The notes under the pieces are model-generated. The model did no database searches, was not told the origin of the DNA, and saw only the letters and a program-made list of their open reading frames with translations. The translations under genes were made by a program, and so were the position numbers. From Pseudophaeomoniella oleicola (lineage: Eukaryota > Ascomycota > Eurotiomycetes > Phaeomoniellales > Phaeomoniellaceae), in assembly GCA_003868215.1 (NCBI GenBank), contig QWDQ01000013.1, positions 310,001 to 374,000 of the forward strand: 64,000 nt of DNA, given 5' to 3'. Positions 1-64,000 of this stretch are shown in pieces (the stretch's first letter is position 1; every line of letters starts with the position of its first letter).

Positions 1-1668
1 CCTCGCAGAGCACTTCGGTAGTGGAGAACCCCAACTGTGCTGTTGCTGCTGTCGATGGCTCAGGGAACACCGGCAAAGCTGCAACCACGGAAAAGGATGA
101 GGAGAGACGAGCTTCGTCTGACGTTGAGGGAGGGATGGTTTCAATCGAAGGGGATGGCGGTTTCAGAGGAAAACATGATCCATTTGCAGACGAGCGGAAA
201 GGCGGCGTCCAATACAAGACGCTGGCATGGTGGTACGTTTGGCAGGCTGTCGGATATCTCTAACTTTCACTGACACTGTTTAACTAGGCAGGCTGGCATG
301 GTGATGATCGCAGAAACAGTCTCACTCGGCATCCTTTCGCTGCCCTCTGTTCTATCTGTGCTCGGGCTCGTTCCTGGCCTGGTCTGCATCGTTGGACTCG
401 GCGCCATGGCGACGTATTCGGGTTATGTGATCGGACAGTTCAAGCTGCAATATCCGCACGTGCACAGTATGGCAGATGCCGGGGAGGTAATAGCAGGGCC
501 AATTGGTCGCGAGATCTTAGGCGTCGGACAGGTGCTCTTCTTCATCTTCATCATGGGATCGCACATCCTGACATTCGGTATCATGATGAATGCGATCACG
601 GGACATGCGACTTGTACCGTCGTCTTCACGTTTGTCGGCATGATTCTTTCACTGTTGTTTACCCTGCCGCGGACTTTGAAGAACCTGTCCTATTGGTCTA
701 TTGCGAGTTTCGTCAGCATCATCGGCGCCGTCATGATCACCATGATCGGTGTTTCGATCACCAAGCCATCGCAAGGAACCGTTCACCTGTGGGCTCCGAA
801 CCCGCCCTTCCACGAAGCATTCCTCGCAGTCGCAAACATCGTCTTCGCCTACGCCGGCCACGTCGCGTTCTTCAGCTTCATCTCCGAACTCAAGCAGCCC
901 AAAGACTTCCCGAAAGCGCTATGCCTGCTCCAGGTCTCCGACATCAGCATGTATCTCATCTCCGCCGCCGTCGTCTACCACTACGCCGGCTCCTCCGTCG
1001 CCTCTCCCGCCCTCGACTCGACCGGCCACACGGTCCGCCGCGTCGCATACGGCATCGCCATGCCGACCATCGTGATCGCCGGCGTCGTCAACGGCCACGT
1101 CGCCGTCAAGTACATCTACGTGCGCCTCTTTCGCAACAGTCCCCACAACATCATGCACCAACGCACCCGCCGCGCGTACGCGTACTGGGCCGCCATCTGC
1201 GCCACCTTCTGGGTTGTCGCTTGGATCATCGCCGAGGGCGTACCCGTGTTCAACGACCTGCTCGGTCTCACGAGCGCGCTGTTCGCGAGCTGGTTCACTT
1301 TCGGTCTGAGCGGCATTTTCTGGTTCCACCTCAATAGTAACGATAAGCGCTGGTCTAAAACTTGGTCCAAGCTATTCCTATCTTTTGTGAACTTACTCAA
1401 CATCATCATCGGTTTATGCGTTGTAAGAAGCTACAATCCCATCCTCAGTCCCTTCCCCCTCCCCCCCCCTTCTTTCCAATCCCACATCCATCTGCACTTA
1501 TTTCCCAACTAACCAATTTCCATCATCAAATAGTGTATCATCGGCCTCTACGCAAGCGGGAAATCCATCGCGATCAACAATCGAGATCACCTCGGTGGAG
1601 GAAGTTTCTCGTGTGCGGATAATGCTGTTGCGCCGAAAATACGTGTTGCTGCTGCTGCTGCTTCATAG
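1..1668 (+). CDS. AAAP-family amino acid permease (N. crassa Mtr-like), 5' end outside window
   Basis: Coding exons are <1-232, 288-1422 and 1534-1668, with introns 233-287 and 1423-1533. Splicing gives the conserved entry into the first membrane span (WWQAGMVMIAET, then SLGILSLPSVL) and the usual C-terminal block ending in a GSFSCADN-type motif. The protein has about ten hydrophobic spans after a hydrophilic N-terminus containing HDPFADE, a pre-domain motif common in fungal neutral amino acid permeases. The family imports amino acids at the plasma membrane by proton symport. No ATG begins the frame inside the window: it is open to base 1, and a cag acceptor lies at 6-8, so an upstream exon or start is expected. 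The last exon ends in a short run of Ala codons. Family call is firm; substrate is not determined. Confidence 0.9.
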
Positions 1669-1905
1669 TCTTTGAGTGCGGGATAGTAAGGACTGGAGTG
1701 GGATGGGATGGGTATAGATAAGACGGGGTTAGGATGTCTATACTGCTGCTGCTGTTGAAGTTGAGGTTGAGGTTGAACTCTTCTTGTAGAATGATCAGAT
1801 TTTGTACTTATTCTATATAGAGAGAGGAGGTGTGTTAAAATAGTAACGCTTTTTTTTTTTTGACATCCCAAAAGAGATTACTTCTCCCCCCAAAAACTTC
1901 CAACA

Positions 1906-3504
1906 TCAATATAACAAACTCCTCACCTCCCCCCCGTCCCCAAACCCGACCACGCCCTCAACATCCCCCTCCCGATTCCCCGGCCTCTCCGTATCCAGAT
2001 CCCACCGATCCGGGATGCGAATGGGCTGCTCGTCGCCAGTTCTGTCATACTCCATGCACTGCGGCACGCTGACGCCGTCGCGGAACAAGAAGCGATCGCC
2101 GGTCGCGAGTTGCCAGGTCTCGAGGCGGTGGCGGAGGGAACGCAGGAGCGGGGATGCGGGTACATCGGTGGCGGTGGCGAGGTTGTGGGTTTCGGACGGG
2201 TCGAGGTCGAGGTCGTAGAGTTCTTCGGGCGGGCGGTGCAGGTAGGATGTTAGGGGGCGGGGGCCGATCATGATGGGGGAGCCGTCCATGTCGATTGGAG
2301 AGGGGCCGGTGGTGGATGTGGAGGTGGAGGCTGGATTTGAGGTTGAAGAGAAAGATGAGGCTGTTGGTGTGGGTCGTCGTGAGTTGCGGATCGCTTCCCA
2401 GGTCAGAGACATGTAGAGGTCGGTAGCGAAAGGGAACGGGAGTTGCCAGGTTAGGTTGCGGTGGTATTTATAGCGGCGCGTGCGGATGAAGCGGGTCGGC
2501 CAGTAGTTTGTGATTTCATGGAGCGTGTGCGAGCCGAAGACCAGGGACCAGTCGGGTAGTTCCGTTGTCGTTTCGAGGATGGGGAGGATAGACCGGCCAC
2601 GTCGGGGGCTGTCCGGGTTGGGTTTCTGGCCGGCGTAGTCAAGGATCGTGGGCACGATGTCTATATACGAGATCATGTTGGGATTTTGAGTATTGGGCTT
2701 AGAGCCTGGGTGGCGGACGATGAACGGAAGACGGACGCCGGCGTCGTAGAGGGTGGTCTTGGAGTTGATGAAAGGGGGGCCATTGTCGGAGAGGAAAATG
2801 ACGAGGGTATTGTCGAGGGATCTGTTCCTTTCCAGCGCTGACAGAATCAGGCCGACTCCTTGGTCCATGCGGTTGATCGAGCGGTAATATTCGGCCAGCT
2901 CACCTCGAATCTCTGGTAGATCGGGGAGGAATTCCGGGACCTTGAGGCTGGCAGGATCGTACTTTCGGTCCTGGATTCGAGGGTCGTAACCGTCATCTTT
3001 GTTGCCAAAGCCACCACGCGATACGCCGTCACGATGCGGGTCGACGAAACCCACTGTCAGAAAGAACGGCTTGTCGTCACTGTTTGCTTGCGAAAAGAAA
3101 GCATCAGCTCGGTCAGCTACCCAGCCAACATCACGTGTCCAGCTCTCATTGCGAACTTGCCATGGGTATTGACTCGGCGGGCCTACGTGCACTTTACCAA
3201 TTATGCCCGTCAGGTACCCGGCATCATTCAAAAGCTTGGGAGCAGTTTCAACATGCTCGAATGTCATGAAGTGGTTTCGGTCGTTGGCAAGACCCCATGT
3301 ACCGTTCTCATGGGTATGTAACCCAGTATATATAACCGACCGGCTGCCACTACAAGATGCTGTGCTCGTGAACGCCATGTCAAAGCGAGTACCGGTAGCA
3401 GCAAGTCTGTCCAAATGGGGAGTCTGACAATCTCCACCATAGGACGACGTGACCTTACCCAGGTCATCTGCTATCATGAGCAGAATATTCTTGTGGTTCG
3501 CCAT
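1906..3504 (-). CDS. Sulfatase (formylglycine-type, variant CSGSR motif)
   Basis: One uninterrupted 532-residue frame starting MANHKNILLMIADDLG. Sulfatase features appear in order: metal-binding Asp13-Asp14 in IADD, the nucleophile segment TASCSGSRS with Cys51 as the residue normally converted to formylglycine, then GKVHVG (Lys104/His106), a His in VDPHRDG near 157, and the second metal pair Asp240-Asn241 in SDNGPP. The protein hydrolyses sulfate esters or sulfamates; the layout resembles the heparan N-sulfatase-like subgroup, but substrate is unknown. There is no signal peptide, so it is probably intracellular. The usual Pro/Ala of CxPSR is Gly here. A low-complexity Ser/Thr stretch near residue 385 interrupts the C-terminal subdomain. 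It is convergent with the permease gene (237 bp between stops); that gap holds a T-run at about 1849 and nothing else recognisable. Confidence 0.9.
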   Translation of the reverse strand: MANHKNILLMIADDLGKVTSSYGGDCQTPHLDRLAATGTRFDMAFTSTASCSGSRSVIYTGLHTHENGTWGLANDRNHFMTFEHVETAPKLLNDAGYLTGIIGKVHVGPPSQYPWQVRNESWTRDVGWVADRADAFFSQANSDDKPFFLTVGFVDPHRDGVSRGGFGNKDDGYDPRIQDRKYDPASLKVPEFLPDLPEIRGELAEYYRSINRMDQGVGLILSALERNRSLDNTLVIFLSDNGPPFINSKTTLYDAGVRLPFIVRHPGSKPNTQNPNMISYIDIVPTILDYAGQKPNPDSPRRGRSILPILETTTELPDWSLVFGSHTLHEITNYWPTRFIRTRRYKYHRNLTWQLPFPFATDLYMSLTWEAIRNSRRPTPTASSFSSTSNPASTSTSTTGPSPIDMDGSPIMIGPRPLTSYLHRPPEELYDLDLDPSETHNLATATDVPASPLLRSLRHRLETWQLATGDRFLFRDGVSVPQCMEYDRTGDEQPIRIPDRWDLDTERPGNREGDVEGVVGFGDGGEVRSLLY

Positions 3505-5085
3505 ACTTCAAGAAATAACGATGTTTGCAGGCTATGCGTGACTGTAAATGAAACGGGAGCTCTACCTCTGTGAGGAGTTTCTAGGTGCCCAAGCAAGCAA
3601 AAGGCAAACGATCAACAATGACCGAGAGTCGGAACTACCCTCATCGTTTGCTGAGGCTGAAATGACTTACTATGTGCTGAGAGAGTCATCCCTATGGATG
3701 ATTGGACTGAGCTCCCAAGGCTATTGCGTGCTTAAGGGAACCCCCTCACTAATACGGGCACAATTCTTGCCAGCACAGGTCGTCATTCTTTGTGTCGGTG
3801 AGCGTGTTAGTATGCGGAAGTCGGCGGAGTAGTGGAGACATGAGCTTCTCTTGTGGAAGGACGTCTTGGGATATAGCCTTTCGCCAACCTCTGGATCCGA
3901 AGGACATGCATCTTCGGACACCGACTGCAACGGTGTATCTATCGTGAAGCGCATGTATAAGAGACCTTTCGTCTGCTCATGACAGCATCTGCTTCCTGTA
4001 CGATCCCGTACGTATCATGCCGCTGAGCGATACGATACGGTGGCGACCTGGTGCCTGATCAGATGGATGTTATTGCACTCTAATGGTTGATATCCGAGAT
4101 TGAAATGGGAAGTATGTTATAGTAGTTGGCCAATCACAGAGTTGAAGGGTACTCTGAAAAAAAAACAATATATTATGGACAATATGTATGCAGCAGATGA
4201 TGGAGGTTCGGCGCCGGATAGTGGAAGGTTGGTTGGATTTGGTATTATCACAAAGATATCAAATTGCTTCAAAGCTCACCTTTTGATCTCGATACATACT
4301 ATACCTAACATACAATAGTCAACAGTTGTTCAACTGCTTCCTTACCTCTGAAATCCATTTTCCACCACCTCTCCTTCCTCACCCCCGCATCCCCTTTCCC
4401 CGTTCGCTCTGCCCGAGTCACAAACTTCGCAACACCACCACCTTGGTCTACAACGGTAACAGGCATTTTGTGCTGTCACGCTTTCTTCCTCCAGGTAAGG
4501 CTCACATTGCTCACCGTACATACGACAAATATAACACTGAGCAGCGATCTCGTGGAGTAGACCCATGTATCGACCACAAGAACAGAAGCGGGGGACGATT
4601 CGACAGCTGCCGTGATAGCAAGGGCCTAGGAATTCGGTCGCCATGGTTCGCGATTCATTGTATGCATTTGCGCCGGTGTTTACGTGCGCTTCGGACATGG
4701 TAGGATCTTCCATCGTGAGGATCGCGATCATGTAAAGCAGAACAGAACCGACAGTTGCGAATACACTTTTATACACGGAACAGGAGTCGGTAACAATGCA
4801 GTCACAGGTAACAATGCAAGGATCGATACCATTGTTCAAAGTAGTGTGAATAGCGATGACATGCTTTGTTACTCGAAACATGCATAACAAAGAACCCATG
4901 AATGAAAACAACGTCGGATCCTGAAAAGCATGCGATATTGACACGATGAGAGTAATACTGAACAAAGGACATAGGACGTCCAAAGGCTGGGGTTTTCCGC
5001 GACCCGCGATGCTAGATAACCTGGGGCTCGACTCTTAACAGCCAAGGCCCAGCGACTTTTTGATATAGTCAACGACCTCATAGGT
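3505..5085. other. Intergenic, no supported gene
   Basis: This gap lies between the sulfatase start and the stop of the sugar transporter. It should contain the sulfatase promoter and the transporter 3' UTR. A 213-codon minus-strand open frame at 4342-4983 rich in Cys and hydrophobic residues was examined but has no recognisable domain, so it is not called. Confidence 0.6.
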
Positions 5086-7080
5086 TCAGTAGTCTACCCC
5101 ATGATGACTTGGGCTTGCAACTTCGTCCTCCAGGTCTATGTCAACGATCGCGTCAGGATCATTGCACCGTAGCCTTTCGTAATCTTTCCTTATGCTGCTG
5201 ACACCGGTGTGAGCTCTGAACGCCCAGACACTTTCGTTTTCAAAGATATAGTCTACCTCCTCCAGTGTTCTGCCAACTGTTTCCTGGAATAGAAAGAAGA
5301 CGTGGAAGAAGGCACACATATTGAAAGTGGCGAATATGAAGTATAACTGTGTCGAAGACATGGGTCAGCCTATCCTAGTTGGGCATGATAGAGCGACACA
5401 TACCTTCCATTGGATGTGCTGAAATCCTGGGGGTGTGAAAAATGTCAAGGAGAAGTTTCCAGCCCAGTTGACCGCGGTGGCTGCAGATACCGCTTTGGCA
5501 CGAATATATAAGGGTGTCACTTCTGGAGGATAGATCCACGCGATAGGTCTGGGATCCAGATCATTAGCACCAGTACGATCAAAATGATCAACGAAAAGAC
5601 GAATTACCCACCCCCAGCTGACTGCGGAGCACGCTACAAAAAGATAAGAGCATGCAATGATAGCTTTTGATGCCTCTGGACTGGTGACCTTCCATGTGAC
5701 CGTCTTGACTCCGTCGACGCCGCCGGGGACAGCATGTCCGTAACCAGCCATCAGAGCTCCTGTAATAGACAGGAAAGTGGCCATGCTCAAGGAGCCAAAC
5801 ATCATGACCTTCCTTCGCGGAAAGCGATCGTTGAAGAGGATTGCCGGGACAGTCATGAAACAATTGATGATGTATTGGACCAAGGCTGAGGTTAGGCTGG
5901 CCTTGTCTGAAAGACCTGCCATCCGAAAGATGAACACGATGTAATACATTAATGCGTTTAAACCGGAATCTGGACTGATCAGACCTCACGGTTGAACCAA
6001 CGAGGTCAGATACTTACATTGGGCCCAGAGATGAGAGAAAAGGGCAGTGTGCACGCGGATGATATTTCGCCTGTTGAATAGCTCCGACCACGAGGTACTG
6101 CCATATGATCTTTCAAGGCTGTCAGTGCGATGGAGTGTTAGCGAACCTTTGTTAGTCGATGTATCTTTAATGAATAGCTTACGCAATGTTTTCCTTGATC
6201 TCATGAAGTTCAAAGACTACAGAAGGATCATTATGGTCGCCCCTGGAATGTAAACCGGCCAAAACCTCTGTAGTTTCGTCCCATCGGCCTTGAGTTGCCA
6301 ACCACCGAGGTGACCGTGGCATGAAAGGCACGGCTGACATGAGAACAAGGGCAGGCACCATCTGCAATCCCCAGGGAACGCGGAAAGAAGCATTGTTTTG
6401 GAGATGCGAACAGCCGTACGTAATCAGATACATGACGAGAATCTGGCCAAGCGGGAGTTAATACACCGGAAGTCCAGTATCAATTTCATGCATTTTGCTC
6501 ACCCCCCATGTGATCATCCAGTTCTGGATCGAGAGAAGTCGGCCACGTCTCTTTGAAGGGCTGATCTCAGCAATATAGACAGGTCTGCCAAGGTATAAGT
6601 GCTTGTTCAATATCGCAACTTGGTTGCATCTGGACAAACATACGCTTGACTAGACAGCATTCCAACTGCAAGACCGTTTACGACACGAGAACCGATCAGC
6701 ATAGCTGTGTTTTGAACAGTGCACATCAAGATTGACCCGACAATCCAAAAGCAAGATGCAACGAATAGAGTGTCACGACGTCCTCTGCGGTCGCTGATCA
6801 CCGTAGACAAGAGAGACCCAAGCAGTGATCCGCCAGCCATGCTAGCGGTGATACCTCCTTGCTCGACAGAGCCGGGGTTGTTGAAGTACGCCTTGTACTA
6901 AGAGTTTGGCGTCAATTGGTATCGCTCTACAAGTCATTTACCCGCCAAATCCCTTACCTGTGGAGTGCCAATGATAGATGACATGCTGGTGACATCGAAA
7001 CCTTGCATCACCCCTCCTAGAGTAGCAAGAACAGTAACGATATAGACGTTGGAGATCATGTATTTTCTCATGATGGCCAT
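5086..7080 (-). CDS. MFS sugar transporter, eight exons
   Basis: Exons on the minus strand are 7080-6958, 6897-6644, 6584-6503, 6442-6183, 6118-6018, 5969-5612, 5548-5404 and 5346-5086. All introns are 48-64 nt GT-AG and the frame holds throughout, giving 527 residues. Sugar-porter signatures are visible: VMQGFDVTSMSSIIG in TM1, DRRGRR in loop 2-3, PVYIAEISPSKRRGR after TM4, PRSPRWL before the central loop, QYSGLNALMYY in TM7 and PIAWIYPPEV in TM10. It should be a plasma membrane hexose or related sugar symporter. The start is the first ATG in frame; a stop lies just upstream. Seven introns make it the most fragmented gene here. The sulfatase is the nearest neighbour; no functional link is shown. 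Substrate cannot be read from sequence. Confidence 0.9.
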
Positions 7081-7919
7081 CACATTGACAGCATTGACGT
7101 CTCCCGCAAGAGTGTCAAGTACCAGACGGGTAAAATGTGCCAGACTTCAGGTAATTTCGATACCATAACCAGGAAGTAAAACAAGGATTGGCAACCTCAT
7201 AGGCCAGATAGCGCTTGACTGGATCGCTTGTCGAGAAGAACGGATAGCATGATAACGGTAGATCGCGGACGGATAAACAATACAACAACTTTGTCGCGTG
7301 ATGTCGTTCTATTAGGCAAACGATAGTCGAGGCAATGTCGTGTCTCGAAATGATTAAAACATCGAACTGGACTGCTCTTTTCTCAATACTCTGAGTTGTA
7401 ATCCCTTTTGTTTATATGACCAGACACAGAGAGGTTATATTATAATTACTGCGGAAGACATCCGACAAGCGGTCCTGACCCGACCAATCGAGTCGCCGGT
7501 CGTTGGCATGTTTAACGCCGTCGAATTGTATAAGATACCATGGGCAGAAATCTACACAAATGGCTCTGCGCTGATCTTTCACCAACATCATTCAGTGGGA
7601 CAGTGCGTAGTAGTACAGTCGAAATCATTCGAAATGCGGCCGTAGCTCACTTCGATTGTAGATCTTGTCCTTACCCACGTACAATGGAACTCTGGTTCGG
7701 GAGGGTTCTCAGTCCGGCTTCCAAGTGTACCGTTGAGCCATGGCATCTTACTACTATGCAATCAGGAGAAGTCCTTGGACAAGAAAGTAGCGGACGTGAC
7801 AATCATGATTTTGGTTAAAAGCGCTAGAGAAATGGTGACTTCGATCTATGTTCCGAACAAAGACCATTTGTATGCAATCATCCCATTCTCCTTTTCCGAT
7901 ATCTTTCTCAACCCCTCGC
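7081..7919. other. Intergenic, upstream of sugar transporter and downstream of TCTP
   Basis: I found no supported coding sequence. Short open frames at 7540-7818 and 7754-8146 overlap or shadow the TCTP 3' end. The region should include the transporter promoter and the TCTP 3' UTR. Confidence 0.6.
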
Positions 7920-8595
7920 TTAGACCTTGTACTCCTCGAGGGCGTACTTCCAGACGACGGCATATGGAGTGACCCCATCCTCACGGTAGTCGACGAGGAC
8001 ATACATGGAATCTTCCTCCATAGATTCGCCCATGTACATATCGTAGTTGTCGTAGTTGGCAAGGATCTTCTTGAGAGCAGCAGGGGCAGTCTTCTGAAGT
8101 TGCGTGATCTGTTCCTCTGAGGCACCCTTCTCTTTGAGCTTCTCAAGGGTCTTCTTCAAGAATTCTGTTATTCAACCGTTAGCCATTGATTTTGACGATA
8201 AACCGTGCGCGAACGTACTCTTGACCTCCGATGAATAGGCCTTCTTCGAGGGTTTGCCCTCAATTTTGTTCAAACGGAACTGGTCCTCGATGTCGAGCAC
8301 TCGTTGAGTATCACCGTCACCGCCCTCATCGCCATCTTCACCTTCAGCGGAGGGGTTGGCGCCCTCAAGAACGAAGTTCTCGGCACCCTTGTTGATCATG
8401 CGGCAGTCAACTTCCCAGAGACCATCGCCCCCGTCGATAAGCTTGAAGGTATCAGAGATGATCTCGTCACCCGAGATAACGTCCTGTTCAAAATATTTTG
8501 TTAGTGATTGATGCGCGGGGCAATAGCGAGGTGCGATCGGCGCCTGTTGACATAGGCCGATTGCGCAACATGTAACGTACCCTGTAAATAATCAT
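7920..8595 (-). CDS. TMA19: Translationally controlled tumour protein homologue (TCTP/Tma19)
   Basis: Exons are 8595-8581, 8483-8219 and 8164-7920, giving 174 residues, close to the usual 167-172. The 15-nt first exon encodes MIIYR, which joins to DVISGDEIISDTFKL, the standard TCTP opening. Other family features are an acidic flexible loop (EGEDGDEGGDGDTQRVLDIED), the charged helical hairpin FLKKTLEKLKEKG, and the C-terminal MYVLVDYREDGVTPYAVVWKYALEEYKV-like strand region, quoted here only by type. TCTP is an abundant cytosolic protein that associates with ribosomes and microtubules. The gene diverges from SUR2 with about 1.26 kb between starts. The first intron (97 nt) directly follows codon 5, a common arrangement for highly expressed fungal genes. 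Very secure. Confidence 0.97.
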
Positions 8596-9852
8596 CTTGG
8601 CGATATGAGCAGCACAAGATTTGCAGCAACGACTGGAAAGTAGTGAACTGTATGGGAAAAGGGATGTGAAGTGTTTGTTATCGAAGTTTTTCTTGTAGAT
8701 GGGGGAGGGGATCGTTTAGGTCGAGAATTCGTTGGTGGGGAAATTGATTGGAAAAGGGCCAACGAAAGGCCAAGAGCGAAATTAGGTTAGGCAGGATTGA
8801 AGAATTTAGTTAAGAGAAGAGACGACTTGCATCTGGCCCAATCCCTGGGAGTCTGATTTGCCTCCTCTCCCCAAGCGAAAAAGGAAACCACAAGACAACG
8901 AGGCCAAGGACGGACCTGGACCTATCACTCTACTATGAACGGGGATCACTGTACACTTTCTTCAGAAGTGACTGCTCGTATACGCACCACAGGTAGTACG
9001 CTAATTGTGAGGTCATTGGTGATGAAGACGGGTACATCATGTGATGTGAGGGATGAAATTCATTCATAGATACTATGCACCTAGAGGTAGGATCCCCAGG
9101 GGAAGTAGGATAGGTGCGGTGAGGTACCTCATAAGGCAGATAATCTTCTGTCTTCACTCCCCACCAACAAGATCAAGGCTTCTACATAGTATAGAAGCTC
9201 ATGTCAACGTGAAGAAGATATCATGTACATATATCTATAAATCATGGGGATCACCCACCTTGAAATCATACGTAGTAAGCCCTTTCATATCGGAGTGCTG
9301 GAAGGCAAGATCAAAGAAAGGAGGAAAATTACCATCATATGCCAAGAGATTAGATCAATCAGATAACAGATCAGAACAGGAAAATAATTACCTGTAGAAA
9401 GGAGAAGGAAGAAATAAATTACTTACCGTGTACGTTACCGTAAATCTCTCCGCTTTCTACTCTGTACTGGTCCCCTAGACACGAGATTTTGGAGCCCTCG
9501 TTAGTTGCCCAATCTCCGTTTCTGTCAAGGCATTTCCCGGAAAGGCTGAACGGTGTTACCACGGTCCTAACTTTCTCATCTCCTGTTCTTTTCTCATAAA
9601 AGAGGCGACATCAGGAGGAAAGTCTGCCAATCCTCCGTGCTATTCACATTCACGTTGTCTCTTCTCAAGTTTAATATCTCTCCTTCTCGATATTCTGCTC
9701 CTGATTCCTTTTGGGTCTGCCGCATCATCATTGATCGAGACCTATGTACGCTCCTTAATCTCAATCTCAGCGCGACACGACACCTGTGGGCGATTGCCCC
9801 TGCGCAGCCATCGAACGGCAATAGTCAACGGCAGCTTCCAATAATCGATACG
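8596..9852. promoter_or_regulatory. Divergent promoter region between TCTP and SUR2
   Basis: This stretch holds the promoters and 5' leaders of both divergent genes. A TACGTAGTA element lies at 9269-9277 and pyrimidine-rich tracts precede the SUR2 ATG. The frame is open from 9637 in phase with SUR2, but no ATG occurs there before a better-placed start at 9853 is reached with conserved sequence, so it is taken as leader. Confidence 0.5.
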
Positions 9853-11262
9853 ATGAATACCACTACCACCGTCTCCGATCTACCACCTCTCCCATCTTAC
9901 ACCCTCCAACCTTTACCTTCACTTGTTCCCGGCATATCCGACAATGTCCTCCAGATGGCACTCCCTCTCATTGCCTACTGGGGTATGTCGATGTTCTTCC
10001 ATTACATCGATGTATATGATACTTGGCCACAATACCGGCTTCATACGCCCGCGGAAGTAATGCAAAGAAACCATGCGACAAGATATGAAGTTGCAAGAGA
10101 TGTCATCTTTCAACAGGTCGTGCAAACGATTTTCGGTCTGGGAATGGCATGGTTTGACCCGATTCCGACGTACGGCAAGGAGGATTATGATGTCGCTGTA
10201 TGGGCGCAAAGGCTTCGATTGCTACAGCAGGGTATACCTAGCATTTTATCTCTGGTGGGGTTAGATTCAAAGACCTTTGGAAATTCTCTTGCAAAGACGC
10301 ACCCATTGCTAGCAGGACCTCTCCTCGGCGGTCACTATCCGGGTCTAGTGCAAAGCATTATCACTGAGACCGGCGAGATCAACTTTGTCCCTGCCTTTGC
10401 ACAGTGGGAGCTCTGGACTGGAAAGGCCATCTACTATCTGCTGATCCCTGTCCTTCAGTTTTTTGTCGCGATTATCTTTATTGACACGTGGCAATACACG
10501 CTCCATCGTTGGATGCACATGAACAAGACCCTCTACGCTTGGTTCCACTCTCGGCATCATCGGCTATATGTTCCATATGCCTATGGAGCACTGTACAACC
10601 ATCCCCTGGAAGGGTTTGCTCTGGACACCCTGGGCACTGGCATTGCGTACCTATTAACTTGTATGACGACGAGACAGGGTATGATTCTTTTCGTTGTCTC
10701 GACATTCAAAACGGTTGATGATCATTGCGGTTACGCACTACCTTGGGATCCTTTCCAGCATATTACCTCTAACAACGCCGCGTACCATGACATTCACCAC
10801 CAGAGCTTTGGTATAAAGACCAATTTCTCGCAACCATACTTCACTTTCTGGGATTCCTGGCTGGGCACGCGCTGGAATGGCGGTGATGTGACAGAACGCT
10901 ACGAGCGAGCTAAACTTGCTGCTCAGAAGAAGTACGATGCGGATCTGGCTGCAAATAATCCGTCTTCTGTCGGAGCCATTGCTGTCCCAGGTAACGAGGA
11001 TCCCGCAAGAAACAGTGATGATGCCTTCGATTACACCAATAATCTTCCTACAGACAACCAGTCACCGTCTCTCGCGGAACGGGTTCGTCAGGAAAAGGAA
11101 CAAGAACACGAGATGAGACAGATGGTTACCAGGAGCTCAAGAAAGAAGAGTGGTGGAAACAGCAGTGACAGCCTGCGAGGCTTGAGAGAGCGTGTCGTCA
11201 GTACAGGGGGAAGCCCTCACAGTGGTAGGGCGACGATTCTCCAAACAGAGAGCGGTCATTAA
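9853..11262 (+). CDS. SUR2: Sphingolipid C4-hydroxylase (Sur2-like fatty acid hydroxylase)
   Basis: Single exon, 469 residues from MNTTTTVSDLPPLP. It belongs to the ERG3/SUR2 di-iron hydroxylase superfamily. The three histidine boxes are clear: HRWMH, then HSRHH about a dozen residues later, and the C-terminal HDIHHQ. Several hydrophobic spans precede and separate them. Sur2 hydroxylates C4 of dihydrosphingosine or dihydroceramide in the ER, making phytosphingosine. The fungal-specific extension after the last box (KYDADLAAN onward, about 110 residues) is hydrophilic, charged and Ser-rich and is longer than in yeast. The frame continues 72 codons upstream of the chosen ATG; I prefer 9853 because the conserved part begins shortly after it and the upstream translation is unlike the family. 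Confidence 0.92.
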   Translation: MNTTTTVSDLPPLPSYTLQPLPSLVPGISDNVLQMALPLIAYWGMSMFFHYIDVYDTWPQYRLHTPAEVMQRNHATRYEVARDVIFQQVVQTIFGLGMAWFDPIPTYGKEDYDVAVWAQRLRLLQQGIPSILSLVGLDSKTFGNSLAKTHPLLAGPLLGGHYPGLVQSIITETGEINFVPAFAQWELWTGKAIYYLLIPVLQFFVAIIFIDTWQYTLHRWMHMNKTLYAWFHSRHHRLYVPYAYGALYNHPLEGFALDTLGTGIAYLLTCMTTRQGMILFVVSTFKTVDDHCGYALPWDPFQHITSNNAAYHDIHHQSFGIKTNFSQPYFTFWDSWLGTRWNGGDVTERYERAKLAAQKKYDADLAANNPSSVGAIAVPGNEDPARNSDDAFDYTNNLPTDNQSPSLAERVRQEKEQEHEMRQMVTRSSRKKSGGNSSDSLRGLRERVVSTGGSPHSGRATILQTESGH

Positions 11263-12307
11263 TACGGCAAGCATCGCCATTCCGACCTTTTATCCTTTTC
11301 TACTGATCTTGGTCTTATCAAGATACAGTGTACATCATTGGAACCCTCCGCCCCTGTTTTCACTCTTTGCTCTTTTTGCAAAGACATGCGATAATGAACT
11401 CATTCCCCCGCTCTTTTTCTACGCGCTTGTCTCCACGTAATTCATCCACTCACCCTCAAGGAGGAGACGTTCAACCGGTGTTCTTGGTCTTTTGTTCTCG
11501 GTATGATGCGGACCTGGCAATTTGGAATTTTCCTTTTTGAATTCATCATTCGTTTTTTTCAAGAAGGATAATAATAACACAGCAGGTGTCATGTACTATA
11601 TGTATTCATGTATATATTTATCATTAATCATCACGTCGGATTCTCTTCCCCCTTTTTTTTTTTCTCTTCTCTTGGATTGGCAGAAGGGGAGCTTTTAGGA
11701 ATTCTACTAATCTCTGTTTCTTCTTTTATGCATATAGTTACATTATGTACTGAATCCTAATGTATCAATTCAAACTTTTATCTTGTAAACTCGTGGGATT
11801 TCTTGGGTACGTTAGGGGTTTTAAGTTCTGGCTGTCGGAAAAAGGGGGGAACGGAGGTGATATGAATTCGATTCCGAGTTTCGATTTCAGGGGATTTTGG
11901 TTTGTAGTGATATAAGATGATTAAGACAAAGGTGAGGAGGGAGGGAAGAGGATGGTGGATGGGACATTGTACGTATCGGAGAACGGTCTATTAATTAGAT
12001 CGCAAGGGAAGATTTGTAGAAAAGAAAAGGGAGAGTTTGGAAGTCCTTTTGAATTGACATTTTACAGGTTTTTCATTATTTTGTGATCTATATAAGGCTT
12101 TTCATATAGTGAGATTGGGAGGGGGTAAGTTAAGCGTTGCGTGATGTAGCCGCAACAATAGGAGCCCCCATCCCGCTCGCTCGCTCCATGAGAGTCTGCA
12201 GCGTTTGGTCTCCTCATGTGGGAGCTGTGTGTATGTGTGTGCAGATGCAAGCCCGTTACATGTGAATGAGCTATGCTCGTTTTGATTCCAGATCAACGAT
12301 ATTAACT
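11263..12307. other. Intergenic between convergent SUR2 and a small gene
   Basis: AT-rich 3' flanking DNA with T-runs (about 11654-11663), no recognisable gene. It should contain both 3' UTRs. Confidence 0.6.
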
Positions 12308-12844
12308 CTAGATCACTTTTTGCTCCACACGATCTGTGGCGCTCTCATCACTTTGCCCTTCCAAGCCGGGTACATCCTTATCGACAAGGTGGCTGCCCGC
12401 GGCACCGGTTTCGAAGTCACTTTGTTGTTTGTGGTGCTTCTCGTATCTCGGGTGGGATTTCGAAGCAGGGTCGTCAATGATTCCGCCGGGTGTTGGGTGT
12501 AGTCGCTTGGAATCGACAGTTGCCGGTAGAGAATCACCGGTACCTGTTAGTACCTCGGTGGTGGTGGTCTTGTCACCCGTTGACTGTAGGCTTAACGTCA
12601 GCATTCTGAGTGTATAGGAAATGTGAAGGGAGAAACGTACCCTCGGGATGTCACCTGCATTGGTGGCTGCTGAATCTAGTGTTGAACCACCGAGATCATT
12701 AGGATCTGCCTCGGAAGCAATCTGATCTGGTCGTGGCTTGGATGGGATAGTGTTCATGTTGCCAGCATCGCCAGGAATCTTCACAGTGTTTGGCTGAGAA
12801 GCCATGTCAAAGAGGTCACCGCCTTGCTTTGGGTCGGATGCCAT
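12308..12844 (-). CDS. Small hydrophilic protein of unknown function
   Basis: Exons 12844-12641 and 12583-12308 give 159 residues. The 57-nt intron (12584-12640) has good GT-AG ends and a gctgac branch-like site; because 57 is a multiple of three, the frame is also open without splicing (178 residues), so the boundaries cannot be proved. I favour splicing because the intron translation is hydrophobic and out of character with the rest. The protein is polar throughout, rich in Asp, Gly, Ser, Thr and Pro, with no signal peptide, membrane span or known domain. It reads like an intrinsically disordered, stress-type protein, but I do not recognise the family. The even coding bias supports a real gene. 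Confidence 0.6.
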   Translation of the reverse strand: MASDPKQGGDLFDMASQPNTVKIPGDAGNMNTIPSKPRPDQIASEADPNDLGGSTLDSAATNAGDIPRVRFSLHISYTLRMLTLSLQSTGDKTTTTEVLTGTGDSLPATVDSKRLHPTPGGIIDDPASKSHPRYEKHHKQQSDFETGAAGSHLVDKDVPGLEGQSDESATDRVEQKVI

Positions 12845-15610
12845 GTTGTATCTTTTGTAATTGAAGATATAAGATGATGTGTTTTTCCGATATTTAAAGG
12901 TAGCGCCTGCGGTGCGAGTCTTCCAAAAGATTCAAGATCGATAATTCGTACGAATGGAGATGGGAAAAGAAGATTGGGGTAGGAATATGGAAGTTTTGTG
13001 AATATATAGGGTAGGTACATCAGTACCTCATAGTTGAAGACGTAACTGAATGTTCTGCTTTGACGACATGACATCGTACGTCGAATTGATGTCATCAAAA
13101 ATTGGGTGGGAGATGACACCTCTTTTCGCAAGTCATATTTTCCCTAATCATACGACCAAAAAATTGATGAAAATAGCATCTTGTACCTGGCTTACCTTAT
13201 AAAGGAATATTAAGAGTTCGATCATGATACCTTCACTGGCTCTTGAATGTCCTTAGCGAAAACGATGACTTGATGGCCAGGTATGTACCACAAAGTGAAG
13301 AGAGAGATGAATATCTCAATGCCAAGCATTTAATTGCTGGTGAGCTGTCTCCCTCGGAAGACTTATCCAGACGTGATATTTTAATTAGTTCACAGATATC
13401 ATCTCAGTCATAATAAAGACTATCAGTCCTGGTGAGAAAAGACCTTGTCCTTATATAATGCCATTTCGTCCGTTACACCGTCCTTCAGTCCACCGTCATT
13501 ATTACTATACCTGGCGTATACACGGTCTCTCAAAAGCTTCAAATTTTTTTTTCTGCAGCATCCACTTTGCGGAGCTGTGATTGTTGTCTTAATTGATATA
13601 CAGTCACTTTACAAATAGAAATTTCTGCAGAGGAACTACTACGGTCCGATACAGCCATACAGATAGACGTATGCGTCAGCATCAGTGTTTTGCTGTAGAC
13701 AATCTTAATTGTTTTGACACATCTTGCAGTGATTGGGCACGTATTGCATGCGATGTGATGTAGAAACGGAAGCGGTCTGGTTTACAGTCCTAGAGACTAA
13801 AGTCAAGCCGCTCTCATTCTGGCCTGCAGCGGGGTTGGCTCGATACAAGTATGGAACTTGTCTTCGGGTTCAACAACGAAGTGAGCTTAGATGTAGTATT
13901 CTACTGGCGTTGGCTACCTCCGGCCGGGTAGTCCTTCAAGCCTGAACAAAGAATCCAACAATGTCTTTGTATGGAGCTCGAACGAGGTTCGGGGGCCAAC
14001 TAGAAAAAGGGTCTTCGTTTCTTCCTCGATAAGTTATACGGAATATTGCACATACTGTATCATCATTTACGACGTGGTGTACCTCAGGCGTCTGAGACAA
14101 GATCACAGAGGACGACACTCTCTTCCAGGCTGTACTTACCTAGTACATAACCGCGATGACTGTACAGCAAGACACATTGACAAAATGGCCAGCTCGCCAG
14201 GCAAGAAAGTATTAACGAAAATCATGCGGGCTCTTTACATAGTAGTCCTGTACTACGTCGTAAATGCGGACCTTCGGGGGAATCTATCTCCATCATTGTG
14301 GAGGTTACGATCTCCGACTAAAGGGCCAATCCAATGCAGGAAATGGGCTAGCATGGTCGAATGGTCTGTAGTCCTTGCATATTGGACATATCTTGCTTCT
14401 GGTCCCTATGTACGAAGTGATCCCCAGCTAAAGAGAAGTAGGATTGAGTCCAGAAGAAAAGAAAAGAAAAGAATGGTGAGTGTCGGTGTTGGTCTCCTAT
14501 ATCGTCGCGGCACGGCAACTCTTCCAGGGATTGGCAAAAGACGAGGGACGACCGAGCTACGCTGTGCATCACGCCATAGGGTGATCGAACGAATGAATTC
14601 GATCGTCTTCAGCCGTGATGCCGAGGAACAAAGCCAGTCAGAGGCTTGTTGTACCTTGCAGGTTGCATTAGAATTTCTTCTAACGTTTGGTACGTTATTC
14701 CCATGGTGAGCTGGAGTGAGTGTCGGGTATGTATCTCTGAAAGTCTAGCGATCTTCCTTAGTTGAGTTACTGGTGGAGAATACGCCTTGTGCCTTTGCCC
14801 TATGTTGGCAAGTGAGTGGTGAACATATCGATGGAGCTGAACCACCTGGCTCGCTGGCTTCGCTGGGAAGGTAAGTTCAAACCAGTCGGTAACATAATAT
14901 CGTATGGAACAAGGGAAGTCAGGCTACCATTCAAGGTATGCCGTGCCTTGTTCGGGAGACAAGATACCCCCTTCTCACCCCAAATACCGGGTCGAAGTCA
15001 TAGTAGCTTTAGTATAGGGTCTGGCAAGGTCTTAGTACAAACACTTTCGCTACGACCCGCTCTGTACCAATCAGTTTACTCTATCGTAACCAGGGCCGCC
15101 CTACGTTTCGGGCATTCCTGCAGCTCTTACACGATGGTTTGTTCTGCCTGTAGGCCAACGTCTGACTCCTGCAGCCACTACCAGAACTACGTCTGCAGCC
15201 TGACCGTCAGATAATACAGGTTGGCGCCTGTAAGCAAAAAAAGGGCCTCAGCATCGTTTTCAACCTTTTCAAAAAAGCAACATGAGGGTCGTGGGATAAT
15301 TCTCATTCTCGGATTGTTCACTGGGGATCGCTCCGTTTACATTCCCACATTCTTCACAGATGCAACCAATTTGACTCGTCATAGTCTGGACCACTTTTAC
15401 GATTCGAATAACTTTTATAGAAATCTACGTCGAAAGGGGTCTCGTCGATAAAGTTCCAGCTTGCTGGTACCTCATCCCTGTCCCTGATTGTCTTGTGCCT
15501 GTTCATGTCCCTCGAAGTGTCGCAACCCTATAAACGGCAACCCCTCCATCAAACATCTCTTATCCTACTCATTGAGGAAGAGAGATTCATCTCTGGCGGT
15601 CTCTCGTTGG
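12845..15610. other. Long gene-poor interval (2.8 kb)
   Basis: No supported gene. Open frames of 211 codons (14074-14709, plus) and 132 codons (14816-15214, plus) were read and have no domain, no conserved feel and unusual composition. The left part should carry the promoter of the small hydrophilic gene and the right part that of the PHD gene. TACTACG-type motifs occur near 14247. Confidence 0.55.
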
Positions 15611-17975
15611 ATGGGTGGTGCAGGGTTCGGAATTGATATGAATTGGGAACCGTCTACAGACGTGCAACAGTATGTGCAATTGTACCGCTATTATACCCGG
15701 GTCCCCAATGCTGGGGTGAAGGACGCTTGCTGACCAAATGGCACCTTCTACAGTTTCGAATATGTGAACGAACATCCTCTTACCCCCATAAGGACCCCCC
15801 AGTCTGCCAAGTTCGACAGCAGCATCTTCACAACACCTACATTCGAAGACGGTGACACAGGCTGGGAAACACCCCGCGCATATGCGACGGTTACACAAGG
15901 GCATCACGTCCCGGAACACAGAAATAAATATATACTCGATCCTCAAGTAACCGGTACAACGCCAAACATCATCTTCGGAGCACAGTCCGCGGCTCATGTA
16001 CATCGTCTCCCACACGGTCATTATTTAAGCCACCCCCAGCTGTCGTCCTCGAGAAGCCTAGAAACTATCTCGGACACAGGATACGAACACCGAGAAGCAA
16101 ATAGGGTAGGGCTACGTCCTGCCTATATGCAAACGCCTCCCCCTACGAGATCAGCAGAGACAGGATCCAATATATCCCTGTCATCGACCATGGCAGATGG
16201 GCAGCATGTCTCAACACCGGGTAACATGCGTCCTCCAGAGACGCCCAACCGTTTCACAGAAGCGTCCCCCCAGCTCTTCCCGACCCTACAATTCTCTCCT
16301 GATCTTTTTCAATATCCAATGAGCGGCCATATGACAGCGCCGGTGCAGATGCAGAACCGTCTGTTCTGGGATTCGAATGACGATATGGCTATCTTCTCTG
16401 GAGATCCCCTCAGTTCTACCACTCCAAATGCCCACTCGTTTGTAGAGTCACCACCGACTTCCCGAACCATACAGCCGCAAGCAGCCCCTTCTTTGCAGCA
16501 GCCTCTCGACTTTAACGCATCTACACCTAGCCCTTTCATAGGGACCTCAAGTCCGTCGCCCTTCGATGTTACTGCATTTCATGCATCTTTCACTGCTTCC
16601 CCGCGTGTGGCGTCTTCTCGTCCTGATGATCCTTCCATGTTTCTGAGCTCGCCGGCTCGGCGGTTCGGTTCTGTACCGAAGTCGGTCACTTTACCAGCAA
16701 CCCATCGCCAAGAAGCCTATCATCACCAAATTGAAGAGTCAAAACGAGAGAAGCAAGAACGCTCACGAAAAGGACGAGCAAAAAATGAGTTGCCTCCCTC
16801 GCGGATGAAACCGCCTGTACAGATTGACACCTCTGCTCTCGCGCCACAAGTCCGGCCTGGTATCAGGAGAAGCAATACGCACAGTGGGGTTGGCGTCAAT
16901 AATAATTATATTCATCATCATAGTCAAATCTCGTTCTCAGACACCATACCTGAAGAGCCAGGTGTCAGGGGCATTCCACGCGGTGGCCGATCTTCGCCAT
17001 TGAAACGACCTTTGCAGGACGCATCACCAGATATAGAGAGGCCAGCATCTCGTAATCGAGTATCTCTCTGTCTAACGGTTGACCAAGATGGCCGAGCTAA
17101 AACGGTCGCTCGTCCGGTCGTCGCTCATACGGATGATAGTGCATCTGATACGAGCAGCTTTTCTTTCGACGCGGAAAACGTCGAATTTGCTCCGAGCAGG
17201 AACATCTCCTTTGCTTTCTCGGCCACCGATGAAAGCTTTCATAACCCAAATTTCCTGCGTGCGCCGGAACGGTCCCATTCGAAGAGTAGTTCGTATTCGT
17301 CCACCTACGAATCTTCAAACTCCGTGGATATGTCCTCAAGGACTAGTTCGACTAGAGGTATCAACAGGTCAACAATGGTTCATCCAATGAGACGAGCAGA
17401 AGATATGATGGCTCTGCAGCGTACGAATAGCCCGGTCAAGGATTCGTCTGGGGATGCGCAAGAAGCGTTACGAGCCGTCATTCGGACGCGAGGAAAGTAT
17501 GGAGGCCAAATTCCTCCAAGTAGATCGCAACCAAATTTGCAGTTGCAAGCTTTCGGCTCGTCCCCTCCCATACGCCACACTGACTATGACTTCTACGGAC
17601 ATGCCAATATTTCACCAACGACGATTACCGATCCTGATCTTGCGACGCCCAGCACTGATCGAGAGAGTCAGATCAGCGGAAGCACGCGTTGCGTGTGCAG
17701 CTCCGCAGACCAAGTTGGGCGTTTCATGATCCAATGGTGAGTATTGAGAGCGCTCTGTCCTGGAGATATTGTTCTAACGAATGGCTAGTGAATCGTGCTC
17801 CAAATGGTTGCACATGAAATGCGTCGGGCTGGGCCAGCAGAATGTACCTCCTGTCTACATATGTATATATTGTACACAAACGCCCATGAGAAACGGCCGG
17901 CTCCGTGGTTCTCTGGAAACGAATGCTTCTACAGCCGCATCCCCTCTAGCACACAAGTCTCACCGTCGCCGATGA
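15611..17975 (+). CDS. PHD-finger protein with long disordered N-terminus
   Basis: Exons are 15611-15669, 15754-17736 and 17789-17975 (742 residues). Exon 1 begins MGGAGFGIDMNWEPS and joins to FEYVNEHPLTPIRTPQSAKF. About 640 residues of Ser/Pro/Thr-rich low-complexity sequence follow, with a basic coiled-coil-like patch HHQIEESKREKQERSRKGR. At the C-terminus lies one PHD zinc finger completed only by splicing: C-V-C, then the pair in QCESC, H and C in WLHMKC, and the final pair in CIYC. Such fingers read histone H3 tails, so a chromatin role is likely but unproved. The first large exon has no ATG of its own in the right place, which is why the small 5' exon is needed. Family with known yeast proteins is uncertain. 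Confidence 0.82.
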
Positions 17976-18795
17976 GCCCCCTCCGACCCTTTCTCCTTAT
18001 GATTGTCTTGTCTGAGTTTATGTGCATAGCGATGGAACAAAAATTGGGTCTGTCAGGAAGCGGAACCTTTAGACTCCGAGATCGAGGCAACTCTTGGGTT
18101 TTGCAATAGAGACCGTTAGTAAACACGTCTTCCATGTACATACATCTTTGATGACCTGAATGTAACATGAAGGGTCTACGATCTGATCAGTCCATGTGAG
18201 ATTCATTTGCATAACCAATTGCATGTGCACCCTCATTTGTAGCATGGTACATGCTAGGCAGCCAATACAACGACGTATCTGGCTTGTAAACTGCTAATTA
18301 CCTCGAAACGCGATTGTACATTATCACATGTGTTCCTGAGATAAGCGAGAGAGATCACCTCAAAGTGTACTACGTAGTACATCTGACGTACGCACTTAGA
18401 AGCAAAGGAAAGGCAAAGGGAATACTACGGAGATAATAATATTGCTAATTAATTAATTAATGATGATGAATGGGCGATGGTCCCTGAATTGGGAGCTTGG
18501 CCGGCTCGGAACGATCGGCCGGCGTAAACGGCATGTGCTGAAAGAAAGATTCGCGGCCTATTTCATGACAACAGGATACCGAGATATCGGGTCTATGGCT
18601 GCTCCGCTTTCCACTTACCACGACCACATTTTGCAGGCTGTTCTTTGACCTTCTTTTTCGGAAAATGTGTGGACAATCTCCAAAGGTCTCTCGGCTTTCT
18701 ATCGCATCTGGTACATCTTCGCGTCTGGTGCAAACGCCTCTACCCTGGTGCGCATTTCGCAGCGTCGGTAATCATGCTCCCATCGTGTCCAAGAC
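17976..18795. other. Intergenic between PHD gene and LCAT-like gene
   Basis: No gene seen. It contains the 14-bp perfect palindrome GTACTACGTAGTAC at 18367-18380 and a short (TTAA)n run near 18445-18461. The right half is the LCAT-like gene promoter. Confidence 0.6.
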
Positions 18796-21459
18796 ATGGA
18801 GCTAGACACAACCACCTCCTCCGCGGGTCACGATTCCACGTCAGTTGACTCTACTGGAAATGCCGCTCAGTTTCTCGCAGCGAATGCATCTCTGCAAAGA
18901 GCAGATTCGGATCTAGAAGTGTCCGACGATGATCAGCGCGGCGCTGATCCGCGTTTGGCGGGAGAAGAGGCAGACAGCGTCATAGGAGTTAGCATTGGGC
19001 GCGCACAGTCTCATTACAAGTCTGCGACGACACCTGCTGCGGAGAGGTCTCAGGTACTACAGGATTCTCGGGGCGCTCCTGGCCTTGATGACGATGATGT
19101 CAACGTGGATGATGTCCATCATGAGGTCACTGAGCCGAGAAGACGCGTCGCGAACGAAGCATCGCTGGTTGGGCATAACGCAGGCGCTCTACCAAGACAG
19201 GTCTCTTTCGGGAAGATTCCGGATGGGAGGGAGCCGCCGAGGTCTGACAGTACTCGCTCTATTCTCAGAGATACACTTTCCGCTGGAAGGAGACGATCTT
19301 CTTCGGGGGCGATGGCTGTGACGGAAAGCTTCAAGAAGCTCTTCAATGATATGCCTTCGTTGTCGCTACCTAGGAGCCCGAGCTTTGCTTCCTTCAATTT
19401 TGGGCCGCGCTCGAAGGACGTAGACGGTCGTCCTCGGAGATCCAATACTTTCATGGTTAGTGGACGTTCACCATGGCAGGGGTCATTGCCGCGTGCTCCA
19501 TCCCAGCGCATTCACGCACCCGGCGGAGACGATGAACTCCCTCATCGTCCTTCCTCAGAGCGCTCGTCGACAGCACCCAAGGGCTTCAACGCCATATCTG
19601 CGAACCAACCCGGGCATGCGCCTTTGGGTCCGAAGATTACCCGAGAGACTGACGAAACACCTAGCCTGAGGCGTGCGACCTCGGACAACTCGTTGTATTT
19701 GCGAAGGGAACTGTCGAAGACATCTACACTGGATGACTATGCTAGATGGGAGAATGTGCAGGAGCAGGTCAACAGTCGCCTCAAAGCTATCAAGGATAGT
19801 TTTCAGGATTCAGCTTTCCGCAATCTCTCAAGAATACCAAATGTTGACCTATCTTCATTCAAGCCCCCCTTCATCGGACGTCCTGATAGCGGATTCAGTA
19901 GCCAGCCACAACAAGTCCCTGCCAGCTATCCTGCAGGATCGGAAAAGCCCACAACGAATGCAGGAGATCAGTTGTCGCGAGAAGAGCGGTCATTTGGAGG
20001 GCAACCAAGCGATAGGAACACGTATCCCAGCTTGACCCATGCGATGACCGATCTTACTGGGGATGTTGTGGTGTTAGGCGGATATCGTGGATCGATTCTT
20101 CGATCTGCCAAGCCGCCTCATATGCAGGTCTGGGCTCCGGTCAAAGTCGGGCTTAACCTGCGTAAGGTGGACCTAGAGGTGGGACTTACAGACGAGGACG
20201 AGGAGACTATGGAGGAGAGGATTATTCCTTCTGGTACGCTCTCTCATGTCGGTCCAATCGACATCTGTAGGCGGCTCCTCAAAAAGCTCGGCAAATGTCA
20301 CCACGCAAGGACAGGACTGCTACGGGTGCACGACTACGGCTATGACTGGCGGTTGAATCCCAATCGCCTGGTCCGCAAATTCATAGAATACTTGGAAGGC
20401 TTACAGTGTAACAACAGCGAAACGCCGAAACATCACCGAGGAGCTTTTGTCATTGCGCATAGCTTAGGCGGCCTTATCGTGCGCTCGGCTGTTAACAAAA
20501 GACCCGATCTGTTTGCTGGCGTCATTTACGCTGGTGTACCACAGCACTGTGTAAACATTCTTGGACCATTGAGGAACGGCGACGACGTACTGTTTAGCTC
20601 GCGGGTTCTGACGGCGCAAGTCAACTTCACTTTGCGGACTAGTTATGCGCTGATGCCAGAAACCGGAATGTGCTTCTTCAACGGGAAGACCAAGGAAAGA
20701 TATGACGTGGATTTCTTCGACGCAAATACATGGGAAGAATATCGCCTGACACCCTGTTTGAAGCCACCGTTGCCTCCTTATAGGGATCAAGATCGAAGGG
20801 GGTTGCTCGATACTGTATCCAGCAGCATTGCCTCGCTTCCCAAGCTTGCGTCAACGGCGATCCCTGCAATACCCCGGGAAAGCTCTACGACGAAATCGGC
20901 CACGCCTTCAGCCCAAAGGACGAAAGAAGCGATCGGAGCACCCTTCAAGCAAGTGAATAATGTTGCGCTCGAGCCATACATGAATTCCCCGCCCCCACAA
21001 ACCTCATCCGATCCGGCCCAGAACGCGTCCAATTCTATCGCAACGAGAGTAACTATCCCGCACGACGAAGCATTTGAGTATCTACGCCGGACGCTCCCTT
21101 CGGTGCTAGATTTCAAACTTTCATGTACTTTCAACGCGGACCACCAATCCAACAACGTGTATCCCCCGGCAGCAGTGCTCTATGGGAAATCCGTCCCGAC
21201 CGTCTACGGAGCTCGGGTAGCTTCCAGAGAAGCGATCAAGCATTCTGACGCCTACGACGACCTCGCATTCGCGACCGGCGATGGCGTCGTCCTCGCGAAG
21301 GCCGCCATGTTACCGGACGGATACAAGCTCGTCAAGGATGGCTTGGTCAAGAGCGAGAGGGGTCACGTCGGACTGCTCGGAGACCTGGAGGGTGTGGGCA
21401 AATGTCTTTTGGCTGTCATCGAGGGCAGAAAGAGGGGCATTGGTTTGGGCAACGAGTGA
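18796..21459 (+). CDS. LCAT/lipase-like alpha/beta hydrolase with disordered N-terminal extension
   Basis: Single 887-residue exon. Residues 1-400 are polar and probably disordered, with basic Ser/Arg clusters (GRRRSSSG, LPRSPSF) that look like phosphorylation targets. An alpha/beta-hydrolase domain begins near VVVLGGYRGSIL (about 422). It contains the acylated-lipid-hydrolase signature IAHSLGG with the nucleophile Ser near 556, and nearby VHDYGYDWR, typical of lecithin:cholesterol acyltransferase and related lipases. A C-terminal GDGVV segment resembles the LCAT region before the catalytic His, followed by GHVGLLGDLEGVG, where the His is expected. It probably transfers or hydrolyses acyl groups of lipids. 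There is no signal peptide, unlike secreted LCAT. A low-complexity insert (about 680-740) splits the domain. Confidence 0.82.
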   Translation: MELDTTTSSAGHDSTSVDSTGNAAQFLAANASLQRADSDLEVSDDDQRGADPRLAGEEADSVIGVSIGRAQSHYKSATTPAAERSQVLQDSRGAPGLDDDDVNVDDVHHEVTEPRRRVANEASLVGHNAGALPRQVSFGKIPDGREPPRSDSTRSILRDTLSAGRRRSSSGAMAVTESFKKLFNDMPSLSLPRSPSFASFNFGPRSKDVDGRPRRSNTFMVSGRSPWQGSLPRAPSQRIHAPGGDDELPHRPSSERSSTAPKGFNAISANQPGHAPLGPKITRETDETPSLRRATSDNSLYLRRELSKTSTLDDYARWENVQEQVNSRLKAIKDSFQDSAFRNLSRIPNVDLSSFKPPFIGRPDSGFSSQPQQVPASYPAGSEKPTTNAGDQLSREERSFGGQPSDRNTYPSLTHAMTDLTGDVVVLGGYRGSILRSAKPPHMQVWAPVKVGLNLRKVDLEVGLTDEDEETMEERIIPSGTLSHVGPIDICRRLLKKLGKCHHARTGLLRVHDYGYDWRLNPNRLVRKFIEYLEGLQCNNSETPKHHRGAFVIAHSLGGLIVRSAVNKRPDLFAGVIYAGVPQHCVNILGPLRNGDDVLFSSRVLTAQVNFTLRTSYALMPETGMCFFNGKTKERYDVDFFDANTWEEYRLTPCLKPPLPPYRDQDRRGLLDTVSSSIASLPKLASTAIPAIPRESSTTKSATPSAQRTKEAIGAPFKQVNNVALEPYMNSPPPQTSSDPAQNASNSIATRVTIPHDEAFEYLRRTLPSVLDFKLSCTFNADHQSNNVYPPAAVLYGKSVPTVYGARVASREAIKHSDAYDDLAFATGDGVVLAKAAMLPDGYKLVKDGLVKSERGHVGLLGDLEGVGKCLLAVIEGRKRGIGLGNE

Positions 21460-22244
21460 GTGAGTTGATGAATTGATCCGAGGACGGGGTGTGTGTACCC
21501 GCATCAATTGTAACATATTTTATGTACATAGTGACTATTCCTTTTATCCTTAGTAGTTACTAAAAGCCACCACCACTGTACATAAAACCGGTTGGTTGGC
21601 GCTGAACAAGAGAGAGAGAAGAGGGAGGAAAGACTGTATTTGTAGCAGTAATTAGTAAATACCTACACCTAGCAATATTGAATATTATGGATCATCAAGG
21701 TAATTAATTACTCCAGGTCAGGCCCATTATCATATAATAATGATATATATACCTTGTGTAGGGACAGAAAGACAGCGGTTGGATGTGATCTGATATATTA
21801 TATGAGGATTTAATCAAGTGGTTACGTGGCTCGAGGTGGTGGTGGTAAGTTACGATACCTTTTGTAACTTACCTTACCCATCCTTACTTAGGTGAGGCGC
21901 CGATCTTTATGGTCTGATCTGATCTGGGGGCGCTAATTGAATCAGACGGGACTGACTCATTGACGGACGGGACGGGACAGGCTGGAGATGACGAATTGTT
22001 GTGATATGATGTTGAAAAAAGACCATTCTGGTTATTATTGATTCTTCTTGATTCTTAGTAGTTATTGATGTCGTTTGTCGGTTGTTGGAATTTATAATAT
22101 ATTTTTCTTCTTCATATATTTTTTTGGAAATCTGAATGGTGATTTGAGGAGGAATTTTTCTTTTTCTGGGGGTTGTGTTGGTTGAGAGAGAGGATTTGGC
22201 TTGTTATTTCAGAACTGAAGAAGAGAAGGAGAGAGAAAGACGTG
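21460..22244. other. Intergenic, AT-rich, upstream of DUF3431 gene
   Basis: AT-rich spacer with TATATAT tracts near 21735-21755 and T-runs near 22080-22125. No supported gene. It holds the promoter and leader of the next gene. Confidence 0.6.
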
Positions 22245-23414
22245 ATGCTACGGGGATCTCGTCGTAAATTGGTGATCCCGTATCTGGTCATATGTGCGGT
22301 CGTGTTGTTCTTGTACCGGCGGCAGGCGATGCTGTTGAGCCAGCTGTCGCCAGCGGATCTTGAGCATATCTACGGCAAGGATCGAGACGGTGGTGGTGGT
22401 CCTGCTGACAATCCTATTCCTCCGATACGGTTGAACTACACGCGAGGGTTCGCGAAGCCTGCGGGAGAACCGTATACGCGGATGCTGGTCATGGGAAGGT
22501 TGAGCTCGGAGAACGTGGACTGGGTTGATCCGGCGGCGTTGAATGTGAACACTACGATCTACGTTGTTGATGATCCGGAGGCGGAGAACAAAGTGCCTCA
22601 GAATAAAGGGAGAGAGTCGATGGTCTATCTGACTTATATCATTGATCATTATGATGATCTGTCGGATACGACCATGTTCTTCCATCCTCATTTGATGGGG
22701 TGGCATAACAACGTTCTTCTCGGTGTCAGCAATGCCATGCAAATCGGGAGACTAAGCGACGCAAGAGTTGCAAGGGAAGGCTATATGAATGCCCGATGCC
22801 ATCATGATCCGGGCTGTCCTGATTGGCTGCACATTGACCGACCGGAGAGCGAATGGGACTCGGTGAAGAAGTACGAGGAACAATTCTTGACCAGTGAGGT
22901 GTGGAGACAACTACATGGGGATACGCCGACCCCGGCCGCCTTGAGTCAGCCATGCTGCGCTCAGTTTGCGGTGAGCCGGGAGCGGATCCGGATACATCCG
23001 CGGACAAGGTACGAGCAATTAAGAGATTGGCTGTTGCACACAGATTTGGGCGATGAAGTATCTGGGCGAATCTTGGAATATAACTGGCAATTCCTCTTTG
23101 CAGGTCAGTCGGAATACTGTCCACCGATGAATGAATGCTATTGCGATGGTTATGGAGTCTGTTTCGGGGGGCCAAATGAGTTGCAAGAGTGGCTGGATAC
23201 GTTGAAGAAGAGAGAACAGGCGGACGCTGAACTTGACGCATTGCGGAAGGATGATAAAGCAGATAGCCCCGAAGCTGTCGAGATTGGTAACAGGCGTGAT
23301 GACTTGGTGGCTTCGTTGGAAGCCTCTAAGGCTGAAGCATATAAGACTGGAGAGGACCCACGAGCGCGTGCCAAGGAGGCAGGCAGAGAGTTCAAAGAAG
23401 GAGATTGGTTCTAG
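22245..23414 (+). CDS. DUF3431 family type II membrane protein
   Basis: Single exon, 389 residues from MLRGSRRKLVIPY. A basic N-terminus is followed by one hydrophobic span (LVIPYLVICAVVLFLY, about 9-24), so the bulk should lie in the Golgi or cell-exterior lumen. The DUF3431 blocks are present: the RESMVYLTYIIDHYDD segment, FFHPHLMGWHNN, CHHDPGCPDW, PCCAQFAVSR, and a C-terminal cysteine motif CPPMNECYCDGYGVC. The C-terminal 70 residues are charged and likely helical (DTLKKREQADAELDALRK). DUF3431 proteins resemble glycosyltransferase-like domains but have no established reaction, so I do not assign one. The frame is open upstream but the first ATG is at 22245. Confidence 0.88.
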   Translation: MLRGSRRKLVIPYLVICAVVLFLYRRQAMLLSQLSPADLEHIYGKDRDGGGGPADNPIPPIRLNYTRGFAKPAGEPYTRMLVMGRLSSENVDWVDPAALNVNTTIYVVDDPEAENKVPQNKGRESMVYLTYIIDHYDDLSDTTMFFHPHLMGWHNNVLLGVSNAMQIGRLSDARVAREGYMNARCHHDPGCPDWLHIDRPESEWDSVKKYEEQFLTSEVWRQLHGDTPTPAALSQPCCAQFAVSRERIRIHPRTRYEQLRDWLLHTDLGDEVSGRILEYNWQFLFAGQSEYCPPMNECYCDGYGVCFGGPNELQEWLDTLKKREQADAELDALRKDDKADSPEAVEIGNRRDDLVASLEASKAEAYKTGEDPRARAKEAGREFKEGDWF

Positions 23415-24266
23415 AGGACATGGGAGCACAATTTCATGCTTGCAAAGAGCAAAACGAGAACATTTAGCGAAGCTCGCGTGCGGCACAGAGACCAATTTCT
23501 TCATCGTTGCCTGAAGACTCACGATGACCTGTCACAGAGCCATCGCAGGGGCCATAGGAGCAGCTTCGCAGATGCATTGACAGCCCGAAAAGTCGTTTCT
23601 TTGGAAACAAAGGGGAATGAAAGGTTGATTTGGACATGGGAGACGGTCTTACCTGCGCTAACGACTCTCGACACAAATCCATTGAGAACTCGGTGAAGCA
23701 TCAATACGCTAACATGTGACCGACTGTATACTAGAATCTGGATTGATCTAGTCCGATAACACAATTCAATGTCAATAAGCACAGGCGCATATAACGAGTA
23801 CTGTTGCTCAGCGAGTTGATGAAGTAGACTATTAGATAGGAATCAAAGCATCCATGAGAAGAAGGAATGGCCTTAGAGAGACCCTCCATCTCATGGTCTT
23901 CGACACCCACTCTCATATGAGCCATGTAGTATGCACTGTAGTCTACTCATCGTCAAGGGATGCTGTACTACATTGGTAGTTTGTGTATACTTCCACGCCT
24001 CACCGAGTGTATTTCCCCACATCGATAAACCCCACTACCGGCAGACCTTCCCCCAATATGTGAGATTTGCTCCGCGGCGATTGAGCTTGCGCCGAAATTC
24101 TTGTGCTTGCAGGATACCAACGTCACTGTCATAAGGCTCGAGGTTGAGGGTATAGGAGGGTCCAAAAGTACAAATCCGTCTCTGGTGAAGTTCCGTTGGT
24201 GTGTAACACCAGGTGTTTCCAGGTGTAACCCCTAGCGGCAAATTATCCCTGACTGCAGAACCCATT
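23415..24266. other. Intergenic upstream of DIS3
   Basis: No supported gene; only short open frames on both strands. It should hold the DUF3431 3' end and the DIS3 promoter. Confidence 0.6.
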
Positions 24267-27200
24267 ATGAAGAGCTTGAAGCGGACGCATGGAGCTGGTC
24301 CTCATGGCGCCAATATCTCGAGCAAGACATATGTGAGATCTACGAAGAGCGGAAAGGTCCAGAAGATTGTGAGGGAACAGTACTTGAGACAGGATGTACC
24401 TTGCTCGTCCAAATTATGTCCCACGTGTACGGCCAACGCTGCAGCAGACGCAAATGGCAATGGTATGTTGCGCTCGAATGTATAAGGCTTCGTCACTGAC
24501 CAGATGTAACAGTGCCGAAATTTGTCTTGTCGAGTAAGCCTGCGGGTACGAAAGCTTTCCCCGGTGGACACTATCTGCTACCCGATACCAATGCGTTTAT
24601 CTCTGCAATGGATCTTTTCGAACAGCCCAGCGCCTTTTACGATGTCATAGTTCTCCAGACCGTGCTTGAGGAAGTGCGGGCGCGGTCGTTACCTCTTTAC
24701 AACCGGTTACTGGGTCTACTGAAAAGCGAGGAAAAGCGATTCTACCTTTTCTTCAACGAGTTTCGTGTAGAAACTTACGTTCGCCGAAACGAGGGGGAGA
24801 CCATTAACGACAGAAACGACAGAGCTGTACGACGAGCGGCAAAGTGGTATGAAGAGCATTTGCCTAGTAAAAAGCGACCTGCGATTGTGGTTCTCACAAA
24901 CGATCGAGGAAATCTAGAGAAATGCAAGTCCGACAGTGTTACTGCTTTAGCTCTGGAGGATTATGTTCTTGGACTGGAAGATGGGGAAACACTTCTTGAC
25001 ATGATTTCGGAATCTAGGACGGGGGAGCTGCGAAACAGACCAGCAGCCGACTTGATTTACCCCGAGTATTACTCAATGTCCAAGTTGCAGACCGGCTTGA
25101 AAGCAGGCACTTTACATCAAGGCATATTCCACGTTTCGCCCTACAACTACCTCGAGGGCACCGTCAGTGTTCCCTCCTTTGATAAGCCACTCATCATAAT
25201 AGGCAGGGAGAACAGTAACCGATCCGTCTCTGGGGATTCCGTAGTTGTCGAAGTCTTACCGAAGGAGCAATGGAAAGCTCCATCAACGAAGATTATTGAC
25301 GAAGGAACGATCAACAAAGATGAAGGCGCCGAGGAAGAAGACGAAGAGGACACAGTCGTTACTGAAAGAGAACGAAAGGCACTCTACGAGGACGTAAGGA
25401 GAGCACAAAAGGGGTCGCAGACGGACGCTCAACCAACGGCGAAAGTCGTAGGAGTCATCAAGCGGAACTGGAGACAGTACGTTGGCACAGTGGATTCATC
25501 GTCAATCGGACCTTCCGCGAAGCAAGGTAGAAGAGCTCAAGCAGTCTTTCTGTTGCCTATGGATAAAAGGATACCGAAAATAAGGATACGGACAAGACAA
25601 GCAGATGAGCTTGTGGGAAAAAGGATTCTTGCCACGATTGATTCGTGGGAAAGAGACACACGGTACCCCGTTGGTCATTACGTACGGTCACTCGGAGAAC
25701 TGGAAACCAAGGAAGCCGAGACGGAGGCTCTACTGTTGGAATGGGATGTGCAATATCGGCCTTTTCCACAGACCGTCCTCGATTGTTTGCCATCTGAAGG
25801 ACACGATTGGAAGGTACCGGTTTCCAAGGATGACAAAGGCTGGGTAGGGAGGAAGGATTTGAGAGACCTATTGGTCTGTTCCATAGATCCTCCAGGATGC
25901 CAGGACATTGATGATGCTCTACATGCTCGGCCGCTTCCCAATGGTAACTACGAGGTTGGAGTACACATCGCCGACGTTTCACATTTCGTCAAGCCAAATA
26001 ATGCCATGGACCTCGAAGCTAGCGCACGGGGAACAACTGTTTATCTTGTTGACAAACGGATAGACATGTTGCCTATGCTTCTTGGCACCGATTTATGCTC
26101 TCTGAAACCACATGTTGAGCGTTATGCGTTCTCGACACTATGGGAGATCACGCCTGATGCCGAGGTTGTTTCTGCGTCCTTTACAAAATCAGTTATCTTC
26201 TCCCGAGAGGCATTTTCTTACGAACAAGCCCAACTGAGAATAGACGATAAGACGGCGAATGACGATCTGACTAACGGTATTCGTACACTGTTGATGCTTT
26301 CGAAGAAACTTCGCCAGAGACGTATGGATGCTGGAGCTCTCAACCTCGCCAGTCCAGAAGTTCGAATCGAATCCGGTGACAATGAGACGTCAGACCCACT
26401 AACAGACGTTAAGACCAAAGCGCTTCTTTCAACCAACTCGCTCGTCGAGGAATTCATGCTTTTGGCCAATACAACTGTTGCCGCTAAGATCCAATCCGTC
26501 TTTCCTCAGACCGCTCTCCTTCGCCGACATGCAACTCCACCAGCAACCAATTTCGCCGAATTAGCAGAACAGCTCAAACGGAAACGAGGACTTGAACTCG
26601 ACGTCTCTAGTTCTAAAGCTCTCGCTGATTCTCTTGATCGCTGCGTCGATCCCGAACACCCCTTCTTCAATACTCTCATACGTATTCTTGCGACACGCTG
26701 CATGACTTCCGCCGAGTATTTCTGCTCAGGCAGTCATGCTGAACCCGAATATAGACACTATGGTCTTGCCTCGGAAATCTACACCCACTTCACTAGTCCT
26801 ATCCGTCGTTACGGCGATCTACTGGCTCACCGTCAATTAGCTTACGCTATCAACTACGAAGGTGAAGGATCCGAGATTGTTGACACAGGCCTTCGAAACA
26901 AATCCAAACTCGAAGCCGTATGTCGAAACCTCAATTTCCGTCATCGAAACGCTCAGATGGCTGGAAGAGCAAGTATCGAGTACTACGTCGGCCAAGCATT
27001 GAAATCCCTCTCCCAATCCCAAGCCCAATCCAAAGACAAACCCGCCGGCGTCGAAGTAGACGGCTACGTAATGCGCGTCTTCTCCAACGGAGCCGTCGTC
27101 TTTATCCCCCGCTTCGGCATCGAAGGTCTCGTCCGCCTCGAAGACTTCCAACTCCCCGGTACCCCCACCGAACAAGGCCTCACCGCGACCACCACTGGTA

Positions 27201-27475
27201 CAACACCTCCTCCCCGCCCTCGCACCTCAGACCTCGACCCCGAAAACTACAAACTAACAATCTGGGAAAAGACCCATCACCATCACCCCGATCACCCCGA
27301 AACAGCAGCAGCAGCAGCAGCAGACGAAACCACTACACCTCCTAGGAATGCTCTCCAAATCGAACTCTTCCAACAGGTCAAGTGCAGAGTCAGTTCGGAA
27401 GAGAAAGGCGGGATCGGTAGCCGAGAGGTCGGGAAGAGGAGAGTTCGGATCGTCGTGCTTTTGGAGGAGTCGTGA
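24267..27475 (+). CDS. DIS3: Exosome catalytic subunit Dis3/Rrp44
   Basis: Exons 24267-24462 and 24513-27475 give 1052 residues, normal for Dis3. Order of domains: the CR3 zinc-like motif CSSKLCPTC near residue 45-55, the PIN endonuclease domain (LLPDTNAFI through LTNDRGN, about 85-210), two cold-shock RNA-binding domains (GTVSVPSF and VGVIKRNW regions), and the RNB 3'-5' exonuclease domain with metal-binding aspartates in SIDPPGCQDIDDALH. The C-terminal S1 domain begins at VDGYVMRVFSNGAVVF. Dis3 gives the RNA exosome its nuclease activity in nucleus and cytosol. An acidic insert lies between the cold-shock domains (EEEDEEDTVV). The S1 domain carries a species-specific insert of about 60 residues (Pro/Thr/His/Ala-rich, residues 970-1030). 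Confidence 0.97.
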
Positions 27476-28203
27476 TTTCGGTCTGGGGATTTGGAAAAGA
27501 TTGCGTGTGTGTGTGTGTGGAGGAGGTAGATAGGTAGATAGGTAGATCGAAGACTACGCGTAGATTCTTGAATTGGTTTGTTTTCTACCTTATGTTTGAA
27601 ATCCACGTACATTACACGCGTGACCCAACCACCAACGACGTTAACAGCTAAGGTAGCTTAGCTACCTTATATATTATCTTAGGTTACTAGGTTAGGTAGT
27701 CAAGTAGCTAGGTAGATTAGTAGTATATTTTAAACTACTACTACTACTACTACTACTACTACCAACAACACACTCTCACACATTGGATCTACTAACACTG
27801 AACCTGACACTGACTTAAACATACACCTCGCCGGAAACCGAAACCGAAACAACGACACATACACGAACAGGTCAGATAAAAAAAAAACAGATGAGCGAAA
27901 ATCAAAAACAAAACAAAACACACAAGTAACAACGGCCTTCCTTCGACGCGAACGATGATGATAGGACGATGAACCATGAAATAGTACAAACAGAAATCCT
28001 TTTTCCCCTCTCCCCCCTCCTTTGTTTGTGGGCGTAGCTGTGCGCGCGCCCTTTTCCCTTCCCATTTCCCATTTCCCATTTCTCATTACCTTTCCATTTC
28101 CCATTTCCGTTTTAGTCCCGTCCGTTCGTCCATTGGATCCGTACACGTCCTGGTCCTAGTCGTTGCCATCGCATTCTCGGACAAGAGAAGGAAAAAAAAG
28201 CAA
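27476..28203. other. Intergenic between convergent DIS3 and Zn2Cys6 gene
   Basis: Simple-sequence-rich 3' flank: GTGTGTG and TAGGTAGA runs at about 27505-27545, a patch of repeated AGGTAGCTTAGC / TTAGGTTACTAGG motifs at 27643-27725, and an (ACT)n run at 27734-27762. TTCCCATT repeats lie near 28058-28110. No gene recognised. Confidence 0.6.
27734..27762. repeat. (ACT)n microsatellite
   Basis: About nine and a half uninterrupted ACT triplets in the spacer between two convergent genes, next to a TAGGTAG-rich patch. Confidence 0.9.
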
Positions 28204-30709
28204 TCACAACTCATAAACCCCAACTTCAACCCATTCTAGTCCCTTCACGCTCGGATCGAGTTCATTCAACCTGCCACCAGGACCCGCAACGCTTCTTCCC
28301 CCGACTTGATCCTGCTGCTCGATTTCGAGGTCCATTCTCGCGCGCTCCGTCTTGGCGGCGAGCGATTCGAGGCAGCGGTAGCTGCGTTCGGCGAGGACGG
28401 AGCCGCCGTATTTGGCGAAGCAGCGGAGGCAGTTGATCGTCGTTTCGAACGCGTGTTGAATCGTTGCGTTGGGGACGGAGAGGCAGAGGGTACGGTTAAG
28501 GCGGCCGGCGAGGAGGATGAGAGCGGATGTGTGGAGATAGGACACGACGTCCCACCACGCTGGAAGGGGGTAGACAACGGGGGCAGCGTTGAGTGGAGCG
28601 GGAGGAGCGCCGGCAGGTTGAGGGTGAGATGGATCGAGGCTGCCCTGGGTTTGAGAGGGACTGGAGATTGGCGGGGCAGTGTATGAGGCATTTTGGGGTT
28701 CGAAGTAGGGAAGGCGAGTGTAGATGAACTCGATGTTGTCGAGAGAACTATGGAGACATAGCGTAGCGCAAGCGAGGCTGGTATGCGATGTAAATGAGTC
28801 GGAATATGTGTGATCTTGATTGCTACTTTGAAGGCGACACCACGACGCAAAGATCGGACGGAAAAGAAGGATACGCGCATTCCAGTACTGGAGTCGAATG
28901 CTGTTCACAAGACGTGTGCGCGGATCGCTGCGATGGTATGGTGGGTGAACCAATTCTTGAGGAAGGGAATTACGCCATGCAAAAAGTCGAGCATCAATCT
29001 TCGTGATCGAGGTAAAAATGGTCTCTTGAGACTCCGGATCAGTGTCGGAGACAGTGCGGAATTTGTGATTTTGAAGAAGAATTTCATCCAAGATCTCGCT
29101 CATCGATAGCGAGTAATAGAAATGCGCCTCTTCAGGTCGAATAGCATGTAGATTCCTCGTGAACGGTTTGCTGACCATAGTGACGGCCAGAGGGTCAATC
29201 ATGGATGGGCGCTTGTCATGCATTGCGAGGATACTGACAAATTGTTAGCTTTTGCGGCATATTTGAAGAGGAAGTTCTCTCTGCTGCTCACCGTTTCATA
29301 TACAGACAACCATGCCATACAACCTGGTGCGTTATCTTCTGGCGTTCAGTCAAGACTTTGTCGGTAGTCATATGCAGGAATAAGCTCTCTGCCATTGACA
29401 CAGCTAATCCTATGAATACCCACGCTTGCCTTGACGCTGACCGACTCTGCAAGTATTGGCAGATTAACAAGAGACACTGAACTGATTCGAGTGATTGACC
29501 GGTCGCGTTCCATAGATCCATTTCGAAGAGGTCTTGAGCTCGATCGAAGAAAACATCCGCATGTTGACCATGGTGATGAATGTCAACGGTATCGGTGAAG
29601 CTAGATGCCAAAGCAAAAAGAATGTTGAGGGTACACATGATCTGCGATTCATTCTCTATCGGCGAACCGGACCAAATGGACTGGTAGGCAGCGTTGAATG
29701 CTTCGTAGTCAATGATTGGAAATAATGCATGAGCTGTCTCCCAGTAGGTCTCTATCAGACCGTCGGCTGTCTTCCGCGAAGGTAGGATGTAGTCCACGCT
29801 TCTCGGTCGTTTCCGAATCACTGCTGTCGTAGGCGTCTGTTGATCAACTAGTGGAGACCGAGACACCGCAACTCTATGATCGTTGGCGGGTTCAACCGGT
29901 TGTTCTTTGACCTGTGGTACGATGGAACTCGAACGACCATTAACAGCTGGAGGTTCAGGCTCAACGACTCGGCGGTCAGGCTCAACGACACGACGTTCAG
30001 GTTCAACGACACGACGTTCAGGTTCAACAACACGACGTTCAGGTTCAATGACACGGCGTTCAGGTTCAATGACACGGCGTTCGGCAGCCATGTCTGGAGT
30101 CCCTGAGCCATTGATAAGATGATCACGAGAACCATTGGTGGAAGGCGGACCAGCGGATAGAGACTGCCTCGAATGGTCCTCTGGCGATCTTTGTTGTTGC
30201 CAACCGGGCCCTCCCCAGTTGGTTCCATGTAACGGGAACGCCCCATGATTTGGCCGTATCGTCGTCGTCGTTTCGCTCTGAGGTGACTTGGTGAGCGACA
30301 TGGGCTCCTTTTTGCGGCCCAGGATATCATCTATGTCCCGACCAGCTTGCAGTTCCCGAAGCTTCAATTCGAGATGGTGGACATAGCCTTTCGTGGGACC
30401 GTGACTGGTCCGCGTGACAGTGGTATACTCACAGGGAGCTCCATGCTGTCTCTTGCTACATGGACCACAGATCGGACGGACCGAGTCGCATTTGACCTTC
30501 TTGGCCCGACATACGTCACACGCGATGGCGACTTTCTGGCGTTTATTGGGTTTGTCACCAGACGGAGGAGCACTGGTGGGCGTAAGAGCACCAGCAGCAA
30601 CTGCCGTAGCGGCGACGGGAGTCATTTGATGGTGGTTATTATTATTGATTTCATGAAGATGGTTCGCCGTTGTGTCGGCCTCCATCCGTGGTGTGGTCTG
30701 TTCACTCAT
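28204..30709 (-). CDS. Zn2Cys6 transcription factor with heptapeptide repeat
   Basis: Exons 30709-29292 and 29233-28204 (58-nt intron) give 815 residues. The binuclear zinc cluster is at 64-93: C-x2-C-x6-C-x6-C-x2-C-x8-C in ACDVCRAKKVKCDSVRP. A short coiled-coil-like linker (HHLELKLRELQAG) follows. At residues about 210-251 six tandem copies of a seven-residue unit (R-R-V-[IV]-E-P-[ED]) occur. The fungal-specific regulatory domain starts near DYILPSRKTADGLIETYWE and continues across the intron (YMKR joins ILAMHDKRPSMID). It should be a nuclear DNA-binding regulator; targets are unknown. An in-frame GTG lies six codons upstream but the first ATG is at 30709. Its 3' end faces DIS3. Confidence 0.92.
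29956..30081 (-). repeat. Six tandem 21-bp units inside Zn2Cys6 gene
   Basis: Six consecutive 21-bp units (126 bp), each encoding the heptapeptide R-R-V-[IV]-E-P-[ED]. Units differ at a few positions (aacgac/aatgac, ggctc/ggttc), so the array is not a fresh exact expansion. It keeps frame. Confidence 0.92.
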
Positions 30710-33648
30710 GTTCGCTGGTAGTAGCACTAGCTAGATAGAGAGAGTCATCCGCGAATGCAATCTTCTATACTATACTCTTCTCGGTGATGGATGATTTTGC
30801 CTGATGGAAAGGAAAGGAAAGGGATGAGCTGAGCTGAGGTGATAGGTGAAAAGTCGAAGATGCACAACAGCAGATCCAGATAGAACGGAACGTGGGAAGG
30901 GAAAGGAAAGTGGATTTGGGGGGGGGAGAGAGTGGGAAAGAAGGCGGGAAGAGGGAGAAGTTCGAGTTTGTCGGAACGAACTTTCGGACGGAAAGGAGGG
31001 TTGACAATAGTGAAGCTTGGCGCTTCTCGGGCGAATCGCGTATTACATCCAATTACAAAGGCCCATCGTAGGTCCCGTACGACGTAGTACCGCATAGTAC
31101 TACGTAGTAAATCAACAAGCTCTCCGTTTGGGGGCTCTTTTTGGCCTGGAGGAAATAGGAAAGGAAAGGTTTGAGGGAAAAGGACGGGGGATACGGTCAG
31201 TGGATCCGAGTATTCAAGGTAACTTACTTGTATTGATGGGGTTCATTCGAAGAAGGATTACCTAGGAAGTATAGGTATTTACCTAAGAGAAGTAGGAACA
31301 TAGGACACCGAAGGAAAGACGAGGGACAGAAAGGCAAGGCAAACGTGTCTGATCATTCAATCCAACCAGTCTTGAATCTATGCCCCATGCAGGCCGTTTC
31401 TTCTCGTCTGTATACCCGATTTTACCACGATCATCTCAGAGTATTGTTTGATGCCTGGTGATCTTGCGGCAGCTGAACCAATACGCAAACGCCTATAAGT
31501 CAGAAGGGACGGGTGCCGGATTTCCAGAGTGCGGGTACGTGACGTATCGTAACTTGATCGTACGGTACTGTAGTGGTACTATACCGAGCGTTAGTGGAGA
31601 GGATCATTCTCTTGTAGGTAAGAAAAGGAATCAAGGTTGGGTGACAGGCTTCGGCTTGAATGGAAAGCATCTTTTCCGTAATGCATCAAGAACCGGGGAA
31701 AGAAAGGAAAGTCTATTAGTCTTAGAATTCTACAGGGTTTGACTGGATTCACCGGACGAGTATCACTTGGAGACTTGAGGCTGCTTCTTCACTTACTGAT
31801 TGGTTTTTCAATGACGCCCATTGGTTGTAGGACTGTTCACTTGGGCGGATCTTGAGGGGGTGTCGAACAAGCCGAAGGAAGCCTATTGCTGAACGAGAAT
31901 CCATCTCGCCGTAAGATAAAATCCACTATGGTAGGTACTACGTATGTAGTAGCAGTCGCAATGTACTGTATACATACCGTAGTAAGTACAAACTGCAAGA
32001 GGGGAATGATGTTCCGTACAGCATAGATGAGATCCTTCCTCGATCGGTAAAGCCCTTCCATGCACATATCCCTGAAAGAGACTCTCAGCCTGCTAGGATC
32101 TGCTTGTTCCCGGTGCTTTGGCGAGTGAAGCTAATTAGATCCCTCCGTAAATGAAAAAATATGTATGTATGTATTTCGGTTAACCCTCCATCACCAGCCC
32201 AATTTCTCTAATTACACATCCTACTGTCAGTCCAGTCAGCTTGCTCGGTGCCTCCCTTACCCGAGGAAAAGCGACACTGGCAAATCCCACCTCGACCATA
32301 TCAGAAGAAAAGAAGACCACGTCGAGCCACCACGAAAAAGCGAGACCGTCTGTCCTCCGCTATTTGTGGGTAAACCGGCTGGCCAAGAAGATGCTACGTA
32401 GTAATTTCCTTGATTTAGCCTCGACGGTTTCGGGGCTGCGCTTCCCATCATTCCCGCGTTATTTTCGGTCATCCTTTCCTTGCCTTCCTTCCATTCCCAC
32501 CCACCCTTTGCCCTCACATGGTCGCTGAAGAAAGTATCCGATGGGTGAAGGAAAAGCGCAGTAGTCAAAAATGAACAGAAAATTCACAGACGCAGTTGGT
32601 TCCTCCCCTCTGATGACTCCTGATTTCTTATCAAGTGAATCTAGTGCAAACCACGGGAACAGCAATAGAAAGAAAAAGCAAAGCATGACCACTCCGGGCA
32701 TCGCCGGTGTCACACGGGACTTCGGTTAGATGTCTTGTGTGTATTGACCCCAAAAGGGGATCCATAATCAGCGGCATCGCGGATGTAAGCTTCCCATGTC
32801 CTTTGCAATGAAAAAGTAGGAAAAAGGCAGATCAGCCGGTGTTGGATCGGGATCCATACCGTATGTACGTAGTACAGTACGGTATTACTGATTACTGATT
32901 ACTGTACCCTTACTCTGGGCAGTATCCACTTGAGCTGTTCCATGGGAATGCCGACCTTTCCCTGGCGCCCACCATCAGATTCTGGCCCCGATGGGCACAC
33001 CTCGACCCTCCCTTCGGCTGAGATGTGTGAGTCTCGGTGTGTGCGTGTCACTTCTGGATGCACTTGAATCGGCTTCGTCGTGCTTTGCTTATCTTGTGTG
33101 GCCATCGTCCTACCTGATTCAATCCGTCTCGTCCGCCCGGACCTTCTAGTCTCATTTTTATTGTCAACACAACATGTACACGTCCTGGTGGCTGACTACG
33201 GACCCGTGTCGTCCGTATCCAGGATAAGGTAATTTGTACTGGAACCCTGCTGCCTTAGGTACCTTACCTACCTTATCTTAGGTAAATTAGCTTACCCTGA
33301 CCGATGGTGGGCATCGACGTCGTTGTAATTGGACGGGACATCGGCATTCTACAAGGATCAAACGCCTGCACCACATAGTAAATCTCCTGACGATCACTGA
33401 CTCTTGCCTAACTCCGAATGCGCATCTCTCGGGTGGACTGCAGAAGACATACGACACAGGACACAGGACACAAAGACGTTTAAGCGAAAATGAAAGCAAT
33501 CGTAAATACTTCTTCTGGTCAATACAGTAATTAATTATTGAACGCCTGCAGAAGGCATGTATGTATGCACCATGGTCAATGCACGCGATTCCTCTCCCGA
33601 CTCCAATGCCTCTCCGATCCTGCAAAATGTCAACAGTACCACCCTCAC
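30710..33648. other. Longest gene-free interval (2.9 kb)
   Basis: No supported gene. It contains the promoter of the Zn2Cys6 gene (left) and the 3' flank of the LIM gene (right). Palindromic TACGTAGTA-type elements cluster here: 31098-31109, 31935-31951, 32394-32404 and 32865-32875. A TTAGGTA/TACCTTACC patch lies at 33253-33298. A 68-codon minus-strand frame at 32899-33105 is polar but unrecognised and not called. Confidence 0.6.
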
Positions 33649-36264
33649 TCAGGCCTTCAATCTTCGCTCTTCGCAACCCCTGCATACCGCACGTTCTTCC
33701 ATTCTTGGCTTCAGTCCCCTCCTTCTCTCCTTCTCCGTCAATGGAATTTCAATCTCCCGAATGAAGAATCTGCCTTCGTCGCCAAAGCCACCACTGCATT
33801 CGAGACATACAAAGCAATCAGGATGCCACTGCCCCCCAAGAGCGGTGATCGTGACCTCATCCAGAATTGGCTTCTTGCACGCTCGACAACGTGATGATGT
33901 GCGCCGGGTATGACAAGCCACGCACCACGCGTAGCCGTCCTTCTCCACGAATGGAGTCGTAGAATTGAATGGCTGTAAGAAAAAGCCTTCATCAGTATCT
34001 GCTGCATTGACGAGGAAGGGATAGACATACATCACCGCATTCTGCGCAAAAGAAGTGCCCGACATGCCACTCGGATCCGGCCGCGACAATGACTTCCCCT
34101 TCAATTGGCGTCTTACAATTCTTGCATCGAGGACTGAAAAATTCGTGGAAATCCAGATGGCAGTAAAATCGCAGAGCCGTTCCCTCATCACCATCCCGGA
34201 GGTCTTCCCTCTCAAGCCGCGCAGTACGCTTGTCATCCGGTTCAGGATAGAATTCAGCCGCCTCGAGGCTCGTACCGCAATGGAAGCAATTGAAGCATTC
34301 AGGATGGAAACGAGCTCTCTGAGACGATTGATTCTTCGACCCCATTGCCGTCACAACTCTTCCGGCAATTGGAAGGGAGCATGTGTCGCATGTTGCTGTG
34401 GGAACACCACCGCGAGCAATCGAGGGTGGACCTCGATCCAACCAAGGGAGTCTCGTCTTTTTGCTTTCCTTTGAGATAGTGGCAGGGTCAGGAAGAGGAC
34501 GAGATGACGTCGCGATAGGCTTGGCAGGGACGGCGCTTTTCCCAGAGACGTTGATGGAAGGCACCTTAGACGGAACATCATCTGAAGGAAGACTTATGCT
34601 TGGAATCGCAGGGCCTCTCTTATCTGCCGGATTGCCCTCCCCCGGCAAGACGATACTTGGTACAGCAGGCCCGGATTCCTCATCAGGAAGACTGATGGTC
34701 GGCGTAATGACGTTTGACACGGTTACATTGGGAACAGTTCTGAAATTGGAAGGTGTTGAACTATCCCGGCTGGAGGGAGGACTGTCTTTGGCCGGAAGCT
34801 TGCTCGGTTGCCATGCAGGATCAAAACTCACGATAGGGCGACCCGGCCGATCGCTGACTGCTGTCGGGATCGGAAGCTTGGGGCTCCGGTCCTTCAGTCT
34901 CATGCTTGTAGCAGCTCTGATCTCATCGCTTCTGATCTCCAGCCCATCCTTCGTATTGCTGTTCTCAACCTTGACTTCGACGGGAGGGGCAGGTTTAGAG
35001 GACTCATTCTGGGTATATGCAGCATCCCTTGACTTAGTAGGAGGATTCTGATGAATCTCGAAAGGGTTGAAACGTTTTCGTACATTTTCTGACGGGGTAG
35101 GAAGAGGCCTTGAGCCACGGAGCTGCGGATTTCGCTGAGTAGCCTGCAATGGGGAATTTGTCTGGAAACGGACATGTGGACTGTTGGTCTTGATCGGAGG
35201 TCCCTGCGCATCTTCATAGATCTCATCATCAGGATTACGAAATAAACCCTTCGTAGAACCACTGCTGGCATTTCTCGGAGTTCCAGACACATGTCGTAGT
35301 GGAGTCGCTGATATGTCACGGGATTCTTTGCTTGCCTCTGGACTTACCTCTTCAACTCCTGCTCGATCCTCAACGGTTGCTGCGTCCGCTTCTTTCTTGT
35401 CAGTATTTCGAGTGCTGTTGACTTCCGTGCTCTGCCTTTCCGTGGATGACGCTGAAGTGTCAGATACCGATCGTTCAGACGTTGAACGAGGGATCCGTTT
35501 GGCTAGTTCACCGTAGGTGAGACTCTGGCTCCTTGCGTGCGCTCCCTTTTGTAGATGTTGCTTGAACGGATTCCTTGGCAGATCTGGGTTTCGGTATGCT
35601 GCGGCTTTCTCCTCTTCCAAGGATCGGGGATTTTGATGTTTCCAAACTAAGTCAGCTGCCTCATCCTTAGCTGCGTCATGTATGCGCGTCTCTTCATCAC
35701 GTAGGTCCATCTCTTGAAGGGCATCTCTGAGTGACAGTGCCTCTTGCCTCTCCAGCCACCTAGTACCAGACTCCCGATATTGACTTTGGCTTCCAGTATC
35801 AACCAACGGTTGGACGACAGCAGTTGGAGAAACCTTACGACCACGGATGGAGTAGCTCTGTGGTGGAGGATCTTGAACTAAAGGTCGTCCTATGCTTTTT
35901 CTAGAACCTATCGAGCCAAATCGCATCTCTGAGTGTGCGCGCCTATGCAGAGACTCCTGTGGTGAATGACTGGCATCATCGTCCCTTTGGGGCAGTGCGG
36001 TCACAGACACATTTGTAATAGGTTGTTCCTCCGAGAGGTTTGCATTGGAGATGGACGATTGGGTAGATGCTACTGGCGTCGAAATTGATTTGGTTGGCAG
36101 AGGGCGAGATCCAGCTGGCCGCGCTGGTCGATTCTGTCTCAAGTTTGCTAGGTAGTCCGCTAGAAAAAGCGTCTGGAGTAAGCATTATGGCAGAAGGAGG
36201 CCCCAAAGGCAGTAGTGCTCGAGATTTAGAAACAGGGATACTCACACATTTGGGACTCTGTCAT
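33649..36264 (-). CDS. PXL1: Paxillin-like protein with three LIM domains (Pxl1-type)
   Basis: Exons 36264-36246, 36159-34031 and 33972-33649 (823 residues). The 19-nt first exon encodes MTESQM and joins to SDYLANLRQNR, an N-terminal motif of fungal paxillin-like proteins. A long Pro/Ser-rich disordered region follows, with a charged helical stretch near 145-185. Three LIM zinc-binding domains occupy the C-terminus: CDTCSLPIAG... with HPECFNCFHC; CKNCKTPIEG... with HVGHFFCAEC; and CRACKKPILD... with HPDCFVCLEC. The second LIM is completed only by splicing at codon pair GD-PF. In yeasts Pxl1 acts at the cytokinetic ring and polarised growth sites, linking Rho/formin signalling. Ring and hyphal-tip location is inferred from the family. 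The third LIM is longer between its halves than usual. Confidence 0.88.
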
Positions 36265-37222
36265 GAATGTTGGTCCAGGTGGTGAGACCTTTCTCCGGAC
36301 GTCTCTGTTGTTGTGCGTCTTGTGTAGCATTGTGCCTGAGGCGGTGAAGCCGTAATCGTACGTTGTTTATCGGAGATGCAACTGGGTACGAAATGGGCCG
36401 AATAGAAAGATCTCAGTTCGTACTTCCAACAATAATAATATGCAATGCAAAAATATCATCAAACATTACTCATAGACGGTCATGTGTAGGTAGTACAGAT
36501 GTTTGTTATCAACGTTAAGCGGTAATTAGGTATGAAGTGCAAGTGATGCACAGGTAACGATGTCTGACCCCGAAACACTTTTCCTTTTTGGGCGTGCGAG
36601 TATACAACGGCCTTGTCACCCAAACAACCGCCGTGCCCCGTATCTTTTTCCCTTTTCCCGGGCCACACACATCATCTTTAGTGGGAACCAATCATAACCG
36701 CCGCCTGTGACTTTTCTTCCGAGTATGTTTCCGCCATCGCCATCGCCATCGCCATCGATAATAACTTAGTGAGGTTTTCCAGCCTGGATACAGTAGCGCG
36801 TGAGGTGCTTCTTACTATGTATAATCTTCATCGTCTCCATCTTCCGCTGTGTTGGAAAGGATTTGCCCATGGATCGCGTTCATTTACCTGATTGGTGTTG
36901 GACTCAGGTACCTTTACCTACCTGACGAGCTGATAACTGATTGGAACTTTCGGCGTATATCGATCCCCTAACCAGATCGGCCCGAAACCCCACCGTCAAC
37001 CTTTTCTAGAATATCAGGCCACTCGATGTTACAGCCACAGTAAGATAGAAGAAATTCGATATCTTGGTTATGTTCTTGGCTTAGAAACAAGGGATATTAC
37101 TCACTTTAGATGGCGATGCCCCTCATGATGTCTTCCTACTTAGGGAAGACCCTCTACCCTAGGTGCCTTAAACGTCGGAGAGAACGTTCAATTGTCCTGG
37201 CGACACATTTTCCTCAGAAAAT
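36265..37222. promoter_or_regulatory. Divergent promoter between LIM gene and MCT-type transporter
   Basis: Shared upstream DNA of two divergent genes. A (CGCCAT)n run lies at 36732-36757, and GGTACCTTTACCTACCTGA-like sequence near 36907. No coding sequence is supported. Confidence 0.5.
36732..36757. repeat. (CGCCAT)n hexamer repeat
   Basis: Just over four perfect copies of CGCCAT in a divergent promoter region. Confidence 0.9.
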
Positions 37223-39214
37223 ATGGCCGACGATATAGCAGAAATGATGGCTGAAGAAGGCCCAGTGGACAATGTGATACCATCCAATGATTTCCCGCCA
37301 GCCGGCATGGGGGGTCTTGAGTTGGAGCGTAAATTGACCGCGATTGATCGCGAAGAAACACAATCCTTACAGCTCGAGAAGACCAAAACAGACATACCTC
37401 CAGATGGGGGATATGGTTGGGTTTGCGTTGCGTGCGCGTGGTTCATCAATGCCCACACCTGGGGTGTTAATGCGGTACGTTTGTCCAATTCCAGTTCACC
37501 TCCCCAAGTTCTAGGTCTCGAGCTACTGGACATTACCGTCATCATGTCCTGCTCTGTAGGCCTCTCTATGGTTTCCAACCTCGCTCAGTGACAACGCCCT
37601 GTTACTTGGCATTACCTTTCATTCCAAATATCTCTTTTCGTCCTCTCCACCACTAGGTTTAGCTGCGTATATGTCGATGTCGGTCGGTAGTGGGAATCAA
37701 TGCAATGTCACATCAGCTCGGCTGCTCATTGAGAGCATTGGCGATGCGGTCTAATGCGGCCACAACCCTGAAACCGAAGTGCGCAGAGGCGGAGTTGCAT
37801 GCTTGAGCTGTTGCTGACTCTATCATAGACGTATGGAGTCTTCCTCAGTTACTACCTCTCCCACGATTATTTCAAAGGTACTTCGTACTTAGCGTACGCG
37901 TTTGTTGGAGGCCTTTCGATATCTATGGCAGTCTTCATTGCTCCGGTCGCCACATGGACTGTCTTCAAGTTTGGAACCCGGACCTGTTTACACATCGGCA
38001 TCTTCCTTCAGACTTTGTCGCTTATAACAGCTTCGTTCTCTCATCAAGAATACCAGTTGATCTTGACACAAGGAGTGTGCTTTGGCGTTGGGATGGGTTT
38101 CGTTTTCGTCGGGTCCATCGGTGTCGTACCTCAGTGGTTCTCCAAGCGACGAAGTCTTGCGACTGCCATTGCTGCATCCGGCTCCGGAGCTGGTGGATTA
38201 GCGTACTCATTAGCCACTTCAGCCATAATAGACAAGTACGGTCTGCCGTGGGCCTACAGACTCCTCGGAATCTTGTCGTGCGTCTGCAATTTAGTTGCTT
38301 CAAACATCCTACGAGATCGAAATGCCGCTATTGGAAGCAAAATCAAACCTTTCGACTGGAAGTTACTCAAGAGGCCAGAATTCATTCTCCACCAAGGTTG
38401 GACGTTCTTCACGATGCTGGGTTACATCGTAATCCTCTTCTCACTTCCTGCTTATGCACAGAGTATAGGCCTCTCGGCCCGGCAAGGTTCCATAGTCGGG
38501 GCCATACTCAACGCCGGTCAGATGGTCGGTCGATCTCTCACAGGACTGGCATCCGACCGATACGGACGCCTGAACGTCTGCAGTTTCGCCACCTTCCTCT
38601 GCGCCATATTCTGCATCGTATTCTGGATCCCCGCCAAAAGCATGGGTCTCCTCACCTTTTTCGCCGTCATCGGCGGCTCCGTCTGCGGCACCTTCTGGAG
38701 CGTCGTCGCCCCCGTCACGGCCGAAGTCGTCGGCATCCGCGAACTTCCCGGTGGCTTGAGCATGACGTGGCTCTGCATGACTCTCCCCACGACTTTCGCC
38801 GAAGTCATCGCTCTAGAACTGCGCCGACCGGGAAGCGACAATGTGTTCCTGCATGTCCAGATCTTCACCGCGTTCATGTACATCGCCGCAAGCCTTTGTA
38901 TGTGGATGGTGCGCACATGGAAGGTCGGCGAAATCGAACAGATCGCTCGCCTGCGCCAGGAATTACCAACAACAGTACACCATAACCATCACCATCATCC
39001 TGGGGTAGTAGTAATCCACCACCCATCTGCTCGAACAGCCAACAACAACGAAACCAGCACCACCGACAAACCCGCCGCACTCACATCCGTATCCGTACCT
39101 ACTCCCACACCCACACCTACACCTACACACACCCTAGCACCACCGAAGCCCCAACAACCCTCCTGGCTATCCAAAGACTTTCTACGCCGTCTCATCATAA
39201 TTCAGCACGTCTGA
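37223..39214 (+). CDS. MFS monocarboxylate-type transporter
   Basis: Exons 37223-37474 and 37829-39214 (545 residues). After a hydrophilic N-terminus comes PDGGYGWVCVACAWFINAHTWG, the hallmark opening of fungal MCT-type (SLC16-like) porters, then TYGVFLSYYL supplied by exon 2. About twelve membrane spans follow, with SGSGAGGL and DRYGR loop motifs. The 354-nt intron is long for this locus; its ends are good and it must be removed because TM1 is otherwise broken. The C-terminal cytoplasmic tail is His-rich and carries a PTPTPTPT run. Substrates of fungal members include monocarboxylates, but transported molecules are often unknown and none can be assigned here. It diverges from the LIM gene. 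Confidence 0.88.
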
Positions 39215-39712
39215 ATTTCTGTTTTTAACAATCTAGACATTTCTTTCTGCCGCGGTGTGGAGCATATATAGATTATAGATTTTGATAGATGTGATTTAGA
39301 TGGAAACGGAAAAGCAATTTCTTGTTAGCGGGTTTCTCAACTTTTCACTACTGGCTCTCTCAAGCAAATTTGAAGCAAGCGGTAGGGAGGAGGAGGAGCA
39401 TTTATAGATTATAGATTATAGATTATAGATTATAGAAATAGAAATAGAAGGGCGATCGATGGATAGGGAAAATTGAAAAGCGATTCTCTCTCTCTCTCTC
39501 TGTTTCTCAACCACCAAGCAAAACTCTTCCCATTCATTGAAAATTTAATAACAAAGAAAGAAAAAAAAGGAAGGACCCCAAAACAGGAATAGAAACGGTC
39601 TCTGAGAGGAAGACGGACGGTTATTATTACACAATGATATATATATATTGATATTGATATTGATATTCGTAAAGAATGTGCAAATAATACTAACTAAATG
39701 ACTACTACTAAA
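39215..39712. other. Intergenic with simple repeats
   Basis: Spacer between convergent genes. It contains a 7-bp TATAGAT repeat at 39403-39435 (nearly five copies), a TC-run at about 39485-39502 and a TGATAT repeat at about 39648-39668. No gene. Confidence 0.7.
39403..39435. repeat. TATAGAT heptamer tandem repeat
   Basis: Four full and one partial copy of TATAGAT; a shorter related run is found near 39265-39280. Confidence 0.88.
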
Positions 39713-40820
39713 TCACACGACACCACCACAGCTGCAGAATACGACGACGGTGGTAGTGCTGAAGTACAACAACATCAGACTTAAAGATGATGAGGAGAAC
39801 GAAAGATAGCGAAGGGAGAAAGGAGGAGATACAGAAGAGGAGGCGGAAGAAGTGCTGTTGATCCCGTTGCCGTTTGTGCCCGTGTTACTGCTGGTACTGC
39901 TGGTAGATGGTGACGATGAAGAAGAAGAAGAAGAGGATGATGGTGGGGTTCCGAGACCGTTGCCTCCACTACCGCTACTGCTGCTGCTGCTGCTACTTCC
40001 ACTTCCGCTGGTGACAACACCACCGCCGAGATACGGTTGCGTCGGTGGAGGATTGATGCTCGACGCGATGAGCGACGGGTCGAGGAGTTGGTTCTCGAGC
40101 AGTGCGCAGTCGATGCGTGAGTTGCTGGGACTACCAGTCGGACCGGGCGATGGATTGTCAGAAGAGGAGGTTGATGGTTCCGAGGGGATTTCGTTGGTGA
40201 CGCTGATGGGCAGGTCGAAGACGGTGTAGAAATCCGAGGAGTTTAGGCGGAAGGATTGGTGGATTGAAATGTTGTAGGAGCCGCGAGAGGATGAGGAAGA
40301 GGAAGAAGAAGGTTGACCGTTGCCGACGAGGCAGGATGGCCAGAGCCAGTTGACGTGTTTGACCGTGCTGGAGGGTTCTTGGGTGAGGATATCCGTGAGA
40401 GGGGAAGAGGCGGTGGCGGAGGTTGAGGCGTTGGAGATGGTGAAGTTGCGGTTCGTTGTGTAGGATGTTAGGAAGATGGTTATGTTGTGGATTAATGTGG
40501 GGGATGAGGAGGGGTTGTTGGGGAAAGGGAGTTGGCCGTTGCCCGTGATGTCGAGGGCGATCTGGAGGAAATCTAGAGAGAGCACAAGTTGTGAGCAGAA
40601 AAGACATGAGGAAGACTGGAAGAGAAAGCTGATGCTTACCTCCTCCTTCCGGTGTGAAAGGTTGCGGTGCATCGACGATCACGAGCCCCGGTGTATAGAC
40701 TTGACCACCTATAATCGTAAAATTGCCAGCATTGTTGTTGTCATCGCTGCTGCTACTCGCAATGACTAGTGGCACCGCGAACAGTGCAAACACATGCAAG
40801 GTCCGATCGAGCGACCACAT
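39713..40820 (-). CDS. Secreted Ser-rich protein, probably cell-surface/GPI type
   Basis: Exons 40820-40640 and 40572-39713 (346 residues; 67-nt intron). The N-terminus MWSLDRTLHVFALFAVPLVIAS is a good signal peptide. A conserved-looking ectodomain follows (FTIIGGQVYTPGLVIVDAPQPFTPEGGDFLQIALDITG-type sequence, about residues 33-75, joined across the intron), with many N-x-S/T sites. The second half is Ser/Gly low complexity, ending in a hydrophobic tail (LSLMLLYFSTTTVVVFC), which suits a GPI-attachment signal preceded by small residues. I recognise this as a fungal extracellular protein pattern but know no function. The Ser-rich region is encoded by TCT/TCC/AGC-like runs, so its length may vary among strains. 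Confidence 0.78.
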
Positions 40821-42018
40821 CGCTTTCAGCAGGACGAACGTCGACCAGTGATCTCGGATGATGAATAGCCTCGGGATCAGAACAGAACCGAATCAAAGGC
40901 GCGATTTTGTCAAGACCGCATAACCCAGCTTGAACAAGACAATCTCAAGAATATTTCACTCAGTGTCCTTAGTCCGACACTGTCAGCAGTCCGAATGGCC
41001 AATAGCACCAGAACTTCCCAGCAGTAACCTTGGCTGGCGTACGGTATAGACTCGACCGAGGAAAAAGCGACAGCGAACGAAACGATTCTCTACAAATTGA
41101 ATAGAATTAAACCGCAAACCCCAGTGAACAACAAAAGAAGAGCTTCATAATCTCAAATCAAAAAGCACACGATGGAAAAGAAAAGTCATCGGTCATATCG
41201 CAAAGATGGGTTTATGGTAATTAGCTGTGGCTGTCCGTGTCGGCGGCGAACAAATTGGTTAAGAAGGACAGGGCAGTGAGTTGACTTATACCCCAAGATA
41301 CGTACGTACACACCAACACCACCAGCACAGTCAAAGTAACCAATCAATCATAACGAGAACAATATCCTACCACTTTATTGAATCATGACGATTTCATCTC
41401 TTCTCTCTCCTTCGATTGGTTGCGTCTGGCTCGATTGTACACATATATTATTACCTTAATTAATTGCGCTCGCATTAATCAAGAAGAGAAAGAGAAGCGG
41501 GGGAGAGGGCCCTCGTTTGAGGGAAATCGTGAGACGCGAGATGAATTTTAGTGACAGGGATTAATATAATATATATCATTATATATTGGGGGAAGAGAGA
41601 CGAGAGACGAGAGAGGACGGAGAAGACAGGGGTTGTTAATCGGCCTTTTCTTCCGACTTGGGTTTAGCGGTGGGATCAAGAGGGAAAGAGGGGAGAAGCT
41701 GTCAGAAACCGGATTGGAAATGAGAGATCTAGATTGTGTGTATTCAAGGCTTAGATGGTGGAGGAGGTCTATATCAGGTAGGTATGATAAGTGTTGTACA
41801 GCTCGTGGCTGAGGTGGGGGGAGGGGGTAAAGAGATGAAAGAAAGTCATAGGCTGGAATGAGGAATGTCGCTCATGAATCTTTGCTTGGACGGTATCATG
41901 TATGTTACAGATTATGGCTTGTGATAATAGATCTTCTGGGCAGTAACGGAACATGTTGGTGAATATGCTGATACCCGCAGTGAAGTGAATCTATAATGCG
42001 ACCGACCGGTCCAGACAT
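40821..42018. other. Intergenic between secreted-protein gene and TRM8
   Basis: Promoter of the secreted-protein gene on the left and TRM8 3' flank on the right. AT-rich with purine-rich tracts near 41480-41620. No supported gene. Confidence 0.6.
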
Positions 42019-43428
42019 TTACGGCCACTCAGGATCGTCTTTCCTTCTCCATACATAGATGAATTTCTTGCCTCCATTCCTTGTCACTTTCTTAGCCTCC
42101 TCGGTTTCTTCGCTCATGATGCGCACACACGGATCTGTGGCGAGTTCTTCTTCCGGTACTCGCTCGAACAGCTCTTCTACCCCCGCTACGGCACCCATGT
42201 CATCCCCTTCATCCTCCTCATCTTCCACCTGCTCTTCATCTTCCTCTTGACCCTCATCTACAACCAACTTCCGCTTCGGACCATCGAAGCATTTGGCCAT
42301 CCATAGCGAAAGCTCTTCGACATCGGTAATAGTGTACACCAGGCCACTCCCACGCTTTAGTACGTAGGCATACTCTGCGCATAAACTCCGCGAGACGATT
42401 CTAGCCTTGTGCTTCCGTTGCTTGAAGTGCGGATCTGGAAAGCATAAGAATATCTTGCTGAGAGATGCTTTGGGGAAATACTGCGGCAGAAATTTCATGC
42501 TGTTGGTTCGTAGAGCGGAGATGTTTGAGTATGGTGGTGGAGTATCAGAGGTAGATGTTGGCGACGGAAGGTTTTGGGCCCGAAGGGCAGAGATACGCGA
42601 GGTTACATAGCTAAGGACCTGGTTACGAAGCTCCATTCCTAGCATCAATGTATCCGGAAACACGGGTGAGAGAGCTATAAGTAATCCCCCAAAACCACAT
42701 CCAATGTCTGCAATCTCGACCTGTTTCTTGGATCGTGGTTGAACGTCTGAGAAGGTCTCCTCTGAACTGTTTTCTAGGTCCGCTGTAAAATAAGGGTAGT
42801 GCAGTGACCAGTCCATGTTGTCTGGTGAATCAGGGCTATATGAGAAAACATGTCAGCTTGAATCCCATCAGAGGTGAGATAGAATGAAGACATGACTGTA
42901 AGGGAAAGAGATCCCTGTAGACTGCTCTGCCGGGCTGTATGGTATTCATGATGTTGCCAAATCATCCGAACCGAGCGTGTAAGGGTAGAGAAAGAGCTTG
43001 TGGATTTGACGGTCCAGCATAACGTGGAGTACACGGTAGGCTTCATTGAAAGCCGGCCATGTTGGCCAGACGTGTAAGGTGCCAGAATCTGCCAAGCCCA
43101 AGGTCTTCCGTCCTCCATCCAACAGGGGTACTTTACCAACCCACCATCCATCTCCCCGTCAAATACCAGCAGATACCTCAAAACGCAAAAGCTCGAAAAG
43201 GACTGAGTCAGAGAAAGTGAAGCCCACTTACTAGATAAGTGCATGATCGGAGAATGGATTTGCATGAGCACGCTGCCGATAAAATTTCTTCTTCGGCAAT
43301 TCCACCTTCTTTGACGACGCTTTGCCATTGCTCCCGTTCTTATCAGCGGTGACTGTGGACTGTAGAGCGGCTTCTTGAGCCTTTTGATAGGCCTCGCGCT
43401 TCTGACGCTTGTTCGGAGGGCCTGTCAT
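42019..43428 (-). CDS. TRM8: tRNA (guanine-N7)-methyltransferase catalytic subunit
   Basis: Exons 43428-43232 and 42835-42019 (337 residues). The junction produces [28 protein letters not shown], quoted in parts: [10 protein letters not shown] and MDWSLHYP are Trm8 hallmarks. The SAM-binding loop IADIGCGFGGLL follows, then LGMELRNQV, FLPQYFPKASLSKIFLCFPDPHFK with the catalytic-region Asp-Pro, and a C-terminal WRRKDDPEW. With Trm82 it forms m7G46 in tRNA. An acidic insert rich in Glu and Asp (about 225-250) precedes the last helix. The 396-nt intron is unusually long for this window; an unrelated frame is open across it, judged a coincidence. Very secure call. Confidence 0.95.
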
Positions 43429-43984
43429 GGTGGTGATATGTGCGTAGAGTAGAGCGAGGTGGGTGATGTTACAAATGGATGAGGGTTGAATGGTACGTAG
43501 AGATTATATACTCGGGTCTCATATGATTATTGGCACCGTCTTTGAGACTTTGGATGTAGAATCAAGTCAAACATTGGCTCGTGATATGGATTGAGAGAAC
43601 AATATCTCAATCGACGACACTTTCATACGCGAAGGAAAACGAAAACTTGCGATTAAGTGATTGGTGCTTATCGATAAGACTGCCAATTCTTGACGCCGCT
43701 TTTGGGACGTCCCACTCGACTCAGCCAGGACATGTTCGACATCCATTCAACTGGTGTCTTATATGTACTACACAATTACGAGAAAGCAAGCTAGGTCTGG
43801 AGACTTCTCATAGACCGTGTCTTCATAAGAGTCATGAGCACATCTGAAAGAAACCTCTCATTCAGCGATTGTGATCAATCAACCCGAAGAGAGCAAACCT
43901 AGAGTCGAACATGGACTTCGTCAAAGTCATCATCGGCATCGTATAGTCTCAATACACCTCGGAGCCCATGTACCCAAACCGAAT
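43429..43984. other. Intergenic upstream of TRM8
   Basis: No gene seen; contains the TRM8 promoter and the 3' flank of the 3-hydroxyanthranilate dioxygenase gene. Confidence 0.6.
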
Positions 43985-44720
43985 CTACTCCGGTGGAAAT
44001 CTCGGTGGTTGCTCAACATCACCCGGCCCTGGCTTCGACTCGTTCACCGTCCCACATTTCTTACACGTCCTCGCATCCAGATCCGCCTCGAAAGCCAACA
44101 CCCCCGCCTTCACCTGCGTCCCCAAATCATCGCAGTGAAACGCTGCCTCGTGGACGATTTCCTTGCAACCCTTGCAGTACCACCGCAATCTGTCCAGTGA
44201 CTCCGCTGGTCGAGGCTGCTCGAGCACCACGCCGATGGTATCCGCGAATCGGACTGGATTGTGCGGCACGTTTCCGGGGAGGAGGAAGAGGGAGTTCTCG
44301 TGGATGGCGATGTCGACGAAACGGTGTGGCGTGGTGGTCGTGTCGATCGTTTTGAGCAGCATGGAGCCTTTATGCTGGTAGAAGAACTCCGGCGTTCTGG
44401 GAAGGTCGTCAGGTATGAGTCTTATAGCATGCGAACAAGAAAAAGGAAGAACACATGATTGAAACGCACTCATTGATATGATAATCCGTCCGCGCATTCG
44501 GTCCGCCGACCACCATGACCGTCAATCCCGCCGTGAGCGGATTGGCCGGGTGGTAGACGCAGTAGTTGTTGATCGGTGGCTTCAACTTGTCCGCATTCTG
44601 TTCGACCCTGCAGCAGGAAGATCAATCCTCTGTTGCGTAGAGAGCACGAATCAAGGAGGTATGTATGTATGTATGATGAACGTACCATTTCGGAAGATTC
44701 AACGGCATCCCCATCGCCAT
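43985..44720 (-). CDS. BNA1: 3-hydroxyanthranilate 3,4-dioxygenase
   Basis: Exons 44720-44686, 44607-44470 and 44396-43985 (194 residues). Splicing restores [19 protein letters not shown], the iron-binding core: His55, Glu61 and the later His103 in [12 protein letters not shown]. Arg51 and Arg107 correspond to substrate-binding arginines. The C-terminal rubredoxin-like cysteines CKGC and CKKC are present, as in bacterial and fungal enzymes. It opens 3-hydroxyanthranilate to 2-amino-3-carboxymuconate semialdehyde (ACMS), which cyclises to quinolinate for NAD synthesis or is decarboxylated by ACMSD, encoded about 6 kb away. Whether this is the sole housekeeping copy or a catabolic duplicate cannot be told from the window. 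The three ATGs at codons 1, 3 and 5 are all possible starts. Confidence 0.95.
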
Positions 44721-45597
44721 GGTCAAGGACCTCGAGTTAGTTGGCTCTTGACTGTTAATATAAACCAAGTTCCTTTTGTCCTTTTCTTCTTTTTTTTTCT
44801 GATAAGAAATCAGCGACGACTATGAGCGATAAATAAAAGTACCAAACAAAACAAAGAGCATGTGTATATGTTTGTATATTCCTCCGTAGGTACTAATAAG
44901 TATCAAGAAATAAATCTAACTCACGTTGTTCCTTGCACGATTTCTAGACAGTACGGTATCCTCCGTCCTATTCCGAATGTTCGGCAGTCAAAGAAAACGA
45001 TAAGCCTAGGTACTCTACCAATACCACATCATACATAACCCCCCCTCCCCTCCATTTCCCTATCCTTCGCTACGATAGCTTACGTACCTCCCCGAGTCAA
45101 GTTGATTTGGACAGAAACCGGTTACCCACCCGCCGTCTTCCTGCTTGACTTGGCTTGGTGATTGGATTGAATTGGATTGGATCGGATCGCTTCCGATCGA
45201 TGAATCGATGCGTTGCTTACTTCGGATGGGAATCCAGACCCAGACCCAGACCAACCACACTGCTGAATCGCGTTCTCTTCCGTTGATGAGTGAGTAAAAA
45301 GTACGAGGGAGGAGGTAAAGTAGAAGGAGGTGGGTAGATGATGGGTAAAATTATGGACTATTTAGTAAAATCCGATTTTGGTTCTGGGGCGATCTTTCGA
45401 AGGTAGGGAATAGGATGGGCGGGTTTTCGATTTCAAGGGTACGTACTTGTGATGGTATATATTCTACGCCCTGGTATGGCTGAGATGGTAGTTCTTTCTG
45501 GTCTATGGTATACTGCATATTTTTTACGACTTTGAAAGTGACACTGACTGCCTTGCCTGCGTAATCTATATAGGTAGATAGTTTGATTTCCATTCAA
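44721..45597. other. Intergenic upstream of 3-hydroxyanthranilate dioxygenase
   Basis: Holds the dioxygenase promoter and the 3' flank of the GH1 gene. T-run at about 44789-44799. A GGATTGAATTGGATTGGATCGGAT-type imperfect repeat lies near 45160-45190. No gene supported. Confidence 0.6.
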
Positions 45598-47448
45598 TCA
45601 CATCTTCCTCGACTCATAAAAGTCCACATAATCAAAAAACGACTTTTTATATTGCCTCGTCTGATCCGTCCGGTTTACGAGCTGCATCCCGAACTGTGGC
45701 GCATAACTCCCCGTCTCCCAATTATCGACAAAACTCCACGCGAACGCACCAATCACGTTCACGCCGTCTTCCCAGATCGCTTTGAGCATCTCGTTGAGGT
45801 TGCTGAGCATGTAGACGCTGCGGTAGGTGTCGAAGCGTTGGTTGGCCAGGGGGGCGGTGCTTTCGCCGAGGATGGGGAAGCCGAATTCGGAGGCGATGAT
45901 GGGTTTGTGGTAGGTGGTCCAGAGGTAGGAGAGGTAGGTGCGGAGGTAGGTGGGCGTGTTGTGTGCCCAGGCGAAGCCGCCGTAGCCGACGGCCCAGCCG
46001 GTTTGGGTTAGGGTTGAGGTTGAGACACAGCCTGGGTATGATGGGTTGGAGGCGTTGTTGAGACAGGCTTCCAATCCGCCCACTGCAGGGGTGATTACGT
46101 TGATCGTATATGGGTCAATTCCGAAGACGTCGGCAGTGTTGTTCATGTAAGCGAGATCCTCCGCGGTCAAGGGAACGTAGTCGGCGATTGTCTTCTTGTA
46201 GTTCTCTGGGTAGTCGAGGCCAAGGTATAACGGATTAGCAATGGCCCCGAGGTGAAAGTCGTTGTACCACTGCGCCGCCGCGACCGACGTCTCGTTGTGG
46301 GGATCCAGAGGCACGCCGAAATTATCAATGAACTTCAGGGCAATCGTGCCTGTGGCGTTGAGCTCCTCCCGGTAGAAATGTGCGAGACGAGCGTGGGACT
46401 TGATGACGGTGTAGATGGACTTGCCGTTGACAGAATCCAGAAAAGGCTCGTTGTAGGTAAACCAGATCGGCACGCGGTCGGCGTAATGTGTCAAGAGGAT
46501 CTTCCCGTAGTTGACGAAGGCATCTTCGAACGTCTCGTTTTGAAAGCCACCGTTATGGAAACCGAAGCCATTTGGTGGGACGTAATTCACCATGCTGAGA
46601 TTCCCAGCGAAGAAAGACAGAGGAGAATCCAGATGCCACATTGCAGCAACAGGGACCATGCCCTTCTCAATTACAAAATTGATGAGATCATCGTAGTGTT
46701 GAATGCCCTGAATGTTGATGGGTGTGCCAGGTAAAGCAAATGGCAAAATCCGAGACCACGATATGCTGAAGTAGTAGTATTTCACGCCCATGGCTGCGAT
46801 CCGTTCGATGTCTTGCTTGTACAGGTAGTAATTCTCATTGGCGACATGCATACTTTCCGGGCCGACATTTTCTTGCTGCATTGGCGATTTCCCTTCCATC
46901 GCTGTTGCACCCTCTATCTGCATGGCCGAGCCCGCAACACCTAGCATGAAGTTTTTGGGAAACCTGTAGCAGTCGGTCGGACCATAGTAATTTGGGGGTG
47001 GCAAGACAAGCTCGCTGGCTGCAACGGGAGTCGGACTGACAGTTGTGGTATACAGCTGTGTCGACGTCGTCCAGTTGACAATATGGGCATTCTCCCACAA
47101 TGCTGTCCATGCCGCCTGACCGTATGGATCAGCTATGTCCGTCGGCCTGACCGTTGCATTGCGATCCCAACTACCCCATGTCGTCGAGGAGATGTTGGCT
47201 ATGAAGTGGCTCAACTCTGGGTACGGCCGGGCATAGGTTGACGTCACCGTTGGCTTAGGAACCGAGGTGGCATATCTCACAGTCTCGGTCTGTGTCCAAG
47301 AGAACGGCTTCATATAGTAAGAAGGCTCAGTGAGAGCAACATCGCTTGCTTTGCAGCTCGGCCTCGGGACTGGACCCGATGTGGTGATGTAGACCTGCTG
47401 GGCACTCGAGAGTGCAACGCATAGCACAACGACCAGTTGGAGCAACAT
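45598..47448 (-). CDS. Secreted GH1 family beta-glucosidase-like protein
   Basis: Single exon, 616 residues from MLLQLVVVLCVALSSAQQ, a clear signal peptide; the frame opens earlier but without ATG. GH1 features: NFMLGVAGSAMQIEGA, ISWSRILPFALPG, the acid/base Glu in WFTYNEPFLDS, and the nucleophile Glu in IIASEFGFPI, then GAFAWSFVDNWETGSYAPQFGMQLV. Most GH1 enzymes have ITENG around the nucleophile; the fungal extracellular subgroup uses EFGFP, as here. It likely removes beta-linked glucose from oligosaccharides or plant glycosides outside the cell. About 150 residues of Thr/Ser/Pro-rich sequence precede the domain. Upstream is an MFS sugar-type transporter in the same orientation, which could take up released sugar or aglycone. 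Confidence 0.9.
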   Translation of the reverse strand: MLLQLVVVLCVALSSAQQVYITTSGPVPRPSCKASDVALTEPSYYMKPFSWTQTETVRYATSVPKPTVTSTYARPYPELSHFIANISSTTWGSWDRNATVRPTDIADPYGQAAWTALWENAHIVNWTTSTQLYTTTVSPTPVAASELVLPPPNYYGPTDCYRFPKNFMLGVAGSAMQIEGATAMEGKSPMQQENVGPESMHVANENYYLYKQDIERIAAMGVKYYYFSISWSRILPFALPGTPINIQGIQHYDDLINFVIEKGMVPVAAMWHLDSPLSFFAGNLSMVNYVPPNGFGFHNGGFQNETFEDAFVNYGKILLTHYADRVPIWFTYNEPFLDSVNGKSIYTVIKSHARLAHFYREELNATGTIALKFIDNFGVPLDPHNETSVAAAQWYNDFHLGAIANPLYLGLDYPENYKKTIADYVPLTAEDLAYMNNTADVFGIDPYTINVITPAVGGLEACLNNASNPSYPGCVSTSTLTQTGWAVGYGGFAWAHNTPTYLRTYLSYLWTTYHKPIIASEFGFPILGESTAPLANQRFDTYRSVYMLSNLNEMLKAIWEDGVNVIGAFAWSFVDNWETGSYAPQFGMQLVNRTDQTRQYKKSFFDYVDFYESRKM

Positions 47449-48113
47449 GACGAGACGAGTGAAGGTCTCTGATCGGTATCTCCATTTTGACACTATGGCC
47501 TGGCGTGGTCCTGAGCTCTTTATGCATCTTCTTCGCCTGGGTCGAGGACGAGAGAGCCTGTTGCAGATCCCCAGGAGGAGTGGATTTGTTTACTGCAATG
47601 GCCAAGAGACGTTATCTGAGAGATTAGGTCCGCTCCACCACAAGTGGGGCTGGAAGATGTGCCGGTGTAGATTTGTAAGGCTTCATGAGGATTCGGATAC
47701 GTCCGTCAGCCATTATCAGGCAGGGCCAAGTAGTAGAGATTGGCCGAGTGAGCGCTTCCGCCCCAGAGCGATTAGCTCAACTACCCATGCTACAGATAGA
47801 CGCTACTATCGAGTGCATAATCGATCGTTCTTTCACACAGTGCTAGAAACAGGCGATAGATCGGTCGTGTAAGATGGTTCAATAGAGATCAGGGCCCTGA
47901 AATTACTATATCTCCGTCATGCATATTTGTGGATTTGACCAAACGTGGACGGTGCATTTTAAGCTACTTGGGTACATTAAGGAACAAAGATAGGAGGTAT
48001 CAGAATTCAGGTCAGATCTTTCATTGGAAACCCACGAACTTCCAACTACTCTCTAACCGCAATACTCTCACACCGTACGTGACATGCCTTTTTTCTACTC
48101 AATTGAGTGCTCA
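47449..48113. other. Intergenic between MFS gene and GH1 gene
   Basis: GH1 promoter next to the MFS 3' flank. No coding sequence recognised. Confidence 0.6.
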
Positions 48114-49755
48114 TCAGGTCACCTTGGGCTCCACGTTCACTGCAGCCGCCTCCGGAGCTGCTTGATTTCGCTTCTCGATAGCTGCGAGATGATCCTCGAC
48201 ATCATGTCTTCGGCTTTCCTCATCTATAACACCAAACAAGACGTCCATATCCTCCAACCTGATATCCTTGGTCTCTGGCATGAAGAACGAAAAGATGACG
48301 GCAACCATATTCATGGTTCCGAATATCATCCATGTCTTCCATCCAATGTTCAGAACCATGATAGGCGTAGTCTTTGAGACGCAGTAATTCATGCCCCATG
48401 TCATGAGACCGCAGAGACCCATACCCCAATCACGAAGGCGAGTGGGAAATATCTCCCCCATATAGATCCATGACACAGGACCCCATGAGCATGAATATGC
48501 AACGATGAACAAATAGACAATCGCCATCATCCCCTTACCAGCTGGAGAATGCTGGCTGCCTGGATGAGGAGGATTGGTAGACAACGTACCACCAAGAGCG
48601 AACATAAAGACACCCATGAAGAACGCTCCTACAATGAATATGTGCTTGCGTTTGAAAACTGAGATTCCTGCCAAAACGAAGAGAGCTGTGATAGCGAATT
48701 TGATCACAGTAATCATGCCAGATGCGAAGAGAGCGGCATCCTGAGCTGTGAAGCCGATCTGTCTGAAGACTGTTGGTCCATAGTAAAGGATGCTGTTGTG
48801 ACCCTGAGAAACTTGTTAGATGAATGTATATCCGTCCAGACAAAGATTAAGCTTACAGTCCACATTGCTAAGCCAGCAACACCAAGGCCCCAACCAAGAC
48901 GAATGAGGTTCTTGCCAGTGAACATCTCTTTTATGCTTCTGCCGTTGGTTGCGGCAATTTCTTCGTCGATCTGAGTCATGATCTCGGCCATCTCCACGTT
49001 GATAGCTTCGTCGAACTCGGGAAGACTTCGGAGAGTAGCCAAGGATTTACGAGCATCTTCCCACCGATCACAGCGCGCAAGCCACCTAGGAGATTCAGGT
49101 GCAAACCAGGATGCGATGGTGACGATACCAGCAAGAATGATTTGGATCGAAAGTGGAATTCTCCATTGGCGAGAAGAGGTAGCTGAGACGTGCAAAGAAC
49201 ATCCATAGGTCGTCCAGTACGCTATCATGCCGCCTGAGACGAGGAACATCTCAAAGAATGCCATCATTAGACCACGCAAGTGCTTTGGCGAACATTCGGC
49301 CACAAACACCGGAGTGGTGTTACTGATGATGCCAACGCCGAAACCTGCAATGACTCTACCACCGTAGATCATCGACAGAGATGGCGCTTGAGCAGCAGTC
49401 TGGAGGATACCACCGATGATGAAAAGGAAGCCGGCAAGCGCAAGCATGTGACGACGGCCGATTCTGTTGCCAGCGACCGATGGTAGAAGAGACCCAAAGA
49501 AAGCGCCGGCATTGAGCAAGGCTACAATATTGGACGATGAGTAGGCCGCCTTGGTCGGGCTTTTAGCCAAATTAAAATCCCGTCGGAAGCTATCGGTGGT
49601 CTCAGCAATAGCAAAACTTGGTTCAGAATGGTAACTGACCTCATCAACGACGTGACAGCGCCGGCGACACCTGTATCAAAGCCGAACAGCATGGAGCCAG
49701 TGTTGGCAATGATGGCGACGAGGAACGCCCCCTTGTTGCGTCGAATTACATCCAT
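48114..49755 (-). CDS. MFS sugar transporter (STP/quinate-permease-like)
   Basis: Exons 49755-49640, 49589-48857 and 48803-48114 (512 residues; introns of 50 and 53 nt). Sugar-porter motifs: GFDTGVAG in TM1, GNRIGRRHM in loop 2-3, VFVAECSPKHLRG after TM4, PESPRWLARCDRWEDAR, and GPVSWIYMGEIFPTRLR near TM10, then FMPETKDIRLEDMD. Splicing restores AVTSLMSFRRDF and MWTGHNSILYYGP in TM7. It should be a proton-coupled plasma membrane importer of a hexose or a small cyclic acid. It diverges from ACMSD with a 1.03 kb shared upstream region, which suggests but does not prove shared regulation with the aromatic pathway genes. Confidence 0.92.
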
Positions 49756-50782
49756 TCTGGCGACAGCGAGAGACCAAGATCTGTGAAGAGGAAGGAAGGC
49801 GACGTCTTCACTGACAAGAGTCTATCGTTGATGCGGGATTTTCAAGGTGTCCAGGGGTAGGCATGATAGTTATCATATAGTAGGTATATTACTCCCACCT
49901 TATCCGTCGTATCGATCGCGTCTTATCTTAACGAGGAATAACCCGTTGAAGCGAATCGAATGAAGAGAGCTGATGAGACTAGATGGCAATCTATCTACAG
50001 GCATTGTTGATATCCTGCTAGCCGGAAGATACTGATACTGAACTAGACAAGCGTGACTGGGTCTCTTCCAACAGTGACTAGAGTCTCTACTCGAGACTGG
50101 AGACTGGAGACCCCGGAAGAGTTGCCGTGACAGTGACTAAGCGACTCTTATCTTATCGGGTGGAACCACCGGAAGCTTGCCGCCAATGGGAACTGACGAG
50201 TGGACTTTCCCAATCTCGACCTTTTATTTCCGTGGCCAGAACAGACTTGGAAGTCTCAATGAGAATTAGATAGGAGAAAAGCTGCACGGGCAACGGTTGG
50301 TCTGCTCCGATATGCTCCTCCTGATGCTTTTTGCTGCTTGACAGCTAATCCCCTCGCGAATTTGTCACTGTCCGACCAATATGCGTGTCCTGGATGGCGC
50401 GACAGGGGCTGGGCTATGAGATCAAGCGACCACTTTTGATCGGGTTCGTCAGCAGCATCCTTGCTGGATGATGGACTTCGCAGCCTCATGGAAGTGGGCG
50501 AAAGCTGTACTATGTATGAGTACTGCCATTGTCGCGAACAAGCGCCGCTTACAACACGAGCCGGTTCGGATCCGCTTCTGATGCTTTCCTTGTCGGTGCA
50601 CACCCGCTGTCGACAAAGCGTGAGGTCCCCAACTAAGATCAACATGAGTATGGGTCTCATTGAAAGGTCAAAATGTGTAATGCGACAGTTTGTCTGTCCA
50701 GGCTTCGTTCAATCCAAGACCAGAGGCCCAACAGTTCATCGGCCTTGGATTTATTGTGACTGTTCTGCGTATTCAATCAAAC
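49756..50782. promoter_or_regulatory. Divergent promoter between MFS transporter and ACMSD
   Basis: About 1 kb shared between two divergent genes. Three CCGGAAG copies occur at 50022-50028, 50113-50119 and 50169-50175; the last two continue to TTGCCG after one or two bases. A CGG-N9-CCG arrangement lies at 50157-50171, of the type bound by Zn2Cys6 factors. TF binding is inferred. Confidence 0.5.
50157..50171. promoter_or_regulatory. Candidate Zn2Cys6 site, CGG-N9-CCG
   Basis: Inverted CGG triplets separated by nine bases, in the MFS/ACMSD divergent promoter, overlapping the third CCGGAAG copy. Such short motifs arise by chance, so this is a candidate only. Confidence 0.3.
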
Positions 50783-52180
50783 ATGTCTTGCTGTCATAAG
50801 TGTTCCCAATGTCACAGTGCCAGGCCCGAAGGTCTATCACAGGTCCGTGATGCCTCTGCACTCTACAGAATCGACATGCATACACATATCATGCCCTCGT
50901 CGTTACCCGATCTCTCCGCTTACCCTCGTAAAGACCCGAGTGACTCGTGGATGGAATTGAAGCCCAATACGACGGACCCATCCAAGGTGGACATGTACGT
51001 GGGTGGTAAGTTCTTCCGGACCGTCGAGGACAATTGCTTCGACCCCGACACGAGACTGAGAGAGATGGACGATGCGGGCGTGGACGTACAGGTTCTGAGC
51101 ACGGTACCGATCTTGTTCTTCTACGACGAACCCGCTGTGCCAGTCACGATTTTGGCACGGGCCCTAAACGATCACATCGCCGACGTCTGCCGCAAGCATC
51201 CTCAACGGTTCGTGGGGTTGGCGACCCTGCCCTTGCAGGATGTGCAGGCGAGTGTCACGGAACTGCGGCGAGCAAAGGATTTGGGCCTGAAAGGCGTGGA
51301 GATCGGAACCACCATTGGCGATATGAACTTGGATGACGAGACGCTCTATCCGTTTTGGCAGGCGTGTGAGGATCTTGATATGCCTATCTTCGTCCATCCC
51401 TTGGGTTATTCCCTATCGACGGAAAATCCCAAACGATGGACCAGGTACTGGGGGGCATGGCTTGTGGGCATGTAAGGCTTTTCCTCTCTTCGACTCCTGA
51501 TCTCCCTCTCTCCCACAGCGAGCCTAAAAATGACTCCCCTAACTCACAAACCCACACACAGGCCCAGCGAAACCGCCCTCTCGATCCTCGCCCTGACCTC
51601 CGCCGGCGTCCTCGCCAAATACCCCACCCTCCGCCTCTGCTTCGCCCACGCCGGCGGCTCCTTCCCGGCCCTCCTCGGCCGCATCCAACACGGCTACGAC
51701 TGCCGCCCAGACCTCGTCGCCGCCTCCTCCCACGGCATCACACCGACCCAACACCTTCTGTCCGGCACCAACATCTGGCTCGACGGCCTCGTGCACGACC
51801 CGGACCTGCTACAGTACCTATGCCAAAAGCTGCCTAAAGACCGCATCCTCATGGGCAGCGACTACCCCTTCCCGCTCGGCGAGGTACCCGAACCGGGCAA
51901 GATGTTAGCTTCGGACGAGCGCCTCGCGACGTTTCTGACGGGCGAGCAGCGCGCGTATATGTTGGCGGGGAGCGCGATTGCGTTTTTGAAATTGGACGGT
52001 GGGTTTGAGGAGAGGTATCAGCGCGGACTGCGGAACGCGTTCGGAAGGATCGGACTAGGACATGTACAGGATGGAGAGAAGAAAGAGGAGGAGGTGGTGG
52101 TGGAACCGGAAGTTGTGCAGTCGAAAGCGTTGCTGCAGGGTTCGACGGTCACGACACGTGTTGTATCAGCTGCGGTCTGA
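50783..52180 (+). CDS. ACMSD: 2-amino-3-carboxymuconate-6-semialdehyde decarboxylase
   Basis: Exons 50783-51471 and 51562-52180 (435 residues). An amidohydrolase-2 family enzyme closely matching animal ACMSD block by block: metal ligands His33 and His35 in DMHTHIMP, the substrate-arginine region [38 protein letters not shown], the His ligand in [10 protein letters not shown], and WLVGMPSET restored by splicing. [17 protein letters not shown] and the metal Asp in [13 protein letters not shown] follow. It decarboxylates ACMS to 2-aminomuconate semialdehyde, diverting carbon from quinolinate/NAD to degradation. The N-terminus has a cysteine pattern (CCHKCSQC) not in the animal enzyme; a start at 50876 would remove it. 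The C-terminal tail after KLD is extra. This is the anchor of the proposed catabolic cluster. Confidence 0.95.
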
Positions 52181-52579
52181 ATTCACTCTGCAATTTGTAC
52201 TGATTTGGGGGGAGGGGGGGGAGAGGAAGAAGAAGAGGAGGAGGAGGAGGAGGAGGAGGAGGAGGAGGACCAGCATGTTGATACTACACAGGCATTGTTT
52301 TCTTCTGGGTAGGTATGAATGAAATGAACCCATTGGAATGGCACACGGAACTAACCACCTAGTCTCATACATACTTCATTCAGCACCAAATAATTATTAA
52401 AAATATTAGAAACTTGGGGCGTAAGCTCCCGATCGAAAATATAGGAACATCAGAATTTCCAGGACATTTAATAAACGCAATGAAACAACTAAAGTAATTA
52501 TTTCAGCACCACCAGTAAAAGTCCCTTCTCAATCTACCTACCTACCTACCCACTCCCCCACCCCCCCCAAAAAAAATCA
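52181..52579. other. Intergenic between convergent ACMSD and regulator
   Basis: Contains a G-rich tract and a (GGA)n run at about 52234-52269, with CTACCTACC repeats near 52536-52550. No gene. Confidence 0.7.
52234..52269. repeat. (GGA)n microsatellite
   Basis: About twelve GGA/GAG triplets just after the ACMSD stop codon, in a purine-rich stretch. Confidence 0.85.
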
Positions 52580-55498
52580 TCAAATCTTCGTATAATACAA
52601 CGAAGCCGGAGGAAATTCGGGGAACCGAAACCCCGTCCCGAAATCCGGCAAGGTCGGCATAGTGCTGGAAGAAGAAGAAGAAGAATACTGTCCTCCTTGT
52701 CCTCCTGGTCCTCCTCCTGCTGCTGCTATTCCTGTTGCGGTATTATTAGCCGATGTCCCGAACAAGAAATCGGTCGAGTTCGCGAGCATGGAATCTAGTT
52801 CGCTAAAGTCCATGGTGTCGTCTTCGGCGAGGATGTTGTTGGTGGTGGCGATGATGGGGGCGGTCGGGGAAGATGAGTTGGGGGCAGTGTGGTGGTGGTG
52901 GTGGTGGTGGGATTGGTGGTTCGAGAGCCAGGAGATGGGTTCGGGGCGAGAGTGGTGGTGGTTGGGGGGGACGTGGAGGGAGCGGGGACCGGAGTTGTTG
53001 CGGGGGGTGTCGTAGCTGGAGCATTTTCGTTTCAGAGATGAGGAGGATGGTGGTGGGGGAGGCGGGGGAAGAGGTTGGTGGGCTAGGTGTGGGCGTCGGA
53101 GAGGGTCTACGGTACGTTTGGCGGTTGGTTGTAGAGAGTCGTGCGCGTCCACTCCGTGAGCAGCGCGATGGTCGTGGTGGTCGTGGGTGAAGCAGCATTG
53201 ACCTCTTCTGCCATTTTGGAGAACGGTGAGGGTGAACTCGATGTACTCTTCGACGATGCCGCGGCAGCGATCTGCACCTGGCCAGACAGGTTCAAGCAAC
53301 CGGAGGCAACGAACAGCCTCTTCGACATCTGAAAGAGCCGTCTGGACAAAACTGGTCTCTGAATTCGCTCGGATGCAATGCAGCAGTACTGTGGCGCTGA
53401 CGAAACAATGATGCCCGTGGAGCAGCGTGTAGTGAGAGGTCGGAACACAACTCAGGAAATTGCTGGTACCCCTGATACAACTGGTGGCTGCTTTGGAGCA
53501 TTGAAGCAGGGCTTGGGAATTCTCCAAGGGTGATGTTCTATGCGGGTTACTCATGTATAGCCGGTGTAGATTGAGGACTGCCGAGAAGAATGATGACAAT
53601 GCTATGTGACGATAGACCAGCATTTCTTCTGATTGTGCATCCTTGATCGTCTCGGCGACGTTCTCCACCGACCATTGACGCAGCTGATGGTTCAAAGTCA
53701 GGACTCTCGATCTTAACTCGTCGTATTTCTCGCTGTTCTGCCAGGTCTGGGCATTCTTCACAGATGCCACGGTCCGCAGGATGTTACCGATGATTTTGTG
53801 GAGATGTGCCATGGCAACGAAACCTTCCAGTGCCCAGTTTGATTTGTCGGCGCCTACATCGGGAAACTCTACGTCGCAGTCTTCGTCGTTGATTGCCAAA
53901 GGACGACCAAGAGCTCCACTAAGTTGCCGATCAAGGATGTACAGAGTCCAGAATATGCGTCTTCTTGCCTGCGCTTCGTCGTTAGGAAGTCGAAGCTTAT
54001 CTGGGGACCTCTGTATCACGACATGGTTAGTCACAATTGCGACCGCTTCCTCTTAAGGGTTCTTCGGGGATTGAGTGGGTGTGGAAGGTGCAGAGCTGGT
54101 CAAGCAAAACTCACATGAAATCCAAGATCTTGTCCCACACGTATAGCTCTTCCTACTGTGATCCATGCTTCAGCTTCACTACCGACCTGTGTGAGATACA
54201 TGCTCATCAAGGCTAACGCTATCAACACCTTGGAGCTCCTCCTGCGGCTCTTTTGGGAAGAAGATGGAGGTATATCAACGAAATGCTTGGCTGTGTTGTA
54301 GAACTGTTGGGCAGGATCGTTCCCGTAATTCGAAAGGAGGTTTTCTAACACATTTCCATGCACCTTTCTTGCTGTAGGAATGCAAATGGCTAGAAGAGCG
54401 AACACAATGGCGGCAGATCCAATGTCGAATTGATCTGGGTCTTGTAGATCCGCGTACAAAGCATGAAGCTCGTCCGCATGCACAACAGGAAAGAGATGAT
54501 AGAGACTCTTCTCCCATGTGCTGACCAAGATGTCCACCAACGCTGCCTGTGGAATTTGTAGAACGAGACTATGATGCCCAGGTGTCGGTGGATCACCGAG
54601 AATGTATGAGCTAGGCGGACTAGACAAGGTACTGTCTCTCCGCAAGTACCCTTTCTTTTCCAGACCAGTGTAGATGTGCCGCCGGAGTCCGATACACGTG
54701 TCGATGATGGCTGTCATCGAGCCAAGCCCTACATATCTGAGCTCCCCGTTTTCATCCATGTCCAGCTCACCAAAGCTATCAGCATGAATGACCCGCCTCT
54801 CTGCCTCCGTCGACATGGGTTCATCACCACCAAGGTCATGACCGCCGGCCGTATCCTCGTCATCGTTGGGGATGTTCTGTGGATTCAGTACACTTCCATT
54901 GGCATGATGTTCATGATCTTGACCTGTCAGGTCATTGGAAGAAGAACCAATGGCTTGAAGCTCATGATCGACAACGCTGTTGGAAGACACATGCTCGTTG
55001 ACTTGCTGCATAGTCATGGCATTGTTCTGATTGCTCTGAAAGCGTTCCATAAATTCTCGAAACATGGATTCCATCGAGTTCAGACGACTTTCAAGCCGTT
55101 CAATGTGGAGTAGATCGACCTTCCTGTCGCTATCGAGATAGTGACACTGCAGGTTGAAACCAATACAGGTCTGGCACGGCTCCTTGCCATTACATTTCAC
55201 CTAAGACTTAGATCAGTCATGCCATTTCATCACAAGTCATGACAATAGTCACTGAATCTGAGATACCGACCTTCTTTTTCCTACATGCCTCGCACGCTCG
55301 CCATACTCGCTGCCGTTCCTGCGGAGGATGGTCGACATTGGCACTTGAAACGGGCGTTTTCGACGGGGTTGCTGGATTCGCCGGAATTCGACGCTGAGCC
55401 GAATTTCTCCCAACCACGTTCTTCGTCAACTCCTTCTTCTCACTCGCGCCATGATTTGTAGTTGAGCCCTTCTTGGGCGATGTTGATTGGGTATTCAT
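52580..55498 (-). CDS. Zn2Cys6 transcription factor, likely cluster regulator
   Basis: Exons 55498-55271, 55200-54115 and 54010-52580 (914 residues). The zinc cluster is split by intron 1: C69-x2-C72 in CEACRKKK, then VKCNGKEPCQTC and the sixth Cys at 95. A dimerisation-type helix follows (LLHIERLESRLNSMESMF). The fungal-specific regulatory domain spans about 280-640, with the RSPDKLRLP and RRRIFWTLYILDRQLSGALGRP segments that mark it. The C-terminal 200 residues are Pro-, His-, Ser- and Gly-rich (poly-Pro, poly-His runs) and could act as an activation region. It lies between ACMSD and the bicupin dioxygenase, the usual place for a pathway-specific activator. Targets and inducer are inference. 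Confidence 0.92.
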
Positions 55499-56011
55499 TT
55501 CTATGGTTGCGTACTCAATTCAGAGTAGTTCCGGGTACTGTAACAAGTTTTTAGACTAGGAACCTGAGGTAAGTAAACTCGGTTCAACGCATCAATGGAG
55601 GACTCTACAGCATAGCCAGACCCTATAGCTAGGAGCCTGACGAAAGAGGAGATTCGTCAAATATAAGTGCGCCATGGTCTTCCAGTATAAGTAATATACT
55701 TATCTTGAAGTAGTAGGTAGTTGGTCGTTGGTAGTTGGTAGATGGCGAAGTCGGGGATGAGGGAACCCCACTGATAAGGGAAAATGTTTAGCCTCCTCGC
55801 TTCCTCCTGTTGGTTCACCACTATAGAGATCAACGAGACGCCTAGATCATTCTCGTCTGTCTTTATGCTACAGTATATCCCGCATGCTATGTCTATTTTG
55901 CCATCGAATTCTCGAGATTCCTATTAATTCAGCCTATTAATCCAGGGAGTCAAACACTATGCATACTCAAGGGACCTGCTAACTGTTCTTACGTACTTAT
56001 GGCTAATACAA
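55499..56011. other. Intergenic upstream of regulator
   Basis: Promoter of the Zn2Cys6 gene and 3' flank of the bicupin gene. TAGGTAGTTGGT-type repeats lie near 55717-55740. No gene seen. Confidence 0.6.
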
Positions 56012-57194
56012 CTATACCTTGGACCTATAGAACCCAAGGTTGACATGTAAAGGCTTGTCGCTAAATGAGAACAGATACACCGACTCCTCCGCTTCTGCAA
56101 AATGCTCAAAGCTGTGCCACGCGGGAACGACAAAGCAGTCGCCTGGACCCCAATCGAGACGAGTGCTCTCACCCTTGGGACTCTTGACCTCGGTCCAACC
56201 ACGCCCACGATGCACCTGGAAGCAGTTGGCTGGGGTTTCTTGCCTGGTTGGGCTCTGTGCGCCAGCAGCAATTCTCTCAGCGTAAGCCCCGATCACCGTA
56301 TTCACTGGCTTTCCATCAGGCAAGAGGTATTCGGAAAAGGCGTAGGAGCCGCCTGGGCCGTCGAGCTTTGCCTGCATGATAGACCATGGGAACTTCATAT
56401 CCTGGCACTGCGAATCAGGAATAGCTTTTGACTCGTGAGTGAAAGAGCCGAATTCCTCTTCGTAGTGGTCTGTGAAATCCACCGGTAGATTTTTGAAGAA
56501 AGGTATACTGAGACCTGCTCCATGTTAGATTTAGGATGCACTCTTCAGGAGGACCTCCTTACCGTCGAGCCAGATAACGTTCTTGGTCCCTTCATTGCCG
56601 TGATCATGCCAGTTCCACGAAGGCGTAATGATAAGATCTGGAAGATTCGTGGTCAGCCCACTCTTTCACCACGACGCTTGAGAAAGCTGCTCACCTCCAG
56701 GAACCATGTACATCTTCTTGCCCGAAATGGCGGTATAGCCTTGTTCCCCTTCGATAAGGAATCGAACGGCAAAGGGCGTATGTCTATGACATAGTGCTTG
56801 CTCTCCCGGTAGAATCAGTTGGTGGGCTGCGAGAAGCACATCACTGCAATCACATCAGCCACCGGCCCAGCCCGAAAGTATGCGTAGAGGGATACCTCGT
56901 GTGCGGACTCGATCTAGGCCCCGGGTTAATGAACAAGACCGCCCTTCTCTCTGACTCCTTGGGGTCGACAACCTCGGCCGCCTTCAAGAGCAGGCTCCGA
57001 GAGTCAGCATATCTCCAGACTGCTGGGATGTGCTTCGTGCGAGGTGCCGGTGAGGTTGGTGGAGCTCCAGTATTCCATAATGGTACCATCTCTGCTGCCC
57101 GAATCGTACTCTCCAAGGCCTCCTTGGGAGTTGTAGTCTTCCCCAGGGACCCAACTTGGGCGCCTGGTGAGGCAACATCTGCGGTTGGCGACAT
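56012..57194 (-). CDS. Gentisate 1,2-dioxygenase-like bicupin ring-cleavage dioxygenase
   Basis: Exons 57194-56896, 56843-56695, 56637-56563 and 56514-56012 (341 residues). The first cupin has the Fe(II) ligands His118 and His120 in ALCHRHTPFAVRFLIEG and a further His in PSWNWHDHG (159/161), as in gentisate, salicylate and 1-hydroxy-2-naphthoate 1,2-dioxygenases. The second cupin follows (NCFQVHRGRGWTEV, GDCFVVPAWHSFEHF). The conserved N-terminal part includes LWNTG and ERRAVLFINPG. These enzymes cut the ring of hydroxylated benzoates between the carboxyl- and hydroxyl-bearing carbons. The gene sits between the regulator and the aldehyde dehydrogenase, so a role in the same aromatic pathway is likely; its true substrate is unknown and could be an amino- or hydroxy-benzoate. 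Confidence 0.9.
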
Positions 57195-57517
57195 GTTTGC
57201 TTGTACAGAACGATTGCTTCTTTCGTCTCAAGAATGATATGCTACAACACGATATCAAACCTACTTAATTGGAATTGATTACATTATAGCAAGACTCGTC
57301 AGCTTCAGAGTCGATCGACTCGGTCGTTGCGCTCGGCAGATTCGGTCGGTGTTCATGACTGCACCGATGCGATATCTTTGTCGCCCGGATAGCTTCCGGG
57401 CGATCTAGATAAGGGGGAGACTGGGCGACATGGAAGCGAATTATCGCGCGAACAAGCAGGTCCTTGAGTCAATGGATCAATAATACTTCCACTGATTAGA
57501 GAAGCTGGTGCAACTAA
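57195..57517. promoter_or_regulatory. Promoter of bicupin dioxygenase
   Basis: Short spacer between the bicupin start and the ALDH stop. Its main feature is the perfect inverted repeat at 57381-57403. No coding sequence. Confidence 0.6.
57381..57403. promoter_or_regulatory. Perfect 9-bp inverted repeat, candidate operator
   Basis: Arms TCGCCCGGA and TCCGGGCGA separated by five bases (TAGCT), about 190 bp upstream of the bicupin ATG. Each arm contains a CCGG core, and the arms present CGG/CCG triplets in the paired form typical of dimeric Zn2Cys6 regulators. A transcription terminator hairpin for the ALDH gene is not expected in fungi. Function is inferred. Confidence 0.5.
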
Positions 57518-59117
57518 TCAGACTGATGGGATATGTAGAGTCCGAACGTTCGTGAAAACCTCCCGGCTGTAAGCGCCACCTTCACGTCCTGTGCCCGAAG
57601 ATTTCATACCCCCAAATGGAGTCCCTAGCTCGCGAACAAGCCAACAATTGATCCAGACCAGTCCAGCCTCAATCTGTTCGCCCACTCTCCGCATCCGTGC
57701 TCCATCTTTCGTGAGTAGTACGCTGGCTAAGCCATTGGGATTGTCGTTTGCCAATGCAATGGCGTCTTCCTCCGTCTGGAATGGAGCGATTGTGACGACT
57801 GGTCCAAATATCTCTTCCCGCATAATACGGCTACTTGTCGCAACTCCGGTCAACACTGTAGGTTCAATCCAGTAACCTCCGCTTGGCTGCGCTACTGGGA
57901 CACTACCAGTCTCGAAGACAGCCTTCTCTTCCTTCGCAAGTTCCAGATAAGATCTGACCTTGTTATAATGTTGGAGTGACACCACTGCTCCCACCTCCTC
58001 CTTGATTCTATATGATCGTGTAACGTGGGTTTTGAATCGTGATAGAAAGTCATCATAGATCCTCTGGTGAACATATATCCGGGAACCACAGAGACAGACT
58101 TCTCCTTGATTCGTGAAGGCAGCAGTAGCAGCCAGTGCCACCGCCGATTCGATGTCCACATCATCGAAGACGAGAGTTGGATTTTTGCCTCCCAGTTCTA
58201 ATGACAAATGCTTTCCGATATCTGCTGCTGTGTCCCTACGGATCTGAATACCAGTAGCCGTGCCTCCTGTGAAGGAAATACCTTTAATGATAGGACTTCG
58301 CGTCAAAGCACTGCCTGTCACTGCTCCAGTTCCGAAAATGACATTGACCACACCTGGTGGGAGCTTTGCCTCTGCAAATACTGAAGCGAGGACTGCGAGA
58401 GAGTCAGCTTCCATATAAATTCTGACTGGTAAAGAACGTTGACGCACGATAAGCCGACATGCTTGTAACTTCCGATGGTTTCGCAACTGCCGTGCATCCA
58501 AATGCAATACAAGGAGCAATCTTCCAAGTCAAAAGATATAATGGCATGTTCCAAGGCGAAATCAAGGCGAAAACGCCTGCAGGAGATCGGTGTTCATAGG
58601 TTAACGCCACACCATCAATCATTCGTGCGGTGGTCTCTTCGTGTAGAATATACGTCGCGAAGTACGAGAAGTTCGAGATCGCCCGATCTACTTCAACTCG
58701 TGCTCTCTCCAGAGTCTTCCCTTGATCAATACTCTCCCAGATAGCAAATAGTTCTCGTTTCTGCTTGATAAGAGTAGCGATAGCCTGCAAATACTGCGAC
58801 CTCTCGAAGCGAGTCGTCTTTGACCATGACTTGAAGGCAACATCGGCGGCATTGATGGCGTCCTCTACGATCTCTGGCGATGTGATGGGTAGCTTCGCAA
58901 ATTGCCTTCCTGTCGAAGGTTGGAGGACTTCGAGGAACTTGGTATCGTCTCCCGCTAAAGCGAAGCTGCTGTTGATGAAGTTACGTATCTCCAGGGGCTT
59001 CTCGTACGCCGCTCTCAGCACTTGCTCAGCTCTTGCGGGGTCGTCGAGACCGCTGGCTGACAACGAAGCCGTAGCCATCTCATCGGTCCAGTCTTGATCG
59101 CTCGTATAGTCTCCCAT
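57518..59117 (-). CDS. Aldehyde dehydrogenase, 2-aminomuconate semialdehyde dehydrogenase-like
   Basis: Exons 59117-58448 and 58392-57518 (514 residues; 55-nt intron). An NAD-dependent ALDH with Asn190 in SPWNMPL, Glu289 in LSLELGGKNP and nucleophile Cys323 in NQGEVCLCGSR. The sequence around the nucleophile (NQGEVCLCGSRIYV) and the C-terminus (CWLVRELGTPFGGMKSSGTGREGG) closely follow ALDH8A1 and bacterial 2-aminomuconate semialdehyde dehydrogenases; the Arg in VRELGTPFGG matches a substrate-carboxylate binder of those enzymes. It should oxidise 2-aminomuconate semialdehyde, the product of ACMSD, to 2-aminomuconate. The frame opens seven codons earlier at a TTG; the first ATG is 59117. It is divergent from the hydrolase gene with 302 bp between starts. 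Confidence 0.9.
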
Positions 59118-59419
59118 CACAGCAATATTCAATGTCAAGATCTTTTGGTTTTTTTCACTCAGTTTCTGTCAGGCATTTAACACCACCGCCTTAACCCGAT
59201 CGTAACGGCCATATAGCTTGCTCGAAATAGTGGTACGGGGTGGCTACCGACACCTCTATCAGTTCACGGGTAATGATCCGGCAATGCTCCAGCAACAGAT
59301 TGGGCAAGGGTAAACGACTTTAGGCAATCGTTCATAAGAGACACGAGTAGGAGCACTTCAATTTTAGGTAATGTTTTTGAGGCGTATGCACGGAGTCGAG
59401 TCAGAGCAAACATTGCGTT
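59118..59419. promoter_or_regulatory. Bidirectional promoter, ALDH and hydrolase
   Basis: Compact 302-bp region between divergent starts. Isolated CGG/CCG triplets are present (for example in GATCCGGCAA near 59276) but no clear inverted repeat. Shared control of the two genes is plausible from spacing. Confidence 0.5.
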
Positions 59420-60436
59420 ATGGATGCAATCAAAGCTGCCATCGAGCAGCATGGCAACGTCTGGTCTCTGCCTGTCAATCAAAAGATGATCGCTGCCTAC
59501 ACGCCACTTCACGAAGAAGAGAGACCAAAGGTTCTCGATACTGTCAAAGTCACAAAGAGTATCAAGTACGGTGGTGACTCGAGGAACAGACTCGATGTAA
59601 GAATATGCTACCGTGACTGCGCTACACGACACTGATAGGCGTGAGGTATATGAACCCTTGGCCGACGAAGCATCAACTAATTATCCCGTCGTCGTCTTCT
59701 TCCACGGCGGAGGATTTGTTGGAGGCGACAATGACATCAACGACGCCTTACATTCTAATATAGGTAAGTTCTTTCCTATGTGACTCAATCTCTGCCAGCC
59801 TTGACTTCGTCTCTAGCATATTACTTTGCATTGCATGGTTGTGTCTGCGTTCTAGCCACATATCGTTTGGTTCCTTCTGCTCGATATCCAGAAGGCGCAG
59901 AAGACGTCACTCAGACGTTGCTCTGGGTCAAGCAGAACATCGCATCATTTCAAGGCGACTCCTCTGCAGTCCTGGCGGTGGGGCAAAGCTCGGGAGGTGC
60001 GCATCTGGCCATGTCTTTGCTGCTGGGAATGCTACAGAAGGCAGAGATTGGGCTGAAAGGCATGGTCTTGATGAGCGCTCCATTGTCTTATGACCTAAGT
60101 CAGGAACGAAGAAAAGCGACTATGCTCAAGTATCATCAGACCGAGAGCACTGAAGAAGTCATGGAAAATACCGCCGTTGCTTTGCTCAGGCGGGTTGACA
60201 TGGCTGTTCTGCGGACTGTACCTATAACACTGTTCGTCGCAGGGCTTGATCCTCCTGAAATCAAGAACGCCAACGAGTCCTTCCAAACGGAGTATGAGCG
60301 ACGTTGTGGCGAGAAACTAGACGTCTACATCATGGAGGGCCACAATCATATTTCGAACACCTATGCGATCGGCCTAGCACATGACGCTACAGGGCCTCAA
60401 ATTCTGTCTGTACTCAAGAACGGCGCTGTCTGTTAA
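59420..60436 (+). CDS. Alpha/beta hydrolase (esterase/formamidase-like)
   Basis: Exons 59420-59596, 59646-59763 and 59817-60436 (304 residues). The oxyanion-hole motif HGGG is at 79-82, the nucleophile elbow G-Q-S-S-G has Ser156, and likely acid and base are Asp in GLDPPE and His in EGHNHIS. Exon 1 joins to exon 2 as RLD-VYEP, a conserved start of the fold. The family covers hormone-sensitive-lipase-type esterases and kynurenine formamidase-like enzymes, so an amide or ester of an aromatic amine is a fair guess for the substrate in this setting. Two AG acceptors 7 nt apart end intron 1; only the second keeps frame. It shares its promoter region with the ALDH and is followed by the RidA gene in the same direction. 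Confidence 0.85.
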
Positions 60437-60741
60437 GACCGTCCATAACGAGCTCGGAAACGTGCAGGCAGATAAATCCAGAAACACACGAAGGGCATCC
60501 AACATCGAACTCCCGGATGCACATCCGCAGCGGTAATTACACCTCGGATTTGCGCGCTCCTCCTCATCGTGACCACATATAGTTGTTTACTAGACATAGT
60601 AGATCGATCGAGTGTTATTATAGGATTCTGTGAACCAACAAGCAGAGTTTGGTCATCACCGCGTATAGGGAGTTCCTTTTGCGAGACAAGGATCTCCAGC
60701 CAACAGAGATCCAGCACGATCCATTTACATCCCACTCCATC
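60437..60741. promoter_or_regulatory. Promoter of RidA-family deaminase
   Basis: Spacer between co-oriented hydrolase and RidA genes. The near-palindrome CGGATG-CA-CATCCG lies at 60514-60527. Two further CGG triplets follow within 20 bp. No gene. Confidence 0.55.
60514..60527. promoter_or_regulatory. Inverted repeat CGGATG-CA-CATCCG, candidate operator
   Basis: Six-base arms around a two-base centre, about 215 bp before the RidA ATG, carrying terminal CGG/CCG triplets. The same half-site recurs in the quinone oxidoreductase/monooxygenase promoter. Confidence 0.4.
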
Positions 60742-61203
60742 ATGTCCTCCCCTTCCAAAAACGGCACACCATTCTTCCTCCCCTCCACCGCCGCCCAAGG
60801 TCTCGCAAACTACCCCCACGCCCGCTCCGTCCCAGCCACATCCCGCGTCCTCTACGTCTCAGGAACATCCTCCCGTCGGGGCGACGGCACATACGCCGGC
60901 TGCATCGAATCCCCCGCCGGCGACGGCAAATACGTTCTCGACATCAAGCAGCAAACCTCCGCCGTGCTCGAGAACATCGGCACGATCATCGCGGGGGCTT
61001 CGAACGGTACGGCGGGGCTGGAGAATGTGGTCGACGCAACGGTGTTTTTGACCGATATGGCGGACTACGCGGGTATGAATTCGGAGTGGAATAAGGTGTG
61101 GCAGGATAAGGGGTTGGCACCGAGTCGGACGTGTGTGCAGGTTGCGGCTCTGCCTAATGTGCGGTTGAACGTGGAGATCAAGGTCACGGCTATTATCCCA
61201 TAG
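60742..61203 (+). CDS. RidA-family 2-aminomuconate deaminase-like protein
   Basis: Single exon, 153 residues from MSSPSKNGTPFF. It has the RidA/YjgF fold pattern but with the signature of bacterial 2-aminomuconate deaminases rather than general RidA: YPHAR near the start, LYVSGTSSRRGDGTYAG, then LDIKQQTSAVLENI, VVDATVFLTDM and a C-terminal APSRTCVQVAALP followed by VEIKVTAI. The conserved Arg of SRT is present. The enzyme releases ammonia from 2-aminomuconate to give 4-oxalocrotonate (2-oxo-3-hexenedioate). With ACMSD and the ALDH it completes three consecutive steps. Its stop lies 82 bp from the convergent quinone oxidoreductase stop. An alternative is a general imine deaminase, which the local motifs make less likely. 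Confidence 0.88.
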   Translation: MSSPSKNGTPFFLPSTAAQGLANYPHARSVPATSRVLYVSGTSSRRGDGTYAGCIESPAGDGKYVLDIKQQTSAVLENIGTIIAGASNGTAGLENVVDATVFLTDMADYAGMNSEWNKVWQDKGLAPSRTCVQVAALPNVRLNVEIKVTAIIP

Positions 61204-61284
61204 ACAAGAAAAGTACTCGTTGTGCAAATCCATTTCCGGTCTGCTGCCATGAAATGTTGTCCCTACATACTTAGCTATAGCAGC

Positions 61285-62259
61285 CTAGATCTTAACAACC
61301 AATTTCCCCGTCGTCCTCTTCTCCGCCAAATCATCCTGTGCCGCAGCAATGCTTTCCAAACCATATTCTTTCCCATACTGAACCTTCACGATCCCCTTCG
61401 CGACGAGGTCCAGCATCTCCTGCGACCGCAGCACGAACTCTTCTCGCTCGGTGATGTAGTTCGCCAGAGTCGGCCGGACCAGTTTGACGTTCTTCTTGCT
61501 CAATTCGAGCGGTCGGAAACCGTCGACGGCGCCGCTGGAGTTTCCGTAGGTAACAAACGTGCCTTTCCGTCGTGTGCATGCGAGATCGTCGGCAAATGTG
61601 GCTTTTCCGATGCCTGAGAGGACGGCGTGGCATCCGGCGCCGTTTGTTACTTTCAGCACTTCTTGCAAAACATTCGCCTCTGAGTAGTTGATGACATGGT
61701 CTGCACCGTGGCTAGAGGCTATTGCCGCTTTCTCTGCCGTCGAGACAGTTCCGATGACATATGCGCCCAGATGCTTGGCCATCTGGACGAGAAGACCACC
61801 GGTACCGCCAGCTGCAGCTTGGACGAGCACAAACTCTCCCTGTTTCACCTCATGCGCGTCTCTCACCATCGTCCATGCTGTGATCCCCTGAAGCATCAAT
61901 GCAGCACCATCTTTGACCGACACACTTTTTGGGAGTTTCATAACCCCCGCAGCTTGGACCGCGATGTATTCGGCAAAAGCTCCTTGAGCGAATACGGCCA
62001 CGGCATCACCAACGTGAAGTTCGTAGTCCGGGGAGACATCAGATCCAATAGTCTCGACATGTCCAGCCCCCTCACGACCGGCAATGACAGGGAGATCCAG
62101 CTTATATAAGCCTGTCCGTTGATAGATATCAATAAAGTTCACTCCTGCGTAGTCCAACTTGACGAGTACTTCAGTAGGCCCTGGTGTTGGCTTTGGCGTG
62201 TCATCGGAGAGCCTCAGGACATTGGAGTCGCCGGTCTCTGGTATGATGACGGCACGCAT
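61285..62259 (-). CDS. NADPH:quinone oxidoreductase (zeta-crystallin type MDR)
   Basis: Single exon, 324 residues, full length for the family. It starts MRAVIIPETGDSNVLRL and contains GVNFIDIYQRTGLYKL, AGREGAGHVETIG, GITAWTMVRDAHEVKQGEFVLV, the Rossmann turn AAAGGTGGLLVQ and a C-terminal EKRTTGKLVVKI. No zinc-binding residues are present, as expected. Such enzymes reduce quinones or enones by NADPH in the cytosol, protecting cells against reactive aromatic intermediates. It is convergent with the RidA gene and divergent from the FAD monooxygenase. Membership of the aromatic cluster is suggested by position alone. Confidence 0.92.
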   Translation of the reverse strand: MRAVIIPETGDSNVLRLSDDTPKPTPGPTEVLVKLDYAGVNFIDIYQRTGLYKLDLPVIAGREGAGHVETIGSDVSPDYELHVGDAVAVFAQGAFAEYIAVQAAGVMKLPKSVSVKDGAALMLQGITAWTMVRDAHEVKQGEFVLVQAAAGGTGGLLVQMAKHLGAYVIGTVSTAEKAAIASSHGADHVINYSEANVLQEVLKVTNGAGCHAVLSGIGKATFADDLACTRRKGTFVTYGNSSGAVDGFRPLELSKKNVKLVRPTLANYITEREEFVLRSQEMLDLVAKGIVKVQYGKEYGLESIAAAQDDLAEKRTTGKLVVKI

Positions 62260-62926
62260 ACTGACTGTTCAGTATTTTGAGCCTTGGCCTGATATGCTGG
62301 GTTATGGCACTCGAGAAATGTGGTCGTTGGCGGACGTACACATCAATGCCGAACACTAAGCCTCCTCAGAGGCATTTTCCCTTTTCATTCTATGCCCTTT
62401 CATCTCTCAGCCTATTCGCGACCCACTATGAAGCCGATCTCGGGCTCTCTGTATGCCATGCCATTTCAATGGAGGAGCTTAATTACTCATGTCGTGAAAA
62501 AGTCTTGCAAAGACTCGGAGCGATGGGTTGGGAAACAGGACGGAATGGTGGTTGGTGGAAGGCATCCGAGGTATTAAAATTCCCCGTATCAACGGATGCT
62601 GACCCGCTCTAGATTGGACGTTGAGCTGCTTACCGAGATACGAACAACCCCCCGCAGTCGAGAAGATGCAGCTCGGCTACAGCAAGTCTGATATCCAATG
62701 CATCCGCAATGAAATCTGGCAAATCCAAGAAGAGGTTAGTGTTCTGACTCGTGCCCGTCTTGCAGCGACAGTCACCTGAGAAAGCCCAGTCGTGCATATC
62801 GAGCGATACAGCTGTAACGTACCGATTGTAGCGATCGCCTTAAGAGTTCCTATACGACGTGCGTCGTTCCTTTCAACACGATCGTCACCTTTTTTCCCGC
62901 AAAAGTTCCTTCGTAATTTCTTCGCA
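62260..62926. promoter_or_regulatory. Divergent promoter, quinone oxidoreductase and FAD monooxygenase
   Basis: Shared upstream DNA. GCATCCG at 62562-62568 and CGGATGC at 62593-62599 form an inverted pair with 24 bases between; a further CATCCG is at 62701-62706. A 111-codon plus-strand frame at 62277-62612 has no recognisable character and is not called. Confidence 0.5.
62562..62599. promoter_or_regulatory. Inverted GCATCCG / CGGATGC pair
   Basis: Seven-base arms separated by 24 bases; the half-site is the same as in the RidA promoter element. Spacing is wide for a single dimer site, so this may be two separate half-sites. Confidence 0.3.
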
Positions 62927-64000
62927 ATGGGAAATTATCTATCTCGATTTTCTGCACTTTTCTTCGGGTTTGGCCGATCACAGCCGTTACTGCCTGCTCC
63001 CGAAAAGACAGAGACGGCGGACACAAAGAACGGCCAGGAGCCTTTCCATGTGCTGATCGCTGGTGGCGGTGTCGTCGGCCTTACGCTCGCACAGGGATGC
63101 CGAGAGAATGGGATACCGTTTACCATCTTCGAGAGAGACTCGCATACGGGAGAAAGGAGTCAGGGATGGGCTCTTACCCTGCATTGGTGCTTGGATCAAC
63201 TCGAGAGGACGATCGGCAAGCAGAGAACGGCACAACTACCTGATGTATGTCAAAGTTCCCGCTAGCATCCTTGCGAGTCAAAATCTTGAGATCGGAGGAA
63301 GAGGCCAAGCCGGACATGAATTATTATCTGACTGACTGTAATAGGCACGGGTCACTACGATGACAGGTCCGGACAAGGGAAATTTCCTATTCTTGAACGC
63401 TGTCACGTGTGAAGCGAAATACAAGATCCCACCTGCCAAAAGACGGCTACGTCTGCACCGACAGAAGCTCCGGGACATCTTAGCATCCGGCATCGACCTT
63501 CAACAAGGCAAGAAAGTGTCATCATTCGAAACCCCAGCGGCGGGGGGTGTAATTGCCCATTTCTCCGACGGCAGCATCGTCAAGGGCTCGATATTGATCG
63601 GTGCAGACGGAAACAACTCGAATGTGCGGAGGAGCATGAACATGGCAAAGAAGGATCTCACGAAACTGCCCGTCAACCTCGTGGGCGTCGTCCGAGAATT
63701 CACGGCCGAACAAGCCGCTCCGATCCTCGACCTGGACCCCTTGCTGTTCCAAGCCCTCGACCCCGAGACCGGCAACTACCTCTGGTTTTCATTCCAAGAG
63801 TCTAACGAGCAACCTGATGGCAGCACGACATACAAAGCGCTCGTCCTCGTCTCGTGGCTCATCAAAGACACCGTCAAAGACGCTATTCCGGAGACACATC
63901 GCGAACGAATCGCGCTGATGAAGAAACGAGCGGCCAACTTCGCCGAACCGTTGAGAAGCGCCGTGTTCGATATCCCAGACGACCTGGACTATACGACGAG
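62927..64000 (+). CDS. FAD-dependent monooxygenase (salicylate hydroxylase type), 3' end outside window
   Basis: Exons 62927-63244 and 63345->64000; the frame is open to the window edge. The FAD dinucleotide fold is at about 44-75 ([17 protein letters not shown], then FTIFERD), and the GD motif is seen as [14 protein letters not shown] in exon 2. An Arg in [13 protein letters not shown] is the usual position before the second strand. Class A flavin monooxygenases hydroxylate aromatic rings using NAD(P)H. Near this cluster, hydroxylation of an anthranilate- or kynurenine-like substrate would be an obvious entry step, but the sequence alone does not decide it. The N-terminus MGNYLSRF precedes the fold by about 40 residues and fits an N-myristoylation pattern. 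Confidence 0.9.

Follow-up and report, generated by a model that had tools for sequence, protein, structure and literature searches.

Gene models were hand-built on GT-AG introns over a 64,000-nucleotide stretch (the window) of the genome of Pseudophaeomoniella oleicola, a black-yeast-like fungus, and the predicted structures are collected in Table 1 together with the promoter sites. Note that the model of the Zn2Cys6 transcription factor gene is uncertain at the C-terminus and at the first donor site. The MFS gene sits between the 3HAO and ACMSD genes and is divergent to the latter, with which it shares the promoter region 49756–50782. A GH1 gene (45598–47589) lies between 3HAO and the transporter, and since its upstream region (47590–48113) contains no N7 or N8 site it was left out of the cluster. 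An HglS gene (PF07063, the 2-oxoadipate dioxygenase/decarboxylase family) starts approximately 1 kb beyond the right edge of the window. An earlier, sequence-only reading had called six genes within 50783–61203 (ACMSD, ALDH, RidA, Zn2Cys6 factor, bicupin and hydrolase); gene models, profile matches and PDB matches place all six where they had been called, but the interval proved too narrow, because the 3HAO, MFS and HglS genes lie beyond its edges.

Table 1. Predicted genes and promoter sites of the locus (window positions).
Feature	Position	Strand	Exons	Profile match or remark
3-Hydroxyanthranilate 3,4-dioxygenase (3HAO), 194 aa	43985–44720	-	44720-44686, 44607-44470, 44396-43985	PF06052, E 1.6e-54
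CGG-N8-CCG and CGG-N7-CCG sites	45119–45195			upstream of 3HAO
MFS sugar-transporter-type gene	48114–49755	-	approximate	PF00083 on both halves
Four CGG-N7/8-CCG sites	50114, 50170, 50562, 50594 (50114–50606)			between MFS and ACMSD
ACMSD	50783–52180	+	50783-51471, 51562-52180	PF04909
Zn2Cys6 transcription factor	52580–55498	-	55498-55271, 55200-54115, 54010-52580	PF00172, E 2.3e-10; PF04082, E 1.2e-25
Bicupin, 341 aa	56012–57194	-	57194-56896, 56843-56695, 56637-56563, 56514-56012	gentisate/salicylate-dioxygenase family
CGG-N7-CCG site	57386–57398			upstream of bicupin
ALDH of the 2-aminomuconate-6-semialdehyde dehydrogenase (AMSDH/ALDH8A1) type, 514 aa	57518–59117	-	59117-58448, 58392-57518	
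Two CGG-N8-CCG sites	59236–59280			divergent ALDH/hydrolase promoter
Alpha/beta hydrolase fold-3 esterase	59420–60436	+	59420-59596, 59646-59763, 59817-60436	PF07859, E 3e-23
CGGATGCACATCCG	60514–60527			upstream of RidA
Predicted RidA-family 2-aminomuconate deaminase, 153 aa	60742–61203	+	intronless	PF01042
MDR-family quinone/enone oxidoreductase	61285–62259	-		PF00107/PF08240
CGG-N8-CCG site	62593–62606			between MDR and FAD-monooxygenase genes
FAD-dependent monooxygenase	62927–64000, running on to 64427 past the window	+		PF01494, E 3e-20

Two copies of 3HAO were found in the genome, the second one on contig C71. The ACMSD protein matched human ACMSD with an E value of 3e-82 and that of P. 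fluorescens with 5e-54, and the best 13 of its 48 PDB matches are all ACMSDs, followed by 5-carboxyvanillate decarboxylase (E 2e-28). Moreover, H6, H8 and H174, which we take to be the metal-binding histidines, are invariant in an alignment with the human and bacterial enzymes. The protein is thus nearer to ACMSD than to the other decarboxylases of the family and keeps the histidines. A search of the NCBIfam models with it gave no match.

The top seven PDB matches of the ALDH are all AMSDHs, and its R145 and R477 correspond to R120 and R464 of PfAMSDH, the substrate arginines of AMSDH and HMSDH that are reported to be absent from other ALDHs (PMC4286809). Among the ALDH paralog frames of the same genome, arginine occupies the second position in none of nine, and the first in one (on contig C42) of the five that have a letter there. 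In a tree of 49 rows the protein clusters with the operonic bacterial AMSDHs (support 95/89), apart from nine same-genome paralogs and so not outside the aminomuconate clade, although on a long branch of its own (2.88), a placement that the tree tool flags as unsure. It scored 435.8 bits, below the NCBI equivalog cut-off of 693.25, with TIGR03216, a bacterial model whose name refers to 2-hydroxymuconic semialdehyde dehydrogenase; with the operonic bacterial enzyme from locus L030 the score was 867.8.

The best of 43 PDB matches of the RidA protein is 6izh, a 2-aminomuconate deaminase, and the protein carries [VIL]SG[TI]S[SA]RR, the motif of the operonic bacterial deaminases. The motif comparison, therefore, did not set it outside the aminomuconate group: both its best match and its motif are those of proven or operonic deaminases. 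The same motif is found in 119 of the best 120 of 275 RidA relatives, the named ones being fungi, and in 61 of 70 bacterial RidA matches; in our own reading it would be a hallmark of 2-aminomuconate deaminases. The assignment of the gene as a predicted 2-aminomuconate deaminase is well supported. No relative of the protein was found in the viral contigs searched.

Since 3HAO is in the same window, the whole four-step route that leads from 3-hydroxyanthranilate to 2-oxo-3-hexenedioate is clustered, within 43985–61203 (approximately 17 kb); this gene content is that of the known fungal cluster. 3HAO would open the ring of 3-hydroxyanthranilate, ACMSD would decarboxylate the semialdehyde ahead of its cyclisation to quinolinate, the AMSDH would carry out the oxidation to 2-aminomuconate, and the RidA-family deaminase would release ammonia to give 2-oxo-3-hexenedioate (4-oxalocrotonate). 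Judged from the protein sequences, we consider it very probable that these four core steps are encoded here. By contrast, a fortuitous grouping of housekeeping genes in which 3HAO acts in NAD synthesis alone is hardly credible. The second 3HAO copy and the many ALDH and MDR paralogs of the genome would suit it, but four consecutive steps lie within those 17 kb and the genes have promoter sites in common. Moreover, since ACMSD draws the pathway away from NAD, it is not an NAD gene. The same gene set is also found in bacterial loci and in a published fungal cluster of equal content (PMC7842363). The sequence-only reading had supposed a fungal gene cluster dedicated to the aminomuconate branch, and the clustering of the four enzymes bears this out; its claim of novelty does not hold, since a "3-hydroxyanthranilate catabolic cluster" had already been named and described across Ascomycota by Martins et al. 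2021 (PMC7842363).

CGG-N7/8-CCG sites are present in the HglS promoter and in six of the seven other cluster promoter regions that were tested. Twelve of them fall in 4,240 promoter bases, where about one would be expected; note that the pattern was picked after looking and that the promoter regions were hand-drawn, nine at first and then eight redrawn. Twelve sites with the best adjacent spacing were reached by 0 of 1000 dinucleotide shuffles and by 0 of 1000 random sets (drawn from window positions 1–43000), and eleven other palindromic triplets gave at most 9 sites. Over the whole window the counts are mildly above chance (18 vs 13.6 for N8, 19 vs 13.2 for N7). The site CGGATGCACATCCG upstream of RidA matches CGGAAGCACATCCG, upstream of HglS (C18:374852), at 13 of 14 bases. 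Genome-wide, a third match to the RidA/HglS promoter pattern lies on contig C37, with two other matches besides; C37 was rejected as a pathway locus: in its 3 kb an isochorismatase-like frame was seen by eye, and nothing there was recognised as belonging to the pathway. The Zn2Cys6 factor is the candidate regulator of the cluster: we predict that it binds the CGG-N7/8-CCG sites, through which it would co-regulate the genes.

The HglS protein is the sole PF07063 match found in the genome (E 4e-108), with 362.7 bits against a Pfam cut-off of 25, and it remains below the NCBI equivalog cut-off of NF049974 (408.2 vs 550 bits). Residues H70, R74, H226 and E294 of P. putida HglS are kept here as H108, R112, H274 and E342; the position numbers of the metal triad agree with the letters of 6w1g. 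The paper on HglS (DUF1338), which is known from lysine catabolism, describes the metal triad as HHE and Arg74 as the substrate arginine, and its authors left open the role of the fungal proteins (PMC7286885).

Is HglS linked to these genes elsewhere? Protein searches in other fungi covered bicupin, RidA and HglS, and the best 120 matches each of 138, 275 and 7999, respectively, were compared, the HglS search having scored the 8000 candidates that share most words. Linkage in those fungi is inferred from names, locus numbers and equal contig sizes, P. oleicola being the only fungal genome read. The RidA and HglS rows have at least 10 contigs of equal size in common, each longer than 13 kb; the six named fungi among them represent three classes, and organism names agree in both rows for 5 of the 10. 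Among the first 34 rows for HglS, 25 showed no shared contig, many of these 25 being on contigs of a few kb. In four named species HglS is 1–6 gene numbers away from RidA or the bicupin: Capronia coronata (HglS 02144, RidA 02147, bicupin 02150), Coleophoma cylindrospora (HglS 03868, bicupin 03869), Pestalotiopsis fici (HglS 02119, RidA 02122) and Scytalidium lignicola (HglS g5883, RidA g5887).

These shared contigs, in at least ten cases and with six of them named in three classes, the short distances in gene numbers and the 13/14 identity of the promoter sites all argue against HglS being an unrelated neighbour that serves lysine beside a genuine core cluster. In that case 2-oxo-3-hexenedioate would be broken down elsewhere, either by a bacterial-type decarboxylation and hydration or by an animal-type glutaryl-CoA route. 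When the genome was read exon by exon, however, PF07836 (the 4-hydroxy-2-oxovalerate aldolase domain) gave no match, with 3 in the Pseudomonas control, and for the bacterial 4-oxalocrotonate decarboxylase a search run without a positive control turned up no relative. We regard this alternative as unlikely, while recognising that lysine catabolism is the setting in which HglS has been described (PMC7286885), that Martins et al. allow for either of the other fates (PMC7842363) and that the single HglS gene found would have to serve lysine too. Since the lysine and 3-hydroxyanthranilate routes would meet at 2-oxoadipate, HglS could serve both.

In the extended route that we favour, 2-oxo-3-hexenedioate would be reduced to 2-oxoadipate, a step for which no assigned gene is known, and the MDR oxidoreductase is a candidate for this reductase. 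Its best PDB match is the quinone oxidoreductase 3qwa, the 2-haloacrylate reductase 1wly was also matched, and its nearest paralog in the same genome is 46% identical. The HglS-family Fe(II) oxygenase would then convert 2-oxoadipate to D-2-hydroxyglutarate and CO2, with 2-oxoglutarate formed next. HglS may thereby explain how the ring carbons return to central metabolism. Since the linked HglS gene suggests this longer route through 2-oxoadipate and 2-hydroxyglutarate, 4-oxalocrotonate, where the sequence-only reading had let the pathway end, is not supported as its likely end point.

The bicupin had also been put forward as a ring-cleaving enzyme; since the 3HAO gene is present at 43985–44720, we rejected it as ring opener of the core route. 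Its PDB relatives are 2d40/3nst, and it shares with gentisate/salicylate 1,2-dioxygenases the fold family, the Fe ligands (H119, H121 and H160) and the equivalents of R83, Q108, R127, H162, W172 and D174. It differs from most relatives named gentisate dioxygenase in reading LAAHQ at positions 104–108, and on this pocket and on the TIGR02272 equivalog cut-off (212.2 vs 442.1 bits) it was rejected as a gentisate dioxygenase. Among the best 120 of its 138 relatives, 24 have L-[ASG]-A-H-Q there, as this protein does, 75 have [YF][AGS]G-x-Q, 11 are gapped and 10 are different. The protein belongs to a clade of its own, and its identity to the full-length fungal relatives that come next is approximately 42%; the substrate of this clade-specific enzyme would be an aminated or hydroxylated aromatic acid. 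Together with the FAD monooxygenase, which perhaps hydroxylates the ring, may be a salicylate or anthranilate hydroxylase and whose PDB relatives are weak and mixed (4hb9, SorC), it would probably channel a second such acid into the same system. The best PDB match of the hydrolase is the esterase 4zrs; a role as kynurenine formamidase is unsupported, the best 60 of its 214 PDB matches being esterases, lipases and similar.

The main substrate might, however, be that other aromatic acid, hydroxylated by the FAD enzyme and opened by the bicupin, with the 3-hydroxyanthranilate enzymes forming one of two arms. The separate clade, the kept Fe ligands and the changed pocket of the bicupin fit this possibility, as do the induction of the A. 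terreus cluster by salicylate (PMC7842363) and the at least eight equal-size contigs, long enough for both genes, that the bicupin and RidA rows have in common (a ninth, of 1506 bases, was excluded as too short). It is nevertheless improbable in our judgement: the presence of all four 3-hydroxyanthranilate enzymes gives the simplest full route, and the bicupin looks optional, since 6 of the 10 RidA/HglS contigs are missing from the bicupin matches listed (best 120 of 138), for example in Pestalotiopsis, Pleurostoma and Scytalidium.

Taken together, our results suggest, with a probability of roughly two in three, that this locus is a catabolic cluster for 3-hydroxyanthranilate (the lower kynurenine pathway) with an HglS extension. 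The odds are about even for the fuller proposal, in which Ascomycetes would carry the tryptophan ring all the way to the citric-acid cycle by one complete, co-regulated route via 2-oxoadipate, which the clustered HglS would turn into D-2-hydroxyglutarate, with the MDR enzyme as candidate reductase of 2-oxo-3-hexenedioate (or of 2-aminomuconate) and a further aromatic amine or phenol fed in by the bicupin. The cluster type is already known, and the HglS extension is what we did not find in the literature.

Among 80 bacterial ACMSD loci (58 of them at least 20 kb), a RidA match was found in 70, 3HAO in 68, an ALDH in 64 and an ALDH frame with both AMSDH arginines in 62. As in our cluster, bacterial 3-hydroxyanthranilate/2-nitrobenzoate operons, which we take to be of the nba type, have the RidA-type deaminase, 3HAO and ACMSD genes at short distances from one another and the AMSDH gene nearby. 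Unlike it, 39 of the 80 loci contain one or more meta-cleavage lower-pathway genes, for which the fungal neighbourhood gave no match. HglS was present in 0 of the 80; it thus has no bacterial precedent for its linkage and these loci lend it no independent support, the count speaking against a link of general occurrence. In locus L031 an MDR match near ACMSD was dropped, as it lies on the opposite strand next to a frame that by eye resembles triose-phosphate isomerase.

The closest known system is the cluster of Martins et al., where 3HAO, ACMSD, AMSDH and a putative 2-aminomuconate deaminase of the RidA family are also together, whose induction in A. terreus was seen by RNA-seq, and near which that species has an FAD monooxygenase that is to some extent homologous to salicylate 1-monooxygenase (PMC7842363). 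Here the separate-clade bicupin, alpha/beta hydrolase, MDR, Zn2Cys6, MFS and HglS genes lie in or beside the cluster in addition, none of which is named as a cluster gene in section 8 or the Figure 5 legend of that paper (PMC7842363). Our HglS shares the HHE triad and the substrate arginine with the enzyme of the lysine pathway and differs in being linked to 3-hydroxyanthranilate genes (PMC7286885). Martins et al. left open the fate of the carbon past 2-aminomuconate (PMC7842363), and with the linkage in three fungal classes this question and that of the role of fungal HglS become one. The ending proposed here would differ from both the bacterial meta-cleavage and the animal glutaryl-CoA endings.

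Our results suggest, with a probability of roughly 90%, that the cluster would perform ring opening, decarboxylation, oxidation and deamination. The genome (26.1 Mb, 112 contigs; the window covers 310001-374000 on contig C18) was searched and gene models were rebuilt on GT-AG introns. The family search returned two 3HAO genes, one inside the window and absent from the list of the sequence-only reading; with it, four consecutive pathway enzymes lie within about 17 kb. The ACMSD protein matches PF04909 in the profile search, and ACMSD enzymes fill the first 13 places among its 48 PDB matches, the human one at E 3e-82. AMSDHs take the seven best places for the ALDH, and the top of 43 matches for RidA is 6izh, a 2-aminomuconate deaminase. 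These best matches bear out the ACMSD, AMSDH-type ALDH and RidA deaminase calls made earlier, and family and PDB searches confirmed the Zn2Cys6 regulator, the bicupin and the hydrolase.

Positions of the features in the window and elsewhere in the genome
Feature	Position	Strand	Remarks
3HAO, cluster copy	window 43985-44720
3HAO, second gene	within L017 (C71:52001-60000)		between MutS-type mismatch-repair and RNA 3'-terminal-phosphate-cyclase-like genes (neighbours named by eye); presumably the NAD-synthesis copy
GH1-family glycosidase	window 45598-47589	minus	between 3HAO and MFS transporter, inside the cluster span; long N-terminal extension; without the common promoter site
HglS (PF07063)	C18:374951-376528		right of window; open frame
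Large NACHT/NPHP3_N-domain gene	C18:376601-379963 (locus L015:4101-6944 and 6945-7463)	minus	directly right of HglS; possibly of heterokaryon-incompatibility or STAND type
Second Zn2Cys6 regulator	window 28204-30730	minus	outside the cluster; near-identical 'EPERRVV' repeats in the protein
Sulfatase-like gene	window 1906-3507	minus	left window end; family by eye only

In PfAMSDH, Arg120 and Arg464 bind the substrate and are reported absent from other ALDH families (PMC4286809). R145 and R477 of the fungal ALDH align with them. Among nine aligned paralog frames of the same genome, none has arginine at the second position, and of the five with a letter at the first only one (C42) does. Thinning 86 rows to 49 gave a tree in which the ALDH clusters with operonic bacterial AMSDHs (95/89 support), separate from all nine paralogs, on a long branch of the kind whose placement the tree tool flags as unsure; with that reservation, it does not fall outside the aminomuconate clades. 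Counting against the family call, it scores under the NCBI cut-off for the related 2-hydroxymuconic semialdehyde enzyme. The RidA motif [VIL]SG[TI]S[SA]RR is found in 119 of 120 relatives (the best 120 of 275) and in 61 of the 70 top hits from the bacterial ACMSD loci, and is missing in one aligned paralog of the same genome and one aligned second-type bacterial RidA.

We read the bicupin as a putative ring-cleaving dioxygenase with a substrate other than gentisate. Numbered as in salicylate dioxygenase 3nst, it keeps in the alignment the Fe ligands and the equivalents of R83, Q108, R127, H162, W172 and D174. Positions 104-108 are L-[ASG]-A-H-Q in the bicupin and 24 of 120 relatives (the best 120 of 138) and [YF][AGS]G-x-Q in 75, with gaps in 11 and other residues in 10. 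Its clade (rows 1-24 of the relatives list) shows 53-86% identity; the next named full-length fungal relative among the matches listed is 42% identical. Bicupin and RidA rows have equal-sized contigs in nine cases, one (1506 bases) too short to be real, and bicupin rows 49-120 gave no further such contig.

After deamination, the carbon would be reduced to 2-oxoadipate, which HglS would take on, a continuation that we consider probable. The HglS gene is the only PF07063 match in the genome. The metal triad H70, H226 and E294 of P. putida HglS (6w1g) corresponds to H108, H274 and E342, and its substrate arginine R74 to R112; the protein scores under NCBI's bacterial HglS cut-off. RidA (best 120 of 275) and HglS rows (best 120 of 7999) have equal-sized contigs in ten cases, nine within the first 34 HglS rows, a limit that we set by rank. 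The organism name agrees for five contigs (Capronia coronata, Coleophoma cylindrospora, Pestalotiopsis fici, Scytalidium lignicola and Pleurostoma richardsiae), the Sporothrix thermara contig is named in one row only, and the other four have the same source in both rows. The six named species belong to the Eurotiomycetes, Leotiomycetes and Sordariomycetes. By gene number, HglS (03868) adjoins the bicupin (03869) in Coleophoma and lies three to four numbers off RidA in Capronia, Pestalotiopsis and Scytalidium. Identities to Capronia coronata (Eurotiomycetes, Chaetothyriales) are 86% for the bicupin, 89% for RidA and 64% for HglS, so the fungus is most likely related to the black yeasts. More tentatively than the HglS continuation, the MDR protein might be the reductase: it groups with the quinone oxidoreductases, the PDB search also lists 2-haloacrylate reductase as a relative, and its nearest paralog in the genome is 46% identical.

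The Zn2Cys6 protein may bind candidate CGG-N7/8-CCG sites, a pattern picked after inspecting the promoters. In the 4,240 bases of eight upstream regions the two spacings give 12 sites, with at least one in every region but the regulator's own. Dinucleotide shuffling predicts about 0.5 per spacing, and no shuffle out of 1000, nor any of 1000 sets drawn at random from window 1-43000, reached 12 sites, even with the best adjacent spacing chosen. For eleven other palindromic triplets no count in these regions exceeds 9, and over the whole window both spacings are enriched only mildly. The RidA and HglS sites are identical at 13 of 14 bases; their pattern has five matches genome-wide versus six for the reversed control, so this frequency by itself shows nothing, and what is of interest is the distance of 4.3 kb between two of the five.

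A prokaryote genome scan confirmed at least 585 ACMSD relatives, of which the best 80 loci were kept (58 of 20 kb or longer). RidA occurs in 70, 3HAO in 68 and ALDH in 64, with both AMSDH arginines in one frame in 62. A relative of 4-oxalocrotonate decarboxylase is present in 38 loci and one of the hydratase likewise in 38; acylating acetaldehyde dehydrogenase has relatives in 22 loci and the aldolase in 21. At least one of the four occurs in 39 loci, and HglS in none of the 80. Run on the fungal window plus its left flank and two flanks to the right, the same queries matched only RidA and HglS. The aldolase domain PF07836 gave no match in the fungal genome, searched exon by exon so that a split domain could escape, and three in the Pseudomonas control. 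Seven Actinomadura ACMSD loci (L077, L082, L085, L090, L092, L093, L098) carry an MDR gene about 5-9 kb from ACMSD, 31-32% identical to the fungal one and possibly relevant to the missing reductase step.

A dedicated fungal cluster had been proposed as novel. However, a '3-hydroxyanthranilate catabolic cluster' of Ascomycota with 3HAO, ACMSD and AMSDH is already described by Martins et al. 2021 (PMC7842363), and FAMeDB lists eight central intermediates of ring opening in fungi, 3-hydroxyanthranilate being one of them (PMC13094099); this main novelty claim is thus wrong. In Martins et al., a YjgF/RidA gene, a putative deaminase, recurs in the cluster, the A. terreus version is without it and is upregulated on salicylate, the fate of 2-oxo-3-hexenedioate is left open and a glutaryl-CoA route could not be confirmed. 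In the open-licence library searched we found no report that connects the breakdown of tryptophan or 3-hydroxyanthranilate in fungi with HglS or DUF1338, and compared with the published cluster it is HglS beside the 3-hydroxyanthranilate genes that looks to be the new part.
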